Below, piece after piece: positions 1 to 64,000 of a stretch of DNA of 64,000 nt. Source of the stretch: Acidobacteriota bacterium (GTDB lineage Bacteria > Acidobacteriota > JAAYUB01); the NCBI GenBank assembly GCA_029565065.1, contig JAKQOW010000017.1, forward strand, positions 124,001 to 188,000, in the 5' to 3' direction. Position 1 is the stretch's first letter. Each line of letters opens with the position of its first letter. A model generated the notes under the pieces. It had not been told where the DNA came from. It did not search any database and saw only the letters and a program-made list of their open reading frames with translations. Position numbers and translations under genes: made by a program.

Positions 1-1352
1 GAAACCTCCAAGGGGATTGCCGATCCCGCAGGTGCCGGCAGCGGCGCGGGTTCGGCGGGCGAATTGGTCCGGAGCCCCGGCAGGACGGCCTGCGCCCGCG
101 CCATCGCTTCCTGATAGCCGCCCAGCGCCATGATCTCCATCCCCTGCCATTCGAAATAGGCGGTCAAGGCCTGGACGAGAAAGTCGAAATCCACCTGTTG
201 GGCGCTGTAGGCCGCCAATGCGGATTCGTAGGCGAGCCGGCCTTGCAGGAGGAGACCGTCGCGGTAAAGGGAGACGGTCCGCTGGGCGCTGGCGGCCGAT
301 TGCCAGGCCGCGGTGAGGCGGTAGCGGGCGTCGACCAGGGCTTGCCGGACTTCCAATTGGGCTCCGGTCTGAAGGCGGAGCGCCTCTTCAAGAGCCGGGC
401 GGTACCGGTCGTTCCGATGAAGAAAGGGGAGGGTGAAGCCGAGGCGGACCGCCATGAAGCTGTCGCCGCCCATGCTCATATCACGAAAGCGGGCGCCTAC
501 CCCCACCATGGTGTCGGACTTGAAATCCGCTCGGGCGCGGACGATCCCGGCATCGGCGATCCCGGCCTCGCTGCGGGCCCGGCGCACCGCCGGCGCCTCG
601 CGGTCCAGCCGGGCCAGCAGGCCGTCCAGCGGCGGCAATTCCGACGGATCGCCCAGCCGGACGGCGTCCACGGTTTCTCGGTGGGCGGGCCGGCCGGTCA
701 GGCCGTCGAGCTGGGCCAGGATCACCGCCTCCTGCCGGCGCAGCTCTTCCCGGGTGATGGAGACGCGGGTGACCGCGGCCTGGGACGCCAGGACGTCCGC
801 CATGCTGCCGCGCCCCACCGAGTAGGCGGCCAAGGCGGCCTGGGCGGCTCCGGCCAACGCCTCGTCCAGCCGGTCCTGGAGCTCCAGCAGCCGGCGCATC
901 GTCGCCAGCCGATAGGCGGATTCCCGGACGTCGGCGGCCAGCGTTGCCTCCATCTCCTCCAGGCGGGCGTGGGTCGCCGCGGCTTCGGCCCGCGCCGCTT
1001 CCTGCTCCGCCCGCCGCTTGTCGCCGGCGGGCAGCATCTGGCTGATCCCCACGCCGACCCCGGTGGTCAGGGCGTCCACGGGATCGGGCACCGGCAGGCG
1101 GATGTTCATCCACTCGACTTCCACGGTGGGATCCGGCAGCGCGCCGGCTCGCACCATCGCTTGGCGGGCGGCCAGGATGGTTTGCCGTTGGGCCTGGAGG
1201 CCGGGGTTGTGGGCCACGGCATCCGCCACGAGTGTGTCCACCGGATTGGCAGATTGTCCGGCGGCGGTGGCTCCGGCGGGCACGGCACCGGCCATCATGA
1301 GACAGGCCGAACCGGTGAGTTGAAGCATGAAGATGAACAACCGGCGTATCAT
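1..1352 (-). CDS. TolC-family outer membrane efflux protein (partial, C-terminus beyond window)
   Basis: The reading frame starts at an ATG (1350-1352) behind an AAGGAGG ribosome site and stays open to the window edge, giving about 450 residues without a stop. It begins with a hydrophobic signal peptide rich in Leu and Met. Long Ala/Glu/Arg-rich helical stretches follow, with the repeated pattern of TolC-like proteins: 'NPGLQAQRQ' early in each half, 'QMLPAGDKRRAEQEAA', then 'LVDARYRLTAAW' and 'AYSAQQVDF' in the second half. TolC-type trimers form the outer-membrane channel of type I secretion and RND or ABC efflux pumps. The gene lies about 18 kb from the RND genes in this window, so its partner pump is unknown and may be coded further left. 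The final Pro/Ala-rich stretch suggests that only a short tail is missing. Confidence 0.85.
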   Translation of the reverse strand, partial: MIRRLFIFMLQLTGSACLMMAGAVPAGATAAGQSANPVDTLVADAVAHNPGLQAQRQTILAARQAMVRAGALPDPTVEVEWMNIRLPVPDPVDALTTGVGVGISQMLPAGDKRRAEQEAARAEAAATHARLEEMEATLAADVRESAYRLATMRRLLELQDRLDEALAGAAQAALAAYSVGRGSMADVLASQAAVTRVSITREELRRQEAVILAQLDGLTGRPAHRETVDAVRLGDPSELPPLDGLLARLDREAPAVRRARSEAGIADAGIVRARADFKSDTMVGVGARFRDMSMGGDSFMAVRLGFTLPFLHRNDRYRPALEEALRLQTGAQLEVRQALVDARYRLTAAWQSAASAQRTVSLYRDGLLLQGRLAYESALAAYSAQQVDFDFLVQALTAYFEWQGMEIMALGGYQEAMARAQAVLPGLRTNSPAEPAPLPAPAGSAIPLEV

Positions 1353-1483
1353 GGGTTGAACCCCTCCTTGGGAAAAAGGGGAGACAAAACGGATGCCAAA
1401 GTTGATAATGTTTGTTTTTTTAGGCGCTTAGGAGGTAACAGGATTTGGGTAGGCAGGAGGATTGTAGACTATTCTTCAACAAT

Positions 1484-1840
1484 CTATATATAGAAATGTG
1501 GATTATCCTTCACCACGAGCAATCGACGGTAGCCGCCACCCAACCGGCATGCACCGGATGACCGGCGCCGGGCAGCCAGGGCCGGGATGCCGATGGTCCA
1601 ACTCTTGGCCGCCGTTAGAAGGTGTACCAGGCGGATGCTGGCGGCGGTGAGCAGGAAGCCGAATCATGTCTGAACGGTGAGGGTGGTGCGGGCATAGGCC
1701 GCATCGGCCGACTCCATCACCGTGGTTGAAAACTTCGTTGAATCGGGCAAAACCGTCATCCCCCCGATCAGCGCCAGCGCGACAGCGTTAGCCGAGAACC
1801 AGGCCGTTGACAAATGGTTCATGCCTTTGGAGCGAGTAAA
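1484..1840 (-). pseudogene. Decayed transposase-like remnant
   Basis: In one minus-strand frame a protein-like stretch runs from about 1840 to the TAG at 1484-1486. It contains 'TAWFSANAVALAL', 'LLTAAKSWTIG' and the ending 'YRRLLVVKDNPHFYI', interrupted by an in-frame TGA (about 1668) where Trp would fit. The style and the basic, aromatic ending resemble the C-terminus of an insertion-sequence transposase, perhaps the IS4/IS1380 superfamily. I cannot assign a family. It directly abuts another pseudogene, so the region looks like a site of past insertion and decay. No start codon, ribosome site or terminal inverted repeats of an IS are evident. Confidence 0.35.
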
Positions 1841-2289
1841 TTACTTCATGCTTCCCAATGCCGCCGTGAATTCCGCCACCAGATCCTCGACGCTCTCCAG
1901 TCCCGCCGACACGCGCACCAGACCCGGGGTGATCCCCTGTAGTTTTCGCTAAAATCACCGAGCGCTCGATGGGAGGTGCCCCACGGATACGACAGCGTCG
2001 TGGCACAGCCGCCCAGGCTCGGCGTCAGCCGGACGTGCGTCAGTGCCCGGATGAAGGCGTTTACGGATTCGCCGCCGGGGCGATCTCCACCACAACATCG
2101 TGGTTGGGGTGACCTTATCCGGGCGTAGACATAGCCGGATGCCGTTCCCGTGTACACCGACTCCAGCTGATCCAGATCGTCGAAAGCGTACACGGTGCTC
2201 GGCACGATGGGCAAGCTCTCGGGCGGCGCGACCGACTCGGGCAGCCGGTCGCCGATGTACACCAGGCGGGTGGACAGATCATCGCTCAT
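1841..2289 (-). pseudogene. Cys/Met-metabolism PLP-dependent enzyme, internally deleted and frameshifted
   Basis: The N-terminus starts at an ATG (2287-2289) and reads 'MSDDLSTRLVYIGD', 'LPIVPSTVYAFDDLDQLE' and 'SGYVYAR'. This is the classical opening of cystathionine gamma-synthase / methionine gamma-lyase proteins. It then jumps directly to the family's C-terminal part: 'VNAFIRALTHVRLTPSLGG', 'ATTLSYPWGTSHR', then in another frame 'GLVRVSAGLESVEDLVAEF', ending at TAA 1841-1843. The family is normally near 390 residues; here only about 150 codons remain. The central part with the PLP-binding lysine is missing, and at least one frame change follows the junction. The product cannot be a working PLP enzyme. 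Confidence 0.85.
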
Positions 2290-2383
2290 GGGCGGACTAT
2301 CCTCGCAGGGAGTATCAACGTCCTGCTTCAAACCGCGGGCTTCTGCGGGGCAACGGCGGAATGAGGAAGGAGTAAACAGTACA

Positions 2384-2523
2384 GAGTCAGGAGACAGGAG
2401 TGAGGAGAGAAGAGTTCCAAGTATATCGTACTCGTAGTTCGTAATCGTGCTCGTAATCGCAATCGCAATCGCAATCGTAATCGTCCTTGTCACCAAGGCT
2501 CGAGACTCGAGGCTCGGGGCACG
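2384..2523. repeat. Mixed heptamer/hexamer repeat patch
   Basis: Heptamers GAGTCAG, GAGACAG, GAGTGAG, GAGAGAA run from 2384. Hexamers of the CGTAAT/CGCAAT/CGTGCT type run from 2427 to 2481. Heptamers AGGCTCG, AGACTCG, AGGCTCG, GGGCACG run from 2496 to 2523. No credible coding frame crosses it. The same hexamer family reappears at 2762-2816, 12059-12107 and 42114-42167. The stretch 2524-2710 between this patch and the next holds only two related degenerate copies of a 'TGGACA...GCACAGA' motif. Confidence 0.8.
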
Positions 2524-2710
2524 CTGTGGAACTTCCAAATTCTCTGTGCCCTCCCTGTCCATTGGGGTGAAATATCGAACTTCTGACACCGGACATCGGG
2601 ACTCGCGGCTCGTTCCGGCCCTTGAAATATTCTGTGCTCCCCGTGTCCACGGCGATGGATCATTGGATTTTGGGTAGTTTCGCGGGTCTGCGCAGGCGGC
2701 GGAAACATGA

Positions 2711-2816
2711 AACCTGTGAACTTGTGAACCTGAAAACCTGTGAACAAATGTTCACACGTGCGATTACGAGCACGATTACGAATTACGATGACGATGACAA
2801 TTACGATGACGAGAAC
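2711..2816. repeat. Octamer then hexamer repeat patch
   Basis: Octamers AACCTGTG, AACTTGTG, AACCTGAA, AACCTGTG, AACAAATG run from 2711 to 2750. Hexamers GATTAC, GAGCAC, GATTAC, GATGAC and relatives follow to 2816, broken by one 7-nt unit. The patch ends three bases before the stop codon of the minus-strand gene at 2820, in its 3' flank. Confidence 0.8.
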
Positions 2817-2819
2817 AGT

Positions 2820-3152
2820 CTATGGACGGATGACGCGGGCGGCGGAGGCGAGCAATTCCACGGTCTCGGCCATGGCGCCGACGACGCCGACGCGCAGCGC
2901 CGCGCGCCGGCCGTAGTGGTCCAGGCAGGTGCCGCAGGAGGCGACCTTCGCCCCGCGCGACTCGAGAGTGCGCAGGCTCTTCAGCGCCTCGCCGTCGGCG
3001 GTGGTGAGAAAGACGCCGGAGTTGACGCACACCACGAAGTCGAGGGAAATCTCGGAGTCCACGATTTTCTTCAGGAAGCCCTGCAGCAATTTCCGGCCCA
3101 GCTCCGGGTCGCCGGCGCCCATCTGATCCGAATTGAGATACAACACCTGCAT
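2820..3152 (-). CDS. DsrE/YedF-C-like small protein
   Basis: The protein has 110 residues and starts at an ATG behind GGGGAGG. The sequence 'MQVLYLNSDQMGAGDPELG' and the motif 'VASCGTCLDHYG' match the C-terminal, DsrE-like domain of YedF, a sulfurtransferase-like protein linked in many bacteria to selenium metabolism. The usual N-terminal TusA/SirA domain is absent, so this is a stand-alone domain. The CxxC pair in 'CGTC' could carry a persulfide or perselenide, which is inference from the family. It is transcribed away from the ankyrin gene. No selD, selA or other selenium gene is visible nearby, so a sulfur-relay role is equally possible. Confidence 0.75.
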   Translation of the reverse strand: MQVLYLNSDQMGAGDPELGRKLLQGFLKKIVDSEISLDFVVCVNSGVFLTTADGEALKSLRTLESRGAKVASCGTCLDHYGRRAALRVGVVGAMAETVELLASAARVIRP

Positions 3153-3248
3153 GGATCATGCCTCCCCGTGGATGATACGGTCCATTTCAGCATAAGAACG
3201 AATTCGGTCCAAACGCTTTCTGGACGGCGGGCCACGCTTCGGCTCTGG

Positions 3249-3275
3249 TTGGAAACCGGTCGATTCATATATACT
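3249..3275 (+). promoter_or_regulatory. Candidate promoter for the ankyrin gene
   Basis: A -10 box TATACT (3270-3275) lies downstream of TTGGAA (3249-3254) with a short 15-nt spacer. It sits in the only AT-rich part of the divergent intergenic region, about 65 bases before the start codon. The spacing is suboptimal, so the -35 assignment is weak. Confidence 0.4.
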
Positions 3276-3341
3276 GAATGCAACTACAATCCGGTGGCGA
3301 GCGTTCGGCTTTCGATTGATCCCGATCTGATGGAGGCGACC

Positions 3342-5018
3342 ATGACCGCAATCCGGTTGCACATCATCGCGCTGCTCGCGACACTCAACCTGACGGCGGG
3401 GCTCGCGGCGGCGCCACTCCCGGGGCGGGCCGACGTGACCCTCACCGTGGACGGGCAGGCCATCCGGCTGGTCCACGCGTACGCTCGGGTGGAGCTGAAT
3501 ATGGACAGCGTCGAAGAGCTGGCGGTGCTCCTCACCGACCGGCCGCTCTCGGTGGAGCTGCTGGACCGGGGCATCCCGCTCCATGAGCTCCTGGCCAACG
3601 CCGGCCAGGCGCACGGACTCCATTTCTCGCTCACCGGCGAGGGCCGGCCCGAGGGGTGGAACGTGGCCCACCCCTCGCTGAGCACGGGCTGCGCGGTGTG
3701 CAGCGACTGGGACGTCGCGGCCACCCGGACCGCTGGTGCGGTGAACGGGCGGGTGTTCACACGAAAACCTCAGCAGACCAACGGCCGGACTTGGTCGTTC
3801 AGCGGCGAGTTCCATGCCGCCGTGAAGCCGGGCTGGGAGGCAGCCGCCGAGGCTGCCGCCACGCCGGCGCAGCGCAAACTCCGCAAGCAGCTTCGGGCCG
3901 AGGGATTGCATTTCACGCCGGATTGGTTCTTCACCGGCGCCCTCATGAACGCCGGCAATGTGATCCGGTACCTGGATGCGGGTATGCTGCCCGACACGCC
4001 CAATCCGTCAACCGGCGACACCCTGCTCCTGGAGATGCTGGGGGGTGATCTGAGCGACGGCCAGCGGGCCGCGGTGAAGGAGCTCCTCCGGCGGGGCGCC
4101 GACGCCAACCGCGTGTCACGGCAGGCCGGCGGAACCGCTCTGGCCCGGGTGTATTGCTGCGCCGACATCGCGGGGGCGCTGCTCGATGCCGGCGCCCGGC
4201 TGGATGCGCCCTCGGGTCAGAGAGGACGGACCGCCGGCCAGGCGCTCATGGATGCGGCCATCGCCCTGTCAAAGACGGACGTGGTCCGCCTGCTCGTGGC
4301 CCGCGGTTACCCGGTGGCCGCGGAGCGCGACCGGCTGCTGAAGGACGCGGTGGGCCGGCCGGAGGTTGAGAAGATCCTCCGGGAGGCGACGGGAGCCGGC
4401 GGCAGCCGGCCGCCTGCGGAAGTCAGGCCGTCCCGGCCGCCCGCCGAAGCGGCACCGGCGCGCGCACCCGTCCGGCCGATGCCGAGCCGGGCGGAGGCGA
4501 TGGCGACTTTGGAGACGCGGGGCCTGCCCCCCTCCCAGGATGCGCTCTGGCGGGCGCTCATGGACGATGACGCCGAGACGGTGCGGCTGCTGCTGACGGC
4601 GGGGGTGAGCCCGAACCAGCCGCGGGCGCACGACGGCGCCACGCCGCTGCTCTTTGTGACCTTCCGCCAGTATGGCAAGAAGTCCGCCATTCAGACCGCA
4701 CTGGTTGCGGATCTCATCGCCGCCGGCGCCGATGTGAACCGGGCCGACAGCAACAACGCACCGCCCATTCTCCATGCCGCCCAGTACTGCGAAGCGGCGG
4801 CGGTGCGCGCCCTGCTCAAAGCCGGCGCCCGCACCGATGTGAAGGCCAAGGGAGGCGCCACGCCCATGATGATGGCGGTGCTCTTCAACCGGGCGGACAA
4901 CGTGGCCGCGCTGCTCGAGGGGGGCTACGACGTGAAGCCGGAGTTGGACATGCTCCGCGGCATCGCCGCCCCCTATCCGGACATTTTGAAGATGATACAT
5001 AGAGCTGTGGCACAATAA
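3342..5018 (+). CDS. Secreted ankyrin-repeat protein
   Basis: The protein has 558 residues. The start is the ATG at 3342, five bases after GGAGG; an in-frame ATG at 3330 is possible but has no ribosome site. Residues 1-24 form a signal peptide ('IIALLATLNLTAGLAAA'). A unique domain of about 200 residues contains several Cys ('TGCAVCSDW'). Two sets of ankyrin repeats follow ('ELLRRGADANRV', 'ALLDAGARLDAP', then 'LLLTAGVSPNQP', 'DLIAAGADVNRADSNN', 'ALLKAGARTDVKAKGGATP'), separated by a Pro/Ala-rich linker near residues 345-375. Ankyrin repeats bind protein partners. With a signal peptide this one should act in the periplasm or outside the cell. Its partner is unknown. Confidence 0.85.
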   Translation: MTAIRLHIIALLATLNLTAGLAAAPLPGRADVTLTVDGQAIRLVHAYARVELNMDSVEELAVLLTDRPLSVELLDRGIPLHELLANAGQAHGLHFSLTGEGRPEGWNVAHPSLSTGCAVCSDWDVAATRTAGAVNGRVFTRKPQQTNGRTWSFSGEFHAAVKPGWEAAAEAAATPAQRKLRKQLRAEGLHFTPDWFFTGALMNAGNVIRYLDAGMLPDTPNPSTGDTLLLEMLGGDLSDGQRAAVKELLRRGADANRVSRQAGGTALARVYCCADIAGALLDAGARLDAPSGQRGRTAGQALMDAAIALSKTDVVRLLVARGYPVAAERDRLLKDAVGRPEVEKILREATGAGGSRPPAEVRPSRPPAEAAPARAPVRPMPSRAEAMATLETRGLPPSQDALWRALMDDDAETVRLLLTAGVSPNQPRAHDGATPLLFVTFRQYGKKSAIQTALVADLIAAGADVNRADSNNAPPILHAAQYCEAAAVRALLKAGARTDVKAKGGATPMMMAVLFNRADNVAALLEGGYDVKPELDMLRGIAAPYPDILKMIHRAVAQ

Positions 5019-5037
5019 TTTACCGAAGTGGATCGCC

Positions 5038-5066
5038 TTGACAGTTGTAGTTATTTTTGTTACACT
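5038..5066 (+). promoter_or_regulatory. Strong sigma-70-type promoter for the Cys-rich secreted protein
   Basis: TTGACA (5038-5043) and TACACT (5061-5066) are separated by 17 bases, a near-consensus housekeeping promoter. It lies after the stop of the ankyrin gene (5018) and about 25 bases before the next start, so the downstream gene can be transcribed independently. Confidence 0.85.
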
Positions 5067-5090
5067 AAAAATATATTTAGGGGGTGTAAA

Positions 5091-5813
5091 ATGTTGAAAT
5101 ATTCTGTTTGTGTCTTCAGTGTATTTCTTCTCACCGTTTGCGTCGGAACTGCATTCGGTGATGCGGACTGCAGTTGCAGCGGGCAAGGCTGCAGTTGTTC
5201 CGCTCACTGCGTACCACCCACGCCCCATGCATACTGTACCTGTGATCCGCCTCCTTGCTCATGCGGTTGCTACGCCAAACCGCCTCAAGATCCGCCGAAA
5301 ATGGGAGCGACCTGGACGTGGTTTGAAGTGGCCCGGATTCTGCAGCAACAGGTTCTCCTGACCGACAAGACGATCGCCCTCAGGGAGATAATGCTGAAGA
5401 GCGGACTGAAAACGGAATTGATCGTTTTTCCAGCGGAGTCGATCCATCCGGGAAAGACCGGGCAGTTCATCCTTCTGGACTTGCTGCGGAGTGCCTCCCG
5501 AAGGGATGGGGATGTGCGAGTGGGCGGCATTCCAATCTTGTCCCAGCCCCGTTTGCTTGATCCGTCCACCACACCGATCTGCCTACGCCTGACTTCAGCC
5601 TCGCCTGCCGACTTGTTCGTCTTCATCTGGTCGTTCTATGGGGAACGGTGGGATTTCTTGCTGCAGCCACAAGTCCAGAATCGAGAGTTCGCGCTCTCGG
5701 TGAGCGGTGTATCACTCGATGAGTTGGAAGGCATCGTCTGGGATAAACTGTTCACAGAAGACAACTCGATCGAATTTCCCACTCGACCGGGCGGGGCAAA
5801 CGAGATCAAGTAG
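5091..5813 (+). CDS. Secreted protein with Cys-rich N-terminal segment, function unknown
   Basis: The protein has 240 residues. The ATG at 5091 follows AGGGGGTG and opens a clear signal peptide (about residues 1-23, ending 'GTAFG'). The mature N-terminus carries a dense run of about twelve Cys in 40 residues ('CSCSGQGCSCSAHC', 'CTCDPPPCSCGCY'). A Cys-free domain of about 170 residues follows, with 'WFEVARILQQQVLLTDKTI' and many beta-like stretches. I recognise no family. The Cys cluster suggests metal binding or disulfide cross-linking outside the cytoplasm, which is inference. The gene is visibly more AT-rich than its neighbours, so transfer is possible. It converges on the Lhr gene. Confidence 0.75.
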   Translation: MLKYSVCVFSVFLLTVCVGTAFGDADCSCSGQGCSCSAHCVPPTPHAYCTCDPPPCSCGCYAKPPQDPPKMGATWTWFEVARILQQQVLLTDKTIALREIMLKSGLKTELIVFPAESIHPGKTGQFILLDLLRSASRRDGDVRVGGIPILSQPRLLDPSTTPICLRLTSASPADLFVFIWSFYGERWDFLLQPQVQNREFALSVSGVSLDELEGIVWDKLFTEDNSIEFPTRPGGANEIK

Positions 5814-5876
5814 CTTCGGCAGGTTATTCAAAGTAAAGCGATAACAGATTAAGTTCAACACGGGCAGGGAATGTTT

Positions 5877-8800
5877 TCAGACCTGCCGCTCCAGGAGGAG
5901 ATCCCGGCCGTCGCGGCGGAATCCGACGGCGCGGAGCGCTTCGGCGTACGCCCCGGCGACGGCTGGCGCACCGTTGATCTCGGCCACGCGGACGCGGGCC
6001 GGCGGCCGCGCCGACCGCCGAGTCCAGGCGGGGAACATCGCCAGCGCGCGCGGCAGCACCGGGTCGTCCGGCGGCACGGCGATCGCCAACTCTTCGCCGA
6101 GCCGCCGGGAGACCAGCACGACGTCCGAGCCACGGAAAACCAGGTGGCTCGACGGCAGTCGCGCCGGCAGCGCCGGCGTCAGTCCCGGCAGGGCCAGCCC
6201 GCAGGGGGAGGCGGGATCGGCGGCGCAGAGCCAGTACACGGCGTCGGCGGGGAGCGGCGCGGCCAGCGTCCGCGCCGCTGCCGGCGCGGCGAACTGGATC
6301 CCGGGCACCCCGTCAAAGAAGCGCCCGGCCACCACTTCGCCCGACAGCTCCATGAGGCGGAGCGCCGGGAAGACCGCACCCCAGCGCAGCTCCGGCCGCT
6401 CGCCGGCCAGCAGCTCTCGGAACACCACGCCGTAGCGCCGCAGGAGCAGGCGGACCCGCTCCTTGGCGCCCTCCAGGCGGTCCAGGGCGTCGACGGCTTC
6501 CGCCGCTGCCGGCAGGCTGCGCCAGTGGCCGGTCCACGGCTGGCTGGTGCGCCAGCGGGCCAGCCCCGTACGGCGACCGCGTCCGGCCAGGGCGGCGACG
6601 GACTCGGCCTCGAAGCGGTGCTCCAGCCCTCGCCGGACCGCGGCGAACGCGTCGTTGGTGAGAACGCCCGCCCAGGCCAGTTGCCAGAGGCTGCGGGTGG
6701 CGGTCTCGCTGGACAGACCCGTCTCCGCGATCAGGTCGTCAAGCCGGAAGCGGCCGCGGTTGCCGCGGAAGAACGCCGCCAGCTGCGCCGTTGCCGGATC
6801 CGCTGCCGGCCCGGCCGCATCCGGCCGGGCGAAGAGCGCCAGCTGGTCTTCGAACGAAAATGCCAGACGCTCCGCGCCGTCGCCGAACCAGGCCGGGCCC
6901 TCGCCGGCCATGAGCGCGTCGAGCCATTCGGGCCGGTAGCCGGCGAGACGGGCGGGGAGGATCTCCGTCTCCCAGAGCTCCACCCGCGCGCTCCAGCCCA
7001 TGAGTGCGTCGAGCCGCGCCCGCAGCGCGTCGGGCCCGTCGTCGTCGGCGAGCAGCCCCTGATGCACCGCCAGAAACAGCGGCAACTCCGCCAGCGGCCG
7101 CAACGGCGCCGCTGGCCGGGCCTCGTGGCGGCGGAGCCGGAGCAGCATGTCTAGGTTGCGCCGGTCGCAGACGGCATCCGGATCCTCCGCCGGCGGCTCG
7201 CGGAAGGGGCCGGCGGCGAGGTGGCCGTCGGCCAGCAGCCGCGCCACGGCGGTCGCCACCCGCTCCATGGGCACGCCCAGCGCTTCGCCGATTTGTTGTG
7301 GAGACACCGGGCCGTAGAACGCCAGCCACTCCCGCAGGAAGGCCGCCAGCTCAATCTCATCGCCGGCCAGGGCGTGGGTCACATGGTCTGCTTCCGTGGC
7401 GGAGACGCGCACGGCGGTGCCGGCCGGTCCGGCCAATGGGACCACCCGGCCGGCAAGCTCCGCCTCCAGTATCGCTGTGTCAGCGTCCGCATCCCGCGCG
7501 GCCGCAACGAACAGGGCCGCCCACTCGGCTTCGGGAATCGCCCGCCGCTCACCCACCCAGAACGCCAGTTCTTCGGCGGTGCCGGGGGCGTAGCCGGGCG
7601 TCAGGCGGTGGAGCTTGGCTTGGAATGCGTCCAGCAACTCGCCGGGCAGGCGCGGCCGCGCCGCCGGGTCCCGGGCCAGGGCGTCCAGGACGTTCGCGTC
7701 CGAAGGCAGCTCCACCGGCGCCTCGGGGGCATCGTCGCCGTACATGTAGGTTCCGGTCTGGCGCCAGAGCACCGCGGCGGCGAAGGGGGACGGCGCGCAC
7801 GTCGCCACCTCGGTGACGCGGATGGCGCCGGAGCCGAGCTCCGCCAGGAGCCGCTCCAGGGCGTCCAGGTCGAAGTCGGTTGCCAGGCACTCCCGCCACG
7901 CCTCGGCCAGGATGGGGAACTCGGGATCGTCCCCCACCGCCGCCAGCAGCTCCTTGGCGCGCAGCCGATGCAGCCACAGCGGCGTCCGCCGGCGGAAGCC
8001 CGCGCGCCGCAGCAGCAGAGCACGGCCGGCGCACTCGCGGAAGCGGGCGCCGAAATAGCCGGTGGCGCCGAGGCGCGCCCGGACCAAGTCGCGAACGGTG
8101 GCCGGCGTCACCCATTCCAGCAGGCGGGCGACGGTCACCTCCGGCGGCGCCTCCAGAAGCACGCAGTCGTCGCTCACGAAATAGGGGACCGCGCGGCCGA
8201 GGTGCTCCGCGCAGGCGGCGGCCGCGGCCAGGGCGAAGGGGCGGTTGACGCGGCCGCCCCAGCCGGTGTGGAGCAGGAGCCGGCGCCGCCGCTCGGGGTG
8301 GACCGGATCGGGACAGCTCTCGGCGAGCAGGTGGTGCCGGTGCGGCAGCGGCGCGCCGGCGGCCTCGCGTTGGCGGCGCAGGTAGTCGCCCAGCGCGCCG
8401 GCGGCCTCGGGCGTCAGGTGGTAGCGGGCCGCCAGCTCGCCGGGGAAATCCGGATCATCCAGCCGGCCGTCGGCGGTTTCGAGCAGGCCGCCGATCCGCT
8501 CCGCCAGCGACCAGGTTCGGCCCTGCTCCTCGGCGCGCCAGAACGGGACCAGGGAGTGGCCGCGGCCGCCAGGGACCGCCTCCACCTCGTTGGCGGTGAT
8601 GCGGGTGATGCGCCAGATCTGGTTGCCCAGGGGGAAGGCGTCGCCGAGCGACCGCTCCCAGACGAACTCCTCGTCGAGCTGGCCCACGGCCGCCTTCGTG
8701 TCGGCGGCGCGCAGGGTGAAGTAACCGCGGTCGGGGATCACCCCGCCCGACAGGAGCAGCAACCCGCGCACGTGGGGCCGGGCGCGGGCGCGCCCGTCGG

Positions 8801-10271
8801 CGTCCACCGCCAGCCGCGGCTGCAGCTCCCGGAGCCGCGTGCCGGCCCAGCGGCCGGCCAGCATGGCCACGACGCGGTCGAAGTCCTGCCGCTCCAGGCC
8901 GTGGTAAGCGGCACAGCACCGGACCTCGGCGAAGAGTTCGTCCAGCGGGCGGGCGCCGTCCACGGTCATGGCCAGGATCACCTGGGCGAGCACGTCCAGC
9001 CCGCCGGGTCGAGGGACGATAGGCTCGATGGCGCCCTCGGCCACCGCTCGGGCCGTGGCCGCCGCGTGGACAAGCGCCGGCGGGTGCAGCGGCAGGAACC
9101 GGCCGCATGACGTTCGGCCCACGCCGTGGCCGGCTCGGCCGATGCGCTGCACCGCCGAGGTCACGGAGTAGGGCGGCTGGACCAGGACGACGGCCTCGAC
9201 GCTGCCGATGTCGATGCCGAGTTCCAGCGAGGAGGTGGCCACGATGGCGGCCAGCTCGCCCCGCTTGAAGCGCGCCTCCACCGCGGCGCGGATCTCGCGG
9301 GCCAGCGCCCCGTGGTGGGAGTAGGCCACGTCGCGGCCGGCCGACTCGTTGATGGAACGGGTGAGTCGTTCCACGAGCCGGCGGCTGTTGGCGAAGAACA
9401 GGGTGGTGCGGTGGCGGTCGATCTCGCCGCGGCACCGCTCCGCCACCTGCAGCCACCAGTGGGCCGGCGGCTCGCCCGGCGCCGGCGCGGGCGGAGCGTC
9501 CACCCGCAGGTCGTAGCGCCTGGCGCCGGGCGCGTCCACGTGCTCCACCGCCCGCGCCTCATAGAGGGATTCGGGGGACTCGGCCACGAGGCGGTAACCG
9601 CCCATGAACGCGGCCACCGCCGCCGCCGGCCGCACCGTGGCCGACAGCGCCACGCGCTGGAACTCGCCGCCGAGCAGTGCCAGCTGCTCCACTGCGGTCA
9701 TTAAAAATAGGCCGCGCTTCTCGCCGGCGACGGCGTGGATTTCGTCCAGGATGACGGTGGCCGTACCCTGCAGGGCGCGCCGGCCCGAGGCCGACAACAG
9801 GAGGATGTTCAGGCTCTCGGGCGTGGTGATGAGGATCTCGGGTGGGCGGCGGAGGATCCGGCGGCGCTCGCCGGGATCGGTGTCGCCGGTGCGCACCGCC
9901 ACGCGGATCTCGGGGAAGGGGACGTCCCGCGCGGCGAACAGCTCCCGCAGCTCCGCCAGCGGCCGCTCCAAATTCTGCCGGATGTCGTTGCCCAGCGCCT
10001 TGAGGGGCGACACGTACAGTACGCGAGCTTCGGCGGGGGATACGACGCCCGCGGCGAAGCGGTTGAGCGCCCACAGGAATGCCGCCAGTGTCTTGCCGCT
10101 GCCGGTGGGCGCGGTGAGGAGCACGTGCCGCCCGGCGGCGATGGCGGGCCAGGCGAGCGCCTGCGCCGCTGTGGGCTGGCCGAGGCGGGTGCGGAACCAT
10201 TCCGCCACCAGCGGGTGGAAGGCGGCCAGCGGATCGGGTGCGGCGGCGGGCGGTGGGGACGACTCGGTCAT
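5877..10271 (-). CDS. lhr: Large Lhr-type ATP-dependent helicase
   Basis: The protein has 1464 residues, typical of full-length bacterial Lhr. Helicase superfamily 2 motifs are in order: Walker A 'APTGSGKTLAAF' (Lys60), 'PLKALGNDIRQNL', 'TTPESLNILLLS', the box 'VILDEIHAVAGEKRG', motif III 'LSATV', then in the second RecA domain 'ATSSLELGIDIG' and 'QRIGRAGHGVG'. The remainder matches the winged-helix and long C-terminal region of Lhr. Lhr is a 3'-5' translocating helicase that unwinds DNA and RNA:DNA hybrids, and is induced by DNA damage in mycobacteria. It is a cytoplasmic single-gene unit here. Its promoter abuts the periodic repeat element at 10335. Confidence 0.95.
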   Translation of the reverse strand: MTESSPPPAAAPDPLAAFHPLVAEWFRTRLGQPTAAQALAWPAIAAGRHVLLTAPTGSGKTLAAFLWALNRFAAGVVSPAEARVLYVSPLKALGNDIRQNLERPLAELRELFAARDVPFPEIRVAVRTGDTDPGERRRILRRPPEILITTPESLNILLLSASGRRALQGTATVILDEIHAVAGEKRGLFLMTAVEQLALLGGEFQRVALSATVRPAAAVAAFMGGYRLVAESPESLYEARAVEHVDAPGARRYDLRVDAPPAPAPGEPPAHWWLQVAERCRGEIDRHRTTLFFANSRRLVERLTRSINESAGRDVAYSHHGALAREIRAAVEARFKRGELAAIVATSSLELGIDIGSVEAVVLVQPPYSVTSAVQRIGRAGHGVGRTSCGRFLPLHPPALVHAAATARAVAEGAIEPIVPRPGGLDVLAQVILAMTVDGARPLDELFAEVRCCAAYHGLERQDFDRVVAMLAGRWAGTRLRELQPRLAVDADGRARARPHVRGLLLLSGGVIPDRGYFTLRAADTKAAVGQLDEEFVWERSLGDAFPLGNQIWRITRITANEVEAVPGGRGHSLVPFWRAEEQGRTWSLAERIGGLLETADGRLDDPDFPGELAARYHLTPEAAGALGDYLRRQREAAGAPLPHRHHLLAESCPDPVHPERRRRLLLHTGWGGRVNRPFALAAAAACAEHLGRAVPYFVSDDCVLLEAPPEVTVARLLEWVTPATVRDLVRARLGATGYFGARFRECAGRALLLRRAGFRRRTPLWLHRLRAKELLAAVGDDPEFPILAEAWRECLATDFDLDALERLLAELGSGAIRVTEVATCAPSPFAAAVLWRQTGTYMYGDDAPEAPVELPSDANVLDALARDPAARPRLPGELLDAFQAKLHRLTPGYAPGTAEELAFWVGERRAIPEAEWAALFVAAARDADADTAILEAELAGRVVPLAGPAGTAVRVSATEADHVTHALAGDEIELAAFLREWLAFYGPVSPQQIGEALGVPMERVATAVARLLADGHLAAGPFREPPAEDPDAVCDRRNLDMLLRLRRHEARPAAPLRPLAELPLFLAVHQGLLADDDGPDALRARLDALMGWSARVELWETEILPARLAGYRPEWLDALMAGEGPAWFGDGAERLAFSFEDQLALFARPDAAGPAADPATAQLAAFFRGNRGRFRLDDLIAETGLSSETATRSLWQLAWAGVLTNDAFAAVRRGLEHRFEAESVAALAGRGRRTGLARWRTSQPWTGHWRSLPAAAEAVDALDRLEGAKERVRLLLRRYGVVFRELLAGERPELRWGAVFPALRLMELSGEVVAGRFFDGVPGIQFAAPAAARTLAAPLPADAVYWLCAADPASPCGLALPGLTPALPARLPSSHLVFRGSDVVLVSRRLGEELAIAVPPDDPVLPRALAMFPAWTRRSARPPARVRVAEINGAPAVAGAYAEALRAVGFRRDGRDLLLERQV

Positions 10272-10304
10272 GGCGACGATGCGGTCTCCCGGTCTTTGCC
10301 GGAG

Positions 10305-10313
10305 ATTATATCA
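10305..10313 (-). promoter_or_regulatory. Extended -10 promoter for lhr
   Basis: On the minus strand the sequence TGATATAAT carries a perfect TATAAT (10305-10310) with the upstream TGn of an extended -10 element, about 35 bases before the lhr start. No good -35 is visible. The expected -35 position (10328-10333) lies directly beside the repeat element. Confidence 0.5.
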
Positions 10314-10334
10314 CCCGCGGCGCCGGTGAGGCAG

Positions 10335-10809
10335 AATCACCACGGAGGCACGAAGAACACGAAGAGAGCATTCCATTTGCCATTGATCATTTTTTATTTT
10401 GTCAGTTTTCATTTCAGATTCGGTGAATGGGAGGAGATTAATGGTTATTGTTGATTGTTTATATCTTTTTGGTTATGTGGAGCCGAGCCGGATTGTGCTG
10501 GGACCTGGGTGCTGGGACCTGGGGGCTGGGACCTGGGGGCTGGGTCCTGGGTGCTGGGACCTGGGGGCTGGGACCTGGGACCTGGGTGCTGGGACCTGGG
10601 ACCTGGAACCTGGAACCTGAGGCCTGGGATCCGGGACTCGGGGCCGAGGTCCAGGATCTAAAACCTAGCTCCCAGAACCAAGAACCGAGAACCAAGAAGC
10701 AAGAACCGAGAACCCAGAACCCAGAACCGAGGTCCTAGGTCCGATGTCCGACGTCCGATGACCGACGTCCAACATCTTCCTTTGTGTCCTTTGTATCTTC
10801 GTGGTGATT
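10335..10809. repeat. Periodic 7-nt repeat element bounded by 34-nt inverted repeats
   Basis: The left arm (10335-10368) and the right arm (10776-10809, inverted) begin with identical AATCACCACG and match at 26 of 34 positions. Inside, 10498-10770 is exactly 39 consecutive heptamers with no phase slip. The units drift from CTGGGAC/CTGGGTG/CTGGGGG through CTGGAAC to CAGAACC/GAGAACC/AAGAACC and then GATGTCC/GACGTCC. The AT-rich part 10373-10425 also shows 7-nt periodicity (TTCCATT, TGCCATT, GATCATT). The block fills the whole space between the divergently oriented promoter of lhr and the 3' end of the radical SAM gene. I see no open frame in it that is not simply a product of the period. Confidence 0.9.
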
Positions 10810-10827
10810 AACGGCCGAAAAGTATGT

Positions 10828-11862
10828 TCAGTCGTCTTCTGCGAGCGGGCACTGGGGGTCGTCGGCGAGGTAGTCGCCGGTGAGCGCATAGGCCAAGGCC
10901 CGGCACCCGGCGCAGTCGGCCACGCCGCAGTAGCCGCACCGCAGGCCGCTGAGCCGCGGGCGCAGGGCGCCCATGGAAAAGCGCGCCAGCCGGGGGAGGA
11001 TGTCGGCGAAGGGTTCCGCCACGGCGTTGCCCAGCGGCACCGGCAGCCGGCGGCACGGATAGACGTCCCCGTCCGGCATTAGCGCCATGGACTCGTCGCC
11101 CAGATTGCAGAGCGCGCCGCGGAGCGGATCCGTCTCACCGGGCGCCAGCCCCAGCCAGAAGGCGCGGTACGGCAGCAGGTCTTCAGGTTCAGCCTCGAGC
11201 CCGGCCGCGGCGGCGATGGCCGCCACGGCGCCGCGCCAGTCGGCGGCGGTGAGCACCTCGGCGGCGAGCCGGCGGCCGCGGCCCAGGGGGACGAAGCGTT
11301 CGAAGATGATGCCGTGGAGGCCCGCGCCGCGCGCCCACCGCACGGCCTCGGCGATGCGGCCGGCGTTGTATCGCGCCAGGGTGAGCATGACCACCAGCAG
11401 CTTGCCGGTGCGCCGGAAGCGCTCCAGGTTGGCGGTGACGCGGTCGAAGTTGCCGCGCCCGCGCACGGCGTCGTTGGCCGCCGCGTCGGCGGCCTCCAGC
11501 GAGATCTTCAGCGCGCCGATTCGGGGGGAGGCGGCGATGAGCGCCAGGGTGTCGTCGTCGGCCACGGTGCCGTTGGTGATGATGTGCGCCTCGGCCAGAT
11601 TGGCGAAGCCGTGCAGATGCGCCACCAGATCGAAAAATCCGGGCAGGAGCAGCGGCTCGCCCCCTGTAAGGTTCACCGACACCGGCCGCGGCGCCAGCGC
11701 GCCGAACACGCGGTCGGCCAGGCGGCGGAGCGCCGCCGGCGCCAGTTCGCGGCTCCCGTCGAACGCGTCCTGGTAGCAGTGGGTGCAGCGCAGGTTGCAC
11801 CGGTCGGTGAGGTGCCACTGGAAACCGAAGAGCGGAGCGTTGTTGGGTTGCTGGTCGTTCAT
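10828..11862 (-). CDS. Radical SAM/SPASM domain protein
   Basis: The protein has 344 residues. The radical SAM cluster motif CxxxCxxC is Cys22, Cys26, Cys29 in 'DRCNLRCTHCYQ', followed by the 'LTGGEPLL' and 'ITNGT' motifs of the SAM barrel. The C-terminus has a SPASM-like set of Cys ('YPCRRLP', 'LRCGYCGVADCAGCRA', 'DPQCP') that binds auxiliary Fe-S clusters. Such enzymes modify ribosomal peptides or mature sulfatases and cofactors. The opening 'FGFQWHLTDRCN' reminds me of peptide maturases, but no precursor peptide or recognition-domain gene is evident next to it. The substrate is unknown. A TATAAT stands 28 bases upstream of the start, leaving a very short leader without a clear ribosome site. 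Confidence 0.85.
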   Translation of the reverse strand: MNDQQPNNAPLFGFQWHLTDRCNLRCTHCYQDAFDGSRELAPAALRRLADRVFGALAPRPVSVNLTGGEPLLLPGFFDLVAHLHGFANLAEAHIITNGTVADDDTLALIAASPRIGALKISLEAADAAANDAVRGRGNFDRVTANLERFRRTGKLLVVMLTLARYNAGRIAEAVRWARGAGLHGIIFERFVPLGRGRRLAAEVLTAADWRGAVAAIAAAAGLEAEPEDLLPYRAFWLGLAPGETDPLRGALCNLGDESMALMPDGDVYPCRRLPVPLGNAVAEPFADILPRLARFSMGALRPRLSGLRCGYCGVADCAGCRALAYALTGDYLADDPQCPLAEDD

Positions 11863-11889
11863 GGTTCTGGGGCGTCGGGACGCCGGGCG

Positions 11890-11895
11890 ATTATA
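11890..11895 (-). promoter_or_regulatory. -10 box upstream of the radical SAM gene
   Basis: A perfect TATAAT on the minus strand lies 28 bases before the ATG. The -35 region (GCGACC) is poor. Transcription would begin only about 20 bases upstream of the start codon. Confidence 0.5.
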
Positions 11896-11953
11896 CCATC
11901 GGTCGGGGAGAAGGTCGCAGCGGGGTGGGTGGACATCATTCCGCGATCGTCAT

Positions 11954-12138
11954 TCATTTGTCATTCGTTAATTGGTTATCGGCCATTGCTTATTTGTGAT
12001 CGGCTATTTGGAGTCCTGATCCGCCAGCGTGAACCTCGAGCCTCGAGCCTCGAGCCTCGATTACGATTACGATTACGATCACGATTACGAATTACGATTA
12101 CGAGCACGAACCTTCAACCCTCAACTCTCAACCCTCAA
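11954..12138. repeat. Mixed heptamer and hexamer repeat patch
   Basis: Eight AT-rich heptamers with fixed A at position 4 (TCATTTG, TCATTCG, TTAATTG, GTTATCG, GCCATTG and others) occupy 11954-12009. Heptamers GAACCTC and three GAGCCTC occupy 12031-12058. Hexamers GATTAC/GATCAC/GAGCAC with one 7-nt unit occupy 12059-12107. Heptamers CCTTCAA, CCCTCAA, CTCTCAA, CCCTCAA occupy 12111-12138. It fills the space between the divergent radical SAM and reductase genes. Confidence 0.85.
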
Positions 12139-12229
12139 CGATTGGGAACGAGCCCCGAATTCCGGCAACTTTTCCCCCCGCTCCACTCGTATACGTCACC
12201 GTCATTATTCCGAATCATTGGAGCGCAAC

Positions 12230-13540
12230 ATGGGGAATCAGGAAGGATTGGATCGGCGCCGGTTCATCCAGGGCGGCGTGGCCGGAGTGGTGAGCGCGGG
12301 GCTCCTGCCGGCCGGCGGACTGCTGGCGGCGGAGGAAGCGCCGGCGGCGGCCGCGGATCCGAAGATCCGGGAGTACCGGACGCTGGGCCGCACGGGGTTC
12401 AAGGTGTCGGACATCAGCCTGGGCTACTGCAACGCCGAGGCGGTGATCAAGATGATGCTGGCGGGGGGGCTGAACTACATCGACACCGCCGAGAGTTACA
12501 AGAACCAGCCGGCTGTGGGCAAGGCCATCCAGGGCCGGGACCGGAAAACAGTGTTCATCACCTCCAAGCTGGAGATCAAGAAGGAGGACACCGTCGAGGG
12601 GCTCACCGACCGGTTCCGCAAGTGCCTCGAGGAGCTGCAGACCGAGTACATCGATTGCATGATGAACCACATGCCGGAGGAGGTCGAGCTGGTCCGGCAC
12701 GAGGCGTTCCACGCCGTGATGGCCAAGATGAAGGCGGACGGCAAACTCCGCTTCGTCGGCATCGCCAACCACGGCGTCAGCTGGGCCGAGGATCCGAAAA
12801 CGCCCATGGAAACCATCCTCGGCACGGCGGCCGAGGACGGCCGCTACGACGTCATGCTGCTCGCGTACAACTTTCTCGCCCGCGAGGCCGGCGAGAAGGT
12901 GCTGCGGCTCTGCGCCGAAAAGAACATCGGCACCACGCTGATGAAGACGGACCCGGTGGGCAAGTACTACATGCTGAAGGAGCGGGTGGACAAGCTCGTG
13001 GCCGAGGGGAAGGAAGTACCCGATTTTTACAAGAAGTACCTGGAGCGCCTCCAGAAGGACCTGGAGAACGCCCAAGCGTTCATCAAGGAGCACAGCCTGA
13101 CCAACCCGGCCGAGATCCGCGCCGCGGCCATCCGGTGGGCCCTGGCCAATCCCCACGTGAACGCCGTTTGCTGCAGCGCCCAGAACTTCGACCAGGCGGC
13201 CGCATTCATGGAGCTGTCAGGCACCAAGCTGACCCGGCGCGAGTCGCGCCAGCTCCAGGCGTATGCCGACGGCTTCGGCCGCTACTACTGCCGACACGCC
13301 TGCGGAGCCTGCGAGGCCAGTTGCCCGAAGGGCGTGCCCGTCAACACCATCATGCGCTACCACCACTATTACGAAGCGCACGGGCGGGAGAAGCTGGCCA
13401 TGCAGCAGTACGCCCGCCTCACCACGGCCAGGGCGGACGTCTGCACCCACTGCGAGGGTCACTGCGAGCGGAGCTGTCCCCACGGCGTGGCCATCCAGGG
13501 CTTGCTGACGCTGGCGCACCAGCGTCTGTCTTTAGCGTGA
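12230..13540 (+). CDS. Tat-exported aldo/keto reductase with C-terminal Fe-S motifs
   Basis: The protein has 436 residues. The ATG at 12230 follows TTGGAG. The N-terminus carries a twin-arginine signal ('LDRRRFIQGG' then 'VVSAGLLPAGGLLA'). The aldo/keto reductase barrel follows: 'YRTLGRTGFKVSDISLG', and the catalytic tetrad is readable as Asp and Tyr in 'YIDTAESY', Lys in 'ITSKLEI' and His in 'MMNHMPEE'. The C-terminus adds two Cys clusters ending in CP ('CRHACGACEASCPKG' and 'CTHCEGHCERSCPHG'), which suggests two [4Fe-4S] clusters. Together this indicates a folded, cofactor-loaded redox enzyme exported to the periplasm. The substrate is unknown. Confidence 0.9.
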   Translation: MGNQEGLDRRRFIQGGVAGVVSAGLLPAGGLLAAEEAPAAAADPKIREYRTLGRTGFKVSDISLGYCNAEAVIKMMLAGGLNYIDTAESYKNQPAVGKAIQGRDRKTVFITSKLEIKKEDTVEGLTDRFRKCLEELQTEYIDCMMNHMPEEVELVRHEAFHAVMAKMKADGKLRFVGIANHGVSWAEDPKTPMETILGTAAEDGRYDVMLLAYNFLAREAGEKVLRLCAEKNIGTTLMKTDPVGKYYMLKERVDKLVAEGKEVPDFYKKYLERLQKDLENAQAFIKEHSLTNPAEIRAAAIRWALANPHVNAVCCSAQNFDQAAAFMELSGTKLTRRESRQLQAYADGFGRYYCRHACGACEASCPKGVPVNTIMRYHHYYEAHGREKLAMQQYARLTTARADVCTHCEGHCERSCPHGVAIQGLLTLAHQRLSLA

Positions 13541-13572
13541 GCCAAGCCGGGCGGACCGTCTGACGAAAAAGT

Positions 13573-13612
13573 GAGTGGGTGAATCGGTGAGTCGTTGAAT
13601 CGGGAGACGGGA
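13573..13612. repeat. Octamer repeat patch
   Basis: Units GAGTGGGT, GAATCGGT, GAGTCGTT, GAATCGGG, AGACGGGA follow one another with an 8-nt period, 32 bases after the reductase stop codon. The remaining intergenic sequence to 13748 shows nothing else convincing. Confidence 0.65.
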
Positions 13613-13748
13613 AACCTCAACTCGCGGTCATCACCCCTCAACGATCAACCGGCGGCAAACCTGTGCATCGGGGACTTGTAAACCATCAAACCCGATCAAG
13701 CAAGCGACGGGTGCCGGTGCTAGCCCCAAGCCTCCGGTCTCGAGTCGC

Positions 13749-14156
13749 TCATTTGCCCTTCTGGTATTCCGCCTCCACCGTGATGGCGATGCCGCCGCGG
13801 ACGGCGAACTCGCCGCGGACCACGCACCACCGGGGCGCCAGCGCCTTCACCAGGTCGTCGAGGATCGTGTTGGTCACGTGCTCGTGGAAGACGCCCTCGT
13901 TGCGGAACGATTCGAGGTAGAGCTTGAGCGACTTGGACTCCACGATCTTCCGGTCGGGCACGTACTCGATGGTCAGGCTGGCGAAGTCGGGCTGGCCGGT
14001 GACGGGGCAGACGCAGGTGAACTCGTCGGTTTCGAGGCTTACCGTGTAGTCCCGCCCCGGATGCCGATTGGGAAAGGTCTCCAGCTTGCGGCTTGGTTTG
14101 GCCGGGTGGCCCAGAATGGTCAGACCGCGTTCCTTGGACGTTTTCTTGGTGGCCAT
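13749..14156 (-). CDS. queF: NADPH-dependent preQ0 reductase (type I QueF)
   Basis: The protein has 135 residues, the short unimodular form. It reduces the nitrile of 7-cyano-7-deazaguanine to preQ1 in queuosine biosynthesis. The catalytic Cys50 lies in '[10 protein letters not shown]'. The NADPH-binding family signature '[21 protein letters not shown]' is intact, including the Glu/His that position the substrate. The start ATG has GGAGG ten bases upstream. No other que gene is in the window. I looked for a preQ1 riboswitch in the leader and saw none. Confidence 0.95.
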
Positions 14157-14189
14157 ACGCGCCTCCTCATGGGGGAGAGTTCGCTGTCA

Positions 14190-14218
14190 CTGTAACGTCC
14201 GGTCGATGGGGCCGTCAA
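14190..14218 (-). promoter_or_regulatory. Promoter for queF
   Basis: On the minus strand TTGACG (14213-14218) and TTACAG (14190-14195) are 17 bases apart. The resulting transcript would have a leader of about 25-30 bases before the queF start. Confidence 0.55.
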
Positions 14219-14326
14219 TCGGATTTTCTGAGACAACCCGCCGGAAGAAGCATCAAATACAGCATTCCGTGGAGATGAGATCGCAGGCCGCCCGGCCTTG
14301 TAATCTGCATGGTAGAGTGTGCGTCC

Positions 14327-15658
14327 ATGGCCAAACCAACCACTCACTCGCTGGCAAGCCGTGTGCATCGGATGCTGTTTCGGCGCCTGCTGGTCGCCGG
14401 CCTGGTGATCTCCGCCGGGCTGGGCCTGACGGTGCTTCTCTATGAGCGGGACCGGGTGAGCGAGGCGGCGCTGGAACAGAGCCTGCACCAGGCCGAGCTC
14501 TTCACCGCCCGCTACGACCATCTCTTCGCCGATCCGGACCGCCTCGATGGGACGGCCATCCAGGCCGCCATTCGTGAGTTCTCGACATCCCGGGACCAGT
14601 CGGCCCTCGGTCAATTTGTCTACCTGGGCGTGTTCACTCCCGCCGGGCGCCTGGTCACGGAGGGTTTCAGCAACCGCGTTGCCGTCCCGGTAGCGGTTCG
14701 CCGCACAGCCGCGGCGCTGCGCGCCCAGTCGGTTCCAGCCGAGGGGAGCCGGCGCGAGATCCTGCGGATCGATGGCCGGCCCTGGCTCTGGGTGTCGTTT
14801 CCCCTGACCGGGCGCACCGGCGACCGGGTGGGTGTGGTGAAAGGCGTCTTCGCCTTCTCCGATGACACGATCGCCGATTTCCGCTGGCGCGGCCTGCGGG
14901 CCATGGCCGGCGTGATGGTCGTGGCGCTTCTGACCACGGTGGTCGTCTACCCGATCGTACGCCGCCTGACGGGGCGGGTGACCGAGTTCTCGGTCCGCCT
15001 GCTCGACGCCAATCTGGAGACCCTCGCTTTGTTGGGCAGCGCCATCGCCAAGCGGGACAGCGACACCCACGCGCACAACTACCGGGTGACCATCTATGCC
15101 GTTCGGCTGGCGGAGGCGGTCGGCGTACCGCCGCCGACCATCCGGAGCCTGATCAAGGGCTCCTTTCTGCACGACGTGGGCAAGATCGGCATCCCGGACG
15201 GCGTCCTCCTGAAACCCGGCAAGCTGGATGATGCCGAGTACGCCCTCATGAAGACCCATGTGGAGCATGGCCGCGACATCGTGAGCCGTTCCCGGTGGCT
15301 GCAGGACGCCATGGATGTGGTGTACGCCCACCACGAGCAGGTGGAGGGCCGGGGGTACCCCCGCGGCCTGGCCGGGTCGGATATCCCGGTCACGGCCCGG
15401 ATGTTCGCCATCGCCGACGTGTTCGACGCGCTGACCTCCCGCCGCCCCTACAAGGAGCCGTGGTCGTTCGAGAAGGCGATGGAGATTCTGGCCGAGGGGC
15501 GCGGCACCCATTTTGATCCCGAGCTGCTGGACACTTTCGGCCGGATTGCCCGTCCGCTGTATGACCGCTTCGGCTCTTCGGACGAGGTGCCGGACGCCGA
15601 ACTCAAGGCCATCGTCCGGACTTATTTCAACGACCAAATGGATAGTTTCGACTCCTGA
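14327..15658 (+). CDS. Membrane HD-GYP domain phosphodiesterase
   Basis: The protein has 443 residues from the ATG at 14327; an ATG at 14309 would add six residues, and neither has a strong ribosome site. A transmembrane helix near residues 20-38 and a second near 185-205 bracket a periplasmic sensor-like domain of about 140 residues. The cytoplasmic part is an HD-GYP domain: His-Asp at residues 282-283 in 'FLHDVGKIGIPDGVL', 'HVEHGRDIV', His-His-Glu at 335-337 with 'GRGYPRGL', and 'ADVFDALTSRRPY'. Such proteins hydrolyse cyclic di-GMP. The input signal is unknown. It is convergent with the DUF3052 gene. Confidence 0.9.
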   Translation: MAKPTTHSLASRVHRMLFRRLLVAGLVISAGLGLTVLLYERDRVSEAALEQSLHQAELFTARYDHLFADPDRLDGTAIQAAIREFSTSRDQSALGQFVYLGVFTPAGRLVTEGFSNRVAVPVAVRRTAAALRAQSVPAEGSRREILRIDGRPWLWVSFPLTGRTGDRVGVVKGVFAFSDDTIADFRWRGLRAMAGVMVVALLTTVVVYPIVRRLTGRVTEFSVRLLDANLETLALLGSAIAKRDSDTHAHNYRVTIYAVRLAEAVGVPPPTIRSLIKGSFLHDVGKIGIPDGVLLKPGKLDDAEYALMKTHVEHGRDIVSRSRWLQDAMDVVYAHHEQVEGRGYPRGLAGSDIPVTARMFAIADVFDALTSRRPYKEPWSFEKAMEILAEGRGTHFDPELLDTFGRIARPLYDRFGSSDEVPDAELKAIVRTYFNDQMDSFDS

Positions 15659-15725
15659 CGCCGATTGGTCCGACACCCTTCCGCCACCGCGGTGACGGGT
15701 CGCCCGCCCAATCGGGTCGGGACGG

Positions 15726-16523
15726 TCAGCGGGGGGATTTCCGCCCGAACCCTCGCCAGCGGAAAAGCAGGGCCGACCAGGTGGCGTCGATGCGGCAGAT
15801 CTTGTAGTCCACCCAGCCGGCGGCCAGACCGGCGGCGCGGACCGCCGCCTGGCTCAAGTCCGAGCCCTGACCGGAGGCGCGCTTGGGCCAGGCGAGCCAG
15901 ACCGGCGCGTCGCCCGCCGCGGCTAGAATGCCCGGCAGGCGCCGCTCAAGCTCGGCCGCCCGGAGGAAAAACGCGATCCCGAGATTGCAGTCGTCGATGC
16001 CATCCCTCAGGCAGACACCGGCGGGCAGCACGCCCAGGGTGGCGGCAAAACCGGGCGGCGCATCGGCCAGCCCGACGGTCATCCCCGTCTTGATGCCGAG
16101 TTTTGCCGCCAGGGGCCGGCCGGCGTAGGCGGCGAAGGCCGACTTCGGCCGCCCCGAAGGCGGATCGGGCGGAGCGGCCGACATGGCCCCGGGCAGGGTG
16201 TTCGGGAGGTCGTCCCAGGTGGAGTAAACCGCGTCGGGGAGCACCGCCTGGATTGGGGCGATCTTTTCCGGCGCGCCGCCCACCATCACGATGGGCAAAC
16301 GGGCGGTGGCGCGGCGCTGGCGGATCAGGAGGGCCAGGTCGCGCCCCTGGGACGGCAGCCGGTCCAGGACGACCAGCAGCGCGTCGGGCGGCCCGGCGGA
16401 CAGTTCCTTCAGGAGAGACAGTCCCGCCGGGGGGGTGGCGTCCACTTCGAATCCCAGCGTCCGCAGGCGGGCGGCGTGCGCCGCCGCCTCCTCTGCATGC
16501 CAGTGGATCAGCCGCAGGCGCAC
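15726..16523 (-). CDS. Receiver-like domain fused to DUF3052
   Basis: I place the start at the GTG 16521-16523, with GGAG nine bases upstream. This gives 265 residues and places it just after the preceding stop (16537). An ATG at 16568 would overlap that gene by 32 bases. Residues 1 to about 115 look like a response-regulator receiver ('VRLRLIHWHAEEAAAHAARL', 'DALLVVLDRLPSQGRDLALL', 'LPIVMVGG'). The acceptor loop is one residue short, so phosphorylation is doubtful. The C-terminal part matches DUF3052 ('KLGIKTGMTVGLADAPPGF', 'WLAWPKRASGQGSDLSQ', 'VRAAGLAAGWVDYKICRID'), a family of unknown role. It is likely cotranscribed with the small exported protein upstream. Confidence 0.7.
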   Translation of the reverse strand: MRLRLIHWHAEEAAAHAARLRTLGFEVDATPPAGLSLLKELSAGPPDALLVVLDRLPSQGRDLALLIRQRRATARLPIVMVGGAPEKIAPIQAVLPDAVYSTWDDLPNTLPGAMSAAPPDPPSGRPKSAFAAYAGRPLAAKLGIKTGMTVGLADAPPGFAATLGVLPAGVCLRDGIDDCNLGIAFFLRAAELERRLPGILAAAGDAPVWLAWPKRASGQGSDLSQAAVRAAGLAAGWVDYKICRIDATWSALLFRWRGFGRKSPR

Positions 16524-16536
16524 GGGACGGACTCCG

Positions 16537-17001
16537 TCACGGGACCAGCGGGATCTTCCGGGAGACATCCTCGCGGAGGACGGCGTCCAGCTTGTTCTCG
16601 AGCTGGTAAAAGCGGGTCACCTTCGAGGCGGGCAGGACGGCGCGGAACCTGGCCACCCACTGCCGGCGTGTGGCGAGCAGCGCCTCCTCGAAATCCAGCC
16701 ACTCGTCCAGCAGTTGCCCGGCCTGCAGCTCGCTCAGAGTGGCGGGCGATTGGGCGAATTTCAGGAGACGGTCCACGAGGGGATTGCCCAGAGGCTCGAT
16801 CGCCGCATGGTATTCCCGGTACAGGGGCCAGAACGCCGCCGCCTCCGCTTCGGTGAGCGTCAGGTTGTCGCGGATGATCATCTGCCGTTGGGTCAGGATG
16901 ATCTGGCGGTTCAGCTCGACGCGGGCCCGTTCCTGGGCGGCGGCCCCGGCCGTCAGCAGGCCCAGCAGAATGATGGTGGGGGTCAGGCGACATGGATGCA
17001 T
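16537..17001 (-). CDS. Small exported 'FWPLY' protein, paralogue A
   Basis: The protein has 154 residues with a signal peptide ('IILLGLLTAGAAAQE'). It carries 'LNRQIILTQRQMIIRDNLTL', 'TEAEAAAFWPLYREYHA', a helical middle, 'FRAVLPASKVTRFYQLENK' and the ending 'IPLVP'. Two further copies lie at 17654-18118 and 19377-19868. The pattern resembles small periplasmic helical proteins annotated in Bacteroidetes as putative sensors of ECF-type sigma factors, and more loosely Spy/LTXXQ proteins. No sigma factor is seen nearby, so a sensor role is only a possibility. Confidence 0.7.
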   Translation of the reverse strand: MHPCRLTPTIILLGLLTAGAAAQERARVELNRQIILTQRQMIIRDNLTLTEAEAAAFWPLYREYHAAIEPLGNPLVDRLLKFAQSPATLSELQAGQLLDEWLDFEEALLATRRQWVARFRAVLPASKVTRFYQLENKLDAVLREDVSRKIPLVP

Positions 17002-17110
17002 GCGATACCTCTGGCGGGGAATGTCCGTCGCGGGATAGCATACACCGCCTGGGCGGATCTGCCAATGGACAGTTCCACCCGACTCCCGGGATCGGGGCCG
17101 CCGGGGGCGT

Positions 17111-17623
17111 TCAGGGCTGGGGCGTTGGGATGATCGGCTTCAGGTCGTACCCCTGGGCGGCGATGCGCCGGAGGATGTCGTCGTACGCCGCCGGCTCGAG
17201 CGCGGGGGTGCGGCTCAGGATCCAGAGGTACTTGCGGTCGGGGTGCCCCACCACCGCCCAGCGGTAGTCGGGATCCAGCTCGATGATCCAGTAGGCGCCG
17301 CTGAACGGCCAGAAGAACTGGACCTTCAACTTGGCGTTCGTGGCGCGGTCCACCACCCAGGCCTTGCCGCGGGCCTCGCTCGTGTCCCCGTCCTTTTCCC
17401 GGCAGCGGTTGATCACGGTGATCTTGCCGTCGGGGCGCAGCTCGTAGGTGGCGGTGGTCCCGCCGGCGCACTTCTTCTGGAAGAAATTGGGGTAGCGGGC
17501 GATTTCGTACCAGGTGCCGACGTAGCGTTTCAGGTCGACACGATCCACCACCCGGGGTGGCCCGGCCGCCTGCAGGCAGGCGGTGGAGAGGGGGAGCAGG
17601 AGCAGGATCAGGAACCAGCGCAT
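17111..17623 (-). CDS. Bacterial lipocalin (Blc-like)
   Basis: The protein has 170 residues. The N-terminus is a signal sequence ('LILLLLPLSTACLQA'). Cys16 could be lipidated, although the lipobox position -3 is Ser rather than Leu. The lipocalin signature 'LKRYVGTWYEIARYPNFFQKKC' is intact, followed by strands 'TTATYELRPDGKITVINRC', 'LKVQFFWPFSGAYWIIELD' and 'AVVGHPDRKYLWILSRTP'. The family binds lipids and is associated with outer-membrane maintenance and stress. It sits between paralogues A and B on the same strand with short gaps, so one transcript for the group is likely. Confidence 0.9.
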   Translation of the reverse strand: MRWFLILLLLPLSTACLQAAGPPRVVDRVDLKRYVGTWYEIARYPNFFQKKCAGGTTATYELRPDGKITVINRCREKDGDTSEARGKAWVVDRATNAKLKVQFFWPFSGAYWIIELDPDYRWAVVGHPDRKYLWILSRTPALEPAAYDDILRRIAAQGYDLKPIIPTPQP

Positions 17624-17653
17624 GAATCTAGCCTCCAGTCCGGCGCGAGCCGG

Positions 17654-18118
17654 CTATTTCGCCAAGGGGATGTCCTCGGCCGCCTCCGAGCGGACGATGA
17701 TATCGATTTTGTTCTCGATCTGGAAGAATCGGGTCACCTTGACCGGGGGCAGGATGGCGCGGAATTTCGGGACCCACTTCATCTTGAGCTTCAGGTATTC
17801 CTGCTCGCACTTCAACGTGCTGTCCAACAGCCGGGTGGCCTGCTCGTCGGTCAGCATCGTGTAGCTTTGGGAATACTCCATCAGCAGATTGACCAGCTGG
17901 TCGCCCACCCCGGCGACCTCCGCCCGGTATTTCCGGTACAGCGGCCAGAAGGCCGCGGCTTCCGTGTCGGTCAGGCCGAGGTTGTCGCTGACGATCGTCT
18001 GCCGCTGGGTCTGAATCATCTGCCGGTTCAGCTCCACCTCGGAACGCTCCTGAGCCAGGGCGCTCCCGGCCAGCCAGCCGAATGCCGCAACCCACAAGAT
18101 CCACATGTTCCGGCGCAC
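17654..18118 (-). CDS. Small exported 'FWPLY' protein, paralogue B
   Basis: The protein has 154 residues, the same length as paralogue A. I use the GTG at 18116-18118 because GGAGG stands four bases upstream. The signal peptide is 'WILWVAAFGWLAGSALAQE'. The core repeats the family pattern: 'LNRQMIQTQRQTIVSDNLGL', 'TEAAAFWPLYRKYRA', 'FRAILPPVKVTRFFQIENK' and the ending 'IPLAK'. It is followed 31 bases later by the lipocalin. It is divergent from the DUF481 barrel across a 166-base intergenic space. Confidence 0.75.
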   Translation of the reverse strand: MRRNMWILWVAAFGWLAGSALAQERSEVELNRQMIQTQRQTIVSDNLGLTDTEAAAFWPLYRKYRAEVAGVGDQLVNLLMEYSQSYTMLTDEQATRLLDSTLKCEQEYLKLKMKWVPKFRAILPPVKVTRFFQIENKIDIIVRSEAAEDIPLAK

Positions 18119-18284
18119 GTTACCTCCAGTAGGAACAGTCTCGCGATGCCCGTCGCGTCTTCCTTTTGATGAGCGGGGCAGGAGCGGAGTTTCACCCGCC
18201 CGCGGGTTCAGCCTCCCGGCCGCTCGCCGCAACGCCTCGACGGGCGACCCCGCTTTGCTATTGATCGAACCGATCAAGGCCGGT

Positions 18285-19352
18285 ATGATTGCTCCCATGA
18301 TTCACCCCGTTTCATCTTTCCGTCCCGGTCGCATTCGGCTGGTATCGTTGATCCTCGCGACACTCTCCATCACCGCCAGCGCCGCCAAGACCGATGTGAT
18401 CGTGTTGGCCAACGGCAACTCGATCACCGGCGAAATCCGCAGCCTGTCCCGGGGAAAACTGGATTTTAGCACAGACGACATGGGCACCCTCTCTGTCGAA
18501 TGGGACAAGGTGACAAGCATCCGGAGCACCACCCGGTTCCAGGTGCAGACGGCAGTCGGCTTCTGGTTCGCCGGTACCTTCCCACCCAGCGACCGGCCCG
18601 GCTGGATGGTGGTCGCCGGCACGGACGATGTGGTCACCCTGGAGATGGCCTCCGTGGTCCAGATCGACCGGTTCGAGAGGGTGTTCTGGCAGCGCCTCAA
18701 GGGCAACATCGACTTCGGCTTCAACCTGGCCAAGGCGAACGAAAGCACCCAGTACAATTTTGACTTCGGGCTGAAGTACCGGGGCCAGAAGGGATTTTCC
18801 CAGTTCAGTTTTTCGTCCTATCTGAATAAGCAGGAGGGATCCGACTACTCGACGCGCAACTACCTCGAGAACAAGACTGGCTACTACTTCCATCCGGCCT
18901 GGACGGCTTTCGGCATCGTCCAGTTCCAGCAGAACGAGGAACTCGACCTGGCGATTCGTTCCCTGTTCGGCGGCGGCGTGGGGCGCCGCCTCATTGCCAG
19001 CAACCGAATGAAATGGATCGCCGGCGCAGGACTGAGCGCCGGCAGCGAAAAATATTACGGGGACGACGAACCCACCACATTCAGTTCCGAAATACTCCTC
19101 TTGACCGAATGGGAAGCCTTCCGGTACGACCGGCCCAAGCTGGATTTCACGGTAGGCATGACCCTCTATCTGAGCGTCTCCGACTGGGGCCGGGTCCGGA
19201 CGGACTTTTCCAGCAAGCTCCGTTTCGAGCTCTTGAAGGATTTCTTCCTGGTGTTCGGAGCGTACGATTATTATGACAACCAGCCGAGCGAGGAGGTCAC
19301 GTCCGATCACGACTACGGCGTGAACATCTCCTTCAGCTGGACCTTCGGTTGA
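18285..19352 (+). CDS. DUF481-family outer-membrane beta-barrel protein
   Basis: The protein has 355 residues from the ATG at 18285, preceded by AAGG; the ATG at 18297 is an alternative. A signal peptide ('LVSLILATLSITASAA') precedes an N-terminal beta domain of about 100 residues ('VIVLANGNSITGEIRSL', 'STDDMGTLSVEWDKVTSI'), as in many DUF481 proteins. Alternating aromatic strands then form the barrel ('STQYNFDFGLKYRGQKG', 'FSQFSFSSYLNKQEGSDYST', 'AFGIVQFQQNEELDL'), ending with Phe-X-Trp-Thr-Phe-Gly as expected of a barrel terminus. The function of DUF481 proteins is not settled. It lies in a cluster of exported proteins. Confidence 0.8.
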   Translation: MIAPMIHPVSSFRPGRIRLVSLILATLSITASAAKTDVIVLANGNSITGEIRSLSRGKLDFSTDDMGTLSVEWDKVTSIRSTTRFQVQTAVGFWFAGTFPPSDRPGWMVVAGTDDVVTLEMASVVQIDRFERVFWQRLKGNIDFGFNLAKANESTQYNFDFGLKYRGQKGFSQFSFSSYLNKQEGSDYSTRNYLENKTGYYFHPAWTAFGIVQFQQNEELDLAIRSLFGGGVGRRLIASNRMKWIAGAGLSAGSEKYYGDDEPTTFSSEILLLTEWEAFRYDRPKLDFTVGMTLYLSVSDWGRVRTDFSSKLRFELLKDFFLVFGAYDYYDNQPSEEVTSDHDYGVNISFSWTFG

Positions 19353-19376
19353 TCCGGCCCGCCCTGCGCGCCCCGG

Positions 19377-19868
19377 CTATTCGAGGGGCACCACCTGCAT
19401 CGCCGCCTCGTACATGAACAGCGCGTACAGCTTGTTCTCCAACTGGTAGTAGGCGGTCACCTTCTTCTCCGGCAGCACGGCCCGGAAGCGCGGCACGAAG
19501 TCTTGCCGCAGCTTGAGACGCGCCGCCTCAATGGCCAGGTACTCGTCCAGGAGCCAACGCGCCCGCTCGTCGGAGATTTGGCCGTACTCCCGCTCGTAGA
19601 TCTGGTTCATGGTCACGAGACGGTCGTAGAGCGGGTCCAGGCCCTGCTGATACTCCTCGTAGAGCGGCCAGAACACCCCGGCCTGCGCCTCGTCGAGCGG
19701 GAGGGAGTCGGTGATGAACTGGCGGCGGTCCGCGCGGGTGGCAGTCTTGGCGACCTCTTCGGGGGCGTCGGGCACCGCTGGCGGCGTCTTCGCCTGCTCC
19801 ACCCCGCTGCAGGCAATCAGCAGCGCGGCCAGAACGGCCAGCAGCGACCCCATCAGCATCTGCTTCAT
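19377..19868 (-). CDS. Small 'FWPLY' lipoprotein, paralogue C
   Basis: The protein has 163 residues, with AAGGAG upstream of the ATG. The signal ends 'LAALLIACSG', a good lipobox with the lipidated Cys at residue 20. A Pro/Ala linker follows. The core then shares the family pattern: 'RRQFITDSLPLDEAQAGVFW', 'PLYEEYQQGLDP', 'FRAVLPEKKVTAYYQLENK' and the ending 'VVPLE'. Unlike copies A and B it is lipid-anchored. It converges on the DUF481 gene with a gap of 24 bases. Confidence 0.75.
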   Translation of the reverse strand: MKQMLMGSLLAVLAALLIACSGVEQAKTPPAVPDAPEEVAKTATRADRRQFITDSLPLDEAQAGVFWPLYEEYQQGLDPLYDRLVTMNQIYEREYGQISDERARWLLDEYLAIEAARLKLRQDFVPRFRAVLPEKKVTAYYQLENKLYALFMYEAAMQVVPLE

Positions 19869-19966
19869 GGTGATCTCCTTGGCAAGATGGCCGGACGCGC
19901 CCGGCTGTCTGAAGCCGGCGCATCCGGACGCGTCTGAAAGTCTATCACGTTTTGAATCGGGGTGGT

Positions 19967-22900
19967 TTAGGCCTTTTCCGGCGCGTCCGGAGCCACCACG
20001 TGGCCCGCCGCCCGGCGCACGACGCGCACGGTCCAGTCGCGCAAGTCCTCGACCACGAGGTAGAGGGTGGGCACCACCACCAGGGTCAGGAAGGTGGAGG
20101 TGGTCAGCCCGCCGAACAGGGCCAGGGCCACCGGCGCGTACTGCTGGGCCCGGAAGCTCACGGCGCCGAACCACTGGGGCACGATTACCGGCAGAATCAT
20201 GGGGAGCAGGCCGAAGATGGTGGTGAGCGCCGTCATCAGGATGGGGCGGAGCCGGTCCTTGCCGCCGGTGACCAGCGCTTCGAGCCGCGGCATTCCCTTT
20301 TCCCGGCGCAGGATGTTCACGTGGTCCACGAGGATGATGGCGTTGTTCACCACCACGCCGCACATGAGCATGATGCCGAGGTAGGCGGTGGAGGACAGCG
20401 ACGTTCCGGTGAGCCAGAAGGTCAGGCTGACGCCCGTGATGGCGAACGGCACGGTGATCATGATGATCATGGGCTGGACCAGCGATTCGAACAGCGACGC
20501 CATGATGATGAAGATGAACAGCAGCGCCAGCCACACGGCGAAGGTCTGCATTTCCTGGCTCTCGGCGAAGCGCCGGAAGGAGCGGCCCATCTCCCACGAG
20601 TAGCCGGGCGGCAACTCGAGGTCGCCCAGGGCGTCCTGCAGGCTCTGCTGGAGCCACATCATGCCGGAGCGGCCGGTGTTGGCCGAGATGGAGACGATCT
20701 GCTTCCGGTTCTCCTTCCGGATGACCCGCGGGCCGGCCTGGAACTCGGGCTGGGCCACGGTGGACAGGGTGACCAGCTCGCCCGACGGCGCGGCCACCTT
20801 CAGGTTCAGGATCTGGTCGATGCTCTTCCGGTCCGCCTCGCGGAAGCGGACGATCACGTCCACCTCGCCCAGCTCGGTGTTGTAGCGGGTGGTCGCCCGC
20901 TCGCTGAGCGCGCCGCTGATGGTCTGGGCCACCTGCCGCGGAGTCAGCCCCAGCGATTCGGCCTTGACCCGGTTGACGCGGAAGTGCAGCTCCTGGTCGC
21001 CGCTCTCGAGGTCGGTGGTGACGTCCTTGACCTCGGGCAGACTCATGAGCCGGGTCTTGATCTGCTCGGCGTACAGGGCGAGGATTTCGCGGTTGTCACC
21101 GCGCAGCTCCACGTTGAAGCCACCCTCGGATCCGCCGAAATGGCGCATGGCGCCCACCTGGTACTCGACGCCGGCCTCGGCCGGCAGCAGCGCCTGCATC
21201 CGCTCTTTCAGGATGTCGACGGCGGTGAGCTGGTCGCCTTCCTCGGTGAAATAGAGGCTGAGCTCGCCGCTGTAGCGGCCCAGGCTGCGCCGCTCCTTGC
21301 CGTAGGAGGTGGTGTAGGTCTCGACCTCCAGCGCCTGCTGGTTCTTGGCCACCGAGCCCTCGATCCGGTCGAACAGGGCCGCCATCTCCTCCATGGTGTA
21401 ATTCGACGGCATGAGCACGTTGACGTTCAACTCGCGCGCCGCCACCCGGGGCATGTCCTCCTGCTCGATCTGGGAGAAGAGCCAGAAGCTGAACCAGAGC
21501 ACCGGGACCAGCAGCAGCAGCATGACGTAGCGTCCGCGCAGCGTCCAGGCCATGAACCGGCCGTAGAGTTGGGTGATCCAGTGCAGGGCGCGCAGCTTGG
21601 GCTTTTCCTGGCCGGTGTAGATGCGCGAGGCGATCATGGGCACGAGGGTGAGCGAGACGACCAGCGACGAGACCAGCGCCAGGGTCACGGCGATGCCGAA
21701 GTCGCTCATGAACTTGCCGAACATGGACTGGGACGCGAACAGTAACGGCACGAAGACGATGATGGTGGTCAGGGTCGAGGCGGTCACGGCCATGCCCACT
21801 TCCCGACTCCCCACCCGGGCGGCGTCCATGGCGTTGAGTCCTTCCTCCTGCTTGTGGCGGAAGATGTTCTCCAGCACCACGATGGAAGCGTCCACGATCA
21901 TGCCCACGGCAAACACCATGCCCATCAGCGAAATGATGTTGATGCTGATGTCCACGATGCCCAGCGACCGGAGGATGTACATGCCGGCGAAGGTGAACAC
22001 CACGCAGATGGGCATTGAGATGGACAGGATCAGGGTGCTGCGGACCTTCCACAGGAACAGGAACATGATCACCAGCGCCAGCAGACCGCCGTACATGCCG
22101 CCCTCACTCAGGTCGGAGATGGTGCCCAGGATTTCCTCCGACGAGTCGCGGAACACCCGGTACTCGAGCCCCTTGAGCTCGGGCAGCTTGTGCAGCTGCT
22201 CCAGTTCGGCCGTCACCGACTGGCATACCTCCACGACGTTGGCGGTGGAGGCCTTGAAAATCCGGACAGTCACGGCATCCTGGCCATTGAAGTGGTAAAC
22301 GCTGGTTCGTTCGGGATAGGCGTAACGCACGTCGGCCACGTCGCGGACGCGCACCGTGGTGCCGCGGATAGGCAGGTCCCGGATCTCCTCCAGGTTCTGA
22401 AACCGTCCCACCGCCCGTAGAAAGTACTTCTTGCCCTGTTCGTACAGGTGCCCGGACCCCAGGTCCAGGTTGTTGTTCCGGAGGGACTGCCCCAGGGTGT
22501 ACACATCGAGTCCGAACGCCTGCACCCGGTCCGGATCGATATCGATGTACACATCTTTCTGGTCAAGGCCGCGGACGTCCACGTTGGCCACCCCGTCGAT
22601 TCGCTCCAGCCGGGGGCGGATCACGTTGTCCATCAGCGTGTTCAGTTCGTCGCGCGACTGCTTCAGCGTCATGGTCAGGTGGAGGATGGGACTCTGGGAA
22701 GTCTGCCAGCGCCGGATGTAGACGTTGCGCACGCCCGAAGGGAGCGAGTTGCGCACCTGGTCGATCTTGTCGCGCACCTCCAGGCTCTTGAGGTCCATGT
22801 CCGCGTCATAATCGAATTCAAGCATGACGTTGGAACCGGAGCCGGAGGACGACGAGGACATGCTCTTGAGCTCGGTGACGGTACCCAGGATGTCCTCGAT

Positions 22901-23098
22901 GGGACGGGTGATGTCCTGCTCCACCTCCTCGGGCGAGGAGGACGGGTAGTCCACCTGCACCCGGAGGCTCGGAAAGCTGATCTCCGGCATGAACAGGAGC
23001 GGCAGCTTGAAGATGCTGATGACGCCGAGAATGACCGCCATCAGCGTGAGCATGATCACGGTGACCGGACGGCGGATGGACAGTTCCGAGAGGTTCAT
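19967..23098 (-). CDS. RND efflux pump inner-membrane subunit (second of tandem pair)
   Basis: The protein has 1043 residues, the normal length for AcrB/MdtC-type RND transporters. The ATG overlaps the upstream RND stop codon by four bases (ATGA), so translation is coupled. It shows the N-terminal helix 'SIRRPVTVIMLTLMAVILGV', 'PEISFPSLRVQVDYP', 'GVANVDVRGLDQKDVYI', the intramembrane region 'GMVFAVGMIVDASIVVLENI' with the proton-relay Asp, and a second helix block ending 'TLVVVPTLYLVVEDL'. It exports substrates with the proton gradient, together with the fusion protein coded upstream and an outer-membrane channel. The substrate is unknown. Confidence 0.95.
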   Translation of the reverse strand: MNLSELSIRRPVTVIMLTLMAVILGVISIFKLPLLFMPEISFPSLRVQVDYPSSSPEEVEQDITRPIEDILGTVTELKSMSSSSSGSGSNVMLEFDYDADMDLKSLEVRDKIDQVRNSLPSGVRNVYIRRWQTSQSPILHLTMTLKQSRDELNTLMDNVIRPRLERIDGVANVDVRGLDQKDVYIDIDPDRVQAFGLDVYTLGQSLRNNNLDLGSGHLYEQGKKYFLRAVGRFQNLEEIRDLPIRGTTVRVRDVADVRYAYPERTSVYHFNGQDAVTVRIFKASTANVVEVCQSVTAELEQLHKLPELKGLEYRVFRDSSEEILGTISDLSEGGMYGGLLALVIMFLFLWKVRSTLILSISMPICVVFTFAGMYILRSLGIVDISINIISLMGMVFAVGMIVDASIVVLENIFRHKQEEGLNAMDAARVGSREVGMAVTASTLTTIIVFVPLLFASQSMFGKFMSDFGIAVTLALVSSLVVSLTLVPMIASRIYTGQEKPKLRALHWITQLYGRFMAWTLRGRYVMLLLLVPVLWFSFWLFSQIEQEDMPRVAARELNVNVLMPSNYTMEEMAALFDRIEGSVAKNQQALEVETYTTSYGKERRSLGRYSGELSLYFTEEGDQLTAVDILKERMQALLPAEAGVEYQVGAMRHFGGSEGGFNVELRGDNREILALYAEQIKTRLMSLPEVKDVTTDLESGDQELHFRVNRVKAESLGLTPRQVAQTISGALSERATTRYNTELGEVDVIVRFREADRKSIDQILNLKVAAPSGELVTLSTVAQPEFQAGPRVIRKENRKQIVSISANTGRSGMMWLQQSLQDALGDLELPPGYSWEMGRSFRRFAESQEMQTFAVWLALLFIFIIMASLFESLVQPMIIMITVPFAITGVSLTFWLTGTSLSSTAYLGIMLMCGVVVNNAIILVDHVNILRREKGMPRLEALVTGGKDRLRPILMTALTTIFGLLPMILPVIVPQWFGAVSFRAQQYAPVALALFGGLTTSTFLTLVVVPTLYLVVEDLRDWTVRVVRRAAGHVVAPDAPEKA

Positions 23099-26000
23099 GA
23101 CTGCTTCTCGCGGATGATCCAGAGATAGAGCACCGGGATCAGTACCAGCGTCAGAAGGGTGGACGAGGTGAGGCCCCCGATCAGGGTGAGCGCCAGCGGC
23201 TTGCGGAGCTCCGCGCCACGCGCCATGCCCACGGCCATGGGCAGGAGTCCCAGCACCGTCGTGGACGTGGTCATCAGGATGGGCCGGAGGCGCAGGTGGC
23301 ACGCCTTGATCACGGCGTCCCGGATGGCCAGGCCGCCGGCGCGGAGGTGATTGACGCAGTCCAGGAGCACGATGGCGTTGTTCACCACCACGCCGGCCAG
23401 GATGATGATGCCGATGAACACCACCACGCTGATGCTTTGCCGGGTCAGCCAGAGGGTCAGCAGCACGCCCACCACGGAGAACGGAATGCTGAACATGATG
23501 ATGAGCGGCTGGACGAGCGACTCGAACTGGGACGCCATCACCAGGTAGATGAGAAAGATCGCCAGCAGCACGGCGAAAGCCATGCTCTGGAAGGCGACCG
23601 CCTGCTCCTCGCTCTGGCCGCCCAGGAACGCGGTGAAGCCGGTGGGCATGGGATTGGCGGCGATCACCCCGCGGATCTCGGCGATGACCGACGCCAGGTC
23701 ACGCCCTTCGACGTTGCCGCTGATGAGGGCGACGCGCTGCTGGTTGAGCCGGCGGATTTCCGCCGGTCCTTCGGCCACCTCCAGGCTGGCCACGGTGGTG
23801 AGCGGGATGGTGTTGCCGGAGGAGTCGTGGATCTTCAGCTCGCGGATCTGGGCAAGCGTCTGGCGTTGCTCCTCAGGCAGGCGAACCCTAATGTCCACCT
23901 TCCGGTCGGGCCGGACGAACTCGGTGGCCACGTCGCCCAGGATCTGGTTCCGGATGGCGGTGGCCACCCCCTGGATGGTAAGACCATAGGCAGACAGGCG
24001 CTGCCGGTTGAAGACGATCTGCACCTCGGGATTGCCGGCCTCGGTGCTCGCCTTCAAGTCGGTCAGGCCGCGCAGGCGGCCCATCTCACCCGTCAACCGA
24101 TTGGCCATGCGCGCCAGCACCTGCTGGTTGTAACCTTGGACGAACACCTCCACGGGCGACTTGAAGCTGAAGAAGGTGGGCCGCGAGAACTTGTAGTCCA
24201 GGCCGGGCAGCGGCGCCACGCGGGTGCGGATCTGCTCCAGGATGTGATCTTCGGCCGCCGGGGTCACCGTGTCGTCCATCTGGATGTACAGCCAGGCGGC
24301 GTTCTCCTTGTTCTCCTCGATGCTCATGCCGGACTGGGTGGACAGGCCGGTGACGGCATAGACGCCGGCGATGCCGTCGATTTCGCGAATCTCGTTCATC
24401 AGCAGGTCCACGGTCTGCTGGGTGTTGTCGATGGGCGTCCCTTCGGCCCGGTTCAGGGTCACCGAGAGCTGCCCCTGCCGGACTTCGGGGATCAGCTCGC
24501 CGCCGAGCAGCGGGTAGATGGCCAATGAGGCCACGGTCAGGACCAGCGTGACGAGCAGCACCACGGTCCGATGGTCCAGCGCGTAGAGCAGTAGCCGCTC
24601 ATACACCCGGCTCAGGGCGGTATAGGCGATGTTGAAGCTCCAGGTGAACGGAGTCAGCAACAGCAGGATACCCTTCCAAACGAGCCGGATCGCACGGGAC
24701 ACCAGGCCCAGGATCAGTCCGGGCAGAACGACGGCGACGAAATGGAGGGCACGCCGCACGCCGCCGGCCGGAGGTTGTTCCGGGGCGCCCGCTGCGCCGT
24801 CGACTTCCGCGGCCGGCCGTATCCCCTTGGAGGCCAGCATGGGAATCAGCGTGAGTGACACCAGCAGGCTGGCGCTGAGCGAGAACGTCACCGTCAGCGC
24901 CTGGTCGGCGAAGAGCTGCCGGGCCACGCCCTCGACGAACACGATGGGCAGAAACACGCAGATGGTGGTGAGCGTCGAGGCGGTCACCGCCATGCCCACG
25001 TCCGAGGCGCCCTTCATGGCCGCCTCGAAGACGCCGAGGCCTTCCTCGCGGAACCGCTGGATGGACTCCAACACCACGATGGAGTTGTCCACCAGCATGC
25101 CGATGCCCAGGGCCAGGCCGCCCAGGCTCATGATGTTCAGCGACAGGTCGAACATGTACATGAAGAAGAAGGTGATCACCACCGACAGTGGAATGGACAG
25201 CGAAATGATCGAAGTGCTCTTGAAATCGCGCAGGAACAGGAACAGGACGAACACCGCCAGAATGCCGCCCAGAATGCCGGTGTCCAGCACTTCGTCCACG
25301 GCCTGGCGGATGAAGATGGATTGGTCAAACACCGGCGTCAACGCCAGGCGCACGCCGCCCACGTTGATGTCGGGGAGCAGGTCCTGAGCGCGCTGCTTGA
25401 CGGCGTCAGCCACGAGGATGGTGTTGGCGTCGGCTGCCTTGTAGACGGCCAGCTCGATGACCTCGCGACCGTCGAGCTTCGTGATGACGGTGCGGTCCTT
25501 GTACCCGGAGTAAACGCGGCCGATGTCCTTGAGCAGGACGTTGGCCGAGCCGCGGCGGGCGACGATCACGTCGCCGATCTCGTCCACCTGCTGGAACTGG
25601 CTCAGCGTCCGGACCAGGAAGCGCCGCCGCCCCTCGTCGAGAATGCCGCCGCTCAGGTTGATGTTCTCCTGGGCCAACCGCGAAGTGATCTGGGTGATGG
25701 GCAGGTTGAGGGTGTTGAGCTTGCCGTGGTCCAGCTCGACGTAGATCTCCTCCTCGAGACCGCCGTTGACCTTGACCGCGGCCACGCCCTGGATGTTCTC
25801 GAGATAGGGCTTGACCTTCTCTTCGGACAGCAGACGGATCTGGGCCAGGTTCTGGTTGCCGGTGACGCCGATGCGCAGGATCGGGTCGGACGACGGATCG
25901 TACTTGAGTAGGACGGGCTTCTCGGCGTCGTCGGGCAGCTGGACGAGGTCCAGCTTCTCCCGCACGTTCAGGCCGGCGAAGTCCATGTTGGTCTTCCAGT

Positions 26001-26286
26001 CGAACTCCAGGATGACGTACGATTCGCCGGCGCGGCTCACCGAGGAGACGCGGACGATGTTGTTCACGACGCCCACCGCTTCTTCGATGGGCTTGGTGAT
26101 GACGTCCTCGACCTCGGCCGGTGCGGCGCCCTCGTAGATCGTCTTGACCGTGAGGGACGGGTAGGTGATGTCCGGCAGCAGGTTCACCGCCAGGCGGCTG
26201 TAGGAAACAACGCCGAAGATCACCAGCGCCAGGATGAGCATGCTGGTGGTGACCGACCGGCGGATGGAGAATTCGACCAGTCGCAT
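23095..26286 (-). CDS. RND efflux pump inner-membrane subunit (first of tandem pair)
   Basis: The protein has 1063 residues and starts three bases after the membrane-fusion gene stop. It carries 'FSIRRSVTTSMLILALVIFG', 'LPDITYPSLTVKTIYEGAAP', the transmembrane signature 'GLALGIGMLVDNSIVVLESI' with an Asp, and the C-terminal 'TLVLIPVLYLWIIREKQ'. A tandem RND pair with one fusion protein recalls MdtABC, in which two different RND subunits form one pump. Here the two proteins are clearly diverged, so a hetero-oligomer is plausible. A charged cytoplasmic-loop stretch near residues 490-530 is longer than usual by eye. Confidence 0.95.
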   Translation of the reverse strand: MRLVEFSIRRSVTTSMLILALVIFGVVSYSRLAVNLLPDITYPSLTVKTIYEGAAPAEVEDVITKPIEEAVGVVNNIVRVSSVSRAGESYVILEFDWKTNMDFAGLNVREKLDLVQLPDDAEKPVLLKYDPSSDPILRIGVTGNQNLAQIRLLSEEKVKPYLENIQGVAAVKVNGGLEEEIYVELDHGKLNTLNLPITQITSRLAQENINLSGGILDEGRRRFLVRTLSQFQQVDEIGDVIVARRGSANVLLKDIGRVYSGYKDRTVITKLDGREVIELAVYKAADANTILVADAVKQRAQDLLPDINVGGVRLALTPVFDQSIFIRQAVDEVLDTGILGGILAVFVLFLFLRDFKSTSIISLSIPLSVVITFFFMYMFDLSLNIMSLGGLALGIGMLVDNSIVVLESIQRFREEGLGVFEAAMKGASDVGMAVTASTLTTICVFLPIVFVEGVARQLFADQALTVTFSLSASLLVSLTLIPMLASKGIRPAAEVDGAAGAPEQPPAGGVRRALHFVAVVLPGLILGLVSRAIRLVWKGILLLLTPFTWSFNIAYTALSRVYERLLLYALDHRTVVLLVTLVLTVASLAIYPLLGGELIPEVRQGQLSVTLNRAEGTPIDNTQQTVDLLMNEIREIDGIAGVYAVTGLSTQSGMSIEENKENAAWLYIQMDDTVTPAAEDHILEQIRTRVAPLPGLDYKFSRPTFFSFKSPVEVFVQGYNQQVLARMANRLTGEMGRLRGLTDLKASTEAGNPEVQIVFNRQRLSAYGLTIQGVATAIRNQILGDVATEFVRPDRKVDIRVRLPEEQRQTLAQIRELKIHDSSGNTIPLTTVASLEVAEGPAEIRRLNQQRVALISGNVEGRDLASVIAEIRGVIAANPMPTGFTAFLGGQSEEQAVAFQSMAFAVLLAIFLIYLVMASQFESLVQPLIIMFSIPFSVVGVLLTLWLTRQSISVVVFIGIIILAGVVVNNAIVLLDCVNHLRAGGLAIRDAVIKACHLRLRPILMTTSTTVLGLLPMAVGMARGAELRKPLALTLIGGLTSSTLLTLVLIPVLYLWIIREKQS

Positions 26287-26289
26287 GGA

Positions 26290-27777
26290 TTACTTCTTCC
26301 CGTATTTTTCCATCAGTTGCTGGAAGAACGCCCGGCGTTTCTCAGGATCGCGGAAGAGATCGGGATCGCTCTTGCGCTTGGCCTCGACCTCGGCGCGGGC
26401 GTCGGCATTCTGCATGATCTCGGCCATGGGACCGCGCATCATGCCGGCGCCGGGAGCGCCGCCCTGGCCGCTGCCGGGGGCGCCCATTCCACCGGGGCTT
26501 TCCGCACCCGCCGGGCCGCCGGCGGCCGGACGGGCGGCGGCGGTCTTGCGGACCGCCTGCTGCGCCGCCTGCTGGGCGCGGGCCATCTGCTCCTCGCGGC
26601 TCTCGCCTTCCATGGCCGCGACCTGGACGGCAAACCCCTCGTCCAGGCTGTCCTGGCCCACCGTGACCACCTTCTCGCCCGGCTGCAGGCCGCTGGTCAC
26701 TTCCACCCACGGCTCCTCGGTGAAGCCCAGGGTGACCTTGCGCTTCTGCACCTTGTCCCCTTCGCCGATGATGAAGACCCAGTCTTCCTCCTTCTCGTGC
26801 CAGATCGCCTTGCGGTAGATCCGTACCACGTCCTGGTGCACCGAGGTGGTCAGGAAGACGTTGACGAACATGCCCGGCTTGAGCTGCCGGGAGGCGTCGC
26901 GGATCTCGACGGTCACCTTGCCGGTGCCGGTGGCTGCGTCGATGGTGGGGCTGATGAGTTTGACGGTGCCGGTGAAGCGATTGTCGGGGAGCGATTCCGG
27001 CTCAATGCGGGCAGTTAGCCCTTCGCGGAGCCGGTGCAGTTCGGTCTCGGGGACAAACACCCGGGCCAACAACAGGTTCAGGTCGGCCATGGCGGCGACC
27101 TTGTCGTTGGCCTTGACCATGTCGCCCGTCTCCACCAGCCGCTCGCTGATCACGCCGTCGATGGGCGAGATGATCTCAGTGTTCTCGAGCTGGATCTTGG
27201 CGGCGGCGTAACGCTCCCGCGCCACCTTCAGGTCGAACTCCGCGTTCTCCAGAGCCAGTTGGGAGTAGTCATCATCCAGCTTGGACTTCTCGTACTCCTG
27301 GGTGCTGACCAGCTTCTCCCGGAATAGTTCTTCGTTGCGCTTGTAATCGCTGGCGGCCTGCTCCTTGCGCACCTTGGCCTGCGACAGGGCGATCTCGGCC
27401 TGGTTCACAGCCAGGGCGCTCTGGTTGTACGTGTTGCGGATCTCCCGGTCGTCCAGCTTGATGAGTACCTTGCCGACGGGGACGTAGTTGCCTTCCTCGA
27501 AGTTGACGCTGGCGGCGATGCCGGTGGCCTTGGAGAAGACGTCGACGCTGCGGACGGCGTCCAGCGTGGTGGAGGCCATGATGAAGGTGGCCACGTCGCC
27601 GCGGTCGGCCAGCTGTGCCTTGACCGACACGGTGGGGCCGGCGCCGCCGGGCCGCATGCCGTTGGCGCCGTTGGGGCGGCCGTTGGCGCCGTTGGCGGCC
27701 GGAGTGCCGCACCCGGCGGCGAGCAGGACCAGAGCGGTCAGGCTGACAATCGAAATGTGACGAAATGCGTGTTTCAT
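26290..27777 (-). CDS. RND periplasmic membrane-fusion lipoprotein
   Basis: The protein has 495 residues from the ATG at 27775-27777; another ATG at 27792 is possible, and neither has a clear ribosome site. The signal 'TALVLLAAGCG' is a lipobox. A Gly/Asn/Pro linker precedes the lipoyl-like and hairpin regions ('GIAASVNFEEGNYVPVGKVL', 'YKRNEELFREKLVSTQEYEK'), then 'IISPIDGVISERLVETGDMV' and the barrel. The C-terminus carries an extra tail of about 100 residues: a Gly/Ala/Pro-rich stretch followed by a charged helix ('DPEKRRAFFQQLMEKYGKK'). It is the first gene of the three-gene pump operon, and no TolC gene follows in the operon. Confidence 0.9.
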   Translation of the reverse strand: MKHAFRHISIVSLTALVLLAAGCGTPAANGANGRPNGANGMRPGGAGPTVSVKAQLADRGDVATFIMASTTLDAVRSVDVFSKATGIAASVNFEEGNYVPVGKVLIKLDDREIRNTYNQSALAVNQAEIALSQAKVRKEQAASDYKRNEELFREKLVSTQEYEKSKLDDDYSQLALENAEFDLKVARERYAAAKIQLENTEIISPIDGVISERLVETGDMVKANDKVAAMADLNLLLARVFVPETELHRLREGLTARIEPESLPDNRFTGTVKLISPTIDAATGTGKVTVEIRDASRQLKPGMFVNVFLTTSVHQDVVRIYRKAIWHEKEEDWVFIIGEGDKVQKRKVTLGFTEEPWVEVTSGLQPGEKVVTVGQDSLDEGFAVQVAAMEGESREEQMARAQQAAQQAVRKTAAARPAAGGPAGAESPGGMGAPGSGQGGAPGAGMMRGPMAEIMQNADARAEVEAKRKSDPDLFRDPEKRRAFFQQLMEKYGKK

Positions 27778-28096
27778 GATGTAAAAACCCATTTATGGAA
27801 TGCGAACTGCTTTCTACGCCGGTCAGTGTGGAAAGTTGCAACGCCGGACAGAATCAATCCCGATTGTGTGTCCGGGGTCACATGTGGAAAGATCAAGATG
27901 CGCAAATGGCGGCCGCAGGTTCTGAATATCCGGGGGCATCCGTCAACCGCCGCCTAAGCCCAGCGGGCGCCTGCACGACTTCCGGGTGATTGAGAGTCCG
28001 TTCCCCTGCCGGCTGTGGCTCCAAGAAATGTTCAACCCCCGACAGCCCTTTTGGTTTCAAAAAAACTGCCGGGCGACTGGCGGCGAGAGCGGACGG
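27778..28096. other. Pump-operon upstream region with a pair of direct repeats
   Basis: This 319-base stretch holds no gene I can support. Two direct repeats of the form GGTCA..TGTGGAAAG occur at 27821-27835 and 27876-27891, upstream of the minus-strand pump operon. They could be regulator sites. No convincing -35/-10 pair is visible, and the porin 3' end lies at its right border. Confidence 0.4.
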
Positions 28097-29371
28097 TCAG
28101 AAACTGGCCTCCAGGTTGAATTGGAGCCGGTTCCACCGGTCGGAACCCGACACCTTGTCGGTGATGTAGAGGGTCGGCCCGAAGGTGATCCGGTCTTGGA
28201 AGCTGTACTTGAAGGTGATCTGAGAACCCTTCCGGTTGGCGTTGCCGAAGTCGCTGTCCACATAGGCGCCCACCAGGGCGTTGGCGTCGATGCGGGTGTA
28301 GCGGTAGAACACCGACCACTGGCCGGTCTTCCGGTTCTGGCCGACCTGGCCGCCCAGACTCCAGGCGGTGTTCTCATCCGCGTGAGGTCCCTCGGCGCCG
28401 ACGTTGACGGCGTAGTCCGCGTAGGCCATGACGGGGTACCGCCATCCCGTGTAATCGACCTGGCCCACGGCATCGACGATGTCGAAATCGCCGGCGTCCA
28501 GCACCGTCACGCCGTCGACGGTGGTGGTGATATTGCCTTTGGCGTACTTGAAGTTGGCCGCATAGTTGTGAAAGTCGTAATAGCAGACGGCGCCGGTGAT
28601 CCGCCAGGGGCCGGCCCCGGCCCTCAGGCCGCCCTGATAGGCCAGCATGAAGGCATCGTTCCCGTCGGTGACCTCGCGGATGACGGTCTGTCCCAGGGTG
28701 GCGAACACCTCGACCGAGTCGTTCGCAAAACTGAGCTGCTCGTAAAAGCCCTCCGGGTTGACGTCGGTGTCCCAGACCATAGGTGAGGAAATCCAGGGAT
28801 TCTGGAACTTGCCGCCGCCCAGGGTGACATGCCGGCCGAGTTCCGGGGGCGTCCACGCCAGATAGGCCTGGTCCAGCCAGATGCCCTTGCCGTCGAAGCT
28901 GTCCGTGAAGGTCTGGTTGGTGGAGATCGAATCGGATCCGAAATCCCAGCCCGGCACGGCCTTGGCCATGCCGGAAGCCAGCCGGAACACTCCCTTGACA
29001 CCATGGCCCAGGTCAGCTTCCAGCTTCACGCGGGCCCGGAGCCGAAAACCTTGGCGGTCGGCGATGGCTTCATCCTCATAATAGATGCTGTCGTAGCGCA
29101 GGCGGAAATCGCCGCTGAACTTGATCCGCGACAGGCCGCGGGTGCCGAGTTCTTTCGCAACTTCCTTCTGGACGGCCTCCGCGGCGGATTGCGGCTGGCC
29201 GGCCGCCTGCTGCCGCACCTCCGCCTTCAATTCATCCAGCACGGCCTGCTGGGCAACGAGCTGCTGCTCCAACTGCCGGATCCTCTCCTCCAGGGCGGCG
29301 GTGTCCGCCCGCAGGATAGGGCCGAGGGCGACGGCCAGCGCCAGGATGAGGGTCCAACGCATTGTTCTCAT
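28097..29371 (-). CDS. Putative outer-membrane porin with N-terminal coiled coil
   Basis: The protein has 424 residues. The ATG at 29371 has AAGGAG seven bases upstream. After the signal peptide ('LILALAVALGPILRA') comes a coiled coil of about 40 residues ('LEERIRQLEQQLVAQQAVLD'). An Ala/Gln linker and a beta-barrel follow ('KFSGDFRLRYDSIYYEDEAI', 'FRLRARVKLEADLGHGVKGV', 'ITFKYSFQDRITFGPTLYI'), ending in Phe ('LEASF'), as expected for barrel insertion. The layout fits the putative-porin family (Porin_5). It forms a single-gene unit, convergent with nothing, and is divergent from the symporter. Confidence 0.85.
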   Translation of the reverse strand: MRTMRWTLILALAVALGPILRADTAALEERIRQLEQQLVAQQAVLDELKAEVRQQAAGQPQSAAEAVQKEVAKELGTRGLSRIKFSGDFRLRYDSIYYEDEAIADRQGFRLRARVKLEADLGHGVKGVFRLASGMAKAVPGWDFGSDSISTNQTFTDSFDGKGIWLDQAYLAWTPPELGRHVTLGGGKFQNPWISSPMVWDTDVNPEGFYEQLSFANDSVEVFATLGQTVIREVTDGNDAFMLAYQGGLRAGAGPWRITGAVCYYDFHNYAANFKYAKGNITTTVDGVTVLDAGDFDIVDAVGQVDYTGWRYPVMAYADYAVNVGAEGPHADENTAWSLGGQVGQNRKTGQWSVFYRYTRIDANALVGAYVDSDFGNANRKGSQITFKYSFQDRITFGPTLYITDKVSGSDRWNRLQFNLEASF

Positions 29372-29449
29372 GGGATGGCTCCTTCGTCGGGCTGTCCCCT
29401 CAGGACCGGGGAACGGCTGCAGCCGAAAAATGAACGTTCGGTTTAGATC

Positions 29450-29480
29450 ATGTTAAAACAGCCGCCACCCATCCGGTCAA
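29450..29480 (-). promoter_or_regulatory. Candidate promoter for the porin
   Basis: On the minus strand TTGACC (29475-29480) is followed at loose spacing by an AT-rich TTTTAACA stretch (29450-29457). Two perfect palindromes lie downstream in the leader: GAACGTTC (29431-29438) and CGGCTGCAGCCG (29413-29424). They could be operator sites. Confidence 0.35.
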
Positions 29481-29588
29481 CTGTTTTGAAGCGGCGGGGC
29501 GGGCGGGCGACCGGCGGAAGTGATTGCCTTCGGCGGGCGATTCCGGTACATTGGGCCCATTCTGTCCCCATCCAAAGGAGCGGTGAAG

Positions 29589-31016
29589 ATGGTCTGGATT
29601 TTCCTCGGCTATCTGGTGCTGACCCTGGTGCTGGGCCTGTGGCAGGCCACGCGCACGAAGTCGCAGGCGGATTTCGTGTTGGGCGGATCCAAGCTGCCTG
29701 GCTGGATGCTGGCGCTGTCGGAGCGGGCCACCGGTGAATCAGCCTGGCTGCTGCTTGGGTTCACCGGCCTGGTGTTCGCCAAGGGACTGTCGGCGATCTG
29801 GGTGGGCGTGGGCTGTCTGACCGGGATCAGCACCGCCTGGCTCGTGCTGGCGGCCAAGTTCCGGTCGGAATCGGAGCGGTACCGGGCCATGACCATGCCC
29901 GAGTATTTTTCAGCCAAGTTTCCCGACAAGGCAAACACCATCCGCCTGGTGTCCACGCTCATCATTGTCTTCTTCTTCGTGTTCTACGTGGGCGCGCAGT
30001 TCGCCGGGGCGGGCAAGACCATCCAGACCACCTTCGGACTGGAGCCCATCTACGGACAGATCATCTGCGCGGTGGTGATTCTGCTCTACGCCACCATCGG
30101 CGGTTTCATCAGCGTGGTGGCCGTGGACGTCTTCCAGTCCGTCCTCATGATCATCACCCTGATCGTGACGCCGCTGGTGCTGCTGATCCAGGTGGCCGAC
30201 CGAGGGCTGAGCATCCCGGCCGCGCTGGCCACGTCCGGCACGGGAATGGATTCGTGGACCGGCGGGCTGGCCGGATTCGCCGGCGGGCTCATCATCTTCA
30301 ACCACTTTGCCTGGTTCTTCGGCTACCTGGGCGGCCAGCCCCAGCTCAATGCCCGCTTCATGGGCATGCGCGACGACCGCCAGGTGCGGATCGGCCGGAA
30401 CATCGCCATCACCTGGACGGTGCTGGCGTACGCCGGGGCGGTGGGCATCGGTCTGGGGGCGCTGACCCTGTTTGGACGCCAGACGGTGCCCGACGCCGAA
30501 ATGGTCCTGCCCTATGTGCTCAATACGATGTTCCCGTGGTGGCTGGCCGGCGTGCTGCTGGCCGGCGCGGTGGCGGCCATGGTCTCCACGGCCGAGAGCA
30601 TGCTCATCGTCGCCGGCACGTCCATCAGCCAAGATGTCTACCAGGGCATCGTCCGAAAAGGGCAGGCTCCCGACCGCACGGTACTGATGGTTTCGCGCGC
30701 GGCGACGCTGGCGGTGGGCCTGCTGGGGCTGGTGATGGCCCTGACGACGGAGAAGCTGATCTACACGATTGTCTCTTACGCCTGGGCCGGCATCGGCTGT
30801 TCGTTCGCGCCGGCGGTGCTGCTGTCGTTCTACTGGGACCGCTTCCGCGGCGCCGGTGTGGTGACCGCCCTCGTGACCGGCCTGGTGACCACGGTGATCT
30901 GGATCGCCACCGGCCTGGACGCGACCGTCACGGCCATGGGCGTCACCTTCGCCGTCGCCATGGGCTCGGCGGTCTTGGTCACCCTGGCCCGACCGGCCAA
31001 ATCAGCCGGTCATTGA
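29589..31016 (+). CDS. Sodium:solute symporter (PutP-like)
   Basis: The protein has 475 residues. The ATG at 29589 has AGGAG eight bases upstream. About 13 hydrophobic segments are visible. Early family signatures are 'SERATGESAWLLLGFTGLVF' and 'YRAMTMPEYFSAKFPDK'; the SSS signature region reads 'GGLIIFNHFAWFFGYLGGQP' and 'LLAGAVAAMVSTAESMLIVA'. The family couples sodium entry to uptake of proline or other small solutes; the similarity is greatest to sodium/proline symporters. It acts in the inner membrane. It stands alone between a divergent porin and a convergent zinc-ribbon gene. Confidence 0.9.
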   Translation: MVWIFLGYLVLTLVLGLWQATRTKSQADFVLGGSKLPGWMLALSERATGESAWLLLGFTGLVFAKGLSAIWVGVGCLTGISTAWLVLAAKFRSESERYRAMTMPEYFSAKFPDKANTIRLVSTLIIVFFFVFYVGAQFAGAGKTIQTTFGLEPIYGQIICAVVILLYATIGGFISVVAVDVFQSVLMIITLIVTPLVLLIQVADRGLSIPAALATSGTGMDSWTGGLAGFAGGLIIFNHFAWFFGYLGGQPQLNARFMGMRDDRQVRIGRNIAITWTVLAYAGAVGIGLGALTLFGRQTVPDAEMVLPYVLNTMFPWWLAGVLLAGAVAAMVSTAESMLIVAGTSISQDVYQGIVRKGQAPDRTVLMVSRAATLAVGLLGLVMALTTEKLIYTIVSYAWAGIGCSFAPAVLLSFYWDRFRGAGVVTALVTGLVTTVIWIATGLDATVTAMGVTFAVAMGSAVLVTLARPAKSAGH

Positions 31017-31024
31017 TGGAGAAC

Positions 31025-31045
31025 GAGCCTCAAGCCCCGAGCCTC
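31025..31045. repeat. Short heptamer patch
   Basis: GAGCCTC, AAGCCCC, GAGCCTC occupy the gap between the convergent symporter and zinc-ribbon genes. GAGCCTC is the same unit as at 12038-12058. Confidence 0.5.
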
Positions 31046-31072
31046 GTTGCATGATGTTGGATTCGGCGAATA

Positions 31073-31489
31073 TCAGATCTTGAACAGATCGTCGAACGCC
31101 TTGCGGGCGTCGTTGACCGGCCCTTCTTTCCGCTCTTCCACAGCCTTTTCGAAGAGAATCTTGGGGCGGAACTGCGGGCATTCGTTGCGGACGTTCTTGC
31201 CGTCGATCCGCCGCGTCACCGGCTGCATGCACTCGTTGGGGGCGCCGGGGTCGAAGAACTTGCAGTTGCGGCAGGTGCGCAGGTCGGCGTTGCAGGCGCG
31301 GCAGGTGTCGGTGGGTTTCAATTCATCCGTGAACTGGACGTTGGCGGAGCACTCGGTGCAGCGGATGGTCCGCCGGTAGCGCGTCTCCACGCGGCCGCGG
31401 GCGTGCTCGCCGTTGCCGGCGGGGCGTGGGCGGGCCGGCCGCTCGGAATCGCCGTCCTGATAGCCCTTTTGCTTGTACTTGCGGCTCAT
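31073..31489 (-). CDS. Small zinc-ribbon protein
   Basis: The protein has 138 residues, with GGAGG ten bases before the ATG at 31487-31489. After a basic, disordered N-terminus it has 'IRCTECSANVQF', 'CRACNADLRTCRNCKFFDPG' and 'NECMQPVTRRIDGKNVRNEC'. These form several Cys pairs suited to zinc binding. It is cytoplasmic by the lack of a signal peptide. The role is unknown; nucleic-acid binding or a chaperone-like function is possible. Its promoter lies in the AT-rich divergent region toward the DUF1460 gene. Confidence 0.7.
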   Translation of the reverse strand: MSRKYKQKGYQDGDSERPARPRPAGNGEHARGRVETRYRRTIRCTECSANVQFTDELKPTDTCRACNADLRTCRNCKFFDPGAPNECMQPVTRRIDGKNVRNECPQFRPKILFEKAVEERKEGPVNDARKAFDDLFKI

Positions 31490-31584
31490 GCGAGCCTCCA
31501 TTGGGAAAGATGGTCCCGTCCGGTGGGCGGCCTCGTTTGTCAACCTCACAATTGGAAACGAGCGGGCGGGGTCTAGGAAACACC

Positions 31585-31612
31585 ATTATACACAAAACAG
31601 CCGAGTCAAGAA
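31585..31612 (-). promoter_or_regulatory. Promoter for the zinc-ribbon gene
   Basis: On the minus strand a perfect TATAAT (31585-31590) follows TTCTTG (31607-31612) with a 16-base spacer. On the plus strand TAGAAT (31619-31624) could serve the DUF1460 gene. Confidence 0.45.
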
Positions 31613-31660
31613 AAGTGTTAGAATGGGGCCACCCGGCGGAGGCTGGGAATACGATCCACC

Positions 31661-32413
31661 ATGAACACCGGGACTCGTAATATCCGGACAGAGCATGCAC
31701 CGGAGCGGCTGGCGGCGCTGCTGGCGGCCGCGCCGGCGGGGTGGCCGTACGGCGAGCGGGTGCGCCGGCTCTGCGCTGCGCTGGCGGGCGCGCCGTATCG
31801 CCGCGCGCCGCTGGGCGGCGGGCCGGGGCAGCCCGAGGCGTTCACCGCCGCGCTGGACGCGTTCGACTGCGTCACGTTCTGTGAGACCGTCATGGCGCTG
31901 GCGCGTTCGGCGGACGCGGCAGAATTCCTCGATCGTCTGCGGCTGATCCGTTACTCGAGCGGCCGGGTGACGTGGGAGGCGCGCCGGCACTACCTGTCCC
32001 GCTGGCTCGCGGACAACGCGGCCGAGGGCCGGTTGGCGCTGCTTCGGCATCCGGCGGGGAAGGCCCCGCGCGTGTGGACGCGGCGCCTGGCGGTGGTGGC
32101 GGGCCTGCCGCCGGAAACGGCCGGCGTGTGCGGCTGGCCCAAACGCGCGCTGGCTCCCTTCCGGGAGGCTGTGCGGGACGGCGACGTGGCGGGCTTCATC
32201 TCCACCCGCCGCGGGCTTGACTATTTCCACGTCGGCGTGCTCCTGGTTGAGGCCGGCGGGCCCGTGCTGGTGCACGCGGCCCGCTCGGCGGGCGGCGTCG
32301 TGCGCACGCCCCTGGCCGCGTTCCTGGCGGCGCACCGGATGAGCGGCGTCACCCTGGCCCGGCCGTGGCCCGAGCTGCCGCGGCCGGCGGAACCGGACGG
32401 AGGGACAGCATGA
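31661..32413 (+). CDS. DUF1460 amidase-like protein
   Basis: The protein has 250 residues. The motif 'AFDCVTFCETVMALARS' with a candidate catalytic Cys and 'YFHVGVLLVEAGGPVLVHAA' with the candidate His place it in DUF1460. This family has an NlpC/P60-like fold, and some members act as N-acetylmuramoyl-L-alanine amidases. No signal peptide is visible, which is unusual for a wall-degrading enzyme. Its stop codon overlaps the start of the next gene (ATGA), so the two are translationally coupled. Confidence 0.8.
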   Translation: MNTGTRNIRTEHAPERLAALLAAAPAGWPYGERVRRLCAALAGAPYRRAPLGGGPGQPEAFTAALDAFDCVTFCETVMALARSADAAEFLDRLRLIRYSSGRVTWEARRHYLSRWLADNAAEGRLALLRHPAGKAPRVWTRRLAVVAGLPPETAGVCGWPKRALAPFREAVRDGDVAGFISTRRGLDYFHVGVLLVEAGGPVLVHAARSAGGVVRTPLAAFLAAHRMSGVTLARPWPELPRPAEPDGGTA

Positions 32414-33882
32414 ACCGGTGGACGGTGGCCATCCGGGTGGACGACCCGGCCGTCGCGGCAGCGGCCGCGGCCGCCTGGGCGGGGCGAGAGTGGGTAGCCC
32501 GAGTGGTGCTCCTGGTCCCGGCGGACACCCCGGGGAGCCTGCCGCTCGGAGCGCCGGCGGACGTCCAGCGGGTGCCCGCCTTCCTCCCGGGCCGGGAACT
32601 GGAGCGGCTCGTCGACGGGATGGCCGGGGAATATCTGGCGCTGGTGGAGGAGCCGGTGGCCGCGGCCCCGGAAGCCGGCTTCCCGGAGCGGCTGGCGGCC
32701 GCGTTTGAACACCTGAACGCCGGGTGCCTCTACAGCCACTGGCGGCGCGAAACGCCCGACGGCGCCGTGGAGACGGTTCACGCGCCGCCGTTCATGCCCG
32801 GCTCCGCCCGCGACACCTTCCCGTGGGGGCCGCTGACGGCCTGGCGGCGCGAGGCGGTCGCGGCGGCGCTCGACGCCGGCGGGCCGCTCGCGCCCACGCG
32901 CTGGTCCGGTCCGGCGGAGCTGCGCCTGCGTCTGGCCCGCGCCGGCGCCGTCGCCCGCGTGCCCGAGGCGCTCTACCGCGTCCGGCCGGCGGCCGGTCCG
33001 GCGGCGGACGGGCACTTTGACTATCTGAGACGTGAAAACCAGGACCGCCAGAAGGAACTGGAGGCGGTGTTTACGGAACACCTTCGCCGCATCGGCGCGT
33101 GGCTGCCGCCGCCGGCGGCGCCCCTGCCGCCCGCAACCGGTGAGCACCCCGTGCTCGCCAGCGTGGTGATCCCGGTACGGAACCGGGCGCGGACCATCGG
33201 CGAGGCGGTGGCCAGCGCCGCGGACCAGCGGGCGGATTTTCCGTTCAACATCCTGGTGGTGGACAATTATTCCACCGACGGCACAGGCGCTGTCATCGAG
33301 GAATCGCGGCATCGCCATCCGCACGTCCACCGGCTGGTCCCGCCGCTCCCCGGCCGGGGGATCGGCGGCTGCTGGGGGCTGGCGGTCGAGTCGCCGCTCT
33401 GCGGGCTCTACGCGGTGCAACTCGACTCCGACGACCTCTACGCCGGGCCCGACACGCTTCAGCGCATGGTGGACGGCCTCCGCTCCGGCGGCGCCGCGCT
33501 TGCCGTGGGGAGCTACCGGCTGGTGGATCGCGACCTCAATGAGCTGCCGCCGGGGGTCATCGATCACCGCGAGTGGACGCCCGCCAACGGCCACAACAAC
33601 CTGCTCCGGGTGGAGGGGATCGGCGCGCCGCGGGCGTACCACGTGCCGGCGCTCCGCCGCGCGGGCTTCCCGGACGTGAGCTACGGCGAGGACTACGCGG
33701 CCGCCCTGGCTCTGAGCCGCACGTGGCCGGTGGCCCGGATCTTCGAGCCGGTGTACCTGTGCCGCCGCTGGGAGGGGAACACCGACAGCGGCCTCACCAG
33801 CCTCCAGCAGGCGCTCCACCATGAGTACAAGGACTTCGTGCGTACCGTGGAGCTGGCTGCGAGAGTGAAAAGGAAACGGTGA
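32410..33882 (+). CDS. Glycosyltransferase with two GT2-like domains, the first degenerate
   Basis: The protein has 490 residues, coupled to the DUF1460 gene by an ATGA overlap, with GGAGGG upstream. The second half is a standard family-2 glycosyltransferase: 'SVVIPVRNRARTIGEAVASA', 'ILVVDNYSTDGTGAVIEE', the DXD-type 'QLDSDDLYAGPDTL', then 'GEDYAAALALSRTWPVARI'. The first half resembles the same fold in its later part ('GCLYSHWRRETPDG', 'PWGPLTAWRREAV', 'AELRLRLARAGAVARVPEAL') but lacks the nucleotide-sugar motifs. It may be a non-catalytic, substrate-binding copy. No membrane segment is seen. The sugar is unknown. Confidence 0.8.
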   Translation: MNRWTVAIRVDDPAVAAAAAAAWAGREWVARVVLLVPADTPGSLPLGAPADVQRVPAFLPGRELERLVDGMAGEYLALVEEPVAAAPEAGFPERLAAAFEHLNAGCLYSHWRRETPDGAVETVHAPPFMPGSARDTFPWGPLTAWRREAVAAALDAGGPLAPTRWSGPAELRLRLARAGAVARVPEALYRVRPAAGPAADGHFDYLRRENQDRQKELEAVFTEHLRRIGAWLPPPAAPLPPATGEHPVLASVVIPVRNRARTIGEAVASAADQRADFPFNILVVDNYSTDGTGAVIEESRHRHPHVHRLVPPLPGRGIGGCWGLAVESPLCGLYAVQLDSDDLYAGPDTLQRMVDGLRSGGAALAVGSYRLVDRDLNELPPGVIDHREWTPANGHNNLLRVEGIGAPRAYHVPALRRAGFPDVSYGEDYAAALALSRTWPVARIFEPVYLCRRWEGNTDSGLTSLQQALHHEYKDFVRTVELAARVKRKR

Positions 33883-33915
33883 ACAGCAAACAGTAAACAG
33901 TGAAAGGCAAACAGC
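33881..33915. repeat. Heptamer patch starting in a stop codon
   Basis: GAACAGC, AAACAGT, AAACAGT, GAAAGGC, AAACAGC follow one another from inside the glycosyltransferase stop codon. The rest of the gap to the DUF3667 gene is unremarkable. Confidence 0.65.
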
Positions 33916-33984
33916 GAGTCGTCAGACGGCGGAGAGGGAGAGAGTTGCTCGGGTGTTCCGCCCGGGCCCACCTGATCCGGATGC

Positions 33985-34833
33985 ATGAACCGTCCGATCG
34001 ACAAACCGGGGATGGGCATGAACCAGGAAGCGACCTCTGAGATCGATGCCTTCACCTGCCCCAACTGCGGGGCGGCGGCCGCCGGGAAGGCGTGCCAGGC
34101 ATGCGGCCAGAAGCGGATCCGCGCGGACGAGATGAGCCTGCGCCATGTCGCGGGCACGGTGATGGCGGAGACGCTGGAGCTGGATGGTAAACTGCCCCGG
34201 ACCCTGCTGGACCTGTTCTTCCATCCCGGCCGGCTCACCGTGGACTTCCTGGACGGCCGGCGGCAGCGCCACATCCGGCCCATCCCCCTGTACCTGGCGT
34301 GCCTGGCGCTCTACTTCTTCTTCAACCATTACGCGCCGGTCAACCTGGCCATGCTGGTCTCCCAGCAGCAGGCGGACAGTCCGCTCCTGGAACTCGTGGA
34401 CGAGAAAGCCCGGGACTCCGGGCAGACCCGGGAGCAGTTCGTGGCCGAGCGGGATCCGCGCTACGTGGAGGCCCACAAGACGGCCAACATGATCCTGGAT
34501 GTGACGCTCCTGGGTCCCGCCCTGTTTCTGCTCTATCGCCGGCAGCGGCCCTTCCTGGCGCAGCACCTGGTGATGACCCTGCACATCAACAGCTTCGGCT
34601 ACCTGCTGGGCCTGGTTCCGCTGGTGGTCATGTCCGCCATCGGCGGCGAGTCCATTCCCGTCACCCTGCTGTTCATGGTGGTCTATTTCAGCTATATCTA
34701 TCTGGCGCTCCGCCGTGTCTACGGGCAGGGGCACGGGATCACCGTGGTCAAGCTCCTGGCGCTGGTGATGCTGAACCTGGTAGCGGCGATTGTCGGGGCC
34801 GCCGGTGCCATGATCTATGCCCTGTTCAGTTGA
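33985..34833 (+). CDS. DUF3667 membrane protein with N-terminal zinc ribbon
   Basis: The protein has up to 282 residues; in-frame ATGs at 34012 and 34018 are equally possible starts. A zinc ribbon 'CPNCGAAAAGKACQACGQK' is followed by 'LELDGKLPRTLLDLFFHPG', a typical DUF3667 segment, and 'RRQRHIRPIPLYLACLALYF'. About five hydrophobic helices occupy the rest, with a soluble stretch near residues 115-165. The family is membrane-bound and of unknown function. It is monocistronic as far as can be seen. Confidence 0.8.
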   Translation: MNRPIDKPGMGMNQEATSEIDAFTCPNCGAAAAGKACQACGQKRIRADEMSLRHVAGTVMAETLELDGKLPRTLLDLFFHPGRLTVDFLDGRRQRHIRPIPLYLACLALYFFFNHYAPVNLAMLVSQQQADSPLLELVDEKARDSGQTREQFVAERDPRYVEAHKTANMILDVTLLGPALFLLYRRQRPFLAQHLVMTLHINSFGYLLGLVPLVVMSAIGGESIPVTLLFMVVYFSYIYLALRRVYGQGHGITVVKLLALVMLNLVAAIVGAAGAMIYALFS

Positions 34834-35155
34834 AATGGCGTACCTTGAACGCTCCGCGTGCGAGTTCGGCCACGGCAGGTTCGGCCGGAGAAAGCACCCA
34901 TCCGCATCGATATCGATTCATCCGGTATCACCTGTTTCCTGCCGATGAAATCCAGCTACATCCTGGCACAGAAATCCCCATGATTGTACCGAACGAACTC
35001 GTGACGCGCGTTCATCGAACGCGCACTACTCTGGAACTCTCGGCCGCCAGGCCGCGAGGGATCCCGGACGACTTTGCCGCATCTTTTCCCCCGCGGGAGG
35101 CGTATATTACATTGACGATATGGTCATGATCCGGGGAGAGGAGCGTCTGGGCGAC
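34834..35155. other. Intergenic region without recognisable gene
   Basis: No open frame with coding character is present in these 322 bases. A TATATT (35103-35108) followed by TTGACG (35112-35117) lies just before the VWFA gene, but no properly spaced -35/-10 pair can be assigned. Confidence 0.5.
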
Positions 35156-36814
35156 ATGAAGCAAACGACATGCAACCGGGCTGTCCGGCTGATTCTATTG
35201 TGCCTTGTCCTCACCGCCGGGTTCGTCCCGGCACAGGCCGCCGGCACGGCGCGCACCGAGCAGCCGGTGCGGGACATCGAGACGCCGGTGCGGCTCGTGC
35301 ACGTGCAGAACCTGGCCGGCGACATCCTGCTGGAAACCTGGACCGGGGGCTACATCCGCATCCTGGCCGCACGGCACGACGGCGCCGAGGTGGACCCGGC
35401 GGCCGACGTGCTGAACCAGCCGGGCGCCGCCGGCGAGGTGGACGTCTGGACCCGCCCCGAGCTGGCGGGCGAGGCGGCCGTGGACCTGCACCTGCTGGTG
35501 CCGGCGGACGTGCAGGTGGCGGCGCGGAGCCGCTCCGGCACCATCACGGTGCGCGGGGTGGGACGGGGGATCACGGCGGAGACCGACAGCGGGGACATCC
35601 GCTGCGGCCTCCCCGCCGGCGCCGACGCCGATGTCTCGCTCCGCAGCCTCACGGGGATGGTGGAGGCGCGCCTGCCGCTGGAATTTTTTGGGACGCCCCA
35701 GCAGGGGCTCCTCGACGGGAGGCTCGGCCGCGGCGGCGTGCCGGTGCTGGTGCGCACCCGCGCGGGTCGCGTCACCGTGTTCGCCGACGACCCGGCCCGT
35801 GCCGCCCGCCAGACCGACGATACAGCCGGCGGCGTCCCGGCGGGGCCCGCCCCCCGGCCGGCGGTCGCAGACGTGAGTCCGGTGTCGCGGGAGGTCCCGT
35901 CCGCCGCGCCCGCCGCCGGGCCCGCGGCGGGGGGCGCCGGCGGCTACCGGATCGGCGTGAACACCCGGCTGGTGACCCTGAACGTCCAGGCCGCCGACGC
36001 CACGGGAGTGGCGGTGACGGACCTTGTCCGTGAGGACTTCCGCGTGCTGGATAACGGCGCCGAGCAACCGATCGTCTACTTCGAGCCGCAGACCGCGCCG
36101 CTCAACCTCCTCCTGCTCCTGGACCTGAGCGGCAGCACTAAGGACAAGACCAAGGTCATCAAGCAGGCGGCCGCCCGGTTCGTGGACATGCTGAACCCCG
36201 CCGACCGCGTCGCCGTGGCCGCCTTCACCAGCCGCTACATGCTGGTGTCGGGATTTTCCGAGAACCGCAAGCTCATCCGCCAGCGGATCGACGACATCAA
36301 GAACCGCGGCGGCGGCACCGCCTTCTACGAGGCGATGTGGTACGCCCTGGACGAGATGGCGGAGACCAAGGGACGCCGCAACGTCATCGTGGTCATGAGC
36401 GACGGCGTGGACAACGTCCTGCAGCGGCCCGACGACTACACCTCCAAGTGGTCGTACGAGGAAATGCGCGACCGCGTCGCCGCCGCCGACGTGACCGTCT
36501 TCCCCGTCTACATCGACACCGAGTACGAGCAGGTGGTCAAGGAGGGGAACGTGTCGAGCGTGGTCTACCGCACCGCCCGCCGGCAGATCGCCGGCCTGGC
36601 CGAGAGCACGGGCGGCCGGATGTTCCCCGTCCAGCGGTTCGAGGACCTGGAGACGGTGTATCGGACGGTGGCCGAGGAACTGCGCAACCTGTACAGCCTG
36701 TCGTTCTACGCCCCGGCCAAAGCCGGCGCGGGGCGCGAGTGGCACGCCGTGGCGGTGGAGGTGGCCCGCTCCGGTGTGCAGGTCAAGACGCGCCCGGGCT
36801 ATTTCCTCGAGTGA
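35156..36814 (+). CDS. Secreted VWFA protein of the acidobacterial type
   Basis: The protein has 552 residues from the ATG at 35156; an ATG at 35126 is possible. A signal peptide ('LILLCLVLTAGFVPAQAA') precedes a beta-rich domain of about 200 residues ('GDILLETWTGGYIRILAARH', 'ARSRSGTITVRGVG', 'AETDSGDIRCGLPAG') like adhesin-type DUF4097 repeats, then an Ala/Pro linker. The C-terminal half opens with 'VNTRLVTLNVQAADATGVAV' and 'LVREDFRVLDNGAEQPIVYF'. It contains a VWFA domain with an intact metal site ('LLLLDLSGSTKDK'). This arrangement is the hallmark of the VWFA-related acidobacterial family and supports the taxonomic guess. Role unknown, probably protein binding outside the cytoplasm. Confidence 0.88.
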   Translation: MKQTTCNRAVRLILLCLVLTAGFVPAQAAGTARTEQPVRDIETPVRLVHVQNLAGDILLETWTGGYIRILAARHDGAEVDPAADVLNQPGAAGEVDVWTRPELAGEAAVDLHLLVPADVQVAARSRSGTITVRGVGRGITAETDSGDIRCGLPAGADADVSLRSLTGMVEARLPLEFFGTPQQGLLDGRLGRGGVPVLVRTRAGRVTVFADDPARAARQTDDTAGGVPAGPAPRPAVADVSPVSREVPSAAPAAGPAAGGAGGYRIGVNTRLVTLNVQAADATGVAVTDLVREDFRVLDNGAEQPIVYFEPQTAPLNLLLLLDLSGSTKDKTKVIKQAAARFVDMLNPADRVAVAAFTSRYMLVSGFSENRKLIRQRIDDIKNRGGGTAFYEAMWYALDEMAETKGRRNVIVVMSDGVDNVLQRPDDYTSKWSYEEMRDRVAAADVTVFPVYIDTEYEQVVKEGNVSSVVYRTARRQIAGLAESTGGRMFPVQRFEDLETVYRTVAEELRNLYSLSFYAPAKAGAGREWHAVAVEVARSGVQVKTRPGYFLE

Positions 36815-36826
36815 CCTTCCGTTCAG

Positions 36827-37177
36827 CTAATCCGACAGCTCCGGCGGCCGCGCGCGGTAGCGGTCCCGCTGGGCGAAGCAGGTTACGTCGGCATAGCCGG
36901 CGTGGATGCGCGCCGAGTGGGGTACCCCGGCGGGGATGGCGTAGGAGTCGCCCGGACCGAAGGTGTGGGGCACGCCGTCGATGACGAGGTCGATGCGCCC
37001 GGCCACGACGACGCCCCACTGGGCGGCGTGGGCGTGCTCCGGCACCGCGGCGTCCGCGGTGAACTCCATGAAGAGGACCTGGTGATCCTCGCCCTGGGAG
37101 AGGTAGGCGCGGACACCCGGCAGGGGGATGTCCGCGCGGGGCAGGCAACGGATCAGTTCAGGGAACACGTCTGTCAT
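36827..37177 (-). CDS. Small cupin-fold protein
   Basis: The protein has 116 residues from the ATG at 37175-37177, with GGAGG nine bases upstream. The two cupin motifs are readable: 'PEHAHAAQWGVVVAGRIDLV' and 'FGPGDSYAIPAGVPHSARIH'. The His and Gln residues fit a metal-binding or sugar-binding cupin. It lies 42 bases downstream of the tricorn-like gene on the same strand and is probably cotranscribed. The reaction is unknown. Confidence 0.85.
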   Translation of the reverse strand: MTDVFPELIRCLPRADIPLPGVRAYLSQGEDHQVLFMEFTADAAVPEHAHAAQWGVVVAGRIDLVIDGVPHTFGPGDSYAIPAGVPHSARIHAGYADVTCFAQRDRYRARPPELSD

Positions 37178-37219
37178 GTCACGGCACCTCCGGGCCACCG
37201 GAACAGGCCCGCGGAACCG

Positions 37220-40200
37220 CTACTTGAACGCCTTTTCCGCCGATGGCGGCGGCAGGCGCTTCGGCCAGCGGGGCGGGTTCTTCCGGATCTCCTCCTGCAG
37301 CAGGGCGATGGCCGTGTCGAGCTGCGGGTCGCGCCCGGCCACGAAGGCGTTGGGATCGTCCTCCACCACGTGGTCCGGGTTGAAGCCGTAGCCGTCGGGG
37401 AGCCACTGTCCCTCGGGGGTGAAGCTCCCCTGCTGCGGGCAGGAGACCATGCCGCCGTCGATGGCGGCGAACCCGCCCACCGCCATGTAGCCGCCCCAGG
37501 TGCGCGTCCCCACCGAGGGTCCGAGCCCCATGTAGCGGAAGCCGGTGCTGAAGTACTCGCCGTCGGACCCGGTGCGCTCGTTACACAGCAGCACCACCCG
37601 GCCCAGGTAAGCGGTGCGGTGGTACGGTTCCGGCATGCCGTAGCGGGCCTGGTCGTACTCGAAGATCACCCGGCGCAGGCGCTCCAGGATCATGCCGGAG
37701 GTGATGCCGCCGCCGTTGTAGCGCACGTCGAGCACCAGGCCGTCCTTGTCCAGGTTGGCGTAGAAGTGCTTGGCGAACTCGGCCATGCCGTAGTTGCCCA
37801 TGTTGGGCACATGGATGTAGGCCAGGTTCTCGCCGCCGTGCCGCCGGACATAGTCCCGATTGCGGGTCACCCAATCGTAGTAACGGGCCTGATACTCGGT
37901 GGCCATCGCCTTGACGCGGATCTGGCGCGCGCCGTCGGCGGCGGGCTTGTCGTTGACCTGGAGGAGCACCGGCTGGCCGCCCAGCCCGACGAGCCGGGCG
38001 TTCGGGTCCTGGTCCGGCGACAGGGGCTGGCCGTTGACGGTGAGGAGGTAGTCGCCCGTTTTCACCTTGAGCCCGGGCGCGAGCAGCGGCGAGCGCGCCG
38101 CGTCGCCGAAGCCGTCGCCTTCGAACAGCCGGGCGATCCGGTACGCCTTCCCGGTGGCGTCCCACTCAAGTTCCGCTCCCAGCGCGCCGATGCCGGGCGC
38201 GGGCGGGGCGCTGCGGCGGCTGTAGCCGCCCCGCACGTATTCGTGGGAGACGTTGAGCTCCGCCTGCATGTCGCCGATGATCTCGTTGAGCTCGTCGCGG
38301 CAGCCCACCGCCGGCAGCAGCGCCTCGTACTTGCGGCGCATCGCTTCCCAGTCCCGGCCGTGCATGGCGGGGTCGTAGAAGGTGTCGCGGTGCACCCGCC
38401 ACGCCTCCAGGAAGATCTGCCGCCATTCCAGTTCGGGATTCACCTCGAAACTCCAGGCGGCGGTGTTCACCTTGGGGGCGTCGGGTTTGACGGGGGTGCC
38501 GGCGTCCACGATCTGGAAGCCGGCCCGGGTGCGGAGCGCCACCTTCTTCCGGTCGAACGACAAGTCGTACCCCATGACACCCGCGGCCATTTCAGTGACC
38601 TTCCTGGTCTTGAAGTCGTACACCTTCAGCTTGAAAGCCGGTCGGGACGGCTCCCCGGTCGCGTCACCCTCGTCCTCTTCGGTGGCCAGGTAGAGGAGTT
38701 TGCCGGCGATGGATTGGAGGCCGGTGTAGCGCCCGGCGGGCACCGGCACCTCCAGGATCCGCCCGGTGATCCCCTCCAGGTCCACCTTCATGTCGGGGAG
38801 CTTCGGCGGCCAGGCGGGCTTGTCGGCCGAGGGCTTGTCGCCGGCGGGCTTGTCGCCGGCCGGTTTGTCCCCGGCCGCGGCCTCGGGTTTGGCCCCATCG
38901 GGCGGCGCGGCGTTGTCCTTCTTCTCCTCGCCGGCACCGCTTGGCTCTTCGTCGCTTTCCACCGGGAGCGGAGACTGCGTGTCGGCGGCCAGCGTGATGA
39001 CGTAGATCTTGGTGGTCCGGTCCTGGTTCATCTGAAAGTCGAAGGAATCCCACTGCGGGGTGACGCTCCGCTCGGTGAGAAAGAAGAGGTACTTCCCCTC
39101 GGCGTCGAACACGGGCCCGTGGTCGCGCGTGGGCGCGTGCGTGAGCCGCGTGGCCTGCTTGCTCTCCAGATTGTAGAAATAGAGCGAGCGGACGAAATGG
39201 TTCTCCGGCCGCATGTACGCGAGCCACTTGCCGTCGGGGGAGAACCGGAAGTCGCCGACGCCGCCGTACTCGCCGCGGGCGACCTCGCTCACGGCGCGAC
39301 TCGCCACGTCCACGACGTGGAGGGCCAGCGAATTGTCGTAGAACGCCAGCCGCTTACTGTCGGGCGACCAGACGGGGCCGGCCAGGCGCCGTTGCTCGAT
39401 CCGGGTGAGCTGGACCGGTTCGCCGCCGCCGGCCGCCGGGGCGAGCCAAAGGTTCTCCTCGCCGCTGCGGTCGGAGACGAAGGCGATCCACTTGCCGTCC
39501 GGGGACCAAACCGGCTCCTTCGAGCGGGCGCCGGCCAGCGGCGCCACGGCGCGGATCTCGCCGCTCTCCGCCGGCAGGGTGAAGAGCTGGCCGCGGCTTT
39601 CCGCCACCAGGCGCTTGCCGGTGGGCCCGACGCCGAACGCGCCTGGCGCGCCGGCCACGCGGACCGGCCGGGCATGGATGCGGTCGGACGCCAGGGCCAG
39701 CTTCAGCGGCTGCGCCCGGCCGGCGGCGATGTCGTAGACCCACAGGCCGTCGCCGTGCTGGTAGACGATCCGCAGGCCGTCGCCCGCGGGCGACTTGACG
39801 TCGTAGTCCGCGTGGTCCGTCACCCGGGCCGCCTCGCCGCTGCGCGCGTCCCAGCGCCACAGGTTGGCCGGCCCGTCCTTCTCCGAGACGTAGAACACCG
39901 CCTCGCCCGCCCACACCGGGTACTGCTCGTTGATGGAGTCGTCGTGGATCCGCCGGAAGGTCTTCGCCTTCAGGTCGGCGATCCAGATATGGTTGGCCAT
40001 GCCGCCGCGGTACCGCTTCCAGTTGTGGCGCTCCAGGGCCATGGTGCAGTAGGCGAGCCGGTTGCCGTCGGGAGCGAACGACCCCTGCGTCGCCTTTTCC
40101 ATGGGCAACGCCTCGGGTAGACCGCCGGCGGCCGGTACGAGATAGAGACGGGCGCCCACCATGGGGACGCTGCGGCGGGAGCGGAACAGGATGCGCGCGC

Positions 40201-40567
40201 CGTCGGGGGTCCAGTCCACCACCTCGGCACCGGCGGGATCGTAAGTGAGCCGGCGGGGCGCGCCGCCGGCGGCGGGCATGACGTAGACGTCCTGGCCGCC
40301 GTCATAGCCGGCGGTGAAGGCGATCCACGCGCCGTCCGGCGAGAAGCGCGGTCCGTACTCGTCCGCCTCGTGGAGGGTGAGCCGCTCGGCGGTGCCGGTG
40401 GCGATGGAGCCGAGCCACAGGTCCCCCTCGGCGCTGAAAGCCACCCGGTCGCCGTGGATGTCCGGCGTGCGGACCATCCGCGGCGGCGTGATCTGGGCTG
40501 AGGCCACGACGGCCAGCGCCAGCCAGACGAGCGTCACGATTCCGGCGGTCACGCGGTTCTGTTTCAT
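37220..40567 (-). CDS. Tricorn-like exported S41 protease
   Basis: The protein has 1115 residues from the ATG at 40565-40567. Unlike cytoplasmic archaeal tricorn it has a signal peptide ('VTLVWLALAVVASAQ'). Residues 30 to about 540 are a beta-propeller of PD40-type repeats ('RFSPDGAWIAF', 'VWSPDGKWIAFVSD', 'RFSPDGKWLAYMR'). A low-complexity linker with GDKPA repeats follows near residue 570. The C-terminal part has the tricorn C1, PDZ-like ('VKTGDYLLTVNGQPLS') and C2 domains. The catalytic Ser is about residue 1001 in 'NERTGSDGEYFS', preceded by 'VLDVRYNGGGITSGM'. It probably degrades peptides in the periplasm. The cupin follows in the operon. Confidence 0.92.
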   Translation of the reverse strand: MKQNRVTAGIVTLVWLALAVVASAQITPPRMVRTPDIHGDRVAFSAEGDLWLGSIATGTAERLTLHEADEYGPRFSPDGAWIAFTAGYDGGQDVYVMPAAGGAPRRLTYDPAGAEVVDWTPDGARILFRSRRSVPMVGARLYLVPAAGGLPEALPMEKATQGSFAPDGNRLAYCTMALERHNWKRYRGGMANHIWIADLKAKTFRRIHDDSINEQYPVWAGEAVFYVSEKDGPANLWRWDARSGEAARVTDHADYDVKSPAGDGLRIVYQHGDGLWVYDIAAGRAQPLKLALASDRIHARPVRVAGAPGAFGVGPTGKRLVAESRGQLFTLPAESGEIRAVAPLAGARSKEPVWSPDGKWIAFVSDRSGEENLWLAPAAGGGEPVQLTRIEQRRLAGPVWSPDSKRLAFYDNSLALHVVDVASRAVSEVARGEYGGVGDFRFSPDGKWLAYMRPENHFVRSLYFYNLESKQATRLTHAPTRDHGPVFDAEGKYLFFLTERSVTPQWDSFDFQMNQDRTTKIYVITLAADTQSPLPVESDEEPSGAGEEKKDNAAPPDGAKPEAAAGDKPAGDKPAGDKPSADKPAWPPKLPDMKVDLEGITGRILEVPVPAGRYTGLQSIAGKLLYLATEEDEGDATGEPSRPAFKLKVYDFKTRKVTEMAAGVMGYDLSFDRKKVALRTRAGFQIVDAGTPVKPDAPKVNTAAWSFEVNPELEWRQIFLEAWRVHRDTFYDPAMHGRDWEAMRRKYEALLPAVGCRDELNEIIGDMQAELNVSHEYVRGGYSRRSAPPAPGIGALGAELEWDATGKAYRIARLFEGDGFGDAARSPLLAPGLKVKTGDYLLTVNGQPLSPDQDPNARLVGLGGQPVLLQVNDKPAADGARQIRVKAMATEYQARYYDWVTRNRDYVRRHGGENLAYIHVPNMGNYGMAEFAKHFYANLDKDGLVLDVRYNGGGITSGMILERLRRVIFEYDQARYGMPEPYHRTAYLGRVVLLCNERTGSDGEYFSTGFRYMGLGPSVGTRTWGGYMAVGGFAAIDGGMVSCPQQGSFTPEGQWLPDGYGFNPDHVVEDDPNAFVAGRDPQLDTAIALLQEEIRKNPPRWPKRLPPPSAEKAFK

Positions 40568-40606
40568 GTATGCACCCCGATTGCGGTATTGGCTGACAAT
40601 CGCCTG

Positions 40607-40635
40607 AAGATACACCCGCCTCCGGCGGATTTCAA
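40607..40635 (-). promoter_or_regulatory. Promoter for the tricorn-like gene
   Basis: On the minus strand TTGAAA (40630-40635) and TATCTT (40607-40612) are 17 bases apart, about 40 bases before the start codon. The remaining 40636-40962 up to the next gene holds nothing I can support beyond the ribosome site of that gene. Confidence 0.6.
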
Positions 40636-40962
40636 CGGCTCCGGTGACGTCCGGCGCAACTCCGGGGCGAACAGGACCGCCGGCCGCGACGCGCCGAAAA
40701 AGCGTTGGCGCCGGCGGCGTCTTGCGCTATCATGGCGCCATGCTTCGGATGCGCCACGCCACCTACAGCGAACGACCCACCGGCCTTGCGGCCACGATCT
40801 GTTTCGTCAACCGCTTCAGCGGCCTGCGGTAGCTTTCCATCCGCTTCTCGCGACTTTCGGCCCGGTGGGCCTGTCTTGCAGGACGGGTCCGTCGCGCGGC
40901 CGACGGCGCGGGGCGCATGACCGGGGCATGATGAACCGACACGATTCCACAGAGGAGCAATC

Positions 40963-42102
40963 ATGAAAATCATCGTACTCGGCGCCGGACTGGTGGGGCG
41001 GCCCATGGCGGGCGACCTCGCCGCCGACCCTGATTTCGAAGTCACCGTCGCTGACATCAACGCGGACGCCCTGGCCCAGACTGCGGCCCGCTGGCCCGTG
41101 CGCACCGTCCAGGCCGACCTGCGCGATGCGGCGCGGGTCCAGGAGCTGGTCAAGGCCGGCGACCTGGTGGTGAGTGCCGTCCCCGGCTTCATGGGCTACG
41201 CCACCCTGCAGGCGGTCATCGAGGCGAAGCGGCCGGTGGTGGACATCGCCTTCTTTCCCGAGGATCCCTTCGGCCTGGATGCGCTCGCCCAGAGCCAGGG
41301 GGTGACCGCCGTGGTGGACTGCGGCGTCGCGCCCGGCATGAGCAACCTGCTGGTGGGGCACGCGGCGCGGCAGCTGGAGGCGGTGGAGCGCGTCCTGGTG
41401 TACGTCGGCGGCCTGCCCGAGGTGCGGGAGTGGCCCTATGACTACAAGGCCGTGTTCTCGCCCATCGACGTGATCGAGGAGTACGTCCGCCCCGCCCGCT
41501 ACGTGGAGAACGGTCAGCTCGTGGTGCGGCCGGCGCTCTCCGACCCGGAGTTCGTCAACTTTCCCGGCGTGGGCACCCTCGAGGCGTTCAACACCGACGG
41601 TCTGCGGACGCTGGCAACCACGATCGACGCGCCCAACATGAAGGAGAAGACCCTCCGTTACCCGGGACACATCACCAAGATGGCCCTGCTGCGCGAGACG
41701 GGCTTTTTCGGCACCGAGCCGGTGGATGTCGGCGGCGTGAAGATCCGTCCCGTGGACTTCACCGCCAAGATCCTCTTCCCCCTGTGGCACCTCAACGAGG
41801 GCGACACCGACCTCACCGTGATGCGCATTCTGGTGGAGGGACGCGAGGCGGGGCGCCGGGTCCGCTACACCTGGGACCTGCTGGACCGCTTCGATGCGGC
41901 AACGAAGGTGCACTCCATGGCCCGCACCACCGGCTACACCGCCACCGCCGCAGCCCGGCTGCTGGCCGGCGGGATGTACCGGCGCGGCGGAATCGTGCCG
42001 CCGGAGTACATCGGCCGGGAGCCCGACTGCGTCGCCTTCATGCTGGCGGAGCTGGCGCGCCGCGGCGTGATCTACCGCCACACGGTGGAGGCGATCGGCT
42101 GA
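40963..42102 (+). CDS. Saccharopine dehydrogenase / lysine 6-dehydrogenase-like protein
   Basis: The protein has 379 residues, and AGAGGAG precedes the ATG. A Rossmann nucleotide-binding fold opens with 'MKIIVLGAGLVGRPMAGDLA', followed by 'LVVSAVPGFMGYATLQAVIE', 'VVDCGVAPGMSNLLVGHAAR' and 'GGLPEVREWPYDYKAVFSP'. These are typical of the saccharopine-dehydrogenase superfamily and of L-lysine 6-dehydrogenases. The likely reaction is NAD(P)-dependent oxidation of an amino-acid side-chain amine, but substrate residues cannot be judged by eye. No lysine-pathway neighbours are present. Confidence 0.85.
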   Translation: MKIIVLGAGLVGRPMAGDLAADPDFEVTVADINADALAQTAARWPVRTVQADLRDAARVQELVKAGDLVVSAVPGFMGYATLQAVIEAKRPVVDIAFFPEDPFGLDALAQSQGVTAVVDCGVAPGMSNLLVGHAARQLEAVERVLVYVGGLPEVREWPYDYKAVFSPIDVIEEYVRPARYVENGQLVVRPALSDPEFVNFPGVGTLEAFNTDGLRTLATTIDAPNMKEKTLRYPGHITKMALLRETGFFGTEPVDVGGVKIRPVDFTAKILFPLWHLNEGDTDLTVMRILVEGREAGRRVRYTWDLLDRFDAATKVHSMARTTGYTATAAARLLAGGMYRRGGIVPPEYIGREPDCVAFMLAELARRGVIYRHTVEAIG

Positions 42103-42113
42103 GATTTTCCCTT

Positions 42114-42195
42114 CGTGCTCGTAATCGTACTCGTGATCGTACTCGTGATCGTACTCGTGCTCGTAATCGGGGCTCGCGGTTCGGGGCTCAGGGTT
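42114..42195. repeat. Hexamer then heptamer repeat patch
   Basis: Nine hexamers (CGTGCT, CGTAAT, CGTACT, CGTGAT and repeats) from 42114 to 42167 are followed without gap by heptamers CGGGGCT, CGCGGTT, CGGGGCT, CAGGGTT to 42195. The hexamers are the reverse complement of the GATTAC/GAGCAC family at 2762 and 12059. The stretch 42196-42335 beyond it shows nothing recognisable. Confidence 0.85.
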
Positions 42196-42335
42196 TGTCT
42201 TCATTCCCGTCGTTCATGCTCGTAATTCCCAACCCGGCGGAGGAGGCACTGCGAGCGGGAGCGGGGGGCGGAAAGGGGCCCTCGTGGCGTCTCAGCCCGG
42301 GCGCCGCACCGCTTCGTCGGCGTGCGTATAAAGCA

Positions 42336-42369
42336 AACGAGCTTCGGGACCGGAGTCCCGAAGCTCGTT
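42336..42369 (-). terminator. Intrinsic terminator of the 42398-43411 gene
   Basis: A perfect 15-bp stem (42336-42350 with 42355-42369) with a 4-base loop lies 29 bases after the stop codon. On the minus strand it is followed by a T-rich run (TTTGCTTTAT). Confidence 0.8.
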
Positions 42370-42397
42370 CACCCATGATGCGTTCAGACACGATGGG

Positions 42398-43411
42398 TCA
42401 GGGGATCTGGACGCAGCGGATCTCCGACAGGGCCTTGACCCCGCGGTCCACGAAGAAGTCGGGTCCCGCGAACAGCGGGAACCGGCCGCCCTTGGCGTCC
42501 ACGCCGAGATCCCGGATCAGGAACTCGGCCCGGTCGCTGCGGTTGAACAGCTCGCTGTACGAGACAGTGCAGCGGTAGCCGTCGGCCGCGGCGAACACCA
42601 GGTAGCCGGCGCGCAGGCGTTCGGGCGTCGGCGGGAAGGCGGCCAGCAGGACGTCCTTGGCCGACTGGCCGCGGATCTCGCTCATGCCGTGGAAGCCCAT
42701 CCCATGTCCATAAGACACCGTTGGAAACGCGCGCTCGCCGGCCGCGGCGGACAGGCTCTCCAGCCGGCCCTTCTCCTGGCCGTCCGCCACGAGGCGGATG
42801 GCGGGGCTGTACAGCGGCTTCAGGTCACGGTTCACCGCGAAGCTGTGGGGGCAGGTGAGCACGGTGATCTTGACGGGCTGACCGATCTGCCGCGCGCACA
42901 CCATGTCGTCGGCGCAGACCAGGCGCGTGTCCGTCGGAACCGGCCAGCGGTCGTCGGCGTGCGACGGGATGACCGGCGACACCCGCACGGCGATGAGGCT
43001 GCGGTGTTGAACGTTGGTGTAAAAGATCTCGCCCCAGCTCAGGACCGCTTTCTCGCCCGCGGCATTCTCCACCACCACCAGCAGGTCGATCATGGGCCGG
43101 AACTCGGCTTCGTTTTTCTTGACCACCGTAACGTCGCGCAGGATATCGAACAGCGAGTAGCCGTCGTAGCGGTAGGCGCCCACGAACTCCCGCTGGCCGT
43201 CCTTCAGAACGGCCTCGCGCACCGTCACCGAGCGCACGGGCAGGCGGGACACGTCCACGGGGCCGGGCGTCGCCACGTCGCCGGCGATGACGAGGTCAGG
43301 TCCGGCCAGGGTGGTGGCCGCGGCATCGTCGAAGTAGTCGTTGTTCTCGCCTGCCGGTGTCCAACCGGCCATGAGCGCGAACAGGCTCAGCAGCATCAGG
43401 ATGTTTCGCAT
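42398..43411 (-). CDS. Exported protein with molybdopterin-oxidoreductase-like fold, function uncertain
   Basis: The protein has 337 residues, with GGGGAGAG before the ATG. The signal peptide is 'ILMLLSLFALMAGWTPAG'. The segments 'LVIAGDVATPGPVDVSRLPV' and 'YRYDGYSLFDILRDVTVVKK', with 'LLVVVENAAGEKAVLSWGEI', resemble the molybdopterin-binding domain of sulfite-oxidase-like proteins. The conserved Cys ligand is not certain ('VCADDMVCARQ', 'LTCPHSFA' are candidates), and the protein may be a non-enzymatic relative. It is expressed alone and ends at a strong terminator. Confidence 0.6.
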   Translation of the reverse strand: MRNILMLLSLFALMAGWTPAGENNDYFDDAAATTLAGPDLVIAGDVATPGPVDVSRLPVRSVTVREAVLKDGQREFVGAYRYDGYSLFDILRDVTVVKKNEAEFRPMIDLLVVVENAAGEKAVLSWGEIFYTNVQHRSLIAVRVSPVIPSHADDRWPVPTDTRLVCADDMVCARQIGQPVKITVLTCPHSFAVNRDLKPLYSPAIRLVADGQEKGRLESLSAAAGERAFPTVSYGHGMGFHGMSEIRGQSAKDVLLAAFPPTPERLRAGYLVFAAADGYRCTVSYSELFNRSDRAEFLIRDLGVDAKGGRFPLFAGPDFFVDRGVKALSEIRCVQIP

Positions 43412-43483
43412 GGTATCTCTCCCCAGAAGTGGATTGTCGGTTTCTCCATCTGGACGGACGGGCCGCGCCGGGATCGATCCGGT

Positions 43484-44098
43484 TCACGCGTCCGATCGCA
43501 ACCACTCCGCCAGCTTTGCTTGCAGCGCCGCCAGGGCGCGGCCGCGGTGGCTCAAGGCGTTCTTCTCCGCCGGCGGCAGCTCGGCGAAGGTGCGCCCGGT
43601 CTCCGTCACCAGGAACACAGGGTCGTAGCCGAAGCCGCCTGTCCCCCGCGGGGCCTCGAGGATCCGGCCCTCGCAGCTCCCCTCGGCGGCCACCACCTCC
43701 CGCCCATCCGCCACCAGCGACACGGCGCAGCGGAAACGGGCGGTGCGGCGCTCGGGCGGCACGCCGGCCAGCTCCGCCAGCAGCTTGTCAATGCGCTGGG
43801 CGTCGGTGGCCCCGGGGCCGGCGTAGCGGGCGGAGCGCACGCCCGGCGCGCCGCCGAGGGCGTCCACCTCCAGCCCGGAATCGTCGCCCAGCGTGGGCCA
43901 ACCGGTGATCCGGCTGTAGAACGCCGCCTTGGCGCGGGCGCCCGCGGCAAAGGAAGCATCTCCTTCCTCGAACAGCGGCACCCATGGCACCGCTTCCAGG
44001 CCGGCGACCCGCACGCCCAGGTCGCCGAGGATCTCGGCGATCTCCCGGGCCTTGCCGGGATTGGTGGTGGCCACGAGCAGATGGTCGATCGGCGGCAT
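43484..44098 (-). CDS. rdgB: Non-canonical purine NTP pyrophosphatase (RdgB/HAM1)
   Basis: The protein has 204 residues from the ATG at 44096-44098, with GGAGA seven bases upstream. It hydrolyses dITP, dXTP and XTP to monophosphates and so keeps deaminated purines out of nucleic acids. Signatures are 'LLVATTNPGKAREIAEIL', 'AKAAFYSRITGWPTLGDDSG', 'GLEVDALGGAPGVRSARYAG' and 'GTGGFGYDPVFLV'. It is the last gene of the amidase-gerMN-murI-rph-rdgB operon. In Bacillus the homologous pair rph-rdgB is also adjacent. Confidence 0.95.
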   Translation of the reverse strand: MPPIDHLLVATTNPGKAREIAEILGDLGVRVAGLEAVPWVPLFEEGDASFAAGARAKAAFYSRITGWPTLGDDSGLEVDALGGAPGVRSARYAGPGATDAQRIDKLLAELAGVPPERRTARFRCAVSLVADGREVVAAEGSCEGRILEAPRGTGGFGYDPVFLVTETGRTFAELPPAEKNALSHRGRALAALQAKLAEWLRSDA

Positions 44099-44138
44099 GC
44101 GGTTTCTCCGTGGGGTGGGCGGCAAGCGCCCGTGTTGG

Positions 44139-44891
44139 TCAGCTCCGGTAATGCGGGAGCAGGCGTTCCATGTCCAGCTTGCCGGTTTCCAGCGTCCGGC
44201 GCTGCAGCTCGATGATCTCCTCGATGCCCATCCGGGCGATCTCCAGCATCTCGTAGAGCTGCTCGTTGGTGAACGGCGTCTTCTCGGCGGTGCCCTGGAT
44301 CTCCACCAGCCGGCCGTCGCCTGTGGCGACGACGTTGAGGTCCACGTCGGCGGCGGCATCCTCCACGTATTCCAGGTCCAGCAGCGTGACGCCGCCGACG
44401 AGGCCCACGCTGGTGGCGGCCACATAGTCCTTCAACGGGCTGCCGGCGACGGTCTTGTTCTTCATGAGCCGTTCCACCGCCAGCGCCACCGCGACGAAAC
44501 CGCCGTTGATGGCGGTGGTGCGGGTGCCGCCGTCGGCCTGGATGACGTCGCAGTCCACCTGGATGGTGCGCTCGCCCAGCCGCGGCAGGTCCAGGACGGC
44601 GCGGAGCGAGCGGCCGATGAGCCGCTGGATCTCCTGGGTGCGCCCCGAGAGCTGGGCCCGCTCGCGGGGCGTGCGGGACTGCGTGGCGCGGGGCAGCATG
44701 GCGTACTCGGCGGTGAGCCAGCCGGTGCCGCTACCCCGCAAGAACGGCGGGACCTTCTCGTCGATGCTGGCCGTGCAGACCACCCGGGTGGCGCCGCAGG
44801 TCACGTACACCGAACCTTCCGCGTGACTCAGGAAGTTGGGCTCGAATCGGATGGGCCTCAGCGCGTAGTCACCGCGTCCGCTGCGGGGCAT
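44139..44891 (-). CDS. rph: Ribonuclease PH
   Basis: The protein has 250 residues, slightly longer than usual. It is a phosphorolytic 3'-5' exonuclease that trims tRNA 3' ends. It shows '[18 protein letters not shown]', '[20 protein letters not shown]', '[20 protein letters not shown]', '[20 protein letters not shown]' and '[20 protein letters not shown]', all typical. It starts five bases after the murI stop, so the genes are read together. Confidence 0.96.
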
Positions 44892-44895
44892 GGCC

Positions 44896-45726
44896 TCAGC
44901 CCTCCCGCCGCGGAGCGACGCCCAGGTCCACCAGGCGGATGTTGTCCAGCTCCCGCGCCAGGAAGATCTCGGCCACGCGCTGGAACCGCGGGATGGAGTC
45001 GGTGACGTAGAAATCGTCCGCGGCGGACCCGCCGGCCTCGGGGCGCCGCTCCAGGCTCAGCGCGGTGAGAAGGCTGCTGATCTCGCCGGCCAGCGCCGCG
45101 GCCGAGTCGACCAGTTGGACGTCCGGCCCCAGGGTGGCGGCGATCACTCCCTTGAGCAGGGGGTAATGGGTGCAGCCCAGAATGAGCGTGTCCACGCCCT
45201 GGGCGCGGAGCGGCTCCAGGTACAGGCGGGCGACTTCCCGCGTCACGGGGTGGTCCAGCCAGCCCTCCTCCACCAGGGGCACGAAGAGCGGGCAAGCACC
45301 GGCGTACACCTCGGTTTGCGGACCCAGCTCCCGCAGCAGATTCTGGTAACTGGCGCTGCCCACCGTGGATTCGGTGGCGATCACGCCCACCCGGGCCTTG
45401 CGGGTCAGCGCCAGCGCCCGGCGGACGCCGCTGGCGATCACGCCGACGATGGGCATGTCAAACCGGTCCACCAGCGCGTCGAGGGCGAATGACGAGGCCG
45501 TGTTGCACGCCACCACCAGCATCTTCACCCCGAGCGAGACCAGGAATTCGGCGTTCTGGAGCGAGTACTTGACGACCGTCTCGGCGGACTTGCTGCCATA
45601 GGGCAGCCGGGCGGTGTCGCCCAGGTAGATGAACCGCTCGTGCGGCAGCCGCGTCTTGAGTTCCCGATACACCGTCAGGCCGCCGATGCCCGAGTCGAAG
45701 ATAGCGATGGGCTTGTTCTGCTTCAT
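44896..45726 (-). CDS. murI: Glutamate racemase
   Basis: The protein has 276 residues. It makes D-glutamate for peptidoglycan. The two catalytic Cys motifs are intact ('VVACNTASS' and '[11 protein letters not shown]'), with the N-terminal '[20 protein letters not shown]' and '[15 protein letters not shown]'. Its ATG overlaps the upstream GerMN gene stop by four bases. The amidase two genes upstream also acts on peptidoglycan, so the operon head is cell-wall related. Confidence 0.97.
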
Positions 45727-46373
45727 TCGAGGTTCTCCTCCTGGATGAGCGCGTCCCGACCCGATGCGCCGACGACGAATTCAGGCGCGGCGCCGAATGA
45801 CCGGTCCAGGGCCAGGTGTCCGGACAGGGTGCTGCGCTCAGAGCCGTCCACCAGGATCCGCACGCCGTCGACGCCGGGCACGTTATCCACCACCGAATTG
45901 ACGATGGAATAGACGGTGGCCATTTCCCCCAGGACGCCGCCGGGGTGGCGGACGGCGATCTCGCGGGAAAAATCGATTACCGCCAGATTGTTGGCGACGA
46001 ACACCTGGCGGACGATGGTCCCCTTGGGGATGGTGGGTCCGCCGCCCTGGGTCGGGCCGGCGATGAGCGCGTCGAGGATGCGGCGGATGAGATACTCCTT
46101 GCGGATGGACTGGGGGATCGTCCGGACCTCGGGGGTGAGCAGGGCCAGCGTCCCCGCCGACGGCGCCGGCGCGCGGAAGTACAACTTGATCTGCAGCTCG
46201 CCCTGGGTGACGTCGTCCGGGGCGGCGCCCGGCGTCATCGTTTCCGCCGCCGCGTCCGCTTCCTGGCGTTCGGCGGCCTGCTTGGCCAGCTCCGACCGGT
46301 AAAGGATCCATACCCCGGCCAGGGACAGGACCAGCGCCACCGCCAGGGCGATGAGCAGCACCTTCCGTGTCAT
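45723..46373 (-). CDS. GerMN-domain membrane-anchored protein
   Basis: The protein has 216 residues. A single N-terminal anchor ('VLLIALAVALVLSLAGVWIL') precedes a linker and a GerMN domain ('LQIKLYFRAPAPSAGTLALL', 'LIRRILDALIAGPTQGG', 'FVANNLAVIDFSREIAVRHP', 'GVRILVDGSERSTLSGHLAL'). GerMN is thought to act at the cell surface, and GerM in Bacillus contributes to peptidoglycan synthesis during sporulation and germination. Nothing here suggests sporulation. Its start and stop each overlap the neighbours (ATGA), showing tight coupling. Confidence 0.9.
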   Translation of the reverse strand: MTRKVLLIALAVALVLSLAGVWILYRSELAKQAAERQEADAAAETMTPGAAPDDVTQGELQIKLYFRAPAPSAGTLALLTPEVRTIPQSIRKEYLIRRILDALIAGPTQGGGPTIPKGTIVRQVFVANNLAVIDFSREIAVRHPGGVLGEMATVYSIVNSVVDNVPGVDGVRILVDGSERSTLSGHLALDRSFGAAPEFVVGASGRDALIQEENLE

Positions 46374-47158
46374 GGCGTCTCCCGGATCGGCTCGCTTGCC
46401 TTGAGGAATTCGGCGACCGCCTGTCGGAGCACCTGAGCCAGCGCGGCCCGGTGGCCGGCGTCGTCGAGGCGCCGCTCGTCAGCGGGATTGGACAGGTGCC
46501 CGGCCTCCAGCAGCACGGCGGGGCAATTGACGGTCGCCAGCAATTTCAGCGGACCGCCCAGCGGCGCCCCGCTGGACCGGGCGTAGAACTCGTTGAGCCG
46601 GCGCTGGAGGATGCCCGCCATTTCCTTGCTGGCGGGAACCCACTGGAATTGGGCCAGATTCCAGGGGAGCACGCGGAGCTCGCGCCCGCCGAGCGGGGTT
46701 TTCAGGTAATGGTACGTGTCGGCCTGGTCGGCGTCCGGCTGAAAATAGTAAATCAGGAAACCGTCCGACGACTCTTGGGGGGCGTGGGCGCAGTGGAGGC
46801 TGAGGAACAGATCCGCCCGCAGTCGGTTGACGTGGATGGCCCGCTCCTCGAGCGCCAGCCGCTGGTCGCCCTCGCGGGTGAGCACGACCTGGAGCTGTTT
46901 GTCCTGGCTCAGTTCCGTTTGGAGCGCCTTGGCCAGGATCAGGTTGACGTCTTTTTCGAAGGTGCCGGCCGTTGAGCGCGCCCCGTTGTCGTCACCGCCG
47001 TGGCCGGGATCGATGATGATCACCTTGCGATCGGCTGCCTGTCCGAACACCGCGACCGCGGCCAGCCATGCCGCCGCCACGACCGCCAGGTGGCGGAGCG
47101 ACGGGCTGGCGGGGTGCACTGCGGGGGCCGCCAGACGGGCGACCGGTGTGGATGGCAT
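46370..47158 (-). CDS. N-acetylmuramoyl-L-alanine amidase (Amidase_3)
   Basis: The protein has 262 residues, with GAAGGAG before the ATG. It cleaves stem peptides from peptidoglycan glycan strands in the periplasm. After a signal peptide ('VVAAAWLAAVAVFGQA') come the zinc-site motifs 'IIIDPGHGGDDNGA', 'FEKDVNLILAKAL', 'LFLSLHCAHAPQESSDGF' and the catalytic Glu in 'AVLLEAGHLSNPADERRL'. No AMIN targeting domain is present. It is the first gene of the five-gene operon behind a consensus promoter. Confidence 0.93.
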   Translation of the reverse strand: MPSTPVARLAAPAVHPASPSLRHLAVVAAAWLAAVAVFGQAADRKVIIIDPGHGGDDNGARSTAGTFEKDVNLILAKALQTELSQDKQLQVVLTREGDQRLALEERAIHVNRLRADLFLSLHCAHAPQESSDGFLIYYFQPDADQADTYHYLKTPLGGRELRVLPWNLAQFQWVPASKEMAGILQRRLNEFYARSSGAPLGGPLKLLATVNCPAVLLEAGHLSNPADERRLDDAGHRAALAQVLRQAVAEFLKASEPIRETP

Positions 47159-47184
47159 GCGGGTCTCCTTCCGGGCAAAGGCGG

Positions 47185-47214
47185 ATTATAGCGGCTACCG
47201 GGCGGGGGTGTCAA
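47185..47214 (-). promoter_or_regulatory. Consensus sigma-70 promoter of the amidase-gerMN-murI-rph-rdgB operon
   Basis: On the minus strand TTGACA (47209-47214) and TATAAT (47185-47190) are both perfect, with an 18-base spacer. They lie about 30 bases upstream of the amidase start. This is the best promoter in the window. Confidence 0.92.
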
Positions 47215-47245
47215 CGCTGCCCCGCTTCCGCCACTCCGGAGACTC

Positions 47246-47275
47246 TTGACGCGCTTCATCCGTTCCATGTAAAGT
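47246..47275 (+). promoter_or_regulatory. Candidate promoter for the lipoprotein-S9 peptidase pair
   Basis: TTGACG (47246-47251) and TAAAGT (47270-47275) are 18 bases apart. They are divergent from the consensus promoter of the amidase operon and lie about 80 bases before the lipoprotein start. Confidence 0.6.
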
Positions 47276-47355
47276 GCGTTCAGGCGCACCGCCAACAACT
47301 GATGCCGGCGGGGACAACCCGTTATCTAATTAATGAGTCTATACGGGAGGAGATC

Positions 47356-48042
47356 ATGATCCAGATGCAATGGACGATCCGGCTGATTCTGGCCGGACTG
47401 GCCCTGATCGGGCTGCTCGTGATGATGGGTTGCGGGATGTGCTCCCGGAAACCCGACGCCGATCAGGCGGCGCAGAAGGGCGAGGAAGCCGGGGAAGCAG
47501 CGCAGCCGGGACTGCAGCAGATGGGTGATGCGCTGTCCAAGATGAAAGAAGCGATGGAGGGCAAGGGCGAGCCGGTGGAGCCGGTGGATCACCAGGCGCT
47601 CAAGGCGCTGTTGCCCGAGACGGCCGCCGATCTGGCGCGTGAATCAACCGAAGGCGAAAAGTCAGGCGCCATGGGGGTCAAGGTGTCCATGGCCCGCGCC
47701 CACTATGCGAATGAGGAATCCAGTCTGGACATCGAGATCACGGATATGGGCACGGCTTCGGGATTGACCGCCATGGCATCGGCCGCCTGGACCCTGGTCG
47801 ACATTGACAAGGAATCCGCCGATGGTTACGAGCGGACCATGACCTACCGCGGCCACCGGGCGTTCGAAAAATTCGACTCCCAGTCCCAGCGGGGCGAGAT
47901 GCATGTGCTGGTCGCCAAGCGGTTCATCGTCAACATCCAAGGTTCCAATCTGCCCATGGATCGGATCAAGTCCGCGCTGGGCGAGGTGGACCTCGGCCAG
48001 CTCGCCACCCTCGCGAAGGAAGCCGCGGAGTCCGCCCAATGA
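47356..48042 (+). CDS. Putative lipoprotein of unknown function
   Basis: The protein has 228 residues, with GGGAGGAG upstream. The N-terminus 'LILAGLALIGLLVMMGCG' is a lipoprotein-like signal with Cys26. Residues 30-80 are charged and probably disordered or helical ('QKGEEAGEAAQPGLQQMGDA'). The rest is an alpha/beta domain ('VKVSMARAHYANEESSLDIE', 'AKRFIVNIQGSNLPMDRI'). I recognise no family. The S9 peptidase start overlaps its stop by four bases, so the two proteins are made together. Confidence 0.75.
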   Translation: MIQMQWTIRLILAGLALIGLLVMMGCGMCSRKPDADQAAQKGEEAGEAAQPGLQQMGDALSKMKEAMEGKGEPVEPVDHQALKALLPETAADLARESTEGEKSGAMGVKVSMARAHYANEESSLDIEITDMGTASGLTAMASAAWTLVDIDKESADGYERTMTYRGHRAFEKFDSQSQRGEMHVLVAKRFIVNIQGSNLPMDRIKSALGEVDLGQLATLAKEAAESAQ

Positions 48043-50129
48043 GGTCTACCCGGCTCTTTGGCCGACGCCTGACCGTCATCGCGCTCGGCCTGCTCCTGTC
48101 CGGCTTGACCGTCGGCGCACCCGTCGCGCCGGCGGTCCTGTCGCCCGACGACGTGGGCCGCCTCCGGTCCGTGACCGAAGCCCGGATCAGTCCCGACGGC
48201 AAGTGGATTGCCGCGGTGGTCAGCTGCCAGCGTGAGGCCGGCGATGCGCCCGGCGGCAACTACGCCGAGCTGCATGTCTGGTCCGTGGCGACGGGTCAGG
48301 CGCGCCCCTTCGTCACCGGTCAGGTGGCGGTCAGCGCGCCGGAGTGGTCGCCCGACGGCCGCCTCATCGCGTTCCTGCTCAAACGGGGTGGCGACGCCAA
48401 GACCCAGGTCTGGACGATTCCCGCCGACGGGGGTGAGGCCGCGCCGGCCACACAGTCGGCCACCGACGTCCTCGCCTTCCGCTGGCATCCGGACGGCTCC
48501 CGGCTGGCCTACGTCGCCCAGCCGGCCCCGTCGGCCCGCGAGCAGGAACTGGAAAAGAAAGGCTACAACTTCATCTACTTCGAGGAGAACCTGAGGCCGC
48601 GCGCCCTCCACCTCGTCGGCCTGCCCGCAGGCGGCGTGTTCCCGGAACCCGTCCTCCTAGTCGGCGACCTCAGCGTCTGGGATTTCTGCTTCAGCCCGGA
48701 CGGCGCACGGATCGCCCTGTCGGCCGCCGAGCGCAACCTGGTGGACCACGAGTACATGTTCCAGAAGATTTACCTGCTCGAGCTGGCCGGACGCACGTTG
48801 ACACCGTGGGTGGATCCCGACGGGAAACTGGGCTCTCTGGCCTTCAGTCCCGACGGCGCCAAACTGGCCTACACGGCCGCGATCGAACGGAAGGATCACG
48901 CCGTGAGCCAGGTGTTCGTCGTGGCGGCGGACGCGCGCACGCCGCGCAACCTCACCCCGCCCGCCTTCGCCGGACATGCGGTGTGGGCGGGCTGGCAGGA
49001 TGCCGACACCGTGCTCTATCTCGCCGGTGAAGGCGTCCGCCAGACGTTGAGCGCCGTCGCCTGGCGCGGCGGCGAGCGTCGGATGCTCCTGGACGGTGCG
49101 GCGTACGGTCTGGCGTTCGGCGTGCCGCATGCCGCGCGGGACGGGCGGGTGATGGCGTTGACCGGCCACACCGCCGCGTATCCGCCGGAGCTCTTCGTCT
49201 GGACCGGCGCCGGCGAACCGCGCCGCCTGTCCCACTCCAATCCCTGGCTGTCGGAACGCGCCCTGGGCCGGCAGGAGGTCATCCGCTACGCCGCCCGCGA
49301 CGGGCGCTCCATCGAAGGCCTGCTGGTCCATCCGACCGCAGTGGAGCCGGGTCGGAAGCCGCCGCTGGTGGTGGTCGTCCACGGCGGCCCCGAGGCGCAC
49401 TATTCCGACGGCTGGCTCACCCGGTACTCCGAGCCGGTGCAGGTTCTGGCCGGCACGGGTTATCTGGTCTTCCTGCCCAACTATCGCGCCAGCACCGGTT
49501 ACGGTGTCGCGTTCGCCGCGGAGGGCTACGGCGATCCAGCGGGCAAGGAATTCGACGACATCGCCGACGGGATCGATTACCTGGTCGGCCGGGACCTGGC
49601 CGATGCCGGCCGCGTGGGCCTGATCGGCGGCTCGTACGGCGGCTACGCCGCGGCGTGGTTCGCCACGTACTACACCCGGTACGTTCGGGCGGTGTGCATG
49701 TTCGTCGGCATCAGCGACCTGGTCAGCAAGCGGGGCACCACCGACATTCCGTACGAGGAACTCCACGTCCACTCCGGCAAGCCGCTGGAGCAGATGTGGG
49801 ATCTGGCCCTCCAGCGCAGCCCGCTCTACCACGCCGAGAAGAGCCGCTCGGCCGTGCTCATCCTGGGCGGAGCACAGGATCCCCGCGTCCACCCGAGCCA
49901 GAGCCTCGAGTTTTACCGCCAGCTCAAGATGACCGGCCACCCGGCCGTCCGGCTGGTGCAGTATCCCGGTGAGGGGCACGGCAACCGGAGGCAGCCGGGC
50001 CGGATCGACTCGCTGCACCGCCAATTGCAGTGGCTGGACTGGTACGTGCGCGACCTCCGGCCGCTGGACGGGCCGCTGCCGCCGCTGGACCTGAGCGACC
50101 GGTACGGCCTGACCCTGCCGAACCGTTGA
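48039..50129 (+). CDS. Exported S9 family prolyl oligopeptidase-like peptidase
   Basis: The protein has 696 residues. The signal peptide is 'LTVIALGLLLSGLTVGAPVA'. A beta-propeller follows ('EARISPDGKWIAAVV', 'EWSPDGRLIAFLL', 'AFSPDGAKLAYTAA'), and then an alpha/beta hydrolase domain with a complete triad: Ser in 'GLIGGSYGGYAAAW', Asp in 'GGAQDPRVHPSQS', His in 'YPGEGHGNRR'. It probably removes dipeptides or cleaves short peptides in the periplasm. It is coupled to the upstream lipoprotein and is followed by a terminator. Confidence 0.93.
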   Translation: MRSTRLFGRRLTVIALGLLLSGLTVGAPVAPAVLSPDDVGRLRSVTEARISPDGKWIAAVVSCQREAGDAPGGNYAELHVWSVATGQARPFVTGQVAVSAPEWSPDGRLIAFLLKRGGDAKTQVWTIPADGGEAAPATQSATDVLAFRWHPDGSRLAYVAQPAPSAREQELEKKGYNFIYFEENLRPRALHLVGLPAGGVFPEPVLLVGDLSVWDFCFSPDGARIALSAAERNLVDHEYMFQKIYLLELAGRTLTPWVDPDGKLGSLAFSPDGAKLAYTAAIERKDHAVSQVFVVAADARTPRNLTPPAFAGHAVWAGWQDADTVLYLAGEGVRQTLSAVAWRGGERRMLLDGAAYGLAFGVPHAARDGRVMALTGHTAAYPPELFVWTGAGEPRRLSHSNPWLSERALGRQEVIRYAARDGRSIEGLLVHPTAVEPGRKPPLVVVVHGGPEAHYSDGWLTRYSEPVQVLAGTGYLVFLPNYRASTGYGVAFAAEGYGDPAGKEFDDIADGIDYLVGRDLADAGRVGLIGGSYGGYAAAWFATYYTRYVRAVCMFVGISDLVSKRGTTDIPYEELHVHSGKPLEQMWDLALQRSPLYHAEKSRSAVLILGGAQDPRVHPSQSLEFYRQLKMTGHPAVRLVQYPGEGHGNRRQPGRIDSLHRQLQWLDWYVRDLRPLDGPLPPLDLSDRYGLTLPNR

Positions 50130-50201
50130 GGCCGGTTCTTTTTCAATTAATCGCTTGCCAAAGGGTGGGCGATTGCGATAGCATCCAGTTTTTCGAGCGG
50201 C

Positions 50202-50236
50202 GAACCCCGATGCGTTCGGGGTTCTTCTTTGATTTT
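50202..50236 (+). terminator. Intrinsic terminator after the S9 peptidase
   Basis: An 8-bp stem GAACCCCG (50202-50209) pairs with CGGGGTTC (50217-50224) across a 7-base loop. TTCTTTGATTTTT follows. It isolates the peptidase from the tRNA-tuf transcript. Confidence 0.75.
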
Positions 50237-50240
50237 TCGC

Positions 50241-50269
50241 TTGACGCGGGCCGCCGCCTGTGTTAGTTT
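50241..50269 (+). promoter_or_regulatory. Promoter of the tRNA-tuf operon
   Basis: TTGACG (50241-50246) and TAGTTT (50264-50269) are 17 bases apart, directly after the terminator and about 15 bases before the first tRNA. Confidence 0.65.
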
Positions 50270-50283
50270 AAGCGACTCGCGAC

Positions 50284-50359
50284 GCTGGCGTAGCTCAACC
50301 GGTAGAGCAGCTGATTTGTAATCAGCGGGTTGGGGGTTCAAGTCCTCTCGCCAGCTCCA
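50284..50359 (+). tRNA. tRNA-Thr (TGT)
   Basis: A complete cloverleaf: the acceptor GCTGGCG pairs with CGCCAGC, the anticodon stem is CTGAT/ATCAG with loop anticodon TGT, and the T loop is TTCAAGT. The 3' CCA is encoded. It is the first of four tRNAs before tuf. Confidence 0.97.
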
Positions 50360-50392
50360 CAGACAGCATAGTTATTTGCACCTGCAATAGAC

Positions 50393-50480
50393 GGAGAGGT
50401 GGTCGAGCGGTCAATGGCAGCGGGCTGTAAACCCGCCGGACTTAGGTCCTACGGAGGTTCAAATCCTCCCCTCTCCACCA
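50393..50480 (+). tRNA. tRNA-Tyr (GTA)
   Basis: A class II tRNA with a long variable arm. The acceptor GGAGAGG pairs with CCTCTCC, the anticodon loop is CTGTAAA (GTA), and the CCA is encoded. Confidence 0.97.
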
Positions 50481-50574
50481 TGATTTTGAGGCGAGGTTCA
50501 GGCTTCAGAGGGAGAACGCCCCCCAGTTGTTCGCATACAGACCTCGGGCTGAATCGAGTCTTGACGCCTTGAAA

Positions 50575-50651
50575 GCGGGAGTAGCTCAGCTGGCTAGAGC
50601 ATCAGCCTTCCAAGCTGAGGGTCGCGGGTTCGAATCCCGTCTCCCGCTCCA
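50575..50651 (+). tRNA. tRNA-Gly (TCC)
   Basis: The acceptor GCGGGAG pairs with CTCCCGC, the anticodon loop is CTTCCAA (TCC), the T loop is TTCGAAT, and the CCA is encoded. Confidence 0.97.
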
Positions 50652-50681
50652 CTTTGCCTTCAAAATTTCGGTCGGCTCTGG

Positions 50682-50757
50682 GCCCACGTAGCTCAGTCGG
50701 TAGAGCACTTCCTTGGTAAGGAAGGGGTCACCAGTTCAATTCTGGTCGTGGGCTCCA
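50682..50757 (+). tRNA. tRNA-Thr (GGT)
   Basis: The acceptor GCCCACG pairs with CGTGGGC, the anticodon loop is TTGGTAA (GGT), and the CCA is encoded. It lies 56 bases before the tuf start. Confidence 0.97.
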
Positions 50758-50813
50758 TCTCTCTTCATTCGGAACATGGCATTTATTAATGATGATTTTG
50801 GAGGAGATCAGCA

Positions 50814-52004
<1,191 letters not shown>

Positions 52005-52032
52005 CCGGGCGCTTCCCGGCGGGGTTTGACCC

Positions 52033-52182
52033 ATGCGTGAACAAGTACAATTGCAGTGCAGCGAGTGCAAGAACAAGAACTACACGACGACGCGCGACAA
52101 GAAGAAGCATACCGAGAAATACGAGCTCAACAAGTATTGCCCCTTCTGTCGCCGGCACACGCCGCACAAGGAAGCCAAGTAG
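52033..52182 (+). CDS. rpmG: Ribosomal protein bL33
   Basis: The protein has 49 residues. The ATG at 52033 follows GGGG. It carries the four-Cys zinc-binding form: 'LQCSECKNKNYTTT' and 'NKYCPFCRRHTPHKEAK'. It belongs to the large ribosomal subunit near the E site. Its position between tuf and tRNA-Trp is common in bacteria. Confidence 0.96.
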   Translation: MREQVQLQCSECKNKNYTTTRDKKKHTEKYELNKYCPFCRRHTPHKEAK

Positions 52183-52200
52183 TCGGAGTTCGGAGCGTGC

Positions 52201-52277
52201 AGGCCAGTAGCTCTAATGGCTAGAGCGCCGGTCTCCAAAACCGGATGTTGGGGGTTCGAATCCCTCCTGGCCTGCCA
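52201..52277 (+). tRNA. tRNA-Trp (CCA)
   Basis: The acceptor AGGCCAG pairs with CTGGCCT, the anticodon loop is CTCCAAA (CCA), the T loop is TTCGAAT, and the 3' CCA is encoded. It lies between rpmG and secE, a widespread arrangement. Confidence 0.97.
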
Positions 52278-52308
52278 TTTATTCCTTTTGATAGCCGAGG
52301 AATAGCCT

Positions 52309-52557
52309 GTGACGAACATCATTGAAGCGGTCAAGCGTTTTTTCACCTCAGTCGTGGACACGTTCAAGCGGTTCTTCAGTTTCATCAGCGAGACGAAGTC
52401 GGAACTGAAGAAAGTCTCGTGGCCGGACCAGAAAGAGGTTTACAGCACCACGATCGTGGTCATTCTGACCTCGATCTTCTTCGGCTTCTACCTGTTTCTG
52501 GTGGATCTGGCCCTGCAACACGGGATCCACTACCTGAGCACACTCTTCCGGGAATGA
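52309..52557 (+). CDS. secE: Protein translocase subunit SecE
   Basis: The protein has 82 residues from a GTG start (52309) behind GAGGA. It is the short, single-helix form with an amphipathic N-terminal part ('[20 protein letters not shown]') and one membrane helix ('[20 protein letters not shown]'). It clamps the SecY channel. nusG starts three bases after its stop. Confidence 0.95.
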
Positions 52558-52560
52558 TCC

Positions 52561-53094
52561 ATGGGCGACAAGAAGTGGTACATCATCCACACGTATAGCG
52601 GCTTCGAGCGCCGGGTCGCCGAGAGCCTGATGAACCGCATCCAGATCGCCGGGATCGAGGGCGCCATCGGGCAGATCCTGATCCCCACCGAAGATCTCGT
52701 GGAGATCAAGGGCGGCAAGAAGGTGGTCACGTCCAAGATCGTGTATCCCGGGTACGTGCTCATCGAACTGGACATGACCGACGAGATGTGGCACCTGATC
52801 CGCTCCATCCCCCGGGTGACGGGATTCATCAGCTCCGGCGGCAAGCCGACGCCGCTGACCGAGGAAGAGATCAACAGCCTGATGAGCTCCCTGATGGCGT
52901 CGGCGGAGAAGCCCAAGCCCCGTTTCCGGTTCGAGAAGGGCGAAACCGTCAAGATCATCGACGGCCCCTTCTCCAACTTCGTCGGGGTCGTGGATGACAT
53001 CAACAACGAGAAGAGCACGCTGAAGGTTTCGGTCACCATCTTCGGGCGTCAGACCCCGGTGGAGCTCAACTTCCTTCAGGTGGAGAAGATTTAA
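52561..53094 (+). CDS. nusG: Transcription termination/antitermination protein NusG
   Basis: The protein has 177 residues. The NGN domain opens '[20 protein letters not shown]' and contains '[20 protein letters not shown]'. The C-terminal KOW domain is '[20 protein letters not shown]'. It binds RNA polymerase and couples it to Rho or the ribosome. It is translated with secE. Confidence 0.98.
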
Positions 53095-53103
53095 GGAGTT
53101 CCC

Positions 53104-53529
53104 ATGGCCAAAAAAGCGGTCGGTTTCATCAAACTGCAGATACCCGCCGGTCAGGCCACTCCGGCCCCCCCCGTGGGCCCGGCACTCGGCCAGCACGGCG
53201 TCAACATCATGGATTTCTGCAAGAACTTCAACGCGAAGACTCAGAAGGATTCCGGACTGATCATCCCGGTAGTCATCACGGTCTACAGCGACAAGTCCTA
53301 CTCCTTCATCACCAAGACGCCGCCGGCGGCGGTGCTCTTGAAGCAGATGGCGAAGATTGCCAAAGGTTCCCCCGAGCCCAACAAGAACAAGGTGGCCAAG
53401 CTGTCCATGGCTCAGGTCAAGGATATCGCCAAGACAAAGCTGCCCGACCTGAATTGCTACGACGTGGACGCCGCGGTGAAAATCATCATGGGCACCGCGC
53501 GGAGCATGGGCATCGAAATTAGTGAATAG
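53104..53529 (+). CDS. rplK: Ribosomal protein uL11
   Basis: The protein has 141 residues. It opens '[20 protein letters not shown]' and contains '[20 protein letters not shown]', the hallmark of uL11, which forms the GTPase-associated centre with uL10/bL12. The 9-base gap to nusG leaves no room for an operator of the L1 type upstream. Confidence 0.98.
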
Positions 53530-53541
53530 AGGTAGATTCCG

Positions 53542-54246
53542 ATGGCCAAACGCGGAAAGAAATACAACAACGCCTCCCAGCTCGTGGACCTGCGGGAATA
53601 TGAACTGAACGAGGCCGTCGCCCTGATCAAGAAGATCGCCTTCGCCAAATTCGACGAGACGCTTGAGGTCTCCATGCGGCTGGGTGTCAATCCCAAGTAC
53701 GCCGACCAGATGGTCCGCGGCACGGTGGTGCTGCCCCACGGCCTGGGCAAGTCGAAGAAGGTGGCGGTCATCACCTCGGCCGAGAAGTTCAAGGAAGCCC
53801 AGGACGCCGGCGCCGACGAAGTGGGCGCCGAGGACCTGGTGGACAAAATCTCCAAAGGCTACCTGGACTTCGACGCCGTCGTGGCCACACCCGACATGAT
53901 GAAGTTCGTCGGCCGCCTCGGCAAGGTTTTGGGCCCCCGCGGCCTGATGCCCAACCCGAAGACCGGCACCGTGACGACGGAAGTGGGGAAGGCCATCAAC
54001 GAGATCAAAGCCGGCAAGGTAGAGTTCCGGGTGGACAAGGGCGGCGTGGTCCACGCCCCCGTGGGCAAGCTCTCCTTTGATGTGGAAAAGCTCATCGAGA
54101 ACGCATCGGCCTTCATCGACGCCGTCGTCAAGGCCAAGCCGCCCGCCAGCAAGGGCAAGTATATCCATAGCATCTTCGCCTGCTCGTCCATGGGCCCGGG
54201 GATCCAGATCTCCCTGCCCTCCTTCGAGAAAGGCGCGAGGAAATAG
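53542..54246 (+). CDS. rplA: Ribosomal protein uL1
   Basis: The protein has 234 residues. It contains '[20 protein letters not shown]', '[20 protein letters not shown]' and '[20 protein letters not shown]', all typical. It forms the L1 stalk and represses its own operon in some bacteria. An A/G-rich ribosome site precedes it. Confidence 0.98.
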
Positions 54247-54248
54247 CC

Positions 54249-54761
54249 GTGAACAAGACCGAAAAAGAACAACTGCGCGAAGAACTGCACCACATCTTCA
54301 ACACCCACCCGTACGCCCTCGTACTCAGCTTCAGCGGGTTGAAGGTGAACGACGTGGCCGCCCTCCGGCGCAAGCTGCGCGACTCCAAGTGCGCCTACCG
54401 GGTGGTCAAGAACACCGTGGCCAAGATCGCCGCTGACGGTACGCCCATGGCCGCCCTGCTCGACCAGTTCGAGGGAACCACGGCCATCGCCTACCACCCC
54501 TCCGACCCCGTCGTCCTGGCCAAGATCTTCAGCGACTTCACCAAGGACAACAAGGCCATCGGGTTCAAGGGCATCCTGCTCGAAGGCCGGCCGCTGCCCG
54601 CCGACCAGCTCGAGATGGTGGTCAACATGCCCACCAAGACGGAATCGCTCAGCAAGATGCTGTTCCTGCTCAATTACCCGGTCACCAGCCTGGCCCGCGT
54701 GCTCCAGGCGTCGCTCCGCGACCTCTGCCTGGTCATGAAGGAAGCCCGGAAAGAATCCTGA
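54249..54761 (+). CDS. rplJ: Ribosomal protein uL10
   Basis: The protein has 170 residues from a GTG (54249), only two bases after the rplA stop. It carries '[20 protein letters not shown]' and '[20 protein letters not shown]'. It anchors bL12 dimers to the ribosome. The usual L10 leader RNA between rplA and rplJ is absent because there is no space for it. Confidence 0.97.
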
Positions 54762-54794
54762 GATTGATAAGCAATAAATTCTGGAGGTACCATA

Positions 54795-55181
54795 ATGTCT
54801 ATCACCCGTGAAGAAGTCCTCAACTGGATCGAGCAGTCGACGATGCTGGAAATCGCCCAGCTGGTCAAGGACATCGAGACGAAGTTCGGTGTCTCCGCCG
54901 CCGCGGCCGCCCCGGTCATGATGGGTGCTGCCGCCCCCGGCGCCGCCGCTGCGGCTGTGGCTGAAGAGAAGACCGAGTTCGAAGTGGTCCTGAAGGAAGT
55001 GGGCGCCGAGAAGATCAAGGTCATCAAGGTGGTCCGCGAAGTCACCAGCCTGGGCCTGAAAGAGGCCAAGGACCTGGTCGAGGGCGCGCCCAAGCCGGTC
55101 AAGGAAGGGGTCTCGAAGGACGAGGCCGAGTCCATCAAGAAGAAATTCGAAGAAGTCGGCGCCAAGGTTGAAATCAAGTAG
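54795..55181 (+). CDS. rplL: Ribosomal protein bL12
   Basis: The protein has 128 residues with a GGAGG site. The N-terminal dimerisation helices ('[20 protein letters not shown]') are joined by an Ala-rich hinge to the conserved factor-binding domain ('[19 protein letters not shown]', '[20 protein letters not shown]'). Confidence 0.98.
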
Positions 55182-55216
55182 GTCCGCGCCGGAGGACCGG
55201 CGAGAACCGGGAAAAC

Positions 55217-55253
55217 GGGATGGAAGGGAGCGTTTCCCTTTCATTCCCTTTTT
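55217..55253 (+). terminator. Intrinsic terminator/attenuator between rplL and rpoB
   Basis: The arm 55217-55229 pairs with 55235-55248 in a long stem with one bulged base and one G-T pair, closed by a 5-base loop. Five T follow (55249-55253). In Escherichia coli a partial terminator at the same place sets the ratio of ribosomal protein to polymerase transcripts; the same role is inferred here. Confidence 0.75.
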
Positions 55254-55286
55254 CCATTTAACCTTTTCTTTTTGCCCGGTTTAGGG

Positions 55287-55292
55287 TAGAAT
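55287..55292 (+). promoter_or_regulatory. Possible internal promoter for rpoBC
   Basis: A -10-like TAGAAT lies 34 bases after the attenuator in an AT-rich stretch, about 120 bases before rpoB. The upstream T-rich tract gives only a poor -35. Confidence 0.4.
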
Positions 55293-55414
55293 TTGTGACA
55301 TCCCGGCGGACGGTTGCGGACCATCAACTAGGCGCCCGTTGCCGCTCTGACAAATGCCGACCCCCCTTAACTGAGACGAGCCCGGACCCATTCTTACCCT
55401 GGAGATTTACGCCC

Positions 55415-59680
<4,266 letters not shown>

Positions 59681-59706
59681 GCGTTTCCGGCCAAGGAGGA
59701 ACGAGC

Positions 59707-63903
<4,197 letters not shown>

Positions 63904-63936
63904 GTCGGGTCGAACCGATCGTTCAAGACCACCAAC

Positions 63937-63968
63937 CGGCCGGAGCAGATGCTCCGGCCGTTTTTTTT
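63937..63968 (+). terminator. Intrinsic terminator after rpoC
   Basis: A 10-bp GC-rich stem (63937-63946 with 63951-63960) with loop AGAT is followed by eight T. It lies 34 bases after the rpoC stop and closes the operon. Confidence 0.96.
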
Positions 63969-64000
63969 GAGGCGGGGAAAGGCGAGACACCCGATCCGCC

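Follow-up and report, generated by a model that had tools for sequence, protein, structure and literature searches.

A modular intergenic repeat built mainly of heptamer arrays in a genus of Acidobacteriota

Heptamer tandem repeats are known from heterocystous cyanobacteria as STRR, and the dominance of heptamers among the long intergenic repeats of bacteria is an old open question. In Xanthomonas and Nostoc, heptamers of the form GGGNATC are intergenic and dispersed, with a variable number of units at conserved sites (Rehm 2015, PMC4692102). These repeats prefer four units and form G-quadruplexes in vitro, are rare between divergent genes, and lie nearer the 5' neighbouring gene regardless of its direction; each Xanthomonas genome has 70-75 inverted pairs of them in convergent arrangement (PMC4692102). 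Mrazek 2007, as quoted in PMC4679880, found that in most genomes heptanucleotides are the commonest class of long simple sequence repeats (units of 5-11 nt), and suggested that the polymerase slips at a 7-nt contact. The quoting article itself (MacGregor 2015, PMC4679880) deals with TAACTGA repeats, which occur in Beggiatoaceae and cyanobacteria.

Here we analyze a heptamer run in a 64-kb window, the whole stretch of DNA under study, from an Acidobacteriota genome (G000). A sequence-only reading of the window had reported 39 in-phase heptamers at 10498-10770, and we could reproduce this: the run has a single register, with a lag-7 identity of 0.74 and a lag-14 identity of 0.757 compared to 0.17-0.39 at lags not divisible by 7, and TRF returned matching arrays with 0% indels. 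Sampling 456 kb of the same genome in long stretches that include the window, we found 26 lag-7 arrays versus 0 in first-order Markov sequence of equal total length, which excludes a chance origin for such arrays. The reading had also proposed that the phase is kept while the unit drifts. The phase is kept; in place of smooth drift, however, we observed mainly a succession of distinct modules, as the run consists of three arrays (F+, F- and E-) plus a degenerate joint between F+ and F-, and the same succession recurs in equal order at many other loci. The contrast drawn with ordinary tandem repeats, which were said to drift in phase, was mistaken because whole-unit slippage together with point substitution yields a kept phase with changing units, whereas the comparison with STRR-like heptamer repeats was the right one.

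The run sits inside an intergenic element at 10335-10809 whose two ends form an imperfect inverted repeat of 30 nt, and the whole gene gap around it is repetitive. Read on the plus strand, the modules follow each other as J+, H/I/L, F+, F-, E-, J-. The outer arm J+ (AATCACCACGGAGGCACGAAGAACACGAAG, 10335-10364) has a period of 9, contains a J token and pairs with its inverted partner J- (CTTTGTGTCCTTTGTATCTTCGTGGTGATT, 10780-10809) at 80% complementarity over 30 nt. Positions 10373-10430 hold degenerate words that resemble TCATTTG (I) and GTGAATCG (H), with an H token at 10415, and the AT-rich part at 10380-10440 has a weaker heptad signal (lag-7 identity about 0.43-0.44, p=0.0055 versus shuffles). 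Linker L (GGTTATTGTTGATTGTTTATATCTTTTTGGTTATGTGGA, 10443-10481), whose token is found here and at several other loci, belongs to a family with a consensus that is itself a degenerate heptad, (GGTTATT)n, with a lag-7 identity of 0.64.

Array F+ (10498-10637) comprises about 20 units of the G3N4 type, CTGGGAC, CTGGGTG or CTGGGGG (TRF period 7, 20.0 copies, 0% indels). Part of it is a 14-nt dimer, CTGGGACCTGGGKG, with a lag-14 identity of 0.83, and 15 G-tracts follow each other at an exact 7-nt pitch between 10500 and 10598. In the degenerate F+/F- junction (10638-10671), which is partly missing in the ortholog from a second genome of the genus, G001, adjacent units match at 3-5 of 7 bases, and the lag-7 signal across this stretch (0.53, p=0.001 versus shuffles) is weaker than in the arrays. 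Array F- (10672-10728), also called by TRF, has about 8 units of CAGAACC, GAGAACC or AAGAACC with a lag-7 identity of 0.86 and is a rough reverse complement of F+, while array E- (10729-10770) is made of GAGGTCC, GATGTCC and GACGTCC, carries E- tokens and has a lag-7 identity of 0.78. Both flanking ORFs are on the minus strand: a helicase-like ORF of 1464 aa (5877-10271), which we take to be an Lhr-type large helicase, has its start toward the element, and a 344-aa ORF (10828-11862), presumably radical-SAM-like, has its stop toward it; they are 90% and 93% identical in G001, respectively. An Rfam search of the 64-kb window yielded tRNAs only.

To follow the element between relatives we compared three genomes of the genus (G000, G001 and G002), all fragmented assemblies with gaps at some elements. 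G001 is syntenic at the locus and holds the same element in the gap, with an array shorter by gaps of 98, 49 and 7 nt, corresponding to 14, 7 and 1 whole units. An assembly artefact or a coding repeat in the ORF at 10448-10738 could in principle account for the run. Repeats do assemble badly, and N-gaps lie at some elements in G002, but G001 is a separate genome with an equal element at the equal place. The frame is open for 96 codons, yet none of the three ortholog gaps is a multiple of 3, so that they break it, and module tokens lie almost wholly outside genes. We give these two explanations next to no weight and rejected the coding repeat. Translated through the array, the open frame reads as a 7-residue repeat. 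Elsewhere in the window, three gene-sized stretches of 2.3-2.6 kb (3236-5824, 14227-16546 and 17560-19969) occur in G000 but have no counterpart at those places in G001.

Gain and loss of whole 7-nt units, the test that the sequence-only reading had suggested, is also seen beyond this locus. When only orthologous elements that align at >=88% identity are counted, a multiple of 7 is the length of 16 of the 33 gaps that reach 5 nt (p=3e-6), and multiples of 5, 6, 8, 9 and 10 showed no excess in the same elements. Across all orthologous elements the count is 27 of 87 gaps of at least 5 nt (p=5e-5), so that many gaps have other lengths, above all where elements align poorly and in the module with 6-nt units. 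The phase is thus kept because arrays change in length by whole units, whereas their bases change by substitution. All testable orthologous sites in G001 and G002 carry an element, and module content at orthologous sites often differs between relatives; therefore the position of an element is old while its inside turns over. At one site in G000 (C34:54487-54877, in L041), three tandem blocks of about 124 nt (E- D- C- plus linker) stand where both relatives have at most one, which is a higher-order duplication atop the unit repeats. At another site, in G002 (C13:1792-2356, in L078), a 564-bp insertion within a C module is absent from G000 and carries repeated GCGCAGCCCCGCGCACGCGGGGC-like palindromes, possibly representing a separate mobile repeat.

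We read the run as the central part of a noncoding, modular repeat between genes that turns over in whole units, probably by slippage or recombination, and is itself probably a tolerated product. The patch at 10335-10809 is a string of short arrays, mostly at a 7-nt pitch. Whole units are added to or dropped from each array, most likely through slippage during replication and through unequal recombination, and single-base substitutions occur alongside; the register survives and the unit sequence changes. The arrays are polar modules whose order is fixed, and from either end of the gene gap it is the G-skewed strand that runs inward. We infer slippage and recombination as the molecular step from the gap lengths, and the patch appears to be mainly their tolerated product, kept out of promoters. 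The variation by whole units described for Xanthomonas at conserved sites (PMC4692102) and the slippage at a 7-nt step proposed by Mrazek 2007 (quoted in PMC4679880) speak for this reading as well. Because junctions and linkers are homologous between copies, the family probably dispersed by copying ahead of the split between the relatives compared here; since then it has kept its positions while changing internally. Slippage alone leaves unexplained the mirrored order, the inward polarity regardless of gene direction, and the many unrelated words at a 7-nt pitch.

The family is large. We identified 47 array clusters in the 456 kb, or about 450 genome-wide by extrapolation, with a density that differs widely between contigs. 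All 47 are built from a common vocabulary of about 11 polar modules, mostly 7-mers with some of 6, 8 or 9 nt: A GTGAACA, B GATAGGA, C CGTAAT, D GAGGCTC, E GGACATC, F CTGGGAC, G GTTGATG, H GTGAATCG, I TCATTTG, J CACGAAGGA and K CGGGGYT, plus linker L. Module tokens were picked by eye from few loci before counting, which is a weakness of the counts. A pattern for F matched 304 times in the genome compared to 14 times for a reversed control pattern, and dispersed homologous copies with 70-90% local identity number in the hundreds. Modules occur in similar number in G001 and G002, next to none are present in the one sister-genus genome, and few or none in about 55 other genomes of the phylum. Token clusters mark further elements in the window at 2384-2812 (B+ C+ D+ E+ ... 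C-), at 11954-12139 (I+ L+ D- C- G-, position conserved in G001) and, as a small element, at 13571-13649 (H+ G-), where G001 has additional C-, G-, F+ and D- tokens. Period-6 arrays of CGATTA/TCGTAA at 12058-12109, 2425-2484, 2761-2812 and 42113-42169 of the window belong to the same element family, and some of the indels that separate relatives in these arrays are 6 or 12 nt long. In G002 (C104:7743-7911), dense F matches alternate CTGGGAC and CTGGGAT over about 24 units on the minus strand, apparently a recent dimer expansion.

The modules obey a grammar of order and polarity. In mixed-sign module pairs, leaving out F and G, the plus module comes first in 215 cases and the minus module in 16; G-skewed plus modules lie to the left within a gene gap and minus modules to the right. 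Single-sign elements fall in the half of the gap predicted by their sign in 20 of 21 cases, however the flanking genes are oriented. Left halves have a GC skew of +0.21 and right halves one of -0.17, a measure independent of token orientation, with this order seen in 31 of 33. Going outward, modules are arranged E/K, D, C, B, A, with an alternative arm I/L, H, J. The register often extends across module boundaries, with the modal phase found for F- to E- in 34 of 40 pairs, K+ to E+ in 20 of 21, E+ to F+ in 8 of 8 and F+ to F- in 22 of 29 (counts that are not independent), and shared ancestry of the copies simply explains this. At 10498-10770 the F+/F- register is phase 0, one base off the family mode of phase 1, so the phase over this boundary is conserved between relatives yet not universal.

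None of the 47 clusters lies mainly within a gene, and the gaps that elements occupy are biased by gene orientation. Convergent gaps hold 16 of 44 elements versus 9 of 115 other gaps (p=3.6e-5), and divergent gaps 5 of 44 versus 42 of 115 (p=0.0017), as expected if elements are kept from promoters. The same enrichment and depletion would also suit a functional nucleic-acid structure, in which a long hairpin between the convergent arms, or a G-quadruplex in the G3N4 array, terminates or insulates transcription, with pairing under selection; promoter avoidance alone, however, could yield the bias. The element at our locus folds far better than shuffles (z -8.8), and the mean folding z is -2.5 over elements versus -0.6 in other gene gaps. 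G3N4 heptamers with other words make G-quadruplexes in vitro (PMC4692102), and the 15 G-tracts of F+ are compatible with such structures. On the other hand, about a third of elements fold no better than shuffles, so elements do not in general need to form a hairpin, and we dropped the idea that a conserved hairpin is what unites them. The two arms of an element often differ in their modules (H+ with A-), the modules change fast from one relative to the next, and an intrinsic terminator, of which we found 1 versus 0.6 expected, was rejected as being at chance level. The patch possibly folds into hairpins or G-quadruplexes, but we consider selection for such a structure an unlikely explanation for the repeats.

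Hundreds of dispersed copies, an outer inverted repeat at the locus and a linker common to several loci are also what a miniature mobile element of the foldback/MITE or REP type would leave, still transposing and with arms that happen to be tandem repeats. The arms of foldback elements are likewise short tandem repeats, and REP/BIME mosaics and foldback elements resemble our family in being intergenic, mosaic, inverted and high-copy. They differ in that we found here no fixed short palindrome or fixed ends, no mobilising gene and no empty sites: elements end in variable modules without fixed termini, the ends vary between loci, and 0 testable orthologous sites in G001 and G002 were empty. Y1 transposases are present in the genus, but matches to PF01797 occur in repeat-carrying and non-carrying genomes alike, and we did not favour a Y1/RAYT transposase as the mobiliser since it is not specific to carriers; a reverse transcriptase (PF00078) was not found in the genus. 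We regard ongoing transposition as improbable.

Measured against the described heptamer repeats, the element is of the same kind as the GGGNATC repeats and not the same repeat. Like those, it has a heptamer pitch with a G-tract per unit (15 in F+), is intergenic, dispersed and scarce between divergent genes, varies in unit number at conserved sites and forms convergent inverted pairs. The rule that GGGNATC repeats lie nearer the 5' gene is equivalent to the inward polarity found here. Those repeats, however, use one word per genome, whereas about 11 words occur here in a fixed nested order with linkers; our units are more degenerate, and our arrays are enriched between convergent genes. The words also differ, being CTGGGAC, GGACATC, GAGGCTC and others here in place of GGGNATC. 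The Mrazek 2007 repeats share the dominance of heptamers but are near-perfect SSRs judged singly, and ordered multi-word elements are not described in the part of PMC4679880 that quotes them. The TAACTGA repeats and STRR are, like ours, intergenic heptamer tandem repeats with a patchy taxonomic spread, yet they consist of a single conserved word, usually in few copies and often just upstream of starts, and the portion of the literature on them considered here reports no inward polarity. The 49 GGGACCG elements of Geobacter metallireducens are also heptameric, with a word close to F (GGGACC), and differ in having a fixed four units, in lying also within genes and in lacking modules (PMC2700814). 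Intergenic heptamer repeats are therefore already known, while their ordered multi-word grammar, for which we found no description in the literature on such repeats, appears to be new.

The 7-nt pitch extends beyond the genus. In about 1.28 Mb from about 40 other phylum genomes, short arrays have mostly period 7 (25 arrays) or 8 (15), and the remaining periods from 4 to 13 are represented mostly by 0-2 arrays, apart from period 12 with 4, partly coding by eye. Words in these genomes differ (AAGGCAG, GGTCAGA, GGACTTT, GAGTACT and others), so the 7-nt pitch is common and the words are local. The sequence-only reading had envisaged a process with a 7-nt step, and the prevalence of these periods agrees with that part of its claim; the change of unit at our locus, however, is largely one of distinct modules. 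A dedicated 7-nt-stepping process might lay down polar arrays, for example by extending broken 3' ends with G-rich heptamers that are then joined, like fused telomeres. Strict inward polarity from both gene edges, the nested mirrored order of modules, and a 7/8-nt pitch with different words across the phylum would all suit such a process, but neither a reverse transcriptase (PF00078) nor Ku (PF02735) had a match in the genus, for which reason we discarded reverse-transcriptase templating and Ku-dependent end joining. The junction register and the linkers common to copies also point to copying rather than independent end addition, and we judge the stepping process highly improbable. In a broader, very unlikely version, a 7-nt-step process laying G-rich polar arrays inward from gap edges would be conserved across the phylum, with the word changing by genus, nested modules recording successive words in time, and the Xanthomonas and Nostoc repeats arising from the same process. 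With crude gene calls, 12 of 20 arrays in other phylum genomes follow the polarity rule (p=0.64).

Copying followed by whole-unit turnover, the reading we prefer, can be studied further in this genus, which offers hundreds of loci, about 11 words per cell, and relatives with about 90-95% nucleotide identity in aligned stretches, so that the effects of unit size, slippage, polarity and position are separable statistically. The strict inward polarity fits the unexplained positional rule of the Xanthomonas and Nostoc repeats and gives any mechanism something specific to explain. These repeats also break assemblies, and they might be usable as markers for strains. We searched the literature for arrays of this type in Acidobacteria and found none. 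In another family of the phylum, we observed close convergent inverted heptamer pairs, as in Xanthomonas, at L107:3453-3635 and L095:14043-14181, reading GGTCAGA/TCTGACC (L107:3453/3574) and GGCAGNA/TNCTGCC (L095:14043/14139).
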